The notes under the pieces are model-generated. The model was given only the letters and a program-made list of their open reading frames with translations. It ran no database searches and was not told the origin of the DNA. Made by a program: the position numbers and the translations under genes. From Bryoerythrophyllum caledonicum (Eukaryota > Streptophyta > Bryopsida > Pottiales > Pottiaceae), in assembly GCA_963971425.1 (NCBI GenBank), contig OZ020515.1, positions 35,227,856-35,291,855 on the forward strand: a stretch of DNA of 64,000 nt, written 5' to 3'. Shown here piece by piece: positions 1-64,000 of the stretch (the first letter of the stretch is position 1; the number at the start of each line of letters is the position of its first letter).

Positions 1-540
1 TGCAGCTTCATTTCTCACGTGGAAGACTTGTGTTTCATACTTTTGGTGTGATAAGATACTTTTTCTGTGTTTAGATACTTTTTTGCGGTTAGTTACTTTT
101 GGAGTGCTTGATACCTTTAGTGCATGGGGCAACGGTTCGTAGCACCTAAGTAACTAGGTGGCAGTAATTTTTTAAAGGATGAGAAGGGAATGGAGCCATC
201 TCCAAACCTACGTTTAGAAAAAAGGAAGGAGGTAGCTTGTGGGCGGAAATGGGGGGAAAGTGCTTGTCTCCCCCCTTTCCAATTATGTATGATAGGTAGG
301 TGGCGCCCATGTGTTCCATGTGTCCACAAAATATGGTTTATAATTTAAAATCTACTAGTTGAGGTGGCATGTGCATATATGGGAGATGCCACATTCTTCC
401 AAAATTCTCTAAATAATGAATTATATATTGAAAATCCCAAATAAGGATAGTTTTTTTATTTTTAAAAATAAATTCTAATTTAGCCATCACCACATTAAAA
501 AAACCGCTAATGTGGGGTCAGATATGTGCTATAAAAATTG
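1..540. other. AT-rich stretch, no gene seen
   Basis: Open frames here are short and show no recognisable domain. I see no RNA gene. The stretch precedes the first copy of the dispersed GATAGGGTA motif. Confidence 0.4.
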
Positions 541-589
541 GATAGGGTATTGACAAGGGAGTTGTGATGGAGCTGTCAGTACCCTATCC
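541..589. repeat. Hairpin made of two inverted GATAGGGTA motifs
   Basis: GATAGGGTATTGACA at 541 is followed 17 bases later by its near-perfect reverse complement, CTGTCAGTACCCTATC at 573. The stem is about 15 bp with one mismatch. The same motif recurs singly at 2233, 2382, 2463, 2644 (plus) and 2838, 3771 (minus), so this may be a short foldback element or the joined ends of one. Confidence 0.7.
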
Positions 590-959
590 CGTACAATCTT
601 CATCCACGTTCAGTTTAATTGTAGAATATCACATATTAGGGTTCCTTGTTCACACACTACAACTTTAGGATTCTAAATTGAGGCTCTGCGGTTTATAATT
701 TGGGATTTTCATTATAATGCTCACTACCTTCATGTTAAATTTTAGTAAATGCAAAGTACTTCAAACTCGCTCTAAATATTTAAACCTACTTTTAAATAAA
801 AGATAAATTAATAATCTATATAAAGTATTCCATATTATTTTGAATACAGATTTTTCATTCAGTAGGTTTTTAAGTTTGAATAATAAAATCCATGTTCTTA
901 TAATTAATTTATTTCACTTCAATTTTTGGACACATTTTCATATACCAAAATTTAAATAG
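590..959. other. AT-rich spacer, no gene seen
   Basis: Very AT-rich DNA leading into the satellite array. No coding or RNA feature is visible. Confidence 0.4.
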
Positions 960-1755
960 AACTATTTATACTCTTATACGATTTTCGTTCAATCTTTTTT
1001 TCTTTTTCCCTTTGTCATTTTATTTTTCTTTTCTCCCTCCATTCACTTTGCTATAAAATTAAAATATAACTATTTATACTTTGACACGTATTTCGTTCAA
1101 TCTTTTTTTTCTTTTACTCTTTTTCCTTTTATTTTTCTTTTTTCCCTCCATTCACTTTGTTTTAAAATTCAAAGCAAACTAATTATACTCCTACACGTAT
1201 TTCTTTCAATCTTTTTTTTTGTTTTTTTTTTCCTTTTATTTTTCTTTTTTCCCTCTAATCACTATGTTTTAAAATTTAAAGCAAACTAATTATACTCCTA
1301 CACGTATTTCGTTCAATTTTTTTTTTCGTTTTTTTTTTCCTTTTGTTTTTCTTTTTTCCCTCCATTCACTATGTTTTAAAATTTAAAGCAAACTAATTAT
1401 ACTCCTACACGTATTTCGTTCAATCTTTTTTTTCGTTTTTTTTTCCTTTTATTTTTCTTTTTTCCCTCCATTCACTATGTTTTAAAATTTAAAGCAAACT
1501 AATTATACTCCTACACGTATTTCGTTCAATCTTTTTTTTCGTTTTTTTTTTCCTTTTATTTTATTTTTTCCCTCCATTCACTATGTTTTAAAATTTAAAG
1601 CAAACTAATTATACTCCTACACGTATTTCGTTCAATCTTTTTTTTCATTTTTTCATTTTCGTTTTTTTAAAATTTTTCCCTCCATTCACTTTGCTTATAA
1701 ATTTTAAGCAAACTATTTATACTCCTACACGTATTTCGTTCAATATTCTTTTGCA
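960..1755. repeat. Tandem satellite, unit about 107 bp, 7-8 copies
   Basis: The segment CTACACGTATTTCGTTCAAT recurs at about 1191, 1298, 1405, 1511, 1617 and 1725, with diverged copies near 1084 and 975. Spacing is 106-109 bp. Each unit also has a T-rich block, CCCTCCATTCACTATGTTTT, and a segment reading AAAGCAAACTAATTATACTC. The central units are nearly identical and the outer ones diverged, the usual pattern of local unequal exchange. There is no open frame. Confidence 0.93.
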
Positions 1756-2925
1756 TTCATTTTGTTAAACTGTTGGAAATTGTTGTACCATCCTGGACTA
1801 ATTGGGTGTATTAGAATAAAACATCATAGTTATAGGTTTTAAAAGAATTCTAAACAATTTTTTAAGTAGAGAAATATACTCGTTCAATTCCCTTCAATGC
1901 ACTTCAATGTTATTCAAAACTTCAAACAAATGCAACATTTTAATACCTAATTTGCTTACTACATCTCCATGGTGTTCTCCTTCAAGGAATGAGTTCCCTA
2001 AAAAAAGGGATTTCAATTTTTGAACAACATCCCCAAGTTCTCTTCTACATCTTTCTTTTTGGAGGAGTGTGGTGCACCTCAATACCATTGTGAGAGTCCA
2101 TTATTCTTTCAATCATCCATGCTTTCTTGAAGAGCACTCCAAGGTAATGTATGCTTTCTCTAACTTTGCTTTGTTTATTGCTTAAGTAGCTTCATTCTCC
2201 ACAAATATATCAAATTTTTTGCGGGTCTATATGATAGGGTATTGTCAGGTTTTAGGGTTCAACTTTGAACAATTTTTTGAATCTTTCCATACTAGGAGTA
2301 GTACAAACTTCATGGTTTGAACTATGTTTCATGGTCTATTGTTCTCAACGGATTCATCGTCTTAAATCTTCAATAAGTGTGGATAGGGTACTGTCTTTGC
2401 ATTGTGAGAATCCATTTATGCCTGCTTCAACCAATGGTCGTAGACTGCGACCATTATACTGAGATAGGGTACTGACAGAAGAATATGTAAAATGGCGGTC
2501 TTCCATGTTGTACATATTTTCTGTCGAGGTGTTTCAGGATTTCAATATGGAACAATTATGGGCCAAACAAGATCCTCCAAAGTCCTCCTTCTCTTGTAAG
2601 TACTGTAGGCAAAAAACAAACACACAAGTCCGATTAATTGACGGATAGGGTACTGATCAAGAAAAATGAAGCCAAAAAAAAAGCTGTGATGCCACAAATG
2701 CGGCATCACAGCACTAGAGTGGGAATGAGACGTACCAATGAGTGCTGAAGCAGAAAGAACGTCCGTGTTGTCCATATTGATGCTCTAAGAAATCAATTTT
2801 TCCACCTGTGATCAAACCCCAAACCGAGAATCTATCGCTGTCAATACCCTATCCCTTCAAACCCTAAACCGAAACCCGAACAGTAAACCGAATTGGACAG
2901 AAGAGCAGCAAATGCGATCCTCTCA
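1756..2925. other. No gene seen; several GATAGGGTA motifs
   Basis: Open frames are short and unrecognised. The notable content is four direct copies (2233, 2382, 2463, 2644) and one inverted copy (2838) of the 16-bp motif GATAGGGTACTGACAG. Confidence 0.4.
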
Positions 2926-3312
2926 ATGGCTCAAAATTGGCTCCACGCAGCAAATCCACCTAAAGACCAAATCCTAAAGAAGCTACAACCTCCACAAAAA
3001 GAAAATGCAATCCTCTTAGAACTCAACCACGAACTTCAGAGACAGATAAACAACAAGAGCGTGGAATCAATGACAAACTCCAAGAACTCAGGCGAAAATT
3101 CTCCAAAATCAGCAACCAAGCGCTCTCCGGAACCGCACTCGCGCAAGCGCTCCGATCTCCTCACAGACGGAGCTGGCAATCCTCGATCCTCGTCCTCACT
3201 GGAGTTCTACACAGGGAGCACAAACCCAAAGTCAGTCCCCCGACTATGCTCTCACACCGAGCCGACTCACAAGACGCCGGTCCATGCTCGCTATCCGTTG
3301 CGCGCGCTGTGA
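2926..3312 (+). CDS. Hypothetical short ORF, possibly an exon
   Basis: An open frame of about 128 codons begins at the ATG at 2926. The product is hydrophilic, rich in Asn, Ser, Lys and Pro, with a short helical N-terminal part (MAQNWLHAANPPKDQ) followed by a probably disordered tail. I do not recognise the family. It lies among repeated motifs and has no obvious partner exon, TATA box or poly(A) signal, so it may be a chance frame or a fragment. Confidence 0.2.
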   Translation: MAQNWLHAANPPKDQILKKLQPPQKENAILLELNHELQRQINNKSVESMTNSKNSGENSPKSATKRSPEPHSRKRSDLLTDGAGNPRSSSSLEFYTGSTNPKSVPRLCSHTEPTHKTPVHARYPLRAL

Positions 3313-3539
3313 GATACTTCGACACCACGCTTGACTCAGCCACCCCACAACCTGGATCCGACCCTTGAGGTTTGTGTGCACTTGCTCTTCCACAACAATA
3401 CTGTGGCGGAAGATCACAGAAGATGTCACGACCCTAAAACCTTGAATCTGTGATGAACAACACCACAAGAATGATCTCGAGACACACTACACGGACGTGT
3501 GAGAGACAGTTTCTCTTCAAGGTTTTCGGAGTTCTACAC

Positions 3540-3728
3540 AAGGAGAGTGAGAGGGCACCAGCAAGAGTGTATCTCAAGAGCAGGGAGAGCGAGAGAGCAG
3601 CAGCAATAGCAAATCCTTTCTACACAGGGAGAGCGATGGAGCACCAGAAAGTGGATCTCACCGAGCAAGGAGAGCGAGAGAGCAGCAACCAGAGCCACCC
3701 TCACCGAGCAGGGAGAGCGAGAGAATGA
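3540..3728 (+). repeat. Degenerate purine-rich tandem repeat
   Basis: The unit GGGAGAGCGAGAGAGCAGCA and close variants occur about five times between 3540 and 3728, separated by less conserved spacers that include 'CTCACCGAGCA'. It can be read as a Glu/Arg/Ser-rich peptide but looks like simple-repeat expansion. Confidence 0.6.
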
Positions 3729-3907
3729 GGGAGGGTTGGTGAACGAAGAGGGAGGGTTTGGGTTCAGGCCCTGTCAATACCCTATCCATCGGTTCGGTAA
3801 AACCTAGGTTCGGGATCTACGGGGCGACAGTGAGAGGGATTCATCCTCGTCGACTTCATCCCAAAGGTAGGTGCTGCGAACGCTTACGCTAGTGCATGTA
3901 TGAAACA

Positions 3908-4745
3908 AGAACTTTGGTCTCCAAGAAAAAGAGGGCTAGAGTGAATAAAGTGTACGTTTGTTCTACCACTAAATTAATGTCCACCAGATATAGGTTTAGT
4001 AGTATGGAACTACTCCCTCCTCCCGAGGATGGACACTATAACCAATAACCAGTAACCAGTAACCAGTTAACCAAAGATTTGAGGACAAAAAAAAGCCACA
4101 GGGCTTAGAACAAAGAGAATAAGAATAGAGGTTCAGTGTGTGCGTTTTAGAGGCTTTAAAGGGTATCATTTAGCTCGGGAAGAGGTTGGTTATTTTCAAT
4201 TTTTTGCTTGTGAAGGAGAATGGACATCGCATGTTGGATAGCGATGGTGTTAATTTTTGTAAATGTCTTTTTAATTGGATTAATGGGGATATTAAATGTT
4301 TTTTTGAGACATTTCATAAAGGGGATAAAGGTAGTAGCTTTAGATCCACCGGCAATGACAATGAAGAGGTCAACTTTCCATCCAATAGTTGTAATGCCAT
4401 TAATATGTGGTTGGTATTTGTAAGTTTTATTTGCAATTGCTTCTGGGGAAAATCTATCATTACAATATTTGAGTTCGATAAATTGAATAGTAACGCTTGT
4501 ATTAATGTGATCTGGTGGTGGGGCTATATATTGTAGTCCTTTGACGCATAGTATGTCTGGTTTTAATCTGGCATTACAGTGACATCTTTAGGTTCCACAT
4601 GTGCATGGAAGTAGCCATGAGGGGACCGTGTTTTCTTGTAGGTTATTGTTGAAGGTTCCTACGTTCATCAGTATAAAGCATCGGGATTTGTTTGAGGATA
4701 CAATTAGTTTCTGGATTTTCCATACCGCTTTGTTGTGACTTTAGT
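3908..4745 (-). mobile_element. 5'-truncated LINE copy 1 (3' end only)
   Basis: This minus-strand block aligns by eye with the 3' portion of the LINE at 7352-13853, from about 'CCATACCGCTTTGTTGTGAC' at 4726 to the 3' untranslated tail. The tail keeps the landmarks seen in all three copies: GTGAATAAAGTG at 3941, a block ending 'GGATGGACACTATA' near 4025, and AAGAAC at the terminus. It encodes a decayed piece of the C-terminal region, including the PD-(D/E)XK-like segment. 5' truncation is typical of target-primed reverse transcription. Confidence 0.85.
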
Positions 4746-5943
4746 GTATAAAGAGATTATTTGGTGTATTGATAATGTTCTTTTAGTGTGATTTTGTATA
4801 GTCACCGAGAGTTTTTAGACTCTCCAAAATGTTTTTGTGACAAGTGGAATAATTGTTATATATGAAATGAATCAACATTTTTAAAGAGTTTAAGATCAAA
4901 ACAATGTCCGAGTAGAAATGAGCTATTGGATTGTGATTTGCAGCTTTTGTTTTGTATCAAATATTACACGTAGGTTCATACTATATCAATGAGGGGACGT
5001 ATAGGGTTGAACATCAAACTGTGAACTTCAACATATTTATATAATGTGTTTCTATACTTGTGAGCAATTTGAATAAACTTTTCAGACAAAGTACATTGAC
5101 CATGTCCTTGTAGGGTAGGAGGAAACTATTTTGTACTCTTCAAATACTATATCTTACAATCCGCAAGGTCAAAGTTTACAACATGTTTTGAGTGTCTTCT
5201 TGCATTAGTAATCTTCAAGATCCTATAGTTGAAAATAGAAAAACGTTGTTTAAATTAGTCTCATAAAATTTCATCTTAGAGGGACAACTTTGAAGTGGTT
5301 TTAATGAAACCTAGTTGGGGTCCATTAAGGACTAATGCATATTTTAGAAACACATGACTTTCAATAACCCTTTGGTAACAAGGCAACCAGTATTGGTTGC
5401 CTGCCCCATGAAAACATCAAGATCCACCTATTCCAATGTGTTGATCATGCCACAAAAATTACAGGTGATCCGCTTTTTGCTGTAGGAAGCATTGTTTGAA
5501 TCGGCTCTGGGTTTAACGATCCACTTTTGCCACAAATTACATCAACGCGCCTACTTTTGAGCAATATATGGTGGAAAAAGACAAGAGGTTAGAAGGACTA
5601 GCAGACTAGTCAGCGTTCGAGGATTGCCAACACACTTTGTGTTTGCGCAGGAATGTATCTTCAATTGTCAATGTGTCTGCAACTGCCCAACATTGATGTA
5701 ATTGCACATCATGTCTGCGATTGCACACCGTGTGTGCAATTTTGAACATGGGGCTCCAATTGGAAAGACCCTGCATGTGGCTCTAATAAGATTTGCCTAA
5801 ACGTCGCCTAAACCTAGTCGTTGTGCACACCCCCGTAATTTTTTGTACTCATCCCAATCACAGTCGTGCTTCCCTGAATTGCACACCGTGTCTAGTTGCC
5901 ATAGAATGCAAGCGTCCAGAGAGTAGTGCCAATTCAAAAATAA
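4746..5943. other. No gene seen between LINE tail and CACTA element
   Basis: Only short open frames are present. Around 5600-5780 there are scattered repeats of a phrase like ATTGCACACCGTGT, but no ordered array. The TAA at 5941-5943 is the left target duplication of the next element. Confidence 0.4.
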
Positions 5944-7224
5944 CACTACAAGAAAACCAGCCCAATGTGACTGGATGTGACTAAGCATGTCACCTCAGTC
6001 ATTGGTTTAGTCTAAAATCAGTCCTAAGAGGGTCCAGTCATGCACTAGTCATATATGTAGTCATATTTTTGAGGACCTGGGTGGGAACGGCTACGGGAAC
6101 GGGACATATGTTCTCCTGCCCGGTTCCCAGAGTCATGCTCTGAGTGCTTACTATGTGTAGCCATAGTAATGTAGTCATATGGTAAGGGTAATTGGTTTAT
6201 GTATGACTTATTGTAGTAAGAGAGTTGGTTTGGGTGACTACACGCAGTCATGTAGTAAATAACCTGACTAGTAGTACTCATATAATAATATATGAGAGCA
6301 TACATTTGAAACATGTAATCACATTTATCCCATATTCTTTGCGAACAAGTCACATATTCTCTCTTATTTAGAGATGCTTCTTCCTTGTGTACTTTCAAGC
6401 AATTTGGGAGAGGGGATGGCAGACATAGAAGGTTTGGAAGTTGGGGTGCTTGTTGGGTGCTAGTTTGCTACAGTTGAGGCTTACAATACTTGATTCAGCA
6501 TCTTTCAGGCACATCAATCAGGGTCAACAACCAGGCACAGGTATTATATGGAGCTTTTTCCTTTTTTCTTTAATCTTTAAAAATCTCACTACAATTCGTC
6601 ATAGCATTCAGAAGCTATTTCAATATTCGTGACTATGGGTAGTCTAATAGAAGTGACTCCAAAGAGTCCAATTCTCCAAACTCAATGTATGACTCAATGC
6701 GTGCAAGATCTCATTACTATGCGCAGTGATAAAACCAATCATGTATTAACTGATACCTCACTACATTTAGTCATACCATTTGGAAGCTATTTGAGTATTT
6801 GTGACTAGGGTTTGCCAAATAGATGTGACTCCAAAGAGTCACGTTCTCCCAACTCAATGAATGACTCAATTTAGTCACCATCTCACTACTATGCGTAGTG
6901 ATAAAACCAGTATTATGTTGACTTATACCTCACTAGAAATAGTCATTCATTCAGTCACTATTTACATATTGATGACTACGTGTAGTCATACAAATATGAC
7001 TATATAGAGTCATATGGACCCAAGTCCCACTGCAAGTCCCGTTTTGAGGTCCCAAAACACTGTAGGAACGCTGTATTGGGAACAAGAAGTGTCCGATATG
7101 ACCTCCAGTCAGATTGTCCGAAGCGACTAAGTCAAAATGACTAGAAACAGTGCTAGTCACATTTTGGTTTATGCCCAATTGTAGTCATAAAACCTAGTCA
7201 CATTGGGCTGGTTTTCTTGTAGTG
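5944..7224. mobile_element. Non-autonomous CACTA (En/Spm) transposon, complete
   Basis: The left end starts CACTACAAGAAAACC and the right end is its exact reverse complement; the inverted match runs about 29 bp. TAA stands directly outside both ends (5941-5943 and 7225-7227), the 3-bp target duplication expected of CACTA elements. Many short subterminal repeats of the AGTCATA / AGTCACAT type lie in both orientations inside each end, another CACTA trait. No transposase-like frame is present in 1,281 bp, so it must move, if at all, by a transposase supplied from elsewhere. Perfect ends suggest fairly recent insertion. Confidence 0.95.
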
Positions 7225-7348
7225 TAATGAGATAGATTCTAGGCTTCTCAAGAATAAAGGACCGGATTTGTCAGAAGTGGGGTCATTGCAATTTCCTCTG
7301 TCATTGCTAAAGGATTCAAAAGGTTCCCTACTATAATAATTCAAGCCA

Positions 7349-7414
7349 AGAAGAAGAACACCGGTTTCCAAAAGAAGAAGAAGAAAAAGAAGAAGAAGAA
7401 GAAGAAGAAGAAGA
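7349..7414. repeat. (GAA)n microsatellite in LINE 3' tail
   Basis: An AAG/GAA run of about 20 units, briefly interrupted, sits in the 3' tail of the LINE (TTC on the element's strand). The other two LINE tails lack it, so it expanded in this copy. Confidence 0.9.
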
Positions 7415-7681
7415 ACGCCGATTTCCGAAGGAGGCCGGTGTGAATAAAATGTCTGTTCGTTCCACTACTAAGACCATGCCCACAGGACAAGGAATTAGTG
7501 AGCTGGAACTACTTCCCTCTCTCGAGGGTAGACACTATGTAACAAGAAACCAAAGAACCACAAGTCAACCAACCAACCAACCAATCACAAACCAAGCAAC
7601 TAGCCAACGAACTAACGACAAACCAAGCAAGTAGTCAAAAACCTTAAAACCAACTAGTCATGAAATCAAGGCGGGGAGAAT

Positions 7682-8992
7682 TTAGGGGGGGTCCTGTGTA
7701 TCAGGGAGGGCTTGGTTGTTTTCGATTTTGCGTTTATGTAGAAGAATGGACATGGCATGTTGGATAGCTATGGTGTTAATGTTTTTAAAGGATGTTTTAA
7801 TTGTTTCAATGGGTATCTTGAAGGTGTCTTCTAGAGTTTTCATAGATGGGATAAAGGTGGTGGCCCGAGCGTCGGATGTGATTACCATAAGGGGGTCGAC
7901 ATTCCATCCGAGGGCGATGATGTCGTCAATAAGGGGTTGGTATTTGTCTATTTTGTTTTGGATTGTTACCGGGGAAAATCTATCGTTGCAATATGTGAAT
8001 TCAATGAATTGAATGGTGTAGTCTTGGTTGACGTTATCGGGTGGTGGGTCATTGTATGGTAAACCTTTGACACAAAGGATGTCCGGTTTGAGCCTAGCGT
8101 TGCAATGACATCTTTGGGACGTACATGAGCATGGGAGTAGCCACGGAGGGACCGTATTTTCTTGTGGATTGTTATTAAAAGTGCCGGCGTTCATTAGTAT
8201 AAAACATCTCGATTTATTGTAGGAGGTGATTAGTTTTCGGACTTCCCATACCGCTTTGTTATGTCTTTTAACAATTAGGGAGTGTATGTGGTGGTTTTGG
8301 CATTTGAGTAGAACATGTAGCCATATGTCGGGGTCCGTTGAGGGGCATATGGAGCATGTTATGGATGGAAATCTTTCTATTCCAAAGAAGAGTTGTTTAC
8401 GGGCGTTTCCCATGTATTGACCGGTACGGAATTTGATAAGGCATGTTATTTGTGAATCGGTGATGATGGGGTTTTTCCAAAAGTTTGTAGAGAGTTCATT
8501 GTCTATGTCATTGTTGTTAGTCCACTTTTCTATGTTAGGAAAGTTGTCTGTGATTGTGTCAAGATTGTTATGTAGGTCTTGTTTTTTGAGGTATTTGCTC
8601 AGGAATCTGACCGGGCCTTTATCGGGGGTGTCTTCTTTAGAGGGCCAATCTTCTTTTTGGAAATAGTAAGGGGTGGCGTGGGCGTGTTCATGTGGGTCTT
8701 TGGCATTTTTATGTGATTTTTCTCTTCCTTCTTTTGCAAGTTTATCCGCTTGTTCATTGCCATCAATATTAGCATGGGCTCGGACTTTGTGGAGGGTTGT
8801 GATTTGTTCTCTTTTTAGTATCATTTGGACCATTGATTCTAGTATGATTCGGTCGGGGTGACTATTATGGAGGGTAGGATGTGTTATTTGGATGTTTAAT
8901 AAATATAGTGCGTTAATGCAATCTGTAAATATGTGCACCGGTTCATTGTTGTATTTTGTTGAGACGATTTCTAGTGTTTTGTAGATGGCCAT
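7682..8992 (-). pseudogene. LINE RNase H, zinc finger and PD-(D/E)XK-like domain
   Basis: In a 436-residue minus-strand frame: 'VHIFTDCINALYLLN' (RNase H second Asp block) and 'VRAHANIDGNEQADKLAKEG' (the HxxxxGNExAD block), then a zinc finger 'CSICPSTDPDIWLHVLLKC' (C-x2-C-H-C spacing), then 'RLKPDILCVKGLPY' and 'IQFIEFTYCNDRFSP' followed by a KIDKY helix. The last part has the PD...(E)xT shape of restriction-like endonucleases found in R2 and Dualen LINEs; the canonical Lys of the motif is not obvious. The frame itself is intact to its stop near the 3' tail. Confidence 0.75.
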
Positions 8993-9112
8993 TAGTTCTG
9001 CTCTGAGGATATTTTGCAGTCCATGTAGTCTTTTGGCTAGTTTGATTTCTTTCGTAGCATTGTATATTCCATAACCGGCTTTTTCTCTGCGCCAAGATCC
9101 CGGGCTAATTTG

Positions 9113-9985
9113 TTATGGCGGTTTAAAGGAGCCATCAGTATAATAGCTATATTCGGGGTTAAATTTAGGTGGGGTGTTAGTTTGATACTCCGAGAGGGGT
9201 GGGGGTGTTAAGGTGTAGTTTAGTGTATTGTTATTGTAGTGTAGTTTTGACCATTTTTTGCTTCTGTTGACGGGTGTTTGCATTGGCGTTGGTGGGGCCA
9301 ATTTTGTGAGTATCCGATGTACGTTTAGAGTCTTTGCTATGGAGGAGAGTTCTTCTAGTTGTTCTTGCGTGCCTAGAGTATGATTTTGGTGGTGGATGCA
9401 TATTATTTGTAGAGTGGATGATTCAATTCTGGGTTTTTTTAGATCTAGTGGGATGGTGGGTTCTTCATATGTTATTGAATCCGCTTCGAATATTGTGATG
9501 ATGTGTGTATCGGGAAAGGGGCCCGAGTGTGGATTATGATTTTGGTACCAGTTTTTGTCTAGGGTTATGATTAGGGTAGAGGTGTGGTTTGGGTCATGTT
9601 TGGCCACGAGGCGGGCCCAATGTAAAGCTTGTTGTGTTTCTTCTTCATTGTGTGGGTGGGCCATACCATTACCTATCCATTTGTGGTCAAAGGCTTTGCC
9701 TAGTGATCCGAATATTTTATCTCTTTCAAAGGGGGAGTAAAATTTGTTGAGTTTGGTGGAGCATGTGACGGGGGAGGAGAAATATGAATGTTGGATGTTG
9801 AATGTGGAGATTAGTGAATTAAGTATAGGTATGGGTAGTGTATATTGTGTAAGTTTAAGGGGGTTATTGTTTGGTAATCTACATTTGTATCTTTGGTATA
9901 GCCAAATGACTTCGGTTTCGAACGGTTGGGTTGTTGGTTCAATGTTTGTAGGGGTTTGTAGTTTAGTATTGTATTGGTTCCACAA
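9113..9985 (-). pseudogene. LINE region with methyltransferase-like segment and RNase H start
   Basis: The last residues, SYYTDGSFKPP, are the first RNase H block with its catalytic Asp; the domain continues in the next frame after a break. Upstream, FGSLGKAFDHKWIGNGMAHP followed by 'STLIITLDKNWYQNH' resembles the layout of PCIF1-type adenine methyltransferases (an FGSxGxxF block, then NPPF, then a strand ending in a PxW-like turn). The NPPF motif is not conserved here. The resemblance is by eye only and may be chance. Confidence 0.5.
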
Positions 9986-10168
9986 CCATGTGAGCCTAGT
10001 GATTGGGATGATAAAGAGATGCCTTCCATCTTCTTCGTATAAGTGTGCTTGGTCTTTGTCAATTTTTATTGTGTTAGATGAGGTAAGAGTGTCTTTTTTG
10101 GGGTTGCATTCCGTTGTGTAGATGTTTAGTAGGGGGATTATTGTGGGTGGGGTGACGGACCTTGTGTC

Positions 10169-11314
10169 TTAGGGTTGGTTTTGTGGGTGGTGAACTTGGA
10201 TAATTTCGGTGTAGAATTTGTGTTGAGTTCTTTGATAATATTGTGTCAATTTATTTGTGTTATGTGAAATGGTGTTTTGGTTGTGTCTTGGGAAGAGGTT
10301 TCTTTGGTGGAGCCATTTGTTGTAAGTGTGGTTATTGTGAGTCCATTGGCATAGATATCTAGTGTAATTGTTTTCTATTTGGTTTTTATCTATTTTTTCC
10401 TTGTATTCGTGGTGTATGATGTTGTTAATGGGATAGGTGGTGGGGTTTTTGAGGATGTGGTTTGGGGGGTGGGGGTGGTGTGGGTGGGAGTGGGGAGGGT
10501 GGATCGATTGTGTGGTGATATTTCTTGGGGTGATGTCATTGTTTATAGTGATGAATGGGTCTCTAATTGTATGAGAGTATGTATGTGTATTGGTATGTGT
10601 ATTGGGTGGGGGGGGATATATTGGGTGACAAAAGAGGTGTCGTGCAATTTTTAGGGCACTTTTAATAAGTTTTGATGGGGTGAAGTGGTAGGTTTTAAAT
10701 TCTTCATTGTTCATGATGTGTGTTCCGTTGGGTAGGGAGATTTGTTTTAGTTCGTAGATATTTTTTGTTAGGAGTTTTTGTAATAACTTTTGAGATAATT
10801 GTGTGTTGAGTGTATTATGGTTTTGTGTTTCAAGAGTCCAGGCTTTTTCTAGTGTTGTTGGTTCTGTAAGAAAGTTGGGGAGAGTGCTTTTTAGGTGGAC
10901 TTTTGTTACGTGTTTTAGTAAGAAGAAGGTACGTGTTATTGGTGATCTTGTACAATTTGTCTTTTTTATTCTAGGTATGTTTTCTGCCCCCCCATATTGT
11001 GCGAGGATGTGATGTGTTAGGCCTTTGTATATTTTCCCAAGTCTGCCACTGTCATTTAGAGCGTTCTCGAGTTGTTCTCCTCTGCATCTAAGGTATGCGT
11101 TTTTTAGTGAGAAGGCATCTAGTCCAAAGAGGTTGTGTGGTAGTTGGGTAATTATGTTAGACATACATTTTGGCATGCCGCATACGGTTTTTTCCGTGGT
11201 AGTTATTTTTTGGTCCAGTTTTTTGATGGCAGGCATTGAGTATGGTACCGCGTAGAAGGTGTATGCCACGCCCGGTCTTAAAACTGTGTCGATCATTTTT
11301 ATTTTTTGTTTCAT
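10169..11314 (-). pseudogene. LINE post-RT region, possible chromo-like segment
   Basis: The frame follows the RT and starts with VAYTFYAVPYSMPAIKKLD, which resembles the thumb/connection region of non-LTR enzymes. A His/Pro-rich low-complexity stretch (10430-10620) is G-rich on the plus strand. Near the C-terminus, TRYLCQWTHNNHTYNKWLHQ has the spacing of a chromodomain ('YLVKW...TWEP'), but the match is weak by eye. Function beyond RT support is unknown. Confidence 0.55.
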
Positions 11315-11522
11315 AGTGGCCGGACAAGGTACTAGTTCTTTGCATTGTTTGATTAATTTTGTGGTGGTGGCATGAATTTGGGTTTTCCATTATAGGGAGG
11401 GGACGAGACTTATTCCTAGATATGTGTATGGTTCGTTTTGGTGTAGAACAGGTATTTGTTGGTTTCGGTAATTAATGTTAGAGGTTTGTATTAGGGCTTT
11501 GAATGCGGTGGGATTTGTTTTT

Positions 11523-12653
11523 TTATTTATTTGGGCATCCAGTGATGGCACATTTTGGAACCCCTACATCCATACCTATCCATTTGCAGTACCTGTCTAT
11601 TTTGTTAATTTGTATTTTTATGGCGTTGATTTTGTTGGTTATGGCCGCAAGGTCGTCCGCGTATGCCGTGGAGTTGATGGTGGTTTGTGATGTCCGGGAT
11701 GTGTATCCATTGTTGCCTCTATCTAGCCATCTAAGTAGTGGTTCTAGGAATATAAAAAATAAATATGGGCTTAGGGTATCTCCTTGTATTGTTCCCCTTT
11801 GGATGGCTATGGGTTTAGTTTTACCAAAGTGTTCTCCTATGTAGGAAGTTGAGGATTCGGAGTAAATATTTCCCACTAGTGCGGTGGCATCTTTGGGGTA
11901 TCCAAGGTCCGTCATTATGGCTAAAAGTCTAGCGTGGTCAATAGAACCGAAGGCATTTTTAAAGTCGACATACAATACAAATATGTCTTGGTTTGTAAAT
12001 CTTGCATCTTCTAATGCGGCTATTATTGTTTGGATTTGTCTAGCGGTGCTTCTTTCTGCGCGGAATCCTTCTTGACTATCATGCAGTATTTTATGTTTTT
12101 CGCCATATGATGATAGTATTGGTGTGAATGTGCTCGTAAATAGTTTATAGATGGTATTGGCTAGTTCGATGGGTCTATGGTTCGGTAGCATGGATGGATC
12201 TCCTTTTTTGTATAGTAGGATCGTTGCACTTGTTTTCCATGAAGTGGGGATTTGTCTTTGTTTGTAGCAGTGGAAGAAGAAGAGGTTTAGTAGTTTGTGG
12301 AACCTTGGGGGCATATTTTTTAGGATAGAGTTTGGTATGCGGTCCGGTCCGAGGGCTTTGTTATTTCCTAGGTTACGTAGGCATGAGTCATATGTAGCTT
12401 GTTTAAAGTATGTGTGTAGTGGGATTTCCGGGTCTCCTCTTGTTTCTAATGTGAATCCATCTAGGTCATGCCATGGATATTGTCGTACTGCGCATGTGCA
12501 TGTAGTCCGGTGGTCCGGTTGATAGTTGCATGTGTTTACCGTAGGTGTGTTGTTTTTTGTTTGTTGGTTAAATATTTCGTTTGCAATGTCTTCTGGGCTA
12601 GTTAGTATATTGTTATATTGATCGATGATGCAGTCTAATGGTGGGGACTCCAT
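11523..12653 (-). pseudogene. LINE reverse transcriptase domain
   Basis: This 376-codon minus-strand frame carries the ordered RT blocks: NKALGPDRIPNSILKN, 'TILLYKKGDPSMLPNHRPI', 'DSQEGFRAERSTARQI', 'LYVDFKNAFGSIDHA' (first catalytic Asp), 'IQRGTIQGDTLSPYLF' and 'TAYADDLAAIT' (YADD catalytic box). The catalytic motifs are intact, but the frame is cut off from the rest of the polyprotein by frameshifts on both sides, so no full-length product is expected. RNA-templated DNA synthesis at the nicked target is the family role. Confidence 0.92.
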
Positions 12654-12968
12654 ATTTTTGAATATTCTTCTGTTTATTTTCTTGGGGCTAGTTTCATATA
12701 ATTGTCTGTATTTGGAGATGGCTTTTCGAATGTTTTCTTAGGTATGTTTGGTGGTGATTTTTCGGGCTTGTATGTTGGCATTTTTTGCAATTAATGCTAT
12801 GTCATTTATCCATGTGTCGTGAGGTAGGTGTATGGAGGGTGGATTAGGGATTTGTGTGTGTTGAAGGTTTTGGAGTTCGTTGAGAATAGGGTGGTTTCGC
12901 CATTGGGGGTTGTTATTTACGATTCTTATGGTTTTTCGTATGGTGTGGTAAATGGTTAGATGTTGTTT

Positions 12969-13853
12969 CTATGTTTTAGATAGTTTCCGAGGTAAATATT
13001 CACCTTGTTGTGATGTTCGATTTGTCATTTGTGGTATGGGTTGGGCTTTGCAAGTTTGTTCAATTGTATTGGATATGTTGTTGATGAGTGTATCTAGGGT
13101 GTGACAAGCTTCTTGCCATTGTGTTTGGGAAAGATGATTATTGGATTCCAATTCGTTTATTAGGGAGTCAATGCGTAGTGAGTTTTCCTCAAAGAATTTT
13201 GTGTTGAATAATTCTATGTTGTTTTGTGGGATGGGGTTGAGGATACGTATGTGGTCATTATTTATGTTGGTCGGCGTACGATTTATAAATGTGTTGTTTG
13301 GGATGTGGAGTTGTATAGGTGAGTGATCGGAGTTCAGATGAATGTTATTATTTGTTGTGGAGGTAAATGTCGTATGGTTAGTTGCACGGACGTAGAATCC
13401 ATCAATTAGGCTCCAGTTGTTATAGTTATATCCTCCATGTCTAAAGTATGTAGTGTTTGTGGGAATATAATTGAAGTTTAGATTTTCAGTAAATTGTTTC
13501 CATTGTAGGTCTAGTATTTGTGGTGGTGTGTGTTGGTTTCCGTTTTGTTTACCTATGAGGGCAACGTTTTTGTTTCTTGTACCTATGAGTCCCCATAGGT
13601 TGCCCTCATAGTCATACAAGAAACTAATTTTTGTGTCTACCTATGAGGACTTCGGGGTGTTGGTTTTTGTTTCTTGTATGACTATGAGTGCTGGTGGTGT
13701 GTTAGTGTGTATAATTATGTTTTGTAGGTTTAGGAGCGCTGTGTTTAGGGATGAGGCATTCCATGTTATTATGCTTGTGTTGTTGTTGTTCGTATGTGGG
13801 TTGTGGTTTTGGGGTGGGATGTAGTTTGGTGGTGGGGGTGTGTGAGTGGCCAA
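12969..13853 (-). pseudogene. LINE AP-like endonuclease, broken
   Basis: The N-terminal piece (13853-13641) contains SIITWNASSLNTALLN followed by PPALIVIQETKT, the first two conserved blocks of exonuclease/endonuclease/phosphatase nucleases (the catalytic Asn and Glu). The C-terminal piece (13619-12969) contains 'SLIDGFYV' and 'LNSDHSPIQLHI', the Asp and the SDH block with the catalytic His. The middle of the domain is missing, and short direct and inverted repeats around 13560-13690 suggest an internal deletion or rearrangement. Its role would be first-strand target nicking. Confidence 0.8.
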
Positions 13854-13989
13854 AGTGGGCCCTCACTTTTTTTTCTTCATTTTTTCGAGTTTTTGATAGT
13901 ATTAACCCAATTTTAGTTAAAATAGTGGTCAAACCGTCTATTAAAGTCAAAATTCCTAGAGTAATAGGCCTAGTGCCATGATGCGACAC

Positions 13990-14620
13990 TATGTTCCTAT
14001 TTTTTTCCTCTTTCCTACTAATATGCTTGGAAGTGTAGTGGAAGTGGAGTGGGAATGAAGAGAAAGATAAAAAAGGGAAAGAAAAGTCCTTGGAAAATGA
14101 CTAAAATTTGAGAAATGGGACAAAAATTATGGGAAATATTGGGAGAGTGTCTCCTAGCAGGTAGAAGTAGTGGTAACATTTCTAGAATTTTCCGAGTTGA
14201 ATTGCTATTTTATTGTAGGGTTTGACTAGTGGATCGACGGGTTGACCGTTCGGGAAAAATACTTAGGAACCTTCAAGAATGCTAAGAAAATTTAGGTAGA
14301 CTAATTAGGGTGCTGGGAGTCCAGCTATGTGGTTAGTTTTTGAAGCTATAAGTAAATTGCAAATCAACAGTAGATAGTACTAGATCTAGTGTAATAGTCT
14401 TTAAAAGATCAAAAGAAAAAGAAAAAGGAAAAAAGAAAAAGAAGGGGAAGTAGTTGGATGTGCTTCTCCATGCACATGCCACATGATCATTCTTGCCACC
14501 ATGGATTTAATTTTAGGGAAGTTTGTCAGGAGCAAAGCGGCGAATTAATGCGTGATAAACTAAAAACATGCAAAGACGGCTGTAAGAAGCCAATTCTGCA
14601 ATTCGGTGAGAGGTTATGGG
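13990..14620. other. No gene seen
   Basis: AT-rich DNA without a convincing reading frame. An A-rich purine tract occurs at 14405-14450. Confidence 0.4.
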
Positions 14621-14827
14621 CTGCCTCATTAAGGTAAGCCAGTCTGGTCAGGGAAAAAAAAGGGAAAAAAAAGAGAAAGGGATAAAAAAGAGAAAGGGAA
14701 AAAAAAGGACCGGGCCAGGCGGAATTCCTGGGAGCGAGGGAGCTGGAGAGCTGTGTGTGTTTTTTTTTTTTGCGAGCTCTGTGGAGAGAGGCGCGCATCT
14801 GGGCGCGTGAAGGAGGATCGCGGGGGG
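14621..14827. other. Low-complexity A/G tract
   Basis: Runs of AAAAAAGGGA repeat from 14655 to 14710 and a T-tract lies at 14760. No gene is apparent. Confidence 0.5.
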
Positions 14828-14993
14828 GTAGCTCGCGGCTGCGTGGGAGGAGCTCCTGCGAGCAAGGGGGTTGGGAGACCCTGTTTTTTTTTTAAGGAAG
14901 ACTGTTGTTTTTGGAGAGATAGCACCGGGTGTGCGAGAGGCACCTGTGAGTGAGTGTAGCTAGCGGCTGCATGGGAGGAACTCTTGCGAGCAG
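14828..14993. repeat. Direct repeat pair abutting the hAT left end
   Basis: A 39-bp segment starting GTAGCTCGCGGCTGCGTGGG at 14828 recurs, with about 5 mismatches, at 14956, and the second copy runs straight into the hAT terminus at 14991. The first copy is also followed by 'CAAGGGGGTTGGGAG', faintly like the hAT terminus. The pair could reflect an earlier insertion or a tandem duplication of target DNA. Confidence 0.7.
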
Positions 14994-15003
14994 GGTTGTC
15001 ATA
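14991..15003. repeat. hAT left terminal inverted repeat
   Basis: CAGGGTTGTCATA, matched perfectly and inverted at 27391-27403. The motif CGGACGGG starts a few bases inside and repeats to about 15080. Confidence 0.85.
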
Positions 15004-15171
15004 ACGGACGGGTTGAGGTGATCGGACGGGACAACCGGACGGGCGGTCCGGACGGCACGGACGGACGGTTCGGACGGATTGCCCGAAGTGCGCCCAGTAA
15101 TTTTTGGCAAGTAAGAAATTTTTACTGTGATCGCCACGTCACATACGGACGTGTCACGCCACCGTGGCACT

Positions 15172-15262
15172 AGGGCGGGGACGTCTCCATGAGGGGCGGG
15201 GACGTCACAATGAGGGGCGGAGACGCCTCCGCTGGGGCGGGGACGTCCCCGCCCCTCATGTA
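15172..15262. repeat. Palindrome cluster A (left subterminal)
   Basis: Four variants of GGGCGGRGACGTCYCCGCCC, partly half-sites, lie inside the left end. The last copy (15234-15255) is a complete palindrome. Same motif as clusters B-E. Confidence 0.85.
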
Positions 15263-15502
15263 GGCGTCCACACCCCTGCATCGTTGAGCGGATAGGCCTT
15301 AATGTCTGGAAGCAAAATCTGTTTATTACATTAAAAAGTAATACGATAAAGCAACAATTCCCTAATCCCATACTTCCAAACCAAGTAATATCTTGTAGTT
15401 ATCTAAGAAACCTTTTTCTCTCCTAGCTTCTTCTATGAATTATCACAACTCTCTTGATTTCGCATACATATATGTAGTTACTTTTCTTGTCCTTTAATTA
15501 TT

Positions 15503-18500
15503 CTAACGGCCCGATCTGCGCACTCCTTCGGTGGACGGGCCACCCATAATCGCATCTCGAAGGACGATATCATCATCATCTGGTTCCTCATCGCAATCTG
15601 GACGGTTGTCATCATCAACTCCTTCACTGCTCTCATCTGAGAATTCTCCATTGCTATTATCCGTAGTCCAAAAGCCCTCTATTTCTGAGTTGTCATTGCG
15701 AAGCTCGACGACTGTTTCACCATCGCAACGCGAGCGTCTGAATCTCTTTTGTCGATGTGCGTGAGGATCATCGCCGTCGGAATTTATGGTTGGGCCGCTG
15801 GTAGGACGAATTTCTCGATTCGGAACAACAAATGCCGGAGTTGTTGAAGAGCGTCCTGGAACATACGTGTCCAAAAACGGTTGTACAACCACGTTCGGAT
15901 CTCGTGCCCCTATTCCAAGGAGGGGACGTCTACGATGCCTTGAGGAGGATGCTTCGCCGTTGTTTCTTCCTTCACGGCCTCTAGCCGCTCCACGGCCTCT
16001 AGACCCTCCACGAGCATTAGTCCTTGCACTCGGTTGTATATATTGACCCATTGGATGAAGAGGCGTCCTTGTAGCGGCCAAAGGGGGTCTGCCATTTCTG
16101 GTAGTAGTAGCGGAAGTGTTTAGACCCATCCCCTCAACGCCTACACTTCGTTGAAAAGGTCCATACATGGCATTCGCCGTTCTAGGAGAAGAGGAATTCC
16201 GGGAAGGCGGCGTTGGTACATTCTGGTCATTGATAACCGTAGGCAACACCACAACCGGAGATGGTTGTGGCTCAAGGTCCTCTGTGAATGCAAAAGCATC
16301 ATCGGGGTCTACATATTCCGGGTCAAAACGCTTTCGCTGATTAACAACCCTTTCATTTCTTCGAGTCGTCCCTACAATTGTTGTGTTTACAACATTTGCG
16401 TTAGAGTCTCCTTGAACGACTCCAGTGCTATGAAATGATGCACCCATTGCAATAGGGCTCTCTTGGCCATACCGGTTTTCAACCGATGCTTGGTTGTTTC
16501 GAGTCGCAGTATTTACTGCGTTCTCTCCCGCTCCGTTGTTGTCGCCATCTCCATTTCCACCACCATAGTCTGATGGGGAATTGTCCTCGTCGCGAACATT
16601 CCCGACATTGCCCCCCCCCGTTTCAGGCTCTTCAAGGTAAGTCACATTTCGGATGTCGCTCTCAGAGGAAGTAGACAAAGGTTGCACTTCATGAATGCCC
16701 TCATTTTGATGAAAATGAGGCGAAGGACTGCGACGAGGACTTTGATTCCAAGGTCCCCAACGACCTTGAGCCAATTCTTCTTCCACATCGTCATCATCTC
16801 CGTAATAGTTTCTCGTTTCCTCAAGATGATCGGCGCCTTCCGCCCAAAGATTAGGGTGTCCACGGTACTCCAGCGGAGTGCGGGGAGTTGCCATATTGTG
16901 CTCCTCCTCTTCCTCGGCTATCAACACATCAAATTCACGATTAGGTTCACCCACCGGGACCGGCCCTAGGGCATCTGGGTCGGAATCCTCCGAGTGAATA
17001 TTCGCATCGTACCATCGAACAGGATCGGCCCCCGGTCTTTGTTGAAGGCATTGGCTATTGGTATAAATATACACCAATGACGCAGCCTTTTCTGCCGCTA
17101 ATCGATTTCGGCTCTTGTTGTGGACAAACGAGTACATACTCCAATTTCGTTCGCAAGAGCTAGCTGAACACGTAAGGGCTAGAATACGAACAACTATTTT
17201 AGACAATGCCTTGTCTACGATCCTGGCCCACCATTGGTGGAGTTGAAGCTTTGTCTGGCGGATGTCAGATGCCTCGGTAGGGCCATATGGTCCTGTGCCC
17301 TCCTCGTACTGTGTTAACTCATATTGGACGTCCTCATATGAGACTTCCAATAGCTCCATTATTTTGCGAACAACCCGATTCAATGCTCTTTGTGCGATTC
17401 CGTCAGCCCTAAGCGCCACATTATCCTTGAGGTACGGATTCAAAAGAGCCCCGGCATAGTGAACATCGGTAAAAACCATTTGCCATCGGGCATCAAAAGA
17501 TTGCTCAAGAGTGGATGCTATGTCAGCTCGTAGAGTAAAGGGTGACTCTCTCAAAGAGTACACGTGTTCTCGCAAATTATGCATCACGAGCCACGCACGA
17601 CCCATGGCTGGTTCGCAGCCATCAAACACACGCAATGCCTTCAAAACATCCCCAGTCATGTGCACGTAATTCTGACATCGTTGCCAAAAGGCCATATCTT
17701 CGATGGTGAGGACCACATTACGCGCTGCGGTTGCTGCTTGCTCTCCATTTTGTTCGTTCCGTAGGGTTGCAATGTAGTTTACAACACGGGGGTGGTCTTT
17801 CAACTGCTCCAACACTCCTTTGAGTCGCACCAATCGATCCAACATAAGGAAATTACAAGCAAAGCGGATTTCAGTGGGCACTGCAATATGCAGGTTTGGA
17901 CTCAACTCACGAAGTGTTCCCATTGTCGAATGGTGGTTTCCAATATATTTGCACAATTTCTTTGCCCTCTCTATTAAATCTTTAAATTCTTGGACCTTCG
18001 CCCAATCTTCCAACATGAGATCCAATGCATGTGCCATGCACCCCTGCTTGTGAATGTGCGGGTATGTGAGAATAATATCATCCGTCGCTCCAAGCATGTT
18101 GGGAGCATTGTCTGTACAAATCTGTGTCACATTCTCGGAACCTTCTCAATGTAAACTTTCACTTGGTCCGCTATATACCGCATGGACTTCTTCTCACCAC
18201 TGGTGTCTATGCTCCCCAAGAATACGTCACCAGTGGGGCACGACATCATTAAATTCATGAGGGGCCTCCGATGGACATCATTCCAACCATCCGTGCACAT
18301 CGACACCCCATAATTCTTGATGGCAAAACCAACTTTGGCTTCAATCTCTTTCTCAATTTGCAACCTCTTAGGTTCAATCAATCTAGTCCTCAACTGGTGA
18401 TATGTAGGAGGAGTGTACTCAAACTTTGCCACAGATGTCGCCCTCACTGCATCGATGAACGCTTGATTTCGCGCCACATTAAAAGGCACATTCGCTTGAT

Positions 18501-19031
18501 AGAAAAAACTTGCCCACTTCTCATCAAGTTCCTTCCTCTTTGCAATGTTAAAAGCATCAAGCATCCGTTGTTGATGTAGTTGCTCAGATCTAGTGGAATT
18601 CGAGGCGGTAAGACCACCTCACACATGTTCGCGGTCGTTTCCTTCAGAGAGATTAGGCACTCCTTCCTGAGGCCCACTTGTTACCCCACCCGCCACATTA
18701 TTTTGAGCATCGGATTGGCTTGAAGTGTCAATAGTTGGTGCCCTCGATGGACCACCCGGGCCTGAATCTCCGCCATTCATGTCCCCGCCCGTCATTTGTT
18801 GCGGAACAATGTTTCCACAATTGGCAAATCGACTTCGCACATAGGGAGGTAGGCTACGACAAATCGACCTCTCTGACTTGGCGCCGTATCCAAAGTGAGC
18901 GAACGCACGTTCACGTTTGTAGCTAAAAGTGTAGTTACAGAAACACAACTCACTTTGCCCCCGTTGTCACCAAAATTGTACCAAGGTTCCCATTCTTTTG
19001 TTTGCTTCCTTTGACTTCCCATTGCATTCAC
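15503..19031 (-). pseudogene. hAT transposase with long disordered C-terminal tail, broken
   Basis: The minus-strand gene starts near 19031 (MNAMGSQRKQTKEWEPWYNF). Domains in order: BED zinc finger ('CFCNYTFSYKRERAFAHFG' then 'CRSLPPYVRSRF'), a helical DUF659 part ('GVSMCTDGWNDVHRRPLMN', 'TQICTDNAPNMLG'), and a hAT dimerisation block ('SASSCERNWSMYSFVHNKSR'). Three lesions are visible: a frameshift inside the BED finger near 18945, an in-frame TGA at about 18610, and a frameshift near 18140 just before the second DUF659 block. After the dimerisation block, where most hAT transposases stop, the frame runs on for about 500 residues of acidic, Ser/Asn-rich and RGR-rich, probably disordered sequence. 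The gene is inactive as read here. Confidence 0.9.
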
Positions 19032-19277
19032 GGCTTATGCCAAATAATGTGCAAGTCCCGTCTAAGCCAAAATCCGGAGCTAGTTATAGTATAGAATCAG
19101 GTGAAAATGTGAGGTCTGATAGCGCTGGTGCAATGCTTGAACCAATTTTTACATCACCTCAGCCGCACACCAGTGCCGCCTGCCACCCAAGTAGACTCGC
19201 AAGGAGCTCAAATTGAATTGAGGTCCAAGGGATAGAGGCCAAGGTGACAAGCGTGAGGACAATCGGCCCTCCCCGAA

Positions 19278-19286
19278 CCTTTTATA
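19278..19286 (-). promoter_or_regulatory. Candidate TATA box for hAT transposase
   Basis: On the minus strand the sequence reads GTGTATAAAAGGTTCGGGG, about 250 bp upstream of the first transposase codon and just downstream of palindrome cluster B. Position and sequence fit a core promoter. Confidence 0.5.
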
Positions 19287-19320
19287 CACGAGCCAAGAAC
19301 GGGTGGGACCTGAAGTGCCA

Positions 19321-19518
19321 AGGGCGGGGACGTCTCCGCCCTGCCCTGTTGTGGGAAGACGTTCCCGCCCCTGCCGGGTAAGGGCGGGGACGTCTCCGCC
19401 CCTCCCGGGTAAGGGCGGAGACGTCCCCGCCCCTTCACGGGTAAGGGCGGGGACGTCTCCGCCCCACCAGGGCAGGACGGAGACGTCCCCGGCCTTACTT
19501 GGGCAGGGGCTGGGACGT
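19321..19518. repeat. Palindrome cluster B (upstream of transposase)
   Basis: Six or so copies of GGGCGGRGACGTCYCCGCCC separated by TGCCCGGGTAA-like spacers. Several are perfect palindromes. The array sits immediately upstream of the transposase TATA box. Confidence 0.9.
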
Positions 19519-19757
19519 CTCCCCAACCTAGGAGAAGGAGGCCTTTGGGGCATTTTGGGTGCTTAGGCACTCCTCCTCTCCATGAGGAGGGTGGAGGTTT
19601 TAATATAGGGTACCTTATTTTTGGTTCCGACAAGATTGCGACGCACTTAAAATTAGACGCAGGTTATGTCTACGAAGGAAGGCTTTCGGGAAAGTACTAC
19701 TTTTGTCCTTTGACCGCATGCTCTCCAATAATGAACACCTTTATTAGCTCCCTAATA

Positions 19758-20015
19758 AACCAAGTAGTGGATAGCATGGGAGCTATGCAAGTCCCCATCC
19801 ATAACGGGTAGTGTAAGCTTCTAGTAGAATGTAATGTGCAAGTTCTCTAAATATATAATTTAAACACAATTGCCCCACAAAAGATTAGGAATGTACCACA
19901 TACCATGAAAGCAAAAAAATAAACCAAGTAGTGGATAGCATGGGAGCTATGCAAGTCCCCATCCATAACGGGTAGTATAAGCCTCTAGTAGAATGTAATG
20001 TGCAAGTTCTCTAAA
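19758..20015. repeat. About 95-bp direct repeat pair
   Basis: The segment AACCAAGTAGTGGATAGCAT through AATGTGCAAGTTCTCTAAAT occurs at about 19758 and again at about 19921, differing at only a few positions. A shorter third match (AGCATGGGAGCTATGCAAG) lies at 21846. The AGCATGGGAGCTATGC core is itself nearly palindromic. Confidence 0.85.
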
Positions 20016-20126
20016 TAAATTGTACCATTACAAACAAAAAGGATATTTAAAACCATATAATGTTTAGAGCAAAAGTATTGTTCACAAAATTGATTTGCTA
20101 CGTCCTAAACCTTTAAACACTCCTAG

Positions 20127-20783
20127 TCAATAGTAACGTTGGTGAAGGGCTCGTTTGGTCCTCCTCAGCCTACCACGTGCTTGTGCCTTTTCGCTCGCGA
20201 CTTGGACGTGGGTTCCGTCGGAGTCATCATCTACACTTGACGTGTTAGTATCATAGCTAGGTGTGTCGTCCATCACAGTCATGAACTTGCCCAATCCACC
20301 TTCCGGATACTTGCGCCATCCCATTGGAATTATTCCATTTTCAGGGCGAGGAATTTTTACCTTCCCCGGCATCGACTTCAAAGTGGACCAATCCACTATC
20401 TTGCCCAACTTCACCTCCGCATGAACACCCCGCGCAATGAAGAGATTTACTTCGTTGCGTTTGACGAATGGGACGTCATGCAACACCTGGTAAACTTCGA
20501 TGCATCGGTTTTTAAACGCCTCGTCGATGCAATGTTTCAAGTTTGCCTTGTGGAGGCGCCGGTGATAGTTGTGTCGCACCTCTGGGAAAGCCTTGTCGAT
20601 GTGGCACCACTCGATGTAGTTCGAGCAATCATCAAAACTCCATGGCTCCACTACGTCCTCCCAACTTCCAAAAGCCAACTTCTCGGGATTTCGAAGAACG
20701 TGCAACCGCTTCCGATGGGCGTTCCCTGCTCTTGCACGGGTCTTGTCACGCTCCTCCTTGGCCAATTGTCCGGATGAAGACAT
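20127..20783 (-). CDS. Unknown conserved-domain protein, short paralogue
   Basis: The first ATG of the frame is at 20783, giving about 218 residues. From residue 10 to about 150 it closely matches the N-terminal part of the gene at 22300-24585: shared blocks include KRLHVLRNPEKLAFGSWEDV, 'NYIEWCHIDKAFPEVRHNY', 'FKNRCIEVYQVLHDVPF' and 'ARGVHAEVKLGKIVDWSTLK'. It ends in an Arg-rich tail and lacks the coiled coil and RING of its larger relative. I do not recognise the domain; Arg/Lys-rich ends and the conserved Trp, Cys and His are what can be seen. Its frame is intact, and it lies between palindrome clusters B and C. It probably arose by tandem duplication within the element. Confidence 0.65.
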   Translation of the reverse strand: MSSSGQLAKEERDKTRARAGNAHRKRLHVLRNPEKLAFGSWEDVVEPWSFDDCSNYIEWCHIDKAFPEVRHNYHRRLHKANLKHCIDEAFKNRCIEVYQVLHDVPFVKRNEVNLFIARGVHAEVKLGKIVDWSTLKSMPGKVKIPRPENGIIPMGWRKYPEGGLGKFMTVMDDTPSYDTNTSSVDDDSDGTHVQVASEKAQARGRLRRTKRALHQRYY

Positions 20784-20932
20784 GGTGTGCACGTGTGAAT
20801 GCAAAATTCTGGCGTGGATGGATGAATGAGACCTCGCACAACGCCCACATCCAGCTCAATGAAGAGATGGTGGATAGGAGTATGCGAGGTGGGGACAAAT
20901 GAGGTCCCCCTCCATTAAAATAGTAATCCGGT

Positions 20933-21112
20933 GGAGCGGAGACGTCTCCGCCCCTGCCTAGGTATGGGGCGGAGACGTCCCCGCCCCTGCCTTGGTAGGA
21001 ACGGAGACGTCCCTGCCCCTGCCAGGTATGGGGCGGAGACGTCCCCGCCTCTGCCCGGGTATGGGCGGAGACGTCTCCGCCCTACCAGGGCAGGGCGGGG
21101 ACGTTTGCTTGT
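20933..21112. repeat. Palindrome cluster C
   Basis: About six copies of GGGCGGRGACGTCYCCGCCC with CTGCCNGGTATG spacers, located 150-330 bp upstream of the gene that starts at 20783, the same arrangement as cluster B. Confidence 0.9.
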
Positions 21113-21399
21113 AAATTGGGGGGGGGGTTCGTCCTCACAAAACTTTCCAAGGAGGCGTTTGAGGCCACTCTTGCTTGGCCGAGGCACTCCTCATCTCCAT
21201 GAGGCGGGTGCACAATTAAATATGGGCTGATTTATTTTTGGTTCCGACAAGATCCTAATGCACTTAAAATAACATGCAGATTATGTCTCTCCCTAGTTCT
21301 AGGGAGGAAGGCGAAATGGAAAGTACAACTCTTGTACTTTGACGGCATGCTCTCTAATAAGGAACAACTTTATTAGCTCCCTATTAGTTTTGGAGCAAA

Positions 21400-22049
21400 C
21401 ATAAGAGTGTAGAAAATTATTTCCTTCCAAATTAAAAAAAAAATTCCATGTCTTTAGTGGAAAATAACGCTTCAACTCAAGTCAAAGATTTTCACATATT
21501 GCCAAAAATATAACGGGCAAGGTACAAAAAACAAAAACGTCTTACCACATAAAACTTAGAGATTTTAACTTTTTATACTTTTGATTTTTTCCACAACAAT
21601 ATGTGGTGTAGACCTTCATATTGACCATAAATATACATCAATCTAAAACATATCAAGTATCTAAAAACTAAAATGTTACTTGCCCATTTTTTAGCTTCCA
21701 CTACCAGCATAGTTGACTTGAATAAGGTACACCCTTTTTCTACCTCTAACAATTGGTGTATAAGGAACTAACATCATCCTAAACTACCATTAGTAATGGA
21801 ATTAGGCCTTATCTAGTGCAAAAATTTGATACCAAGCAGTGAATAGCATGGGAGCTATGCAAGCCTTTCAATCCGTGTGGTTAAAATTTATGAAATTTTG
21901 TGGGGACATTAACAAAGAAGTATTTATTGTGATCCTACGGTTAGATGTAGAAATAAAAAGGTTTTGTCTCCCTTATTAGGCATTATACTATAGCCGGGCA
22001 ATTTTGAAGTGTTTTTGGTGCAAAAATGCCTTGGTCCTTTAGGAATTAA
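21400..22049. repeat. AT-rich block related to the TTAA elements at 57 and 61 kb
   Basis: Shared phrases with 56765-57694 (same strand) and 61384-62325 (opposite strand) include 'CAACAATATGTGGTG', 'TTTTTCTACCTCTAACAATT', 'AACTAACATCATCCTAAACT', 'TGCAAAAATTTGATAC' and the terminal 'GGTCCTTTAGGAATTAA' at 22032. This is a diverged copy of the same family, nested in the hAT. The left boundary is not clear. Confidence 0.7.
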
Positions 22050-22299
22050 AAATGTTTGGAGGTTTAAAACTTGTTCTCACCATTTTTTTTAATACAAACG
22101 CACAAATCCTTATGAGGCTTAAGCACATCCATAATCACACAGATTAACACCACTATTATCAAGTAGAATGTAGACAGTACTATTCATGTATTTTTTAGTA
22201 TCCATAATGTGATACGAAAATGGGAAAATACATTAAACGCTAAAAGATGAAGCATTGTAAGAAAATTGTCTCTTGACACCGCAAAAATAAAAAATACAC
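22050..22299. other. Spacer downstream of the RING gene
   Basis: AT-rich sequence following the stop codon of the minus-strand gene. No feature seen. Confidence 0.4.
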
Positions 22300-24585
22300 C
22301 TAGTCAATATTCATCGGGCTATTAGTAGTGCCACTCGCCCCTGCCTCGTTGTCGTGTGCCCCTACGTGCATAGGGAGGTCTTCATCTAAGCCCAATACAA
22401 GTCTACGAGACGCCGATCGTGTTCTCCTCGCTGGTCCATCTTCATCCAACACGGCCCTTAGGATTTGGGATTGCATGAGGTGGTCGAGCGCTTGCCGTGT
22501 CCCAAGACTGTGCACATCGAGCAAGAAGTCGATTCCGTCATTTCGGAAAATTTCTTTCCACTCTGATTCCGATAATTGTCTTAGTTCTTGCGGATCTGGT
22601 TGGTCAACGTTGTGAGAAATGCGATCCCCGTTGTCGTCTGTGATGCGAACTCCGTCAACGGCCCACAACCATTGCCGTGGATGAGGTCCGAAACGAAATT
22701 GCTCCCCGTTCTCGTCCCAACGGCCATTAAAGCATTGGTAGAAGAAATTTCGTTTTCCCTGACCGTATTTGTCCTTTAACGGGATCAATTTGTTGCACAC
22801 CCGGACAATTTGCTCCGGGTCCCTTTCCCAACCCCACTCGTTTGAGAGGTGCATCTTATCCAACGAGTGCATCTTTAGTTTCCAGCTCCACACCAAATCT
22901 TTTCCCCACATATGTGATTGATCATGAGCGTTCGTCACATTGAACTCCCAATGCGGGGGCATGTATGGAACTAATCCAAAAAGTTCGTACAATCGCTCGT
23001 GAAAAGGGGCCTTGCACAATGAGCACCGCCGGCGTACGACCATCAAGCTAATCAAAGAAAATGGATGGTACAAGTGCTCACAAGTGCCTAGATGCATCCC
23101 ACCTTCTGGACCAAATGGGTTTAGACAAATTGAGCAAGTCGTATCGTCGGATTCGAAGCTCGAAGGTTGTGGCCACAATAACCTGGGTTTGCCCCGATGA
23201 TCGAGGGTAGATGAAACCTCCTTTTTGAAATCCCATTTGTAACGGGACCAATCGATGGTTGTTTGCCCACCAGCGGTTTTCACCATCGCCATTTCATCCA
23301 TCTTGAAAAGATCATCTACGTGGGCCCACGATGTCAAACCAAACACCCTCTCCTGGTTGTTTTTGGTATAGTTGTTGTCGATTTTTTGGAATTCCGCCAC
23401 CAATTGCCGGGACCGATCGACCGTGAAGACGCATGCCAACTTCCATTGATAGTAATGTTCTACCAACACATCCAAGCGACTTTGTAGTCTTGAATTCTCT
23501 TCAAGCGCTTTAGCAAGCTCTTTGCCGCCGTCACCCCCCACACCCTCTTCTTTGTTGACCATAGCTTTGTCTGCGTTTGTAAGGGCCTCATCAAACGACA
23601 ATGAATCGTCTTGGGTTGACACGTGTACAAGCACTTCTTCCTCCCGTCGTGGATTCCGATCTTCTGTGGTCATTGTACTAGTTTGAAGGGCAAGTCGGAG
23701 CTCCTCCATATCACGTCGTTGCTGGTCAATAACAATGTTTTTATCATTGACATCAACTCTCAACTTGCGAACCTCATCGCGCAATGACAATAGTTCTGTT
23801 GTCTTCCCTTCCAATTGGTTCAGCAAGGTTTGGATAGTGTTGGCAAAAATAGCACCAGTAGAGGCTTCTCAAGTTTGATCAACAACCGCGGGGGATTGTA
23901 CCTGAGCCCCAACTTCATTAACGATATTGTTAACGGCTACGTTAATCGTTTGTTCCGCCCTCCTTCGTTTGGTGCGCGCTTGTGTCCTTTGGCTCCTTGT
24001 GATTGGAACGTGGGATCCGTCAGAGTCTGTATCCGTGTTTGAGGGATCTGTCTCGTACGTGTCGACCGGTTCAGTCTTCGCCATCGATTTGCCCAATCCG
24101 CCTTCTGGATACCTCCGTGTCCCCATTGGAATCAATCCATTCGCCGGAGAAGGAACACTTATGCTATCTCCCATGGCTTTCAAGGTGGACCAATCCACCC
24201 TCTTGCCCAACTTTACCTCCGCATGGACACCTCGCGCAAGGAAGAGATTTACTTCGTTGCGTTTGATATAAGGGATGTCGTACAAGACCTGGTATACTTC
24301 AATGCACCGATTTTTGAACGCCTCGTCGGTGCACTTCCATAAATTTGCCTTGTGAAAGCGTCGGTGATAATTGTGTCGCTCCTCCGGGAAAGCCTTGTCG
24401 ATATGGCACCACTCGATGAGGTTTGCGCAATCCTCGAAACACCATGGCTCCGGAACTTCTTCCCAACCTTTAAAAGCCAATTTAACAGGATTTCGAAGCA
24501 CATGCAACCTCTTCCGCTGTTTGTTTCCCGATCGTAGTCGACTCTTGTCTCGTTCTTCTTTATTCATTTTTACCGGCGTGGCCAT
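22300..24585 (-). pseudogene. Unknown domain + coiled coil + RING-H2 cargo gene, one in-frame TGA
   Basis: One continuous minus-strand frame of about 760 codons from the ATG at 24585, interrupted by a single TGA at about 23869. Residues 1-170 match the paralogue at 20127-20783 (KRLHVLRNPVKLAFKGWEEV, 'CHIDKAFPEERHNYHRRFHK'). After the stop comes a heptad-like helix ('LLNQLEGKTTELLSLRDEV...KLRVDVNDKN'), then a RING-H2-like finger: 'CSICLNPF', 'GTCEHLYH', 'RRRCSLCKAPFHERL', i.e. C-x2-C, C-x-H-x2-H, C-x2-C. The tail 'WLWAVDGVRITDDNGD...SRRLVLGLDEDL' is unrecognised. If read through, it would be a candidate ubiquitin ligase encoded by the transposon. A CGA-to-TGA change by cytosine deamination would explain the stop; recoding is possible but unsupported. 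Confidence 0.7.
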
Positions 24586-24757
24586 CGGTGGTGAAAATCT
24601 GAATAATATATGTGATGCGAATGGATGAAGTCCTCACACGATGCCCACAACCAACTCAATTAAGAGGTGGATGAAGAGGGAGTATGTGAGGCGGGGACAA
24701 TTAGGGGTGTGCACGATATTATATAGCCGATAGACGAAGCACTGGTCTAGGGTCCCC

Positions 24758-24897
24758 GGGCAGGGGCGGGGACGTCTCCGCGGCATGGACGGGGACGTCT
24801 CCGCCCCTGCCCGTATAGGACAGGGACGTCTCCGCCCCTTACTGGGCAGGGGCGGAGACGTCCCCGCCCTGCCTAGGTAGGGCGGGGACGTCTTCGC
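24758..24897. repeat. Palindrome cluster D in a divergent promoter
   Basis: Five copies of GGGCGGRGACGTCYCCGCCC lie between the divergent starts of the RING gene (24585, minus) and the kinase-like gene (25113, plus). The location suggests a shared regulatory region. Confidence 0.9.
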
Positions 24898-24915
24898 AAA
24901 AGGAACCCTACACCA

Positions 24916-24923
24916 TATAAATA
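24916..24923 (+). promoter_or_regulatory. Candidate TATA box for kinase-like gene
   Basis: CACCATATAAATAGGGGAC lies about 190 bp upstream of the ATG at 25113 and right after palindrome cluster D. Confidence 0.6.
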
Positions 24924-25112
24924 GGGGACTTTTTGTCCTTATTCTCTGCCAAGTCCACTCCCTAGGCCTCACGTGTCAGTTCGCTTTGCGGCCCGAAAGT
25001 GAGTTTGGTGGGTGATCGGGCTTGGCTTATTTATTGTACCCAGATTTTTTGCGGTTTTTTTTAAAACCATCAACTTGGAATTTCGACCACGGTAGGGAGT
25101 TGACAATCGCAT

Positions 25113-26663
25113 ATGGCGGGAGAAGGAAGTAGGTCGATGGAGAAGCGCCCAGTATTTATGGACTTGGATGATGTTGATGAGACGGTTCTCCCGTCCACCA
25201 ACACGGAGTTGACTTCGGGATCATTGAATTCGTCGTCATCGAGCGGGAAGAGGCGGAAGAAGTCACCAAATCCGGATATGCCCCCGCATAAATACATGGT
25301 TGAATGTAGAGGGATTGCCGTCGAGTTTTACAAGCATCGAATGACAGGGGCGTTGACGAGGAGCTATTTGACCCACAACGAAGAGGGATACCACAAGTTG
25401 ACGGTTGACATGCGACACGAATTAATGTCAAACCTTGATAAATCTGAGAAATTTAATAATTTCTCAGATTATTGGTTGCATTCGGAGTGGTTGGACACAC
25501 AAGTGACCGCACTGACCACCAATATCGTTGCGAACTGGTGTTACGTCACAGGGAAGAAGGAGGATGAGAGCACCTGGAACCTGGAGGAGCGCGCTCTAGT
25601 GGCGAAGATGAGGATGATCCAGGGCTTCGTTCAACAGTACTCTTCTTCCCGTAAGAAGAAACTAGCTCCTTGGAAAGCGACTATTGAGGAACAAATTTTG
25701 GCTCACTGCGTTGGTGGAACTTTCAAGTGGCTTGAAAGTTGCGCTAAAGTGATTCCAATGCCAGGGCAGAGCGCGGTGGGTGGCTATGGGGTTGTATAGA
25801 AGGTGATGATAACCAAATTGGAAAACATTCCAAGTTGGATTTACTTAGCCGGAACGACTCTGACCAACACCAACGAGAGGGAGAAGCGCCGAAACATCAT
25901 CAACGAGGCTGGAGGGTGTCCGGTAGTACATCCAGGGATCATTAGACTTGCGTACATCCACCCGAAAACTATGGAAGGGTACACGCTCTGGTGGAATGGG
26001 GGATCTCTGGCTTCTTTTTGGTCGAAGTTAGACTCAAAAGTGGACGAAGCATTGCCATTTGAACGGATTGAGATGCATCCGAATACCGGGTTGTCAAGCC
26101 AAGAGCTTTGGTGGGTAAAAACTTACCGCCAAAATCGAGTGAACCTCGCGCTATCATTGCTTGTCATTGTGGGAAAATGCCACGACGCAAATTATATAAA
26201 CAATGACATCTTTCCATCGAATGTTTTGCTCCACTTTGATGAGTGGAAACCCAATACGGTGTACATCGGAATTTGCGATTGGGGGCTTTCTAGTCGGGTT
26301 GTGGAGAATGAGCCATCAAGGTATGGTTTTCAATTCAAGGAGGAGCTTCAACAAGAGAGAGAGCGGCGACGGTTTGTGGCAACAGAACTGTCCTATAATT
26401 TTGGGCCGCAAGACTCCACCAACTCGCTTGAAGTCATGCAACGGTCACACCTCTACTCCAAGGCAATAGATGCATTTGCGGTGGGTTGGATTTGTGAAAA
26501 AATTTGGAAAGAAGATTGGGACACTTCGTATTTCACCAGCAAAAACACGGAGCAATATGTAAACTTGAAGCTAAAACTTACAGCGTTGCAAAAACAACTG
26601 CTCGAAGAACGGTCTTCTGTACCAGATGTTTTAGACACATTAATGAAACCCCCCCACAACTAG
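25113..26663 (+). pseudogene. Protein-kinase-like cargo gene, one in-frame TAG
   Basis: A continuous plus-strand frame of 517 codons from the ATG at 25113 with one TAG at 25797-25799. The first 215 residues are unrecognised: an acidic/Ser-rich start, a basic patch (KRRKKSPNPDMPPHK), then helices. Kinase-like blocks follow: a Gly-rich loop 'GGYGVV' right before the TAG, the catalytic loop 'HDANYINNDIFPSNVLLHF' (Asp and Asn in the HxDxxxxN spacing), 'ICDWGLSS' in the DFG position (Phe to Trp), and 'AIDAFAVGWICEKI' as the DxxxxG helix F. The ATP-binding Lys is not evident near 'IYLAGTTLT'. It could be a divergent kinase or a pseudokinase; by position it is transposon cargo, divergent to the RING gene. 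The stop falls in the nucleotide-binding loop and would abolish kinase function unless read through. Confidence 0.7.
25441..25470. repeat. Perfect hairpin inside the kinase-like frame
   Basis: AATCTGAGAAAT, a 6-base loop, then its exact complement ATTTCTCAGATT. It encodes SEKFNNFSDY, so the frame is kept. Confidence 0.9.
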
Positions 26664-27103
26664 ACTATGCCTCTATGTTGTTACCGACAATAGTTTTTTG
26701 TTAATTAGCTGCATTAGTTTCGCATGTGGTGGTTAAATAGGCAATACGGCATCTTCGTAGAAGAATATGTGTAATTGGCAATTGCCATACGTTATATTTT
26801 AATCAAAATTGGATACGTCCAAATCTTAAATTCTAAATCCGAGATTTGCATTTGTTCAAACACAAATAACAATTGATACACTATTGATACACTAAATGTG
26901 CACAAGTGAAAGAAATAAATTTATAATTTCTACAAAAACTGATACATAGTGTAGTAAATGGCATTTAGTGTCCGGTTATGTCACTACACTAAGTGCCTCA
27001 TTTGCAATTGGTGTATGGGTTCACATTTTGTGTATACTATAGTCAACATAAATTTTAGTTTACCAACATAGTGTCAATAGTTAAACACTATTAACTAACT
27101 CAT
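26664..27103. other. 3' region of the kinase-like gene, no other gene
   Basis: AT-rich sequence with no open frame of note between the kinase-like stop codon and palindrome cluster E. Confidence 0.5.
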
Positions 27104-27197
27104 GAAGGGGCGGAGACGTCCCTGCCCCTTTATGGGCAAGGGCGGGGCCGTCCCCGCCCCACACGGGCAGGATGTGGACGTCTCCGCCCCACCTCCC
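27104..27197. repeat. Palindrome cluster E (right subterminal)
   Basis: Three diverged copies of GGGCGGRGACGTCYCCGCCC near the right end of the hAT, mirroring cluster A at the left end. Confidence 0.85.
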
Positions 27198-27390
27198 TCT
27201 TGCCTTTAGTCCCCGATCCTACTCAAACATGACCCTCTCCTACGTGGCAGCTACGTGGTGCCAACATGGCTGCCACGTCGCCTGTTTTTTACCTAGTGGG
27301 TAAGTCAACCCTCAGTTGACTTACCCGGACGGGCGAGAGCTCTACCGGACGGGCGAATCGGATGGACGGGCGTACCGGACGTCCGTCCAG

Positions 27391-27403
27391 TATGACAACC
27401 CTG
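27391..27403. repeat. hAT right terminal inverted repeat
   Basis: TATGACAACCCTG, the exact reverse complement of the left terminus at 14991-15003. Confidence 0.85.
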
Positions 27404-27728
27404 CTATGAGTTCCCGGACGTAGACCTCCTCCCGCATGCCCCAGGGGACTTCGAGCAAACCTCCACAACCCATAGTCTTCAAGCTCGACTTCAAGAGGTT
27501 AAATTCGTCCAGGTCCTCTGGAATATCCGGAAGAACGTGGGCCAAGGGTGGCAGCACCACTGCCGGCTCTTCGTCTCTCCGGCCGTGCCCATCTCTACCC
27601 GTCCGTTTCTTCTTGGCCATTGGTATAGACTTCATGGAAATTCCTACGACCTCACAGTCTCTCAAGGTAGTCCCTGCGCGCACCGTCCTCACAAAAGCTC
27701 TCCCTAACGAACGCAAGTCTGATTTCAC
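27404..27728 (-). CDS. Partial unknown gene cut off by the hAT right end
   Basis: A minus-strand frame running into the hAT terminus. Upstream of it (27770-27800) is a CT-rich tract like a plant 5' leader; the first clear ATGs give MKSIPMAKKKRTGRDG. The conserved-looking part is 'DLDEFNLLKSSLKTMGCGG' then 'VPWGMREEVYVREL', which ends exactly at the transposon. I do not recognise the family. It is the 5' part of a gene or retroelement ORF truncated by the insertion; a matching 3' part is not evident at the left flank. Confidence 0.4.
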
Positions 27729-27769
27729 CGTCTAAACTTCAAAATCTAATAGCTAGCACTTAGAAAACT

Positions 27770-28299
27770 GTAAGAGAGAGAGAGAAAAGAAGAAAACCCT
27801 AACGCAAATCCCCAGTACGCGAGAAAGAATTGTAGAAGAAAGAGTTTTCCCCCCCCCGAACCCCAGCCTTAAGTAGTCCGGCCGTTAGTACGGAGTCATG
27901 ACGACAGTTGATGGCGACGGTTCCGGCTGACGGTTCGGGATAACTGACTGCCCCGGAATTCCGGTAACTGCTCCGGCCTCGCTTTTAACAATTTTAGGCT
28001 TCATTAGGGTTTGCAGTTTGGCCCATCCAACTTTATTCTTACATCAACCTTATAGGCTGCATTCTAGTACACACTATAGTAACTAATTGACTAATTTTTT
28101 TAAATTTTAGCCAGAATTTAAGGTTAACTTCCGGCAACATGGGGGAACGGAGTCCCACACATGTTGTGCAAGACAAGTTCTCAGGACGGACTAGAAGCAT
28201 CTCCCTACTTGATTGGCGGCTCCAATTTTTGATCTGGATGTAGGAAAAGCGCCAACGGACGCCCTTGTTTAACAAATGGTATGCGTTAGAGCTCTTGCT
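27770..28299. other. Leader-like CT-rich DNA and Gypsy 5' side, no clear gene
   Basis: A GA/CT simple tract at 27771-27800, then GC-rich sequence (27880-28000). No 5' LTR matching the 3' LTR start (TGAGAGTGTACTACG) is seen, so the Gypsy element seems truncated or its 5' LTR has diverged beyond recognition. Confidence 0.4.
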
Positions 28300-29725
28300 A
28301 CAACATTTCGAGACGTAGGCCCCTCATTCATTTAAGAAGTGGACTACACAACATGACGCACAATTGCGCCCTGTTAAAAAGTATTGGCGCCAACTTGTTG
28401 AGTTAGAGACTGCGCTCAAGGAGAGTGCGGTTGGCCAACTCTTGACTTCCACCGAGGAGCCCAATGTCGAAGAGGGTTTCCTCGGTGAGGGCTCTAGGTG
28501 CAAGAGCGTTGCCGTTGTGGCCGAATGGTCCGGCATAGGGGCCATGTCACGTTTGGCCGTGGCAACACCTACAACATTGAAGGCGGTTGGCAATTTGCCA
28601 ACCTATAATCCTATGACGCAATTTATGGCATCTATTTTTTCAGTAACACGGGAATGCCACTTTGGCACAGGCGTTTGCCAAGGTGGAGGTGCTTGATAGA
28701 GCGCTAGGCGTAAGCGAGGCCACGGATTTGGACATGGCATTGATGGACCTTTCTAAGCCCAAGAAGCTTGCCACCACAACTTGGAGCTTGGCGGAGGCAC
28801 AACCTGAAAATGTTGTTTATTGTTGTGCCTGTCGGGAAGCTGGTCACACAAAGGGAGACCCTAAGTGTATCATGACGAAGGGGCACGAGTGGAGAAGGCC
28901 AAGCCTAAGATTGAGGCGGCCAAGCCTATAGACAAGGCTCGGGGCAACGAGAAGAAGAACGTGACATGCTCACACTACGGCCAGTCGGGCGATAGTGATG
29001 AGAATTGTCTTTCTTTTTACCCAGAGAAGCGCCTAGGATCTTCAGCTGCTAGTTCGGATGTTGTCAACACAGTGTAGGCCAAATAGATGGAACTGAAGAA
29101 ACCGATGGGCGCAATGGCTTCTATGGGGCAGGTGGCAAACATACGACCTCTAGTGAATGGTCATGGCTCATCTTCAGTCTTAGATCGCTACTTGCATGGC
29201 GCTTCGGGAACAATGGTGGCTATAGTTGCCACTCGTGGGCAAACTAGCGCACGGGCGGTCGCACCATCTTCCATTGTGCCGGGTAGTAGCGGTCGTCCAC
29301 GCCTTACGGATTTGTTGGAGCATATTTGTCAGTCCCACCTACCTCTTTCTTTCAACATTGCGGATGCGGCTACTTCTACTACCGCTCCCACTCCAATCCC
29401 AGTCGTACGCGTATCTTCTACTCATAGAGATGCCGCACACACCTTGGAGCAAAAAGTGTTGCAGTTGCCGATGTTTGCTGGTGTGGACTTTCTGACATCG
29501 GATTGTCAACCATTTGATGTATTCCACTTAGCGGGTAGTATGTTGGAGGGCAAGGTGCCTATGCTATCGTTGAAGGTGTCGAAAGCAGTGATGGCTCCAC
29601 CTACTAAGGAAGATTTGGTGGCAATGTGCGCCAAGTTGGCGGGTGAGGCTATTTCCGCATTTGAAGCCAATACTACTTCCACACTTATAGAGCAATCCTC
29701 CAGGGATAAGTCCTTGATCTGTTGA
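28300..29725 (+). pseudogene. Gypsy gag with zinc knuckles, broken
   Basis: Pieces in different frames include a capsid-like part (YWRQLVELETALKESAVGQL) and two degenerate CCHC knuckles, 'CCACREAGHTKGDPKC' near 28830 and 'CSHYGQSGDSDENCLSF' near 28970, followed by 'FNIADAATSTTAP' and 'LQLPMFAGVDFLTSDCQP'. Frameshifts near 28690 and 28890 and a stop near 29076 separate them. Confidence 0.75.
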
Positions 29726-29729
29726 GTGG

Positions 29730-30170
29730 TTTATTTGCCTGACGTTGCGGCCCAATCAACACGAGAGCGATGTTGTGTGCGTCCAAGGATAATATGCTTG
29801 GTGAACAATGACGAAGTCATGGTGGTTGGTACTACAGACGGCAACACCACTCGAGCTTCCCTACGTGTTATGTTGAACTCCGGAGCTCAGCTAGTAATGA
29901 TTGGCAAGCAGCCAACCCAGGATTTGGGTCTAGGTGCTTCGAATCTCAAGCCTCGCCTATTTACGATTGTTACATCGGTGAGTAGCACGGAGAAGGCCAT
30001 GGGATACACCCGACATCCGTTGTAGTTGATGTTCGGCATGAAATCTGGTCCATTGTTCTCTCACGTATCTCTCCAGTGCGTTGTGACTGGCGCCACCAAC
30101 TATGACATTTTGGTGGATATGCAAACGATTTATTGACTCGGTTTCGGGGTGGATAATTAAACATTTAGGC
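29730..30170 (+). pseudogene. Gypsy aspartic protease, active site altered
   Basis: The frame contains LRVMLNSGAQLVMIGKQ, which aligns with the retropepsin D-S-G-A active site; here the Asp is Asn, so the copy would be inactive. A flap-like 'TGATNYDILVDM' follows after a stop. Confidence 0.7.
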
Positions 30171-30544
30171 GGCCTGGATTCAGCCTGGGTGGTCTGCCGG
30201 TGATTATAGAAATATCTTTCTAGTTGTCTTCGGAGCTGGCGCGGTGACTTCTATGGCGAATGCTATGTTCGGGTGCATTGCTTTGGCATCCAATTTGCAA
30301 TATGGTACTATGCTTTTGGAAGAAACATATGCTTTTATGTTGGGGGTTGCAAAATTACGTGTTGGGGCTCACTAGTCTACTAGTGGAGATTTTTGCACGT
30401 CATTGCAAGGATCCACTTCCTCTTTGGAGACCGAGTTGGAGCTCATTGGTCACAATCGTGAGATTGTGGACGTTCTATATGTTCCACACTTTTCAGTGGA
30501 CTCTTCCACTCCACTGTTAGTTGACCCTATCCACTAGCAACCTC

Positions 30545-31640
30545 CAGATGAGGGTATTACCCTCGTAGAGCTATTTGCCGGTATTGGTACAAGGTTGGCG
30601 GTTGTGTTAGAGGTCGGGCTCAATGTACGGCGGTTCATCTATTTGGATAGTGGCTTTGCAGCCAACCGTGCCGCTCACCACCACATTCAACGTCATTAGG
30701 CGTTGTATCTCTAGTAGTTACCACCTACTGCCATTCGCGGGTGTTTTGGCAAACTCTACTTGATGTGACATTGATCAGTGAGGATGATATGTGCTGATTA
30801 ATTCGAGTGGACTTGGTGATTGCCAGATGGCCTTACCAAGGCCATTCATAGGCGAGCAGCGGCCATGGCTTGGATGATCCATGGTCAGGGCTCTTTGCGG
30901 ATTTGCTCAGGCTCGTCAAGTACTCGATTATCCACCAATCGAAGCTACCGAGGTACATTTTTGAGAATGTATTCCTATTGAGGGACACACTGACCAAGGT
31001 GCGTGAGGATGGGGGATACACGGACAAAGGTGCGTGAGCATGGGGCATACATCCATCACCTTCTCGGTCCCCCACGTTTGTAGATGTGGCGGCGTTGGGC
31101 TCCTACACCCATTGGCCATGTTGGATTTGGACCAACATGACATCATTGGCAACGATCACCTCTGCACTTGCTCAAGTGCAACGGGCTGTGCGCCGTGAGT
31201 TCGATGACATCCTGGACAACCACCGAGTTTCTACGGAGGTTATCAAGGATGATGAGCCACCATCGGCGGTGGTGAACCGCGTCAATTTCACTCGGAGGGC
31301 ATTTCCCACGTTCATGTGCTACCGAGGGTCTTTTGCCTTTAGAACACGCGGTCTAGATATGGTTTGAAATTCAAAACTTTTGAGGAGCCTTTGGCCAATG
31401 AGAACGAGCGGGCAATGGACTTTTTGACAGGCACCACCGCCGCACCAAATATCTCTGAGGGTCAGTGACGTTATTTGTTGGATTAAGCCATTGATCTCAA
31501 CACTCTTGTTTGATGTGTGGCCTATGTTTTGCCATTGAGCGCCATTTGCGTGACCATCCACGTGTGCTGGGAGCAATCTCTAATGGTCTTAAGGCGGCTG
31601 TCTACATCTCACATTGATCAAGGAAGCGGAGCTTTTTTTT
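30545..31640 (+). pseudogene. Cytosine-5 DNA methyltransferase domain in Gypsy, catalytic Cys lost
   Basis: Motif I 'LVELFAGIGTRLAVVLEVGL' lies at about 30562; motif IV appears as 'DLVIARWPYQGHS' at 30813-30846, where the universal Pro-Cys of C5-methyltransferases reads Pro-Tyr (TAC at 30834-30836); motif VI 'YIFENV' is at 30954. Later blocks 'PTFVDVAALGSYTHWP', 'WIWTNM' and 'VNRVNFTRRAFPTFM' resemble the target-recognition side. A TGC-to-TAC change is a G-to-A transition. Several stops also interrupt it. In an intact relative this enzyme would methylate DNA, perhaps the element's own. Confidence 0.8.
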
Positions 31641-32196
31641 GTTTGAAGTGGCATGCAACTAAGGAGACAGTGTGCTCAACGTGTCTTTGTAGCCTTGGCC
31701 GAGGACTTTGGTTGAAAAGATGCCCAAGATATCTTTTCCCGATTTTATCATCACAACACAAGATTTTTTGTGGATCCCGTGAGTGAGGAGCGTGAGGCAT
31801 GAATGCCTTCTCTGCTACTAAGTAGTAATCACTGCCCGTGCCGATAAGGCGTGACTTTGCTACGGTGTAGAAGGCGAGTACAAAATTTGATGATTGTCCT
31901 TTGGATTTGGGATTACATTCTATCAATGCCGAGGCATGAAGGATACGAGCATTCATATGTTTATATCGTAGTTGTTTTGCCTTTAGTCTCCATGATTCAG
32001 AGGAGTAAAGAGGCAAGCCAATTCACATTCAATTGGAGGACAACCCGATCTTCCAACGCCAATGTTTAATGCAAAGTCATTATAGGCCAAATTATAGGCC
32101 ATTGTAGTCATTATATGCTGCCATTATGGTCATTGTAGGCCGCCACTACAAGCCGGGTTATAGGCCAACCAATCGTAAGACCGAGTCACACCGGTA

Positions 32197-33240
32197 TCTT
32201 TTGCCCACACTAGAGCAGTTGTTTGATGCGGTGGGCCACGCTATAGTATTAGTACTCTAGATTTGCGGTCTAGGTACCACCAACTACCATTAATGGAAGA
32301 TGGCTGGGTGAAGACTGCATTTTCAGAAGTTGATCAGGATGGGAGAGATCAACTCTATCATTGAAAGTTTCTCCCATTTGGCCTAAAAAACGCACCCACT
32401 AAGTTTCAAAGGGTGATGGACAAGGTGTTGACCAGTTTACTGTTTGCCCGATGCTACATTGATGATGTTTTCATTTTTAGTAGTAGCCCACATGAGCATG
32501 TGAGGCATCTTCAAGCGGTGTTCGAGTGATTATGGCAATGCAGATTGCGCTTGAACGATGGCAAGCGCAAGTTCTTTTACGATTGGTTACTATATTTAGA
32601 ACATATGATTGTTCCAGGGGATCTTGGCGTACAACAAGCCAAGGTGAATGTGTTGCAAAGGTTTGTGCCCCAACCAAAGTGTCACGACTTGGAGCTTTTT
32701 TTGGCTTGGCAAATTACTATCACCAATTTGTTAAAAACTTTAGCTTGATTGCTAAGCCGTTGACTATTCTCACAAGGAAGGATCAACCATGGACTTGGGG
32801 ACAAGAGCAGCAGCAAGCGTTTGCTACTTTAAAGATGAAGCTTGGTTCAACGCCTATGTTGCGGCGCCAAGATGCTACATGACCATTTCAATTGCCTACA
32901 GACATGAGTGCTGTGAGATTAGGGGCTGTGTTGACTCAAAAGGATGATGAGGAATGGAAGTACGTTGTGGCGTTTTCTTCTAAGAGCAACAACAATGCGG
33001 AGTCCAACTATTTGTCCTATGAGGAGGAGGCTTTGGGCGCAATATGGGCCATAGCCCATTTTAAGCCTTACTTGTATGGGCAATGTTTCACGTTGGTGAG
33101 CGACCATCACCCTTTGAACTAGCTCATGGAGTCTGACAAGCTTATTGGCAGGCTTGTTAGATTGGCTATGTTGCATCAGGAATATGACTTTGAGGTTGTA
33201 CATTAGGCCGACATTACGAACTTGGAAGCGGATGGTTTAT
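32197..33240 (+). pseudogene. Gypsy reverse transcriptase and RNase H, broken
   Basis: RT blocks '[20 protein letters not shown]' (near 32365) and '[19 protein letters not shown]' (YIDD catalytic box near 32455), then 'FFGLANYYHQFVKNFSLIAK' and 'KPLTILTRKDQPWTWG'. RNase H blocks 'DMSAVRLGAVLTQKDD', 'VAFSSKSNNNAESNYLSYEE' and 'HFKPYLYGQCFTLVSDHHPL' follow. The LD-box upstream (32270) is split by a stop. Frames change near 32525-32690 and 32880. Confidence 0.88.
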
Positions 33241-33549
33241 CTCGCATCCAAGTCCCTCGGAGGGGAATCTGACTGGTGTCGGGTGACATGGAGACTGTGA
33301 TAAGAAGCCAGTCCTAGGGTGGCATGGAGCGGTTTACCTCACGTTGATGTTTGGCTCCACATTGACGTTGCGTGATTTGGCAACGGATGAGGAACCGAAT
33401 AGGGCCCAAGTTGTCAGCAATGTGTAGGAAAGGGTTCAGTCTTGCATCAGCATCGACATTAGATACTTTTCCCTATTCTTTTTGCTATAGAGCATGATTT
33501 AGTTGGGCGCCGATTAGCAATGTTTCTTTAGGAGAACGGCCTTCTATTT

Positions 33550-34155
33550 CGGATGTGGCCGGATGGGACTAGGCGCATGATTCCCATGCCAGATCGGAGG
33601 GCATCATTGGTAAGGCAAGTACACAAAGACCAAGGATATTTTGTTGTGCGGCGGACTCATATGATGTTGCACAACCCATTTTGGTGGATCGGTATATATC
33701 AGCAGATCGCCACATATGTTTCTCGATGTGAAGTATGTGATCGGGATAGATCCACCTTCAACACCTTGTAACCGCAGTTGCAGCCTTTGCCTATTATGGG
33801 ATAGGATACCGCTGGTCAATGGACTTTGTTGATCCACTTGTCATGACTCCATGCGAAGCTAAGTATGTCTTGGTGATGGTGGAGCATTTCAGCAAGTGGA
33901 CTGAGCTCGTGGCTCTTCCGCATAACTCTTCAGAGTAGGTGGCCATGGCATTCCTTGACCCAGTGTTGGCTTGTTTTGGAGCCTTAACTGAGATTTTGAC
34001 GGTCTAGGACCTTAAGTTCCTTGGGGCTTTTGAAGCTTTGTGTACCAAGGCTTTCATTGACTATTGGAGTACTTCTCGAAATCAGCTTGAAGCAAATATT
34101 TTGGCTGAGCGTATGGTTCAGACTGTGAAGAGGAGGCCTACGAAAGATAGATAAC
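33550..34155 (+). pseudogene. Gypsy integrase, broken
   Basis: A zinc-binding region 'RRTHMMLHNPFWWIGIYQQI' with 'VSRCEVCDRDRS' (the CxxC of the HHCC fold) is followed by the core: 'WSMDFVDPL' with the first Asp near 33820, 'KYVLVMVEHFSKWTELVALP', a stop-interrupted second Asp block ('LKFLGAFEAL'), and 'ILAERMVQTVKRR' with the catalytic Glu. Confidence 0.82.
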
Positions 34156-34647
34156 TTCATGGTGGCCACAGTGATTGAAATTTGATGATACTATGGATCG
34201 CCATGGAGTACAAGTTTAGCCGGCAAGCTTGACTGGTTGCTTTTAGTCCATGTCACTTATTGTACAGGCGGCAACCAATTTTACCTAGTTCCTTTTGTCA
34301 GAAGTTGGCTCCGGTTGTGGATTTGGACAATCTTGAGGTCTAGGCCTACTGCCTACCGGATTGAGTGGAGTTTCATTAAGCGGGCCATACCCATGGCCAT
34401 GGAGAACTTGTCCATGCCTTAGCACTGTGATACCTTACAGTATGTTTGTATTCGTAGCGGTGTCTACCAACCTATTGATTCTTCCAATATTGACATCTTC
34501 AACCTATTGATTCTTCCCATATGCTTGTTGATTCGACAACCGGCGACATCATCAATTGGATGCGTACAGTTGCTGCAGACATCAACGTGACGTTTAGTCT
34601 TCTTAGTGTTGTTTGGTCCTAGCTGGATAAAAGGTCGTTTTATCCGT

Positions 34648-34680
34648 TAGGGGGGGCATTTGAGAGTGTACTACGTATAC
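34648..34680 (+). other. Polypurine tract and start of 3' LTR
   Basis: AGGGGGGGCATT precedes TGAGAGTGTACTACGTATAC at 34661. A purine run followed by TG is the usual junction of internal domain and 3' LTR. The LTR end is not recognised. Confidence 0.6.
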
Positions 34681-35555
34681 TTGTTTTAGTGTATGTTTTT
34701 TGTTAATTTGATGTTGGTTAGGACTCTCGATCTCTTGTGGTTATCGATCTTTCTTTACACGCCATGTTTACAAAATATTACACTTGTTTGTAAAATTATT
34801 TATGATATTGTGTCTAAACCCTTATTAAACTCATCAATGACAATTGTATTGTGGTTCTAAGTTACAATGCTACAAAAATACAATAAAATATATAAACATA
34901 TGATTAATTATCATAATTATAATACTATATGGAATATTGAAATTAAATAGATGCTTAGTAGTATATCCAAGGCGATCGCTTCATCTTGATTTATGTTTTT
35001 CCATCAAAGAAAGACTTCCTTATCAGTCACCAAAGCTTTGCCATTATAATAAGAAGTACATAAAATATAAAAATGTTGGTGGTTAGAACTATGCACATTT
35101 CTTCCAAATCAAATGTTTTAGAGCTATATTTGATATGATTTCTTAAACTTGAAATTGACCTTACTTCAAATATATACTTTAAATTTGTAGTAAAATCATG
35201 AAAAACATGCAATCACATCATCAAAATGAAAGTAGACATTGCAACTTCCAATTTTGACCTTGTTTTAGAATTTAATGGACACTGAGTGCCTCCCATAAGT
35301 TATAGCCAAATATGGCACTGGTGGATGGAGGTGGTAAAAACATAGTAGAGGTCAAAAGGTAGTATTGGGCTTGATGACTTTAGCCCGATTGCACCTCCAT
35401 TCACCTACTCGTTCAAAGGCACAATTGTCATCCTACTTTATAGGCGGAGTGAGGTTGATACAAATGAGACTACCAACAATGGTTGTAAGTAAGCCAAGGT
35501 TACAGTTAGTTGAGATTATAAGTTAACTGCATAATAACTTATAGAAAGATGAGTC
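34681..35555. other. No gene seen; possibly decayed LTR at the left
   Basis: AT-rich DNA with short frames only, up to the TAA target duplication of the Harbinger-like element. Confidence 0.4.
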
Positions 35556-35558
35556 TAA

Positions 35559-36533
35559 GGGCCGGTTTACATTAGGCCTGGGGTTGGATGGAAGGCCAGC
35601 CCAATTTGCCTTCAATCCGGCCTTCAATCCGACCCCAATTCTTCCATCCGGCCCCAAATAATGTAAAGCATTGAGGCCGGATTCTAGGGCCGGATTTCAA
35701 ATTCATCATCTTGGCCCTAGTCAATGTAAAGTGTTGGGGCCGGATTCTAGTGCTAAATTTCCAATTTTTAAGTGTCTTAGATTTTCATAAGGCTCAACTA
35801 AAAATTATAGAAGCACATGTGTCAAGCTTTTGTCTTTGTTTCTTTCCTAGTTTAAAGAAAAATAGGTTTCATATATTAACTTTACATGTTTTCTTTCCTT
35901 ACTACATTTTAAATAAATAAATAAATAAATAAGAGTATGTTTTCTATTTTCATAAAAAAATTCCCTTTTCTCTTATTTTTTATAGGTCTAAAATAAAAGA
36001 GAGTTCTTTTTTCATATATATGCAACTTCTAATTCCTCTTCCTATTTTGACTATTGGAAAAAAGAGTTTTATTTATTTTATTTGGCCAAATCCCTATTTT
36101 TGGATGCATATCCAAATGGAAGGAGTATTTTAACTTTTTAAAAAATAAAATAAAATAATGATTTAAAAAAAATCGAAATAGAAAATTAATTTTTTCAATT
36201 TTTTTTTTTCAAAATAAAAAATAAAATAAAAAATAAAAAATAAACTTTTTATTAATTGACGGTAACGATTTGAAGGATCCAACGGAGGAACCGAATCCGG
36301 CCCTAGATGGAAGTTTGGGCCACCCCAAACCTCGTCCCAATTGCTCCCTTGGGGCCGGATGGTTTGGCGCCAAAACCATGCCACCTAAGGCGACACGTAG
36401 GATGAAATGTGGTTCCGGCCGGCCCCAAGTATAAAGCTCTTGGGTTGGATTTTGAGAGATTGAAAGATCCTATAGGTTGAAACTTGGAGAGTTCCGACCG
36501 GCCTTTAATCCGGCCCCAAGTATAAACCGGCCC
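35559..36533. mobile_element. PIF/Harbinger (Tourist-like) element, non-autonomous
   Basis: The left end GGGCCGGTTTACATTAGG and the right end, inverted GGGCCGGTTTATACTTGG, match well, and TAA flanks both sides (35556-35558, 36534-36536). A 3-bp TWA duplication and G-rich ends fit PIF/Harbinger. CCGGCCCCAA and inverted copies repeat in the first 200 and last 250 bp. The middle is an A/T-rich tract without a transposase. Confidence 0.85.
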
Positions 36534-36695
36534 TAAGTCCAACTCTCACAAGAACATGTAAAAAAGTAACAAGGTTCCGGGAAAGAGGAAGAAGGAAGAG
36601 GGCAAAAAGGAGCAGGGAAGCGCAGTAAATGCCAAGATGACCTGGTAACCGGCGGAGAGAATGAACTCCGCCACAGTCCGAGACCGGGACGCGGG

Positions 36696-36814
36696 TATGG
36701 AATGCCAAAAAGGCTAGGAATTGACATTTCTTGGTACCGTGGGGAAGATTCCCGTTACCCCCGGTAACATTCTCTATACCCTGGGAAAGATGCTTTATAC
36801 CACGGGAAAGATTC
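36696..36814. repeat. Left 119-bp terminal inverted repeat
   Basis: Begins TATGGAATGCCAAAAAGG. Compared base by base with the reverse complement of 51890-52008, I find one mismatch (G for C at about 36739). Its inner half is built of the 21-bp repeat. Confidence 0.95.
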
Positions 36815-36885
36815 AATGTACCTTGGGAAGATGCTATGTACCCCGGGAAAGATTCGATGAACACTGAGAAGATTCTATCCCACAA
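36735..36885. repeat. 21-bp repeats, left subterminal
   Basis: Seven or so degenerate units around TRTACCNNGGGAAAGATTC. The first four belong to the terminal inverted repeat; the rest are specific to this end. Confidence 0.9.
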
Positions 36886-37196
36886 GCGGATATTAGCTGG
36901 TTAGTATATTTCAACAGGGTATCAACTTGTATTCGTATGGGTACAACATTAGATTTCTACCAAAATACATCCCGTCTGCCCGGCGATTCATCTATACCGT
37001 TCGTGTGAGTTCATCGTCTCCGCCCATCTGTTTCAGGTGAGGACAACACCCCAAACCCTGAGCTTTGGGCCGCATCCTCTCACCGCATTCCAGCGCCACA
37101 CTCTTCGCTCTCTTGCCGCACTCCTCACTCTCTAAGTTTCACTCTCTACGTTGCAGGCTGCGGCAGTGGACATCAGTTGCGTCTCCACCTCTGTCT

Positions 37197-37430
37197 TTAT
37201 GTGTTAGATGCGTTTTCGTTGTTGTCGGTCTTAACCCTAGCGTGCTATGTCTCTCTCTGCGCAAGTTTTGCTTTAATGCACGGTGAAGTTCGATTGGTGA
37301 AGCGAGATTTGAAAGGTCTGTTAGATGCGTTTGCGTTGTTGTCGGTCTTAACCCTAGCGTGCTCTCTCTCTGCTCGAGTTCTGCTTCAATGCATGGTTAA
37401 GTTGGATCGGTGGAGCGAGATCTGAAAGGT
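37197..37430 (+). repeat. Tandem duplication of about 118 bp
   Basis: A segment including TTGTTGTCGGTCTTAACCCTAGCGTGCT occurs twice (from about 37197 and about 37313), both followed by 'GAGCGAGATYTGAAAGGTCTGTT'-like sequence. It resembles 5' leader/intron DNA of the captured DnaJ gene. Confidence 0.8.
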
Positions 37431-37756
37431 CTGTTGATGTGTTGTGGTTTGTATTGGTTTATGTAGTGTCGTCATGGTTTATGTAGTGTCGTCATGGTTT
37501 ATGTAGCTTTGCTCATGCGTCCCGCTTCTGCGTCGCGGATGTGTTGAATTGGTGCCTCCTGTGGCCCTATCGGATTTGTGCTCCGCTTTTAATCGAGATT
37601 GGCGGGTGAAGTCTCTCTTGCTCTGAAAGACGTCGTTTTTATGTTCACTGGGGGGTGGTCGTCGCCGGATCTACTGATTTCCCCTTGTCGTCATGGAGAA
37701 GGCGGTGTAGGTATGTTATGTTGATCGATGGGGCGTGAATTGTTTGGTGTGCGTAG

Positions 37757-38411
37757 TTCAAGGAGCTCGCCCAGGAGTACGAAGTGCTGAGTGATCCCGA
37801 GAAGAGGGAGATTTACGATCAGCATGGGGAGGACGCTCTCAAGGCGGTGCCTCGCACAATCCATTCGACATTTTCGAGTCTTTCTTCGAGGGTGGCGGCA
37901 ACCCTTTCGCAGGTGCGGCATCACGGATCCGCGTGGTTTTTCGGGGATTTGGACGTTCATGTGTGTGTCTGTGTTTTTGGTTGTTGTGATGGGGGTGTGC
38001 GAGATGTGCAATGGTGCGTGATTGATTAGGAACTGGGTGCCGAGCGTGTTTCCGCAGTCTTGCATGCATGGGATAAGAACGTGCATTCCAAATGCATTAG
38101 AAGAAGTTCATGTGGTCATTACCAATCCTTAAGTGAAACGTGAGGTGGATTGCACTGTGGAAAACTTTCCAGCTCCTAAGGTTCCAATGTAATTGATTGT
38201 CCAGGAAAAGATTGAAGACGGGTGCATCGAGTTGGTGCGCAGGGTGTCAGGGTTCAGGCGTGAAGGTGTCCATCTGGCAGCTGGGCCTCAACATGATTCA
38301 AGAGATTCAATATGTTTGCTCTGACTGCTGCGGCTCAGGCGAGACCATCAGCGAGAAGGTAAGTGTAAGGGCAGTGCAAGCCTGCAAGGGCCAGAAGGTG
38401 GTGCAGGTTTA
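37757..38411 (+). pseudogene. Captured DnaJ (plant ANJ1-type) gene fragment
   Basis: An exon at 37757-37912, with AG before and GT after, encodes FKELAQEYEVLSDPEKREIY and 'DQHGEDALK', the end of a J-domain, then after a one-base slip the G/F region 'HNPFDIFESFFEGGGNPFA'. A second part at about 38212-38411 encodes cysteine-rich zinc-finger repeats: 'CAGCQGSGVKVSIWQLG', 'VCSDCCGSGETISEK' and 'CKGQKVVQ'. Some Cys and Arg positions have changed and frames are broken. The J-domain HPD exon and the substrate-binding C-terminus are absent, so this is a fragment, not a working co-chaperone. Confidence 0.85.
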
Positions 38412-38453
38412 GGGTTTAGATGGGGAGTTTTTTTTTGATGATTTTGCAACCAG

Positions 38454-39162
38454 TTGATGAACGGTACAAGAGCTTGAAGGATGGAAGGAAGGTGTGTGGC
38501 AAGTGCTACAGGAGCTTGAAGGATGCAGTGATGGCGACCAAGGATTGCCAGCCTCTATACCTTGACATACTGAAATACTACAGAGTGACCCTGGGAATGC
38601 CTATTGAACAAGAAGTACCCATGCTTTTGGTGGAGCAAGAGGCCCTCAACAACGCCCATGAAGTTGAGAAAGATGTAAGAAGTTCTTCCACTTTGATGTG
38701 AACTCTCTTTTGTTCAAATCAGGATTTATAGTTTGGACCTTAATATCCGTTTCTCAGTTCTGGTTCCTTTTATGCAGCCTGGACTTTGATCTAGCGAACA
38801 CTATGCAGGGACACACTCACGCTCCAAAAACGCGAGGTCTTTCTTTGTCAGAACAGCATATCCTTCCTGTAAGAAAACCGGACTTCTACTTTTTAATAAT
38901 TTTTTCCATTTCGATGAAATGTTGTAGGAATTCTTCTAATGTGATGTTTCCTGTCATGCTTTTGCAACTGTCATTTACCCTTTTCTTGAACTAGTTAATT
39001 TAAGCGAAGGACCTGCATTACCTACTCCTTTTATTAATCTGGATGATTTTTGGAACAAATATACAACGCAGGTATTCATAGCGGCTACCCTATGGTAGAA
39101 ATGCGGAAAATGCCACGCCATTGCAAGGTGACAACAATTCTTGTTCTTTTAGGATTACCCAG
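38454..39162 (+). pseudogene. Captured DA1-type LIM/peptidase gene fragment with introns
   Basis: Three exon-like pieces with intact splice sites: 38454-38674 ('DERYKSLKDGRKVCGKCYRS', 'DCQPLYLDILKYYRVTLGM', 'EVPMLLVEQEALNNA'), 38809-38868 ('GHTHAPKTRGLSLSEQH') and 39072-39162 ('YPMVEMRKMPRHCKVTTILV', 'LLGLPR'). These match in order the region of plant DA1/DAR ubiquitin-activated peptidases between the LIM domain and the HEMMH metallopeptidase site. The LIM domain and the catalytic part are missing. Retained introns show capture at the DNA level, not by reverse transcription. Confidence 0.85.
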
Positions 39163-40182
39163 GTATGTACTTTGTTTTGAGATCATGCTTGTATGTCAAC
39201 AATGCTTTGCTCCCAGAAAATTACATTTATTGGCAGTGTTTTCCTTGGTAGCCCTTTCTTAACATGCATCTTGGCAAGCGTAAATTAGTTTACACCACGT
39301 TCTCAAACTTCAACATTAAAATCTGACCAGCATTTTATGTGTTATTTGGGCGTGCAGAGCGTGCAGATTATTAACAGGATCCACTAGCGCACAAATTGAT
39401 GCACGCTCGGATCCGCCTTGACGGTGAGTAACATAACACACTACAGTTCCTTCTAAAGTCACCCAAAATTGAGTAAGATACGCCCACTTTTTCTCACAGT
39501 GAAATCCACCCGTGAATAGCTCTCTATTAGAGAAAAGCGACTAGTATTCATGATTGACTTTGTGCAAACTCTTTCTTCACTCTCACTGTAACTGCTTTGC
39601 CTTGGTTTAGAGACCACCAATAAGGATTCACCACGAAGCTCTTCCAATGATTTAATGGCTATTAAGAGTGAGGAGTGAGCAGGGTTAAGAATCATAAACT
39701 TTATAACAACAAAAATTAAATCAGAATCTAAAACATTAGTTCAGTAAAGAGAAGTTCATTAAAACTTTGGGCGACTTCACAAAATACTTTTTTGTCTTTG
39801 AGCTGACTATAGAATGGCCATATTCATTAAATTGAGACTTTTCAGAGATTTTGAGACAAAATGCTAGTTCTTGAAAATTCATTTAAAAAAATAATGACTA
39901 CAACAAAAAATAAATAATGCTCAAATAGTAATTCTATAATGAAAATCTAAAAGCTGGTGTTGTGATTTATTTATAAAAAAATACTAGTAAAGAGATAAAG
40001 GGGTTTATCCTTGAGTCGAGGATAAAATTGAGACTGCAAAAAGTCTCAATTTAACGAATATGACGTTTAGATATTTTTAGCTATTAAGTGTAGACATTAC
40101 TAATTAAAATTGAAAAAAGAGTACAATAATCATGGTATCTTTGCCTTGCTATACAAAGAACAGTTCTAATTTTCTTGCACAG
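39163..40182. other. No gene seen
   Basis: AT-rich sequence between the DA1 and VWA/Cache fragments. Only short frames occur; it may be intronic or intergenic DNA carried along with the captured pieces. Confidence 0.4.
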
Positions 40183-40531
40183 GTGATAGTGATCTTCACA
40201 GACGGTCAGTTCGCGCCATTAGACGCCACCATCTTTCCCACGACGACCACCTTTGACTCAAAAGTGAAGATCATCGTGTACAAGCTGCCGCGCCAGACTG
40301 ACCCGAATCCATTCCTGCGCCTAACCATGCTATTCGAGGTCCTGTCCAACACCAAGGGCACCTTCGAGCTGCTGGAGCCCCTCACCACAATTAATCCTCT
40401 CTACTCCATTCGCAGCTTCTACACGTTCCTGGCCCAGACACAGCTGGTTGAGGCCAAGAATCAGTCCACCTGGAGTGCTCGGTACACTAGTGTCTCACAG
40501 GCCCTAAATGGCACTACTGTTACTTATCCAG
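40183..40531 (+). pseudogene. Captured exon of a VWA/Cache-like gene
   Basis: A 349-bp exon-like block bounded by TTGCACAG and CCAG|GTTGG encodes VIVIFTDGQFAPLDATIFPT, 'VKIIVYKLPRQTDPNPFL', 'FEVLSNTKGTFELLEPL' and 'YSIRSFYTFLAQTQLVE', ending 'TVTYPG'. The order (VWA strand ending in TDG, later VWA strands, then YxxY...W and VTYPG) resembles VWA plus Cache proteins related to calcium-channel alpha2/delta. It is GC-rich relative to its surroundings. The open frame is intact but isolated. Confidence 0.6.
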
Positions 40532-40559
40532 GTTGGTTCTTCTCATCACCTCATTTGTT

Positions 40560-40860
40560 GTGGAAAATCTGTGTTTCTGGAGCTTGAAGATACCTCCTCT
40601 TTTGGTCTATTGTGGTACCGTTTTTTTAGCTCCATATGGGTATTGGATTGATTGGAGAGCTTGTGGAGCCTGTGTTTCTAGAGTTTGAAGGTTCCTCCTC
40701 TTCTGATTTATTGTGGTACTGTTTTTTACTCTATATAGTTATTGGATTGGTAGAAGAGCTGATTGTTTTTGTATTAGAGTTGTTGGATTGGGTATGGAAG
40801 AGCTTGGTGGTTTTCTTTTATTATAGTTGTTTGATCATAGAAGAGCTCGGTGGTCTTTAA
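40560..40860 (+). repeat. Degenerate tandem duplication of about 117 bp
   Basis: TGTGTTTCTGGAGCTTGAAG at 40570 recurs as TGTGTTTCTAGAGTTTGAAG at 40672, and the following 'CTCCTCTT..TTGTGGTACYGTTTTTT' and 'TATTGGATTG' blocks also recur. Probably intron sequence of the captured fragment. Confidence 0.65.
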
Positions 40861-41253
40861 ACTCAATTCAAGGTAGTTTTAGTTGTCCTTGGAAGTGAAG
40901 TGAGAGTTTGCACATGAGATCAACCAAGATGAATATTAGTCTCCTTTGAGCTGATTCTATACAATGAAAACTTCCATACAGTCGAGATTGATAGCAATTA
41001 TCATGTTGCAGTTAAAAACTTTCACGGTAAAGCTCACGGGCGACATCGTATTCGAATTTTTCTGGTCTTCAGTCCTTGGGTTGAGAAAGACGCAACCCGG
41101 TCGGTATCCTTTGAACTCTGCTGTTCTATACCAAAATTTATTGTTCACATCATGACATCTTTTAACATAGCATTTAGAGAAAAATCATAGAGTTGTAGTT
41201 TGAGAGCTATCCAACAACTCATCTAACTCTATGTTGTATGAAAATATCAAATT

Positions 41254-44200
41254 CTATGGGCGTCCATAACTAGTGTCCATAGTTGAGATGTTGATTTTCC
41301 GCAACATACTTTGCAGGGATTTGTATGGCGGCAGAAGAAGGGTGGTGAAGCACGTGCTCGCTTGTACACAAGGTTCGTCGTCTCTAGCCAATAACTCAAC
41401 TGTGATGTTTGCATTGCTGAAGTACTCTTTCCCTGTAATAAAAACAGCCAATCTTGTCCTCTCCATGTTAGTCATGCTATGAACGGCTGTTTCAAACCAT
41501 ACTTGTTGTTGATGTGCAATAGACGCCCTGAAGTGAACAACCTTCATGAACTCTGTAGCATCCACAGAGCAGGCCCCTGAAAAAATGATCTTCAAACACT
41601 CAGGGTTTAGTAGAGCCAAGTCTGCTAGAAAATTAGCTTTCTCCACAGGCGAAATTGGAGCTGTCTCCACGCTCATGAAGAATCCTTCTCTCAATGCTGC
41701 ACCCACTAACGCCCTGTCTTTGAACAAATGTGTCCAGATGATTGCACCGATCTTCCCTTCAACCTCGGAGCTCCAGTTGCCTTCATCGATCACGAAGTTC
41801 TGAAATGACCAACCTAGGCTGTCGTCTATCTCCTCGTCACAAAGGTGAGTGACTAGTGCTGATGCCTCTTCATACGACTTCCTTAGTTGTTTCAGGATAT
41901 TCCATTTTGTGGGGAAGCATAATCGAAAGTCCCTCTCCAAAGACCATCGTAACTGTTGGTCAATACTTAATAAATCCTCAGGAACCATGTCACACATCAT
42001 GAGCAGCGTAGAAAATGTGAATGGGCGATTAACCTCCAAGTTATTGAACGCGATACTCCAGATCAGGTGTCCCAACATGGGTGCCTGCATTGATTTGAAA
42101 TTCAGTAAATATATTCAGCAATGAAGTTTGAATACTGAAATATTCAAATTGAACATAAGTAATACATACCACATCAAGTTGTCTCTTAGGTGCGATGATA
42201 TCTCCATCTTTTAATGGGTGTAGAATCGTTCCTTCCCGATTGTTTGGATACTCGAAAATCTCGCTGTAATTCTGTCCATAGCACAAATTGTATTCAGTAC
42301 TTGATTTGTTCAAATCTTCTAATTTGAAATAGATTTTAGACAAATGACTGGGACCTCCGGAATGATTCCTTGGACCTCAGGGATGATTCCTTGTACCCTG
42401 GGAAATATTCCCTAAATCCTAAGAAATATTCCCTGGACCCTAAGAAATATTCTCTGAAATCATGTTTCACTGTTGAATTGTAGGTTCAGATGGTGGGGAC
42501 TTACAAACTGATAGGAGACAAACTGCTTCCAGCATGAGGTAAGCCAAGCGTTTCTTAATCCATCCACATCAATTGTTTGCTTCTCTTTTATCCCGCTCTT
42601 GTGGACGAATTTGATCTTCACGTTGAAGCAGGCTTTGTTCTCCAGAACTACATCGTTCCATTTCTCAGAGAAAGCCTTGTATTCCTTTCCTTGATGTACC
42701 TGAATTCAAGTACAAACATTGTTTTTAGTATATCATTTTTGTCAACTGTTGTTGACATTATATTTTCTAAGTGATTCTACAATTTACCTTAATGATTTCT
42801 TCAGGTACCAAGGATGAAGAGTCGCAGTAGAATTTGAAAGGGAAGAACACTTTCTTCTCAATGTAGTATCTCTGGAATGCCAATAGTGCTGCCTCCACTG
42901 CTTCCCTTTTCTGAATAAGATCTTCCTCCCCAAGGTTTTCGTTCATTCTTCCATTTCTTGATTTGCACATTAACCTCAACAAACTCTTGCTGATTCTCTT
43001 GTTAGAAGGAAGGTTATATACTTCATCTAACATGTTAATGTGCTCTGTGCCTTGTTCACCATAGGTTTGCAAAATCAAGAGGGAGTGCTCCTTGCAAAGT
43101 GCATCACCTGGAAGTAAGTGAACTAACCATCCGAATTCTTCCCATTCTCTCCAGAACGGTCTAGCATTAGACTCAAATTCCCTCCTGATGTCTGCAGCCG
43201 TATACATTGCTATCTCCCGCACAGTATCTTCTTCTGTGAATTTCACCAAATCACTCTCTAGACATGTTAGTCCCATGCGATTGTTTCTGCACTTCATGAG
43301 TTGTCTTGTGATGGACTCGATCTCTGGTTGCTGCTTTTCAGCTCCCTGTAACACTGTTGTCTCCAATTCTTGGATGGCTCGCCAGAACAATCGGCTATGT
43401 GGATCACTGTCAGCGACTTGGTGAGCATTACAATTTCTTCTCTCCAGAGCTGTGTAGTATGCTTTCTCCGCTTCTACCCATAATTCTGATAGGTGGTCTA
43501 AATGACTCTCGCTGTTGATGTACACTTGTCCGCTAATGTCAATAAATGTTGATGTGCGTCCAGGTGTGGGAGGTGTGGGTACAGGAGCACTCCAGCTCGT
43601 AGATGAACTTGCAATTCCAGCAACACTGTAAGAAGCATAACATGATTACATTTAGTAGGTTTTGTAAATGAATTTGTCTTATGATAGTGAAAGACATACA
43701 AATAAAAAAAAACTTATTGGAAGTAGTTGGTGGAACTCTTACCTTGTCTCTTGAGCAGTTGGTCGAACTCCACTTTGAGTAGGAGCTGGGAGAGCTAGGC
43801 GTCCAGAATTGCATGCAATTGGAGGAGCAGCTGAGCTGGAGCTGTAAGCAAATATTTTTGTAAAATTAGCATGTCTTCAAATTTGTCAAGCTTTTTTTAT
43901 TCCTAACAATACTTCATTTTAAATGCAATGTTTTTGATGAATTTAGCTGTTGTTCAAGAGAGACCATTGCCTTTGAAATGATTCAGAGGACTTGGAATAG
44001 ATTCTCAAGCCTTCGGGAAAGATTCCTAGTACCTTGGAAACGATTCCAAGGACCCTGGGAATGATTCCAAGACCATTGCAAAAGATTTTCAGGACCCAAG
44101 ACTTTAAGGTAGACAATAATGTATCAACTTTAGTAGGAATAGGTCTATATGTAAAATGAATCAGAATAGAACATTGGAATAAGGTAACAAATGTAATACC

Positions 44201-44924
44201 TGGATTGTTCAGCAGGTGCTGGAGCATACACTGATAGAATCAATGGTATGGTGGGCGGAGGAGGTCCTGCTGCTACGCTCCTATAGTAAGAATCCACTCC
44301 AGCTTGTGAAAGTAGAGTAGGGTCTAGACAATAGATGATATTTGTTTGTGTTGGCAGTGATCCAAAGGGCGCTCCCTTAGGTCTGATGTAGGGCTCCAAG
44401 AAAAATCCAGAATCATTTCCACATTTTTTCCGTTTCTTGCTCCTCTTGTAGAAAAGTCTTGTGTAGTTTGATGTAGTTGATGAAAGGGCTCTTGCAAATG
44501 CCCTTGCAATACCATGTTCCACTGAATCTACTGAGAATGGATGGACTAAGCCTCCCCACTTTGTTGTACTTGGCAGGGTTACAAGCACACTAGGAGAGTC
44601 TGCCTGCCAAGACTCCAAAAATGGAATCAACTCCCCTGCCTTGTCCAAAATCCACAAGGTATTTTCTGGTAGGAAGTAGACAGTCCTTGTGAGTGAGCAC
44701 CGCTCACTGGTCACATCTTCACTTGGTGCTCCTCGTCCTCCTGCACCTCCTCGTCCTGCTGCACCTCCCCGTCCTGCTGCCCCTCCTCGTCTTGTCGCCC
44801 CTCCTCGTCCTGCCGCCCCTCCTCGTCCTGCCGCCCCTCCTTGTCTTGGTGCCCCGAATTGTGGGTTGTATGAAAAGTCTTGAGCCCTATTTACTATAGG
44901 CATGGGAAAGACAGTATTTCTCAT
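41254..44924 (-). CDS. RGG-repeat/HECT-type E3 ubiquitin ligase of the transposon, six exons
   Basis: Exons (minus strand): 44924-44200, 43841-43743, 43625-42788, 42699-42505, 42271-42170, 42084-41254. All introns are GT..AG, phases agree, and the joined frame is 2,790 bp (929 residues plus stop). Near residues 25-65 is a run of G-R-G-G-A repeats, as in RNA-binding RGG proteins. The C-terminal half looks like a HECT domain: 'TIDVDGLRNAWLTSCW' (N-lobe, cf. DxGGxxREWF), and the C-lobe end 'VQASTCFTTLLLPPYKSLQS', whose Cys (about residue 898, 32 from the end) sits where the ubiquitin-accepting Cys of HECT ligases lies. The function in transposition is unknown. An upstream exon is possible because a frame reading 'AAGGGQQLNRMDEDEFQQAH' abuts the ATG. 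The match to HECT is by motif only. Confidence 0.75.
42345..42465. repeat. 21-bp repeats in HECT-gene intron 4
   Basis: About five units such as GATTCCTTGGACCTCAGGGAT and ATTCCCTGGACCCTAAGAAAT, fully inside the intron between 42271 and 42505. Confidence 0.85.
43975..44105. repeat. 21-bp repeats in HECT-gene intron 1
   Basis: About six degenerate units, e.g. GATTCCTAGTACCTTGGAAA and GATTCCAAGGACCCTGGGAA, inside the intron between 43841 and 44200. Confidence 0.85.
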
Positions 44925-45774
44925 GCTTGGTTGGATGCGTTCTTGTTGTGTGCCTGTTGAAACTCATCTTCGTCCATTCTGTTCAGTTGCTGTCCACCAC
45001 CAGCAGCGACCAGCAGTGACGCAATCCTCACCGTCAACTGCACACCAGGAGAAAAGAGAAAAAGATTCAGGGAACATGCCAGTTTCCAAGAATTTTGCTG
45101 TGAAGATGAGCGATAAAAATGTGCAAGTGAAAACATGTAAGTACTTAACATCCCCCCATCAATAAAAATGTTATACTGAAAACAATGTACGAATTCAGTA
45201 CCTGGAACAAGCGCTCACGTGTGTGGTCTCGTGAACAGATTTGGCAGGGTTCAGATCAAATTTGGAACCAGAGAAGTTGCTCTCCAAGGGAAACGCATAT
45301 GTATTGAATGATTCCTGTGCACGATGTACCAGTATTAGTTGTCTATGCTGCAAGAAAACGTCTCGCCCATGTCTGAAAACTTTAGCGAGAAAAATCTGCA
45401 AGAAAAATAATGCTTACCTCTTCTTGAACCCTATGTGTTCTTAATCGTCATGGTGTCATGGTGAAGATGCCGCACAAGAAACACAATATGAAACAAGAAG
45501 TAACAGAAGATGAAATTCACAACCGAGACATTTCAAGAGAGTAGTTCAAGCAAAGTTGGACGAGCAATTTGAGATTAAACAGACAAAGGCGAAAAGGTGG
45601 TATGCCCATGTTGTCATTTCGTGTGATAGTGCCATCACTTTCCATTGTACGTGAAAAGATTTACATTTTTCAGAACATCACTTTTGATTATGTGTTTGAA
45701 AAACGTGGCCAAGTCACATGGATGTAATTCCAGAATTGATATTTCATGAAAGGTGCTCAAGAAAGATTTGTTGG
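44925..45774. other. 5' region of the HECT gene, possible extra exons
   Basis: Minus-strand frames at 45151-44921 and 45401-45195 are short and could hold leader exons; one ends at the HECT-gene ATG. No TATA box stands out. Confidence 0.35.
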
Positions 45775-46030
45775 ACTCAATGATAGATTCCTTGCACTAA
45801 GGGATAGATTCCTTGCACTAAGGGATAGATTCCTTGCACTAAGGGATAGATTCCTTGCACTAAGGGATAAATTCCTTGCACTGAGGGAAGATTCTTTGGA
45901 CAAAGGGGAAGATTCTTTGGACCTCGAGATAGATTCTTTGGACCTCGGGATAGATTCTTTGGACCCCGGGATAGATTCTTTGGACCCCGGGATAGATTCC
46001 TTGGAGCTCGGGATAGATTCCTTGGACGTA
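45775..46030. repeat. 21-bp repeat array, intergenic, about 12 units
   Basis: Units shift from ATTCCTTGCACTAAGGGATAG (four near-identical copies) through ATTCTTTGGACCTCGGGATAG to ATTCCTTGGAGCTCGGGATAG. It can be translated as heptads in several frames, but the periodicity is best explained as DNA repeat. Confidence 0.95.
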
Positions 46031-48890
46031 GCAAAAGAAAGTGATGTTAAAATTGGGTAATATCAATTCAAAATGAAATATGAAGGATATATGAAAATCT
46101 TATACTTTGTATCTTATTCACTGAATATAGTGTGGATTCATGATTCATTTGGTTTTGTATTTAGGGTCATAAAACAAATGATTGCTAAAAATTAGAATCT
46201 AAAGAAATAAATATCATAAAATTAAATTAAAATTAAAAGTATAAAGAACATAGAATTAATTTAAACAAATCCAAATATAAATATAATAGTCTATATTTAA
46301 GGAAAAAGTTACAATTTATAATAAGCTAGGTTTGGATTTTTTAATTTTTTTAACAAACAAGTTCTATATTTATTTAAATTTTTGTACCAAATGAAGTCTA
46401 TCAATATTTTTAAATAACAAAATAGAAGCTCTTTAAGAAATGGGATTTAATTCAAATATTAGCAATAAATCTCTTGAGCCCTAAACCTTAAAATCTCCTA
46501 TTATATATGTGTTTCTATTATTGAATTTTCATGCATGTATTCCAATAAAAGGTGGCCTAAAGTATCCAAGGACATTTTTGGATGTTTCACCTTAAATTGT
46601 ATTATGAAAAAAATTCACATCTTCTTTTTATGAAGGCTAACTTATTTTTAAAAAATCCTACTACATGATGTTTTTATATAGCCTAATTAATATATCATAG
46701 AATACGTAGCATTTTATGGACCTTGTAGCATCCCTACAAGTAATATAAAATTTTGCCCTTTTAATTAAATGGACCTTATTTTTTAACTCACATAGTTTTT
46801 CAAAAAAATCACCAATGACCTCCTCAAGATCCATTTGTCATGTGTAATTTTTTGCATGTAGCTGCCTTCTTGAAGGTGATATTAAATTTAACTTTAGTGT
46901 AAAATTAGTGTCATGTGAGACTTAAAAATCTGTATGATTTACATTTGTTCATATCAAATGCTCATATGCAAAGAGCATGCAATATGACAATCATGGTATA
47001 GCATCTCATACACCGTTCATTAGAAATTAGTATTAGTCAACAAAAAATCTTTGCAATAATTGCAAGACAACTTTTTAGCACAACTTGTGATTGCTCTTGA
47101 TTTTCTCAATCTTTTCACATTTAAACACACAAAATTTCAAGGCGTCAAGTTCTTAATGTTTAACATCTTGTCCATCTTTACCTTTCAAATTTTTTGGAGG
47201 ATTAAAATTGATCTTTATTAAAGCCAAAGATGTTACCACCTTCACTAGCATTATAACCGTGGACCCAAACATTAGCCATGGTTGTTGTATGCTAAAAAGT
47301 AATATGGTGCTCTATAAAAAATTACTTCAAACACTATAATCTTTCAATTTCTCTGTTAAAAACTTTAAATTTCATTTGAATTGATTGCCTATTAGTCTTT
47401 TTAAGGTCTTATAGTTAAAAAAAATAGAATTTACTTTTAATCCTTAAAGGAGCAATTGTCTAGCGGTGGATTTTCCGAACATTTGAGCAGGTTCTTATGA
47501 TGTCAATTTTCAACAAATGGTTTTGAGATTTTTACTAAAGAAGGGGAAATGTAAGAGCTTTGTAGGAGTGTAATGTTTTATAAATCGGACATTTGATGAA
47601 AAAGCTTTGCTAGTGGAAGTGGTTTTTTTTGCAAGAATGGGCAATTTGGACAGTTTACTAAGATCCTCCAATAGCTTTGAAACTTTGTGTACAACTAAAA
47701 CAACCTCCTTTGAGGTTTCACCAAAATAATACTTCCTTTAGTGCAAAAATTTCACTCCAAGAAGAGTCAAAGTTCTTGGGCACCCAAAAAAAAAAACTTT
47801 CATTTTTCCACATTAATAAACACAATTTAAAAGTTAGAAGTTAGGTGGCTATAACAAAGGGTTTGGTCACAAGTTTGATTAGGCATTAGTGATGAATAAT
47901 GTTCTCCATATAATAAGATTATAGTAACCTTAAGGTACTATCAACTTCTATAATGCCTTTCATGATCTTTAAATAGTAAAACTTATTTTTATTTGCTACT
48001 CACAATCAAACTCCCCGGTACAATTACCTAACCACAAACCTTTATAATTCTCTATTGTTTAGGGCTCAACATAGACAAAAGAAGCCAAAACTCCTATATT
48101 TCAAAGCATCCTCACAATTGCACTCCAAACAAGAATGAAGCATCAAAATTTTAATAAAAAAAATCCGTGGCCCTTTTACAAAAATAGTCATTACATAAGT
48201 GGTAGGAAGGCACGTTTAGATTATATAATGGAGATGATTATGTCAAAGATTACTTTGACTTTCACTATTCATGCAACAGCTTTTGATTGGTTGTCATCTA
48301 ATTTAGACTGATATTTGTATGAATAACGAGGCAGTTAAATTGAAATCTGAAAGGACCTCTCAAACGAAATGCAAATCTCAGTGATGGATTGCAGCTGTGG
48401 AGATGCTCATGAGCACATTGACCATCTCTTACAGAACAGTCATGGCCTCTCCCATCAACAGATATGGAGCCCTTCCACATAGCCCCATTCAAACAGGAAG
48501 GTGATCGATCGATCGATCGCCAGCATCAGCTTCTACACTTGGAACCAGCAATTGTAATGAGGACTTAGAGGCCAACAACACAGCAGCAGGAATCCTTGAC
48601 CGACACTGATGATTGAGTGCACATGTTGGAGTTAGTTATAATTAAGGCTCCACGACGGAGAGCTGTTGCAAGACAACGTCAAGTCAATCATTCGACGTCT
48701 TCTCAGAATGTTGCACCGGGCTTTACTGCGATTTTCAAAAGATGTCCTATTTTTGGTTGCCGTGCGGGGAACACTGATTAATTCATCAAGTGGTCAAATT
48801 GCTTTAACTCATAACATCAATTTTGTACAAGGTGCAACAAAATCAAGCAAAATGAGAGGTAACTGTAAGAGATTGCCATCCACAAAGAAA
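46031..48890. other. AT-rich spacer between the two transposon genes, no gene seen
   Basis: About 2.9 kb without a convincing frame. A (GATC)4 run lies at 48503-48519. Phrases near 47440 and 47770 faintly resemble the ends of the TTAA elements at 57-62 kb, but too weakly to call. Confidence 0.4.
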
Positions 48891-48897
48891 TATTTAC

Positions 48898-49095
48898 CTG
48901 CGCCAGGGCGTCTTTATTTGCTTGCTCTTCCAACAACTCATGCCTGGCGTAAATGTTGTTTAGAGCTGCGAAGACCACAGTTTTCGCCTTCGAAAAGGTC
49001 TTTGAAAAGGCCATATACACACACGCATGGAGTGACTGAGATAAGGCGGCAACTAGAGGAAGAACTTCTCCACAATGGCTTGAGGCACAAACCAA
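48898..49095 (-). CDS. Possible exon of a transposon gene
   Basis: A minus-strand block encodes EVLPLVAALSQSLHACVYMA and 'FSKAKTVVFAALNNIYARHE', ending 'KDALAQ' at a strong donor (GCGCAG|GTAAAT). It could be a further exon downstream of the integrase or belong to a separate transcript. No domain is recognised. Confidence 0.35.
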
Positions 49096-49129
49096 CCCCT
49101 AGAATATTGTGCTATCCTTTGAACTTCTT

Positions 49130-49220
49130 AAGACCCGGGAAAGATTCCCAGGAGGCCAGGTAAGATTCCTAGGAGGCCGGAAAAGATTCCCAGGATCCTG
49201 GGAAAGATTTCCAAGGTGGA
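49130..49220. repeat. 21-bp repeats after the integrase stop
   Basis: About four units, e.g. GATTCCCAGGAGGCCAGGTAA and GATTCCCAGGATCCTGGGAAA, directly beside the end of the integrase frame. Confidence 0.85.
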
Positions 49221-49221
49221 G

Positions 49222-51097
49222 CTAGATGTCACTTGATTCATGCCTAGAGGCTAAATCTACTAGGAGAGCATAGGCTTCTCTGCTCTCACTGGAGTGGTCG
49301 ACAATATCTACCTGGTTCACATGCAAGTGACTCTCATGAGCTAAAAGACAGTAATACGACAAGAAAAAATGCAAATGAAAACATTGCAAATTGTCTTTCC
49401 CTAACCTCCCTCTGGCATATGCCAAATCTCGTAAGCTAGATAGCCCACTTGGCAATTCTGGGACTTGGTATATTGTTGGCTCCGGAGCTCGACGACGAGA
49501 CCTCCAAGTCTGTGGACCAGGGGGTCCTAAGTCTTGAGTGCCAATGTGCTCAAGGTCATCAGCGATATGCATGTCTGGGACATGGGACTCCAATCTGAAA
49601 AGAGATAGCCAATATAAAATCAATAATATCTTACTTCTGTTGTTATAGATTGAACTGTTTGAGAAAGCAAAAACTCATTTAAGTGAACGAAACTCACCTA
49701 TGCAATCTCTCAAATTCACGGAAATAACGTGCTGGTACATGGGAAGGGCGATATCTGCCATTTTCATTGATCTGGCGAACTAGATGGGAGTTCCATACGC
49801 CAATATACTCATCAACCACTTCTTGCAGTATTGGAAGAAAGACAGCTACGAATGACGCCCTCTGGTAAGGCTCATCTGGAATGAAGAGACCTGCAGTAAC
49901 CATTTCTTTAATAGCATTCTTGTAGTACCAGATTACTTTCTCCCATAGATGTCGCCACCAATGTTCAATTCTCTGCACACACAGTGCGCAATAGAGATCA
50001 AGTTATTACACAAAATATTACAGACATGAGATGCTTAAAAAAAAACATAATACTTACCTGATTGTGCACTGAAGAAGCAACTAGAAATGGGTTCCTTGTT
50101 TCCACCCGTGCCCTTTCCATGTATTCACGAATGAGTACATGTTCTGCAGCAAAATCTGACCGTACTCGTAGAGGGGTACCAAACCGCTCTACAGCTGCTC
50201 TGAAAGGCTCAAAAATGGTTTCTTGAGTCTTATCTGCACCAACTCTTGCGTAGAGTACGTAGTGTGATGCACCATCAATACATCCGTGAATGCGCAAGCC
50301 GTACATGGCAAGTTTGTCGTATGCTGCACAACTTTTAAAAAAAATTTAAAATAACAAAAGGCATAACATGAAAGACAATTGGCTGATCATCACATAGTGT
50401 GCATTTTGGATTTAAACATAAACTTGATAATGTAAATTGAACTCAAAATCAATATGCCACAATGCCATAGGCATTGTGACATTGTATTGTCGCCGAGTTA
50501 ATGGCAGCCCCAAACGCCTCCTTTCATAATGAGCTCCTGTAGAATTCACCTGTAAATTTTCTATACCCTGGGTAATATTCCCTATACCCTGGATAATATT
50601 TCCTATACCCTGGGTAATATTCCCTATACCCTGGGTAATATTCCCTATACCCTGGGTAATATTCCCTATACCCTGGGTAATATTCCCTATACCCTGGGTA
50701 ATATTCCCTATACCATGGGCAAGAATTCACCTATAAATTTAACCAACAATAGTAGTAAAGAAACAAACATACCTGACAATACTTGCAATGCTCTTGCAAT
50801 GTTCCTTCTTGGAGGTCTCACATGTAATCGTCCCAAGGCAGCTTTGACATGGAGAATACCCCAATTGGCTCCATGCTCCCGAACAGGAAGGAGAGCTTGG
50901 ATTCTGCTGGGGAGCTCTTCGATTGTGAACTGATCGTACACCCTGAAATCTCTACCTATGACCTTACTCATGAGCCTCTTCAACCTCCTTGGATCTGAGA
51001 TATTCAATGCTGTAGCAATGCTTTTCAGTGGAACTCTTTCACTCAACATACTCTGAATATAGTTCACCAAATCTATTGGCAACTCCGTGCCTTCCAT
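49222..51097 (-). CDS. Retroviral-integrase-fold DDE transposase, split gene
   Basis: Exons (minus strand): 51097-50773, 50536-50424, about 50330-50058, 49972-49698, and one starting at 49594 that stays open to a stop at 49222. The start is the ATG giving MEGTELPIDLVNYIQSML. N-terminal part: a helix-turn-helix-like region ('VPLKSIATALNISDPRRLKR') and 'ANWGILHVKAALGRLHVRPP'. Core: 'MALWHID' (first Asp), 'YGLRIHGCIDGASHYVLYAR', 'TPLRVRSDFAAEHV' (second Asp) and 'SSVHNQRIEHWWRHLWEKV' (Glu; Asp-x34-Glu). The HNQRIE..WR block is typical of a eukaryotic integrase-core family. Splice phases agree at introns 1, 3 and 4, but the phase at intron 2 does not close with the sites I chose. The role would be cutting and joining of the element ends. 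Confidence 0.8.
50560..50715. repeat. 21-bp repeats in integrase intron 1, about 8 units
   Basis: Near-identical copies of ATTCCCTATACCCTGGGTAAT fill the intron between 50536 and 50773, the most homogeneous array of the family. Confidence 0.95.
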
Positions 51098-51889
51098 AGT
51101 TGCAAACAGTGTGTAGTTCCTGAGCAGGTAAGCAAAATGTAATATAAGATTTACAAATAACAGGGAACCTGAAGCAAAAGTACAAGAATTTGATTGTAAA
51201 ATAAGGACTTCGATTATGCAACGTCTGGACTGGAAAAGAAGCCAAAGTTGCACTCGTACAAGCCATAGAAACTTACCTCAATGAAGTGCATGAGCTTTCA
51301 GCATTTCCAGAGATTTTCGCCGCTTCGCCGATTTCTTGAGGATGTGTGAAACAAAACGGAAACGGAATTGCACGAGGACAACTCTCCCAATTTCCCAAGG
51401 TCGAGATCAAACCCTAACTGAAGGTTTCGAGTCATCACACCTGCAAGCGGGAAATGAACAGCTTAGGGTTTGAGACCATGGAAGCAAAGTCAAAGAGTTT
51501 TTGAGAAATGTTTTCCAGACTCTCTTGATTTGTGATGAATCTGATTGTTAAATTAGGACTTTGTTGCTGCAACGTCTGGACTGGAAACGAAGCCAATAGA
51601 AACTTACCTCAATGATGTGCATGAGCTTTCAGCATTTCCTGCAATCTTCGCCGCTTCGCCGATTTCTTGAGGACGTTTGAAACAAAACAAAAACGGAATC
51701 GCACGACGACGACTCCTCCAATTCCTCAAGCTCGAGATCAAAATCGGATGGACACGATTAATCTTGATCGGCGGTCAAGATGGATCATCGGGCAGGAAAA
51801 AAAAATTCATACAAAATACAACCAGTCTCGTATGAATACAGGTTGATACCCGGTCGAAGAAACTATCCTGCTAATATAGCCTGGGTGGA
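51098..51889. other. Integrase 5' region
   Basis: An acceptor-like CTGCTCAG|GAAC lies 20 bp before the ATG, so a leader exon is likely upstream (around 51180-51270). A segment with GCATTTCC, 'TCTTCGCCGCTTCGCCGATT' and 'TCTTGAGGA' at 51300 recurs at 51630, an imperfect direct repeat of about 150 bp. Confidence 0.5.
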
Positions 51890-52008
51890 GAATCTTTCCC
51901 GTGGTATAAAGCATCTTTCCCAGGGTATAGAGAATGTTACCGGGGGTAACGGGAATCTTCCCCAGGGTACCAAGAAATGTCAATTCCTAGCCTTTTTGGC
52001 ATTCCATA
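51890..52008. repeat. Right 119-bp terminal inverted repeat
   Basis: The reverse complement matches the left end at 118 of 119 positions. It ends CATTCCATA and is followed by CGCAGG. Confidence 0.95.
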
Positions 52009-52631
52009 CGCAGGCGCCAGTGGGTCATACCAGAAAGACGAGCCCAGGCCACGCTGGCACTGGGTCAGGGTAAAAGAGAGCTGCTGACGTGGGTCCGGCA
52101 GGACGGTTCCAGAAGAAAAGGCCAAGGCGTGGAAGAGTCTAGTGGGACTGGTCGAAAAGCGGAGCAGGACTGGCCTCGAGAGAACAAACTTGGGCCGGTC
52201 ATTGGTTGGCGGGTGGTGGTGCACAAGACAGGCGGCCCGGGGTCCGGACTTCAGGGCACCCAGAACCTTCTAACGCCAAACTTCGACAAACTAACTGGAA
52301 TTCTAGGGCAACGCTTCCCATCGCCCTCGCTACATATCTGTATCTCCGTCTCACATTTTTCTCTGCTTTCCGGTCGGTCAGTGGTGCTGCGGCAGTGAGC
52401 GTCGTCGGCTGGTACGTTGTCCGGATCTGCCCCCCGCGAGAGCGCGATGCTCCTCGTTTTCATCGTTTGAGGTTTGTATTCGGGAGTTCGCGATTGGGGG
52501 TACATAGGGTCGGCGCTCGGGGCGGCGTAGGCAATTGTGTATTCGTCGGCAGCAGCAGGGGCAGCGTGGTGATTGATCAATTCGGTGCGTCGTTCTAGGG
52601 CAGTCGGGGCAGGGCCGGGGCGTTGGGCACC
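52009..52631 (+). promoter_or_regulatory. Upstream region of the Hsp110 gene
   Basis: GC-rich DNA between the transposon end and the chaperone ATG. TTCCAGAA at 52107 has the inverted TTCnnGAA spacing of a minimal heat-shock element, but a full three-unit element is not seen. No clear TATA box was found. Confidence 0.35.
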
Positions 52632-55070
52632 ATGAGCGTGGTAGGGCTAGATGTGGGTAATGAGAACTGCATCGTGGGCGTGGCGCGTCAGCGCGGGATC
52701 GACGTGGTGCTGAACGATGAGTCGAAGCGCGAGACGCCTGGGATGGTGTCGTTCGGCGAGAAGCAGCGTTTCGTGGGCGTGGCGGGCGCGGCGTCGGCGC
52801 TGATGAACCCTAGGAACACGGTGTCGCAGATCAAGCGGATGATAGGGCGGGCGTTCGCGGACCCGGAGTTGCAGCGCGACCTGCGTCTGTTCCCATTCGC
52901 GGTGACGGAGGGGCCGGACGGCCTGCCTTCGATCAACGTTTCGTACCTGGGGGAGGCGCGTGAGTTCAGTCCGACGCAGGTTCTTGGCATGCTGCTGTCG
53001 AATTTGAAGAGCATAGCGGAGAAGAACCTGGGGACATCCGTGGTGGACTGCGTGATCGGCGTGCCGGTGTACTTCACGGAGCTGCAGCGGCGGGCGTACC
53101 TGGACGCGGCGCAGATCGCGGGTCTGCACCCGCTGCGTCTGATGCACGAGACGACGGCGACGGCGCTGGCGTACGGGATCTACAAGACGGACCTGTCGGA
53201 CGCGGATCCGATCAACGTGGTGTTCGTGGACATCGGGCACGCGAGCATGCAGGTTTGCATCGCGGCGTTCAAGAAGGGTCAGCTGAAGATTCTGGGGCAC
53301 GCGTTCGAGCGGAGCCTGGGCGGGCGCGACTTCGACGAGGTGCTGTTCGAGCACTTCGCGGTGAAGTTCCGTGAGGAGTACAAGATCGACGTGAAGTCGA
53401 ACGCGCGGGCGAGCCTTCGGCTGCGGACGGCATGCGAGAAGGCAAAGAAGATCCTGAGCGCGAACCCGATCGCGCCGCTGAACGTGGAGTGCCTGATGGA
53501 CGAGAAGGACGTGAGAGGGCAAATCAGGCGGGATGAGTTCGAGGAGCTGGCGAAGGGGAGCCTGGAGAAGGTGCGGGGTCCGTGCGAGCGGGCGCTGGAG
53601 GCATCGGGTCTACGGACTGAGCAGATCTATGCGGTGGAGGTGGTTGGGTCGGGGTCACGTGTGCCGGCGATGCTGAAGATCTTGACTGCGGTGTTTGGGA
53701 AGGAGCCATCGCGGACGATGAATGCGAGCGAGTGCGTGGCGCGGGGTTGCACGCTACAGTGCGCGATGCTGAGCCCGACGTTCCGTGTGCGTGATTTTGA
53801 GGTGCAGGACTCATTCCCGTTCGCAATCGGTCTGTCGTGGAAGGGCGCGGCGCCGGAGACAGAGGGCGAGGAGGAGGTGAGTTCGAACAATGTGGTGTTC
53901 GTGAAGGGGAACCCTGTGCCTTCGACAAAGCTGCTGACGTTCTACCGTTCGAGCACGTTCGCGATCGACGCGTTCTATGCGGAGACTGGGGAGCTGCCTG
54001 CGGGGATGAGCCCTCGGATTGCGACGTTCACGATCGGGCCGTTCACGCCGACAGTGGCGGAGAAGGCGAAGATCAAGGTGAAGATCCGTCTGAACCTGCA
54101 CGGGGTGGTGTCGCTGGAGGCGGCAACGATGATCGAGGAGGAGGAGGTGGAGGTGCCGGTGGCACGGAAGGAGGCGGCAAAGGAGGGCGAGGGGGCAGGC
54201 AGTGAGGAGGGTGCCGGCGCGGAGAACGGGGCGGAGAAGATGGAGACCGACGCGAAGCCAGAGGTGACGAAGAAGAAGAAGACGAAGCGGTCAGATGTGC
54301 CGGTGCAGGAGGTGATCCACGGAGGCCTGGCGGGGGCGGAGCTGACGAAGGCGGTGGAGAAGGAGTACGAGATGGCTCTGCAGGACCGGGTGATGGAGGA
54401 GACGAAGGAGAGCAAGAATGCGGTGGAGGCGTACGTGTACAGCATGCGGAACAAGTTGTACGAGAAGCTGCAGGAGTATGTGACGGAGTCGGAGCGGGAG
54501 GAGATGACGGCGCGACTGCAGGAGACGGAGGACTGGCTGTACGAGGACGGGGAGGATGAGATCAAGAGCGTGTACACGGCGAAGCTGGCAGAGCTCCGGA
54601 AGCAGGGCGACCCGCTGGAGGCGCGGCAGCGGGAGGAGGAGCTGCGGGGTCCGGCGATGCGGGAGCTGAGCTACTGCATCTCGAGCTTCCGTGAGGCGGC
54701 GCAGAGCAAGGAAGCGAAGTTTGACCACATCGATGCGGGGGAGAAGGAGAAGGTGATCGCGGAGTGCAACAAGGCGGAGGAGTGGTTCAAGGACAAGAAG
54801 CAGCAGCAGGATGTGCTTCCGAAGTCGGCAAACCCAGTGCTTTTAGCGGCAGAGCTGAAGAAGAAGACAGAGGTGCTGGACCGTTTCTGCAAGCCGATCA
54901 TGACGAAGGCAAGGCCGGCGCCTCCGAAGCCTGCGCCTGCCCCAGCAGCAGCAGCGGAGGCGAAGGCGGGGCCCCAGCAGCAGCCGGCTGACGCGTCGGC
55001 GGCTGAGCCGATGGACACGGAGGCGGCAGGGGCTCCAGGAGGCGAGGCGGAGACGATGCAGACGGAGTAG
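52632..55070 (+). CDS. Hsp110-type chaperone (HSP70-14/15/16-like), intronless
   Basis: The ATG at 52632 in context GCACCATGA opens an 812-residue frame, close to the length of plant HSP70-14/15. The N-terminal ATPase domain has 'VVGLDVGNENCIVGVAR' (phosphate 1; Hsp110-type GNEN in place of Hsp70 GTTY), 'VVDCVIGVPVYFTELQRRAY', 'HETTATALAYGIYK', 'VVFVDIGHASMQVCI' (phosphate 2) and 'VEVVGSGSRVPAMLKIL' (adenosine). A substrate-binding region follows, with a Glu/Lys-rich acidic insertion (about 500-560) and a helical lid ending 'PMDTEAAGAPG'. Hsp110s act as nucleotide-exchange factors and holdases for cytosolic Hsp70. The frame is intact. Lack of introns and strongly GC-biased third positions, unlike the AT-rich surroundings, are notable. 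Confidence 0.95.
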   Translation: MSVVGLDVGNENCIVGVARQRGIDVVLNDESKRETPGMVSFGEKQRFVGVAGAASALMNPRNTVSQIKRMIGRAFADPELQRDLRLFPFAVTEGPDGLPSINVSYLGEAREFSPTQVLGMLLSNLKSIAEKNLGTSVVDCVIGVPVYFTELQRRAYLDAAQIAGLHPLRLMHETTATALAYGIYKTDLSDADPINVVFVDIGHASMQVCIAAFKKGQLKILGHAFERSLGGRDFDEVLFEHFAVKFREEYKIDVKSNARASLRLRTACEKAKKILSANPIAPLNVECLMDEKDVRGQIRRDEFEELAKGSLEKVRGPCERALEASGLRTEQIYAVEVVGSGSRVPAMLKILTAVFGKEPSRTMNASECVARGCTLQCAMLSPTFRVRDFEVQDSFPFAIGLSWKGAAPETEGEEEVSSNNVVFVKGNPVPSTKLLTFYRSSTFAIDAFYAETGELPAGMSPRIATFTIGPFTPTVAEKAKIKVKIRLNLHGVVSLEAATMIEEEEVEVPVARKEAAKEGEGAGSEEGAGAENGAEKMETDAKPEVTKKKKTKRSDVPVQEVIHGGLAGAELTKAVEKEYEMALQDRVMEETKESKNAVEAYVYSMRNKLYEKLQEYVTESEREEMTARLQETEDWLYEDGEDEIKSVYTAKLAELRKQGDPLEARQREEELRGPAMRELSYCISSFREAAQSKEAKFDHIDAGEKEKVIAECNKAEEWFKDKKQQQDVLPKSANPVLLAAELKKKTEVLDRFCKPIMTKARPAPPKPAPAPAAAAEAKAGPQQQPADASAAEPMDTEAAGAPGGEAETMQTE

Positions 55071-56438
55071 AATGAGCGGTGGGGCTTTTTGGGGGGATGA
55101 TGTGACATAGAGGACGATGATGCCATAGGTGAGCCGATGGTCGATAGAGTAGAGCTAACATATAAGGATGATGATTAGGTATTTGAAGTAGGGACTCACC
55201 GAGAGCTGGCAGTCCATTTGTGTAGAGGAGGGAAGGCATATTTAAAAGTGCAGTGGGTTATGCTATTTTTTTTGAGGAGCGAGGCAACATAGTCAGGACA
55301 ATTTTTGGTGATTCTGCTCCCCATACCTCAAATGACGGGCCCAGCGGCCCGAGGCATTCTGATCTCGACGTATTCCAGCAGTCGTTCGGTTGTTGTATGA
55401 TTTCTCAGTGCGGTCGGTACTGGGAATTCTGTTCGTTTAGTTATTTTCTTTTTCGTTTGTGTTGGTTTAGTCATTTCGGTGGACTGGGTAATTTCATTCG
55501 TGTGCGGCCTTCTGGTAGTTATTGGTTTGCTGCCTTGATCACTTTCTTGTAATGGAGGTGGTTCAGTTTTTCGGCTGACGTCCTGGTGCTCTCGTCGTCT
55601 GGGTCTCTCGTCGGCGGTCTCTCGTCGTCTGGGTCTTTGGAATGTGGTTGTTGGTCAGTAGACTGAAATAGGTGGATGTTGATGGTTGTTTGCTTAGTTG
55701 TATTTCGAGTTAGTTTTGGTTTGAAGCTCTATCGAATAAGCTGTGTGATCTTGTTTCTGCTCTGTCCTTTTTGTGGCTGGCTGATGTCGATCTTTTTTGT
55801 TTGCAATCTGCGTGTGGATTTGGGAGTTGGTAGTGGATGTGTTGTCATAGTGCAGTGTTTGTGTCGGTAATGTTCGGTTTGGTGAACTGTTTGGGATTTC
55901 GGGTTTGTGTTGAATACACCTGTATCTGTGAGGTTGAGCCTTAGCCTTGATATCTGGAAAATTATTCTACTGTGCAGGCATGACCTGAAATAGCTACTGA
56001 AGTGATGGGCTTTGTTCCTTCCAGAGGCTTGTTTTAATGGTGTTGCATGTGAGTGGTTGTGTAGGTGTGGAGAGATATATCTTTTGCTTCCATGCAGTTT
56101 GAGCAGTTATGGATTCCCTGAGGCGTTGGAAGGTTTAAGTAGAAGATGTACAGTACATGCAGCATATGGATCTTTTCCTTCCATCCTGGGTTTCCTACTA
56201 ACATCCTGCATGGAATTAAGTAGCTTATGTGTTGGAAGCTGGTAAGTCTTCCTACATGCAGTGTGAGCATTTGGAAGCTAGAACGGATCCCATTTGGAAG
56301 CTAGAACGGATCCCATTTGTACGACACTCCTATCAATCCAGTCAGAAAATTAAAAGCAGTGCTCATGTGATGCTCATGAGGTACAAGCACTACACTAATC
56401 TAGCCCGCCTCATATCCAACCAAACCCATAACCGACAC
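55071..56438 (+). other. Probable Hsp110 3' region; no other gene
   Basis: Only short frames. The first few hundred bases after the stop presumably form the 3' untranslated region; no AATAAA stands out close by. A 25-bp direct repeat (TTGGAAGCTAGAACGGATCC) occurs twice at 56271-56315. Confidence 0.4.
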
Positions 56439-56587
56439 CGTTAAGCCCTGGTTCGTTCGTTCCTATATAAAATCCACGCGATTATTAAAGCGGAAAATTG
56501 AGCTGGGAGGTCGTTAAAAATTTAACGCGCTTTCTGCACGCGTTAAAAATTTAACGACCGCCGAGGAAAGAAAACTAGGGCTTAACG
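56439..56587. repeat. Foldback structure with nested inverted repeats
   Basis: Outer arms CGTTAAGCCCTGGTT (56439) and its inverse at 56573 match at 14 of 15. Inner arms GGTCGTTAAAAATTTAACGC (56509) and the inverse at 56539 match at 19 of 21 with a 9-base loop. No target duplication was recognised. Confidence 0.85.
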
Positions 56588-56591
56588 CTGT

Positions 56592-56692
56592 GTTACACCC
56601 TTGCACTCGGGCTTCGCGCAAAATTAAGTGCCCTCGGGCCTACGGTCCTTGTGCACTTCATTTCACGTGAAGCCCTCGTGCAAGGGCGTAAC
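56592..56692. repeat. Second inverted repeat, 27-bp arms
   Basis: GTTACACCCTTGCACTCGGG at 56592 pairs with the inverse ending at 56692 (23 of 27 positions over the arms). It is adjacent to the foldback and shares its 'GGGCTT' flavour. Confidence 0.8.
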
Positions 56693-56764
56693 CCTATACT
56701 GTAAATTTGGGTATTTTGAATCCACTTCCATGCCATTAACGTAGAGGCACCCAATTCCGATCAC

Positions 56765-57694
56765 TTAACCCGGGACCAAACGTCCCCCCGGGGTCATTTT
56801 GGATTTTGGGCATGTACCTACAATTCGAAAAAAATCCTTTTTAATTGATTTTTTTTTCAAGATAGGATCTGATAAGAGCTTCGTGGAGATATTTATTTAT
56901 TTATTTTTGGATTTGTGGTTTGAAAGTTAGTACCACTTAAAGCCAAAAGTCGGGACTCCGGGCACCTCCAAATTTTTTGACAAAAGTTTCTATTGACATT
57001 GAGATTTTTCACACATATAAAGCATATTTCCTTTTCTGGAAATTTTCAAAAAAAAAATTCTTGTCTTTAGTTTAAAAAGGCATTTTATTCCAAGTCAAAC
57101 ATTTTCACACATTTTTGGGCAACGGGGGAAAAAAATTCACCTTGTCTACATAAAACCTAGAGATCTTCATATTTTTCACTTTTTATTTTTTCAACAACAA
57201 TATGTGATGAAAACCTTCTTATTGACCATTTGGATTATCATTTGAATACATACATAGTTCACAAAAAAATAAAACGTGAAATGACAATTTTTGAACCTCC
57301 ACTCCTTGCACACTTGTTTTGAATATGCTACCCCCCTTTTTTACCTCTAAAAAATGGTGTGTTGGGTAACAACATCATGCTTAAGACAATGGTAAAAGAT
57401 TTAGACCTTGTACAATGCAAAAATTTGATACAAAGTGAAGTCAAAGTCTGTTGATCTACTCAATGAAGGGAAGAAAATGAACCATTGTTTTGACTTTAAA
57501 CACTAAAATCTATCAATCCGTGCAGTGGATTGCAACCAAAATTTTAGGGCATGTTTATATAGAAGTCTATTTTAAGATCTTATGGTTGAAAATCCGAAAT
57601 TCACTTTGAAATGTGATTTTCATGTCTCTTTTTGGCAGTGGGAGTTTTGGATTGGTTTTAGAGCAAAAGTGGTCGTGGTCCTTTAGGGGTTAAG
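56765..57694. mobile_element. TTAA-bounded element M1, non-autonomous
   Basis: TTAA stands at both ends (56765, 57691), with CCCGGGACC inside the left and CCCCTAAAGGACC (inverted) inside the right. The body matches 61384-62325 in opposite orientation and 21400-22049. The size is 930 bp and there is no open frame. TTAA targets are used by piggyBac and Kolobok-type transposases. Confidence 0.65.
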
Positions 57695-58498
57695 GCAGTT
57701 GGGGACTCAAATGACATAGAATGTCAAAAAAATTAATAGAAAAAGATGCGGAATTAGGAATGAAACTGAACAAATATTTTTTCAAATTTATTCTCAAAGC
57801 ATTGGAATTGATACTTAATTTAAAAGCTCTAAAACCACTAGAGCATATAATCAAATTGTAGAGTAGGTGAGATTTAGTGCCCTCCTTTACCCAATGCCAA
57901 CAAGTGAGAGTGAGTAAAAAGAGAGAAGACATGCCATAAATAACCAACTCATGGAGGGTACCCAATGTCGATTGCCTTGATCAACTTTTGAGGCAATGCC
58001 ACGAATGAGAGCTCAATTGAGATGGAGCAACCCAAAATTGCACACTTCATGATCCAATGCCGGTAATGACTGTTGTTTTCAGATTTTGAGTTATCGATTT
58101 TGGGTTGCTTCATGCACCATTTCATGCATTTGCCATTTTCATGCATCATGCCATGCATACACTACTGATCAGAATTGGGTGGCTGATCGGAATTAGATGC
58201 CTCTATCTTACCACCCATTAAGCTCCAAATGGAGGTTTGCTATTGGTTGGCGCTTTTAAGGGATGTCTATTGAGGACCCCTTATTTATGGTCAGCACTTT
58301 TAATCCAAAATTTTTAAGAGCCCCAGGGGGACTCTTGTCGTCTTTTGAAGGGGCTCTTGGAAATTTAGGGATTAAGGGGTCTCTAATTGATGGCCATCAA
58401 CTAAACATGACAACACACTTAGGTTGAATTGTAAATTTATTGGCTATTTCAAAAAAAAAAAAATGTTATTATTTGTTTTTTCCATATATGCACATTGC
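57695..58498. other. No gene seen
   Basis: AT-rich DNA between two TTAA elements. Short frames only. Confidence 0.4.
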
Positions 58499-59316
58499 TT
58501 AACCCCTAAAGGACCTCAACATTTTAGCACCCAAACTCACGGATTTCAATGCATTGAAACTGCTAGTTCCAATGCATTCAACACAAAATGCAAATAAGCA
58601 CAATTTTTACATATATGATTGTTGGATCTTGTACTAGGATTGTACAATTGTGTAGTAAATTTTTTGTTTAGTTCAATTGCAAGGATTGAACGATATTAGC
58701 ATTTGAACTCAGAAATGAACTATTCTTGAGGTCATACTAAATACCTTCAACAAAATTTGACCACCTTCTATAGCAAACTTTTGCACTACGGTTTGTGATT
58801 TTCTAATACTAACTATAAAAAGATCATATTAGGCACATGTGCACCAAATTTTAGAAGTAGAAGAGGGGTAGATGATGTCGTTCAAAATCCTGCAATGCAA
58901 CTATGTGCTGAGAATTAACAATACACTTCAAGTTTTGCTTATATCATATCCTTCTCATTTTTTGAAATTAAAAAATCCGTATGGTTGATGCAAAGATTTC
59001 CATCCCCTTTCCAAGAGTTTTTTTTAAAATGGACAAAAGTTTGAGTTTCTATTGAATTTGGAATTAATTAAAGTTTTGTTACACTACTTGTTATATGTCA
59101 CACTAAACAACTGCAGTGTTTGTTTATGTTACTAAAAAATGTTTGTAACTTTTGAACCATAAGTTGAACTTTTACATAGAAATTGTCTATCAGAAGCTAG
59201 TACAAAGTTGCCCGTTCGATAAAAAATCTTAGAAAATCATGTCTGAATTTGAGATCATGGAACCCTATCTAAATTTAAAATGTCCTCTTAGAGGACATTA
59301 GTACTTTAGGGGTTAA
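58499..59316. mobile_element. TTAA-bounded element M2, non-autonomous
   Basis: Begins TTAACCCCTAAAGGACC and ends with the inverse ACTTTAGGGGTTAA. The body is not closely related to M1/M3, but the ends are. Size 818 bp, no open frame. Confidence 0.65.
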
Positions 59317-59483
59317 TTTCTTGGTTTTTGGGGGATTTACCTAGTATTGGCAACACAAAATTTGAATACAAGCACTAAATGTCATTAAACTTTGCTTAAA
59401 TATGGCTGATATAAAATGTAAGTCTAATACTATTTGTCAACTATAGTAAATATTTGGAGTATAGTTTTTTAATATGAGTATTT

Positions 59484-60860
59484 ACAGTGGCTATCATAAG
59501 TATCTAGACAGTGAAGCAATTTTCAAAATTGCATGGATTGTGGCCAAGTATTGAAGTTGGTAAGAGATATTTTTGGCCAACTTTAATTAGTATACCACAT
59601 GGCACTTGATTAAATTTCATTCCTTCAAGATTTGTTACTTGTAGGGATTACACATGCAAAGACCATGAAAAGATGTGTACAACTTTATGTACACAAATTG
59701 TGCACACCATACAATTCTCAATGCAAATGTACCTGTGAGGCTTTTTGTTCTGGAATTTTTTTGTAAGATTTGAAGAAGCTTTTGATGATTTTCTATGGCT
59801 TCTGGAAGGACTAAGAATTAGCATAGGGTAGTTCTTGAGATATATGAGTGAGGCAACCCATATGGCAAGATTTGAGCAGTTTTGGGCATTCCTTGAAGAA
59901 ATTGTTTTGACATAGTGCAAAGATTTTGTGAGAGGAGTTTGAAAGACATCTTTACTTGGTAGACCTAGAATTCTTGTTGAACGTTGTGACGGTGACATTG
60001 TGAGGAGGGTAAATGATTGAAATACTACTAAAATTGCAACTGTATGAAGAGCATTACAAGCTCATGGCATGCAATTGAGAGATAATACCATTAGAAGGAG
60101 TCTTTGGAGGCAAGGGTTGAGAGCATGCATAAAGACCAAGAAGCCACTTTTGACTAATAAACATCGAACACTTTGTTTGCAGTGTGCAAAGAAGTGCAAG
60201 CATCCAAATTGGGAGTTCTAGAGTCATGTCATTTTTTTGATGAGTCCAAATTCAATCTTTTTTATTCAAGTGGGTGTCAAATTGTTGGAGAAAGAGTGGA
60301 GAATGTCTTTTAGATCAACATGTATAATCTACAACCATACATGGAGGAGGAAGCATAATTGTTAGGAATTGTATGAGTTGAGAAAGAGCTGGCAAGCTTC
60401 ATTTGGTTGAAGGGAAGATTGATTAAGATGTATATTGCAACATTTTAGAGACGGAACTTATGGGCTCTATAAAAATGTAAGGTTTAGAGAAGGATTAGAT
60501 TGTTTTCTATCAGGACAATGACCCAAGGCATTATAATGTAGATTGGTTGTTTGCTCAAAAATTTCTCCTTATTAGGCATCCTCCACAATCACCTGACTTC
60601 AATTTAATAGAACATCTTTAGAATGAAGTAGATTGTAATATGAGTTGGTCTAAGAAGAAAAACACTAGCAACACTGAGTTAAGGAAGAAGATCCAATAAA
60701 TTTGGTACAATATAGAGGTTGATGTTATTAGAAAGTTGATATGCTTTATGCCTCAAAGAACTCTTGATGTCTACAAAGCAAGAGGTGGCTACACTCAGTG
60801 GTATGTTTGTGAGTGCTTAAAAGATGAATGGTTGAGTTGTAGAGATAATTTATAACCTAT
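59484..60860 (+). pseudogene. Decayed Tc1/mariner element
   Basis: A Tc1-like left terminus TACAGTGGCTATCATAAG begins at 59483. From about 59855 the plus strand gives, across frames and stops, an N-terminal helix-turn-helix with a GRPR box ('GRPRILVERCDGDIVRRV'), 'MQLRDNTIRRSLWRQGL', 'FFDESKFNLF' (second catalytic block), 'QDNDPKH' and 'HPPQSPDFNLIEHL' (third block, D34-type). At least ten stops interrupt it. A matching right terminus was not found. Confidence 0.85.
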
Positions 60861-61383
60861 AGTCTTGTTTTCTATAGTTGGTATATAATAAAATAAGATT
60901 ATTCATTAAAAAAGCGTACAAACTTGTTGCACATTTGCATTATTGTAGGTTTTTTAGTTCATATTTTTATTGAGAACTTTGTGCTTTATGCATGTTGCAA
61001 CTATACGCTCTTGTGGTTGTATTGGTGTATTTTATGAGAGCCAATGTTGATTTGGTAGCTGATTTTTGAAGAAAGCTTCTTCTATACAACTATTTTTGTT
61101 AGCCATAGAGCATTTGTATTTGTATGTGTATAAAATAAGGTTTCCCTAACTTGGCTTAACATTTATTTGATATATACTTCACTAAGTTTCAACTTGTTTA
61201 TATTTACAGTGAGCTATATGATGAAGGAAGTTACACTAAATGTCAAACTGCACCTAATACCATAGTTAGTGTATTACAAAAGACCTTGTCTTCAATACTC
61301 TAGATTTGACAATGTTTGGTAAAGTGTCAAAAAAAGTATGGGAGAAAGTCTCGTAAACTTGTATAGAGTGTAAAAGTGTTGAA
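60861..61383. other. No gene seen
   Basis: AT-rich DNA after the Tc1 remnant. Nothing recognised. Confidence 0.4.
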
Positions 61384-62325
61384 TTAATCCCTAAAGGCCC
61401 AAGGCATTTTCACACCAAAAACACTTCAAAACTACTCCTACTAGTGCAATGAGTAAGAAGGGAAACAAGAACTTATATTTTCTACATCAAATTGTAGAAT
61501 CACCATTGAGACTTACTAGGAAACGTCCTCAAAAAAATTCATAAACTTTGACCTCACAAATTGAAAGATTATAGTTTTCGAAGTAGAGAAAACGGTTCAT
61601 TTTCTTCCTTGCCTTGAGTGGATCAATAGACTTTGACTTCAATTGTTGTCACACTTTTGCACTACACAAGGTCTAAGTTCATTATCATCATGTTAAGCAT
61701 GATGTTATTTCCTTTTAGAGGTAGAAAAGGGGTGTAGCATATTCAAAACAATGTTGTAAGTAGCGGAGGTTCAAAAATTGCCAATTCATTTTATATTTTT
61801 TTGTGAACTAAATATGTTGTAGGATGAGAATCCAAAAGGTTGATAAGACGGTTTACATTACATCTTGTAGATAATAAATTAAAATGTAAAGAATATGAAG
61901 GTCTCTAAGTTTTATGTGGAAATGAAGAAGATTTTTGGGTACCTTGCTTGACAATGATTGACAATGTGTGAAAATGATTGACTTAGGTTAATGTGCTATT
62001 TTTCACTTTAGACAAGAATTTTTCTTGACAACATGAATGGGAATGGTATTAGCTGCTAGTATTGAGAATCTCACATTTGATAAAGTGTTCTAGCAAAAAA
62101 ATTTGGAGTTGCCCTATCTGCCCGCTCTTTCCATTTGAAATTCAAAACCCTATTATTGTTTCATTAAATATTGGATCTAGGAAAAATTGTACTCACACAA
62201 AGCTTTTAGTAATGTCCAACTACACTAAAAAGAATTCAAAGAAGAATGTTATAAATTCTTACCATAGGAACTTGCCCAAACCTTCTAAAGTTCCCCGAGG
62301 GTACTCTCGGGCCTTTAGGGGTTAA
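61384..62325. mobile_element. TTAA-bounded element M3, inverted copy of M1
   Basis: Begins TTAATCCCTAAAGGCCC and ends GGGCCTTTAGGGGTTAA. The internal phrases shared with M1 run in the opposite orientation. Together M1 and M3 could be two MITEs or the long arms of one larger element enclosing the Tc1 remnant. Confidence 0.7.
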
Positions 62326-62541
62326 AAGTGTCAATAACAACCATTCTTTATACAACACCATTCATTTTATATAGTGTAAACCAGAGTAGTTTGAGTTCCT
62401 ACACTAACTAAAAATTTACAAGTAATTTATGACTGGCAACACACTTGATTGAAAAAGAGTATCCATTCCAAACTTGAGTGCATGTGCTTGATGCAAATTA
62501 GTGTAGATAATCAACATCAATATTCCATCCACAATAATAAG

Positions 62542-63272
62542 AACACTGGTCACCAAAGGTGAGTTGCGTGAATAAAGTGTCTGTTTGTACCACCATCACT
62601 CAAAAGCCCACTAGACAAAGGAGTGGAAGCATGGACTACTTCCCCTTTTGAGGGTAGACACTATAGAAACCATCAGAGCAGTTAAAAGGGGCCAATTTGT
62701 TGAACTAAATTTACAGCGGGGTACAATTTGTTAATGTTTGGCTTTTAAATAAATAATGGCATGCATTGCCTGCGTTTTGTTTAAGTGGTGTCCGGGTTAG
62801 GGAGGGGTTGGTTGTTTTCTATTCTTTGTTTATGCAGAAAGATGGACATGGCATGTTGGATAGCTACAGTGTTGATCTCTCTAAAAGTGTTTTTGATGTG
62901 GGTCTCTGGTATTATGAATTTTTCTAAGATGGCGTTCATGGAGGGAATGTGCGTGGTTTCTCTAGCTCCGGCTGTAATTACTACGAGTGGGTCAACCTTC
63001 CATCCGAGTGTTTGTATTTCTTGTATGAGTGGTAGGTATTTGTTTTTTTTGTGTGATTGTATCTGGCGAAAAGCGGTCGTTGCAATATGTAAATTCTATA
63101 AATTGTATGGTAATATCTGGGTTGGGGAATTCTGGTAGGGGGTTTTTGTATGGTATGCCACAAATACATAGCAAGTCTGGTTTGAGTCTGGCATTGCAGT
63201 GACATCTTTGTGTGTTACATGTGCATTGTAGAATCCATGGGGGGATTGTGTTTTCTAAGGGATTGTTGTGAT
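62542..63272 (-). mobile_element. 5'-truncated LINE copy 3 (3' end only)
   Basis: Matches the 3' end of the 7.4-13.9 kb LINE: terminal AAGAACACTGGTCACCAAA at 62539, GTGAATAAAGTGTCTG at 62569, 'GAGGGTAGACACTAT', and a coding remnant with 'ITIQFIEFTYCNDRFSPDT' (63120-63060), the PD-(D/E)XK-like block. It breaks off near 63272. Confidence 0.88.
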
Positions 63273-63714
63273 TCCATCCACACTATATAAGGTAGACAAA
63301 ATAGTTAAGGCATTGTATGCAAGAATAATGATCTATAGCTATTGATCTCTTAATGTTTAACCCTTAATGATATTCTTGGGTAATTCATACCGGACCATCA
63401 ATGATATCTTTCATGTTTAATTTCTTGTTAATGGAAATCATTTTCATCCCCCCACCTTATGAAGGCTATTTATTGATTATATATTATAAAGTAGGCAAGG
63501 AACGGACTTTTAACTAAATGTGGACAAATCGATCAATTATGGACCAAAAAATAACTTGGACTCGGATTTCATTTCCTATTTCATACAAAAAAACGAGCAA
63601 TTACGGGCTAAATCCGAAGGATATACATTGGAAATTGTGTTCCACCAAACATTGCGCCTCACAAAACTATAATAATTGTCGCATATCATTATGAAGTCTC
63701 TTCAAAACCTATAG
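63273..63714. other. No gene seen
   Basis: AT-rich sequence with no feature recognised. Confidence 0.4.
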
Positions 63715-63860
63715 AATCCTTTAAAATCGTTGGAGGTTAATCAACAAAATCTAAAGATTCTCCAAAAACCTACAGATTCTCCGTAGACCCTAAATATTCT
63801 CCGAGATCCTAAATATTCCCCTTGAACCCTAAATATTCTTCATATGCCCTAAGGATTATT
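63715..63860. repeat. Degenerate 21-bp-like repeats outside the integrase element
   Basis: Units such as ATTCTCCGTAGACCCTAAAT and ATTCCCCTTGAACCCTAAAT at about 20-21 bp spacing resemble the repeat of the 36.7-52.0 kb element, suggesting a remnant of a related element at the window edge. Confidence 0.6.
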
Positions 63861-64000
63861 GAAGAAAAAATTAAAGGTCGGGGGCCAGCCGACAAAGAAT
63901 GACGAGGAATCATAATCACCAAATAAATTTATTGAAGAAATCTCTTGCAAAACATAATAAGCAATAATCTCCAATGATCAAATAGGAAAGATAGTTAGCA

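Follow-up and report, generated by a model that had tools for sequence, protein, structure and literature searches.

A 64,000-nt stretch of the Bryoerythrophyllum caledonicum genome (GCA_963971425.1, contig OZ020515.1, positions 35,227,856–35,291,855, forward strand), referred to as a whole as the window, carries what we take, with a probability of about 0.87, to be a complete cut-and-paste transposon of the IS3EU/GingerRoot kind together with a selected partner gene for a HECT ubiquitin ligase. The assignment to IS3EU/GingerRoot was made from the ends, the target-site duplications and the domain matches, and the named families were compared by description. The element is about 15 kb long, complete and a real transposon that has spread recently.

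Ends, copies and repeats of the element

The 119-bp terminal inverted repeats lie at 36696–36814 (forward strand, TATGG end, containing 21-bp subrepeats and recovered in nine other copies with the same end) and at 51890–52008 (reverse strand, CCATA end, identified by its inverted match to the left end). They differ from each other solely at position 36739 (G versus C), and an inverted match of 119 bp at 99% is far above chance level. The target-site duplication was read directly as CGCGGG at 36690–36695 and CGCAGG at 52009–52014, with five of the six bases equal. Both the inverted ends with a single mismatch and the near-perfect duplication, as given in the preliminary description, were confirmed at these positions.

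A search of the host genome with the 119-bp end, which had been proposed as a check, returned nine more copies, giving ten full-length copies with the same ends (family A). These are 97.9–98.6% like the window copy, measured over the longest block of each, and the sequence divergence among them is small. TATGG..CCATA termini are present at both ends of all ten; eight copies are flanked by perfect 6-bp duplications and the C14 copy by none. The left and right ends are more diverged from one another in three copies (11, 18 and 35 mismatches in an ungapped count). For one family-A copy an exact empty site was found 42 bp away, where a neighbouring repeat unit holds the uninterrupted target (30/30). 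The earlier view of the element as young and complete is borne out by the number of full-length copies, their low divergence and the eight identical duplications. By gene model, the integrase gene has all splice sites intact in six of the ten copies and the HECT gene is intact in four; both genes are open in two. Changes within family A (N:S of 39:14 and 133:58, against an expectation of ∼3.5) are near-neutral.

A motif scan located arrays of a 21-bp repeat related to the inverted ends across the element, all on the forward strand: in and adjoining the left inverted repeat (36740–36864), in a HECT intron (42357–42461), in HECT intron 1 (43973–44097), between the HECT and integrase genes (45758–46029, 13 hits), just past the integrase stop codon (49136–49198) and within integrase intron 1 (50569–50715). 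A 20-bp array at 63751–63839 resembled this repeat, but the motif scan gave no match there. A private, MITE-like nested insertion of 249 bp (39813–40061) is present in the window copy only, with imperfect inverted repeats at 39808–39842 and 40039–40073; it is missing in all seven copies retaining the site, and the copies at C7:14.0 Mb and on C1 are without the whole region. The HECT gene, the 21-bp arrays and the 249-bp insertion were none of them mentioned in the preliminary description.

HECT gene and its association with the integrase

The HECT gene was modelled on the reverse strand at 41254–44924 as six exons (44924–44200, 43841–43743, 43625–42788, 42699–42505, 42271–42170 and 42084–41254, stop codon included) with GT..AG introns and an open frame, encoding 929 amino acids. 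By its domain and its cysteine, the predicted protein is a HECT E3 ubiquitin ligase: it matched Pfam HECT at 9.1e-15, over the C-terminal part only, and its ASTC cysteine region (TCF cysteine) aligns with NEDD4. The catalytic-site cysteine is kept in six of the six relatives that reach the site (P0012–P0014 and P0017–P0019); P0015 and P0016 stop short of it and are outside this count. The last HECT exon as query returned eight related proteins, and it was found at equal length and 55–66% identity in the public-assembly proteins P0012–P0014. Residues 320–929 as query returned no relatives, and the predicted structure of the last exon was too poor for use.

A copy of a sister subfamily (subfamily B) on C6 is bounded at both ends, with a GCCGGT duplication at each side. 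Its HECT and integrase genes are arranged and oriented as in family A, and both contain stops. Between the subfamilies, with stop codons excluded from the counts, dN/dS is 0.17 (bootstrap 0.125–0.221) and 0.20 (0.157–0.264) for HECT at a dS near 1.4, and 0.19 (0.122–0.265) for the integrase. Judged from these substitution ratios, the HECT gene is kept by selection between the subfamilies. Two subfamily-B copies compared with each other gave a HECT dN/dS of 0.78 at a dS of 0.06; this value fits an accidental passenger, a captured host gene without a role in the element, as does the damage to HECT (stop, frameshift, start or splice site) in six of the ten family-A copies. A passenger would likewise explain why HECT is absent within 30 kb of 15 of the 40 integrase loci, among which five are 66–73% identical to the integrase of the window. 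We nevertheless consider a passenger unlikely, in view of the low ratios between the subfamilies, the recurrence of HECT–integrase pairs across several diverged lineages within the genome and the conserved length of the last exon in P0012–P0014.

Across the genome, an integrase locus is found at a distance of at most 30 kb for 23 of 36 HECT loci (at most 20 kb for 22 and at most 10 kb for 17), whereas 2000 random placements, which presume uniform placement, gave a mean of 0.18 and a maximum of three paired loci. With family A (ten copies) left out, 13 of 26 HECT loci are still paired. The pairing is not universal: an integrase is absent from the 30 kb around 13 of the 36 HECT loci, as is HECT from the surroundings of the 15 integrase loci mentioned above. 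Among the HECT loci of ∼30% identity there may also be host genes. Pairs of ∼5 kb occur on C7, C4, C47, C545 and C14. Among HECT–integrase elements the ends are bounded for subfamilies A and B only, and for the compact pair at C7:30.20 Mb they were not found within the 3.2 kb examined. HECT and integrase might form one element in family A and subfamily B, whereas the more distant neighbours might be host HECT genes that happen to cluster with relics of unrelated integrases, as the lack of mapped ends around these pairs and the unpaired HECT loci would allow; with 0.18 loci expected at random under uniform placement, such a coincidence is improbable. A literature search found no published description of a HECT–integrase pairing in a transposon.

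Integrase gene and classification

The integrase/transposase gene lies on the reverse strand at 49222–51097 and was modelled by comparison of exon junctions over the ten copies and relatives. Its five exons (51097–50773, 50536–50447, 50323–50058, 49972–49698 and 49594–49222) encode 442 amino acids, the fifth being extended to the stop at 49222 on the basis of the relatives P0002 and P0006 and the open frame. The catalytic residues are D138, D195 and E230, a DD(34)E arrangement. The protein matched Pfam rva_4 at 1.7e-40, which we take to be the model for IS3EU cores; the matches to the IS481 family model (1.5e-9, below the curated cut-off) and to rve (7.6e-5, below cut-off) were weak. No cysteine was found ahead of the first catalytic Asp and no HHCC Pfam domain was matched. 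No relative of exon 4 was found in IMG/VR, and a PDB sequence search using the integrase profile found nothing. A medium-quality predicted structure of the relative P0004 (mean pLDDT 67.9) was used in a fold search; the best matches included retroviral integrases (first listed) and IstA, none with E ≤ 0.001.

The integrase had been described as apparently intact. Its coding exons are indeed open. At intron 2, however, which begins directly after the first catalytic Asp, the 5′ splice site is TT in the window copy (50445–50446, reverse strand) and GT in all nine other copies. The gene of this copy is thus probably not intact, with normal splicing probably not possible, and the copy is probably not autonomous at present because this one splice site is lost.

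IS3EU elements are a small, little-studied bridge from the bacterial IS3/IS481 elements to eukaryotic transposons. They have TA..TA termini, usually 6-bp duplications and a DDE transposase without HHCC, with the first Asp 100–300 residues from the N-terminus (PMC10045372); the termini in rust fungi are TAYGG..CCRTA (PMC12730594). The window element is like them in its TATGG..CCATA ends, 6-bp duplications, DDE integrase without HHCC and first Asp at residue 138, and unlike them in its length of ∼15 kb, its HECT partner gene and the 21-bp arrays in its introns. The IS3EU kind, suggested earlier, is upheld by the TA..TA ends, the 6-bp duplication, the rva_4 integrase and the weak IS481 match. As cited in PMC10045372, GingerRoot of Selaginella lepidophylla is a land-plant relative, grouped with IS3EU at 99% bootstrap, with 6-bp duplications and mostly TA..TA ends; by this description it shares with the window element a plant-lineage host, the duplication length and the ends. 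A complete, recently inserted 15-kb member in a streptophyte had been held to be unusual. Given GingerRoot, the mere presence of the superfamily in a streptophyte is no novelty; what is surprising about the element is its HECT gene.

The hallmarks of Polinton/Maverick elements are genes for a protein-primed DNA polymerase, a packaging ATPase and capsid proteins. Across the 23 open frames that overlap the element and are at least 100 amino acids long, no polymerase, ATPase or capsid family was matched; nor did the element show the 4-bp duplication and HHCC integrase that are the hallmarks of Ginger1. Duplications are 4 bp in Ginger1 and 4–5 bp in Ginger2 (PMC10045372). That the element is a Ginger1/Ginger2, Polinton or LTR element instead is very improbable: the rve-like catalytic core common to all of these, the weak rve match and the retroviral integrase heading the P0004 fold search speak for it, and are opposed by the 6-bp duplications, the TATGG..CCATA ends, the lack of HHCC, the lack of matches to polymerase, ATPase or capsid families in these 23 frames and terminal repeats that are inverted and not direct.

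Proposed mechanism and significance

The N-terminal region of the integrase-like DD(34)E transposase would presumably bind the inverted ends, and the enzyme would excise the element by cut-and-paste; joining of the excised element to target strands staggered by 6 bp would then leave the 6-bp duplication. The HECT ligase, for its part, may mark the transposase itself or a host protein that takes part in silencing or repair, and such marking might raise or tune transposition. Targeted protein destruction is known as a means of host manipulation in viruses and bacteria, and we know of no case in DNA transposons. VANDAL of Arabidopsis is a transposon with an anti-silencing or modifier gene. Some IS3EU members carry accessory genes for a TET/JBP dioxygenase or an alpha-kinase (PMC10045372, PMC12730594), those with TET/JBP being known in fungi (PMC12730594); the word HECT does not occur in the main text of either paper. 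The window element is like the TET/JBP-bearing IS3EU elements and VANDAL in having an extra, non-transposase gene that plausibly acts against host control, and unlike them in that the gene encodes a ubiquitin ligase here and a dioxygenase or DNA-binding protein there. As a tentative proposal, somewhat less probable than even, a lineage of IS3EU/GingerRoot transposons has kept its own HECT ligase and transposes with the help of targeted protein destruction, directed at its own transposase or at a host factor for silencing or repair; the 15 of 40 integrase loci without a nearby HECT lower the odds of this slightly.

HECT copies of this kind, if annotated as genes, would inflate the count of host ubiquitin ligases. 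A recently multiplied family with shared ends and several open copies makes the activity of eukaryotic IS3-type transposases testable, and a selected ubiquitin ligase within the element does the same for ubiquitination by DNA transposons against host control. Because the HECT ligase gene appears to be under selection, IS3EU-type elements that carry it may tamper with the protein-disposal machinery of their host.

Ends, copies and target sites

The preliminary description had presented the 15-kb element at 36696–52008 as a young transposon with 119-bp inverted ends. The left end (36696–36814, terminus TATGG) and the right end (51890–52008, terminus CCATA) were recovered at exactly those bases, with a single mismatch at 36739; this mismatch is private to the left end of the window copy, the nine other copies carrying the other base. 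The left end is preceded by CGCGGG and the right end is followed by CGCAGG, so that the near-perfect 6-bp target duplication is borne out at 5/6 bases. The sole difference between these flanks is a G/A in a CpG, which decay of a methylated C could explain.

The 437-Mb host genome, in 894 contigs, was searched for further copies in a search yielding lower bounds, and at least ten full-length copies with the ends of the element were found, the window copy included (family A). When oriented and compared, all ten start with TATGG and finish with CCATA. Identical 6-bp duplications flank eight of them; the C14 copy has none, perhaps owing to rearrangement. Left and right ends differ at 0–1 of 119 positions in seven copies and at 11, 18 and 35 positions (gaps not considered) in the remaining three. 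Copy lengths are 13.0–17.4 kb, except for those on C11 (26.1 kb) and C8 (31.9 kb), both with additional sequence. Identity to the window copy is 97.9–98.6% over the longest aligned block of each copy. Divergence from the column majority ranges across copies over 0.29–1.96% for the HECT region and 0.23–0.89% for the integrase region; the values for the window copy are 0.68% (26/3801) and 0.84% (18/2131), respectively. From this low divergence we read the copies as a single recent burst with the window copy middling in age; 'young' is thus retained in a relative sense, with no absolute date.

The search for empty targets succeeded in part: the copy at C7:17.2 Mb lies inside a tandem repeat, a unit of which 42 bp away has the uninterrupted target (30/30 bases), and none was found in the 500-bp flanks of the nine other copies, window copy included, with up to four mismatches allowed. 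The G+C content of the flanks (200 bp) is 58–74% at all ten copies versus 43% for the window. An HSP70-family open frame (52632–55070) has its first ATG at 52632, 617 bp past the end of the duplication of the window copy, and the insertion may affect its promoter. An insertion of 249 bp (39813–40061), which bears imperfect inverted repeats and is absent from all seven other copies that keep the site, is probably a nested MITE with the short duplication TAGA.

The inner portion of each inverted end consists of 21-bp units (consensus TGGGAAAGATTCCTTGGACCC) containing an imperfect dyad, GGGAAnnnTTCC. Five more arrays, all oriented like the left end, lie in introns of both genes, between the genes and past the integrase stop. 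Units scoring above 10 number 40 on the plus strand and four on the minus strand inside the element, and two on each strand in the rest of the window. We suspect that these units are putative protein-binding sites. A 19–20-bp tandem array outside the element (63751–63839) has a unit resembling the 21-bp repeat by eye, but the motif scan for the 21-bp unit did not detect it.

Elsewhere in the window, minus-strand open frames for reverse transcriptase and RNase H (7682–13640) probably mark a non-LTR retrotransposon; hAT-type transposase frames (15503–18618) contain DUF659, a hAT dimerisation region and a long C-terminal extension; and two adjoining plus-strand frames lie at 25104–26663, of which the second weakly matches a protein kinase (7.4e-5, under the cut-off).

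Integrase gene and superfamily assignment

The integrase gene (51097–49222, minus strand) was modelled with five exons encoding 442 residues, with D138, D195 and E230, 34 residues between the second Asp and the Glu and no Cys ahead of D138. The protein matches Pfam rva_4 at 1.7e-40; matches to rve (7.6e-5) and NCBIfam IS481 (1.5e-9) were under the cut-off, curated in the latter case. A search of public assemblies (lgn, jgi and ena as sources) yielded eleven relatives, the best at 67% identity across 57% of the query; two of them (P0005 and P0007) appear to continue into the same intron after WHID. The 5′ end of this intron is GT in all nine other copies and TT in the window copy. The integrase, initially described as apparently intact, is therefore probably not correctly spliced in the window copy, barring a cryptic site. 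By model, the frame and every splice site are intact in six of the ten copies.

The IS3EU affinity first proposed from the ends and the 6-bp duplication is supported: on the features tested, the sequence fits IS3EU/GingerRoot as set out in PMC10045372 (TA..TA ends, 6-bp duplications, no HHCC and a first Asp 100–300 residues in). According to PMC12730594, rust IS3EU elements have termini TAYGG..CCRTA, compared with TATGG..CCATA here, and carry TET/JBP and alpha-kinase genes; partner genes are therefore already known in the superfamily, although the partner here is a HECT gene.

The HECT gene and its pairing with the integrase

The HECT-type ubiquitin-ligase gene (44924–41254) lies downstream of the integrase in the same orientation and has six exons encoding 929 residues; in the window copy its frame is open and its introns are GT..AG. 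The HECT domain forms the C-terminal part (9.1e-15), and the active-site cysteine region aligns with NEDD4. Eight relatives of the last exon were found in public assemblies, among which P0012–P0014 (277 residues each) match it over 99% at 55–66%. By model, HECT is intact in four of the ten copies and both genes are intact in two.

Protein searches of the host genome gave at least 44 HECT and at least 71 integrase matches, which manual grouping reduced to 36 HECT and 40 integrase loci. Among the matches listed, an integrase locus is present within 30 kb at 23 of the 36 HECT loci (at 22 within 20 kb and at 17 within 10 kb), against a chance expectation of 0.18 on average and three at most (2000 uniform random placements). 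Family A accounts for ten of these 23; leaving it out, 13 of 26 are paired. Conversely, 25 of the 40 integrase loci have a HECT locus within 30 kb (C7:17214866 solely through an adjoining family A copy), yet 15 do not, five of these at 66–73% identity. The partnership is therefore widespread in this genome but not universal. Several distant candidate pairs (C7:30.20, C4:23.90, C47, C545 and C14:3.75 Mb) have the two genes only about 5–6 kb apart, with HECT matches 28–33% identical; the ends of the C7:30.20-Mb pair were looked for in 3.2 kb and not found. No paper describing HECT or ubiquitin paired with IS3EU or an integrase-type transposon was found in open-licence PubMed Central; Repbase reports, outside this literature search, may describe it.

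Subfamily B, selection and a proposed role for the ligase

In the sister subfamily B, one copy was mapped at both ends (C6:22107683–22121466, GCCGGT on each side); it has integrase and HECT in the same order as family A, with stops in both genes. In a second copy, on C1, the last exon of HECT is open. In the subfamily B pieces (about 8.8 of 13.8 kb) the 21-bp unit occurs only in the end arrays; an unrelated array, with 1.9 copies of a different 21-bp unit, was also listed. A stretch of about 590 bp (C7:24238471–24239059; L031 3472–4060) with ends about 75–80% like those of the window copy and 21-bp arrays inside may be a non-autonomous relative; it showed no clear duplication. Two identically oriented ends of a related subfamily, each preceded by GAAGTG (C1:50678721 and 50679992; L033 1222 and 2493), lie 1.27 kb from each other and may represent either a tandem duplication or a nested copy.

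With codons containing stops or gaps excluded, dN/dS for HECT between family A and subfamily B was 0.17 (862 codons) and 0.20 (864 codons) at dS of about 1.4, and that for the integrase was 0.19 at dS 0.44 (310 codons); dS was saturated for a third, more distant HECT. The two subfamily B copies compared with each other gave dN/dS 0.78 at dS 0.06, and changes within family A are near neutral. In our reading of these sequences, HECT has been retained during multiplication of the element and is decaying in place, matching a gene that serves the element.

Comparison of family A with subfamily B (window 49222–51097 versus L035/L041) gave pS 0.34 for the integrase and 0.63 for HECT, and fourfold sites in the integrase differ at 26 of 110 in the first ~300 codons and at 13 of 24 in the remainder. 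Because the integrase value is far below that of HECT and the fourfold differences are uneven, module exchange between the subfamilies is suggested.

Most likely, the transposase would bind the 119-bp ends, excise the element and join it to the target with a 6-bp stagger. Since HECT is under selection, and given the general role of HECT proteins, the ligase would help, either removing a host factor or keeping the transposase in check.
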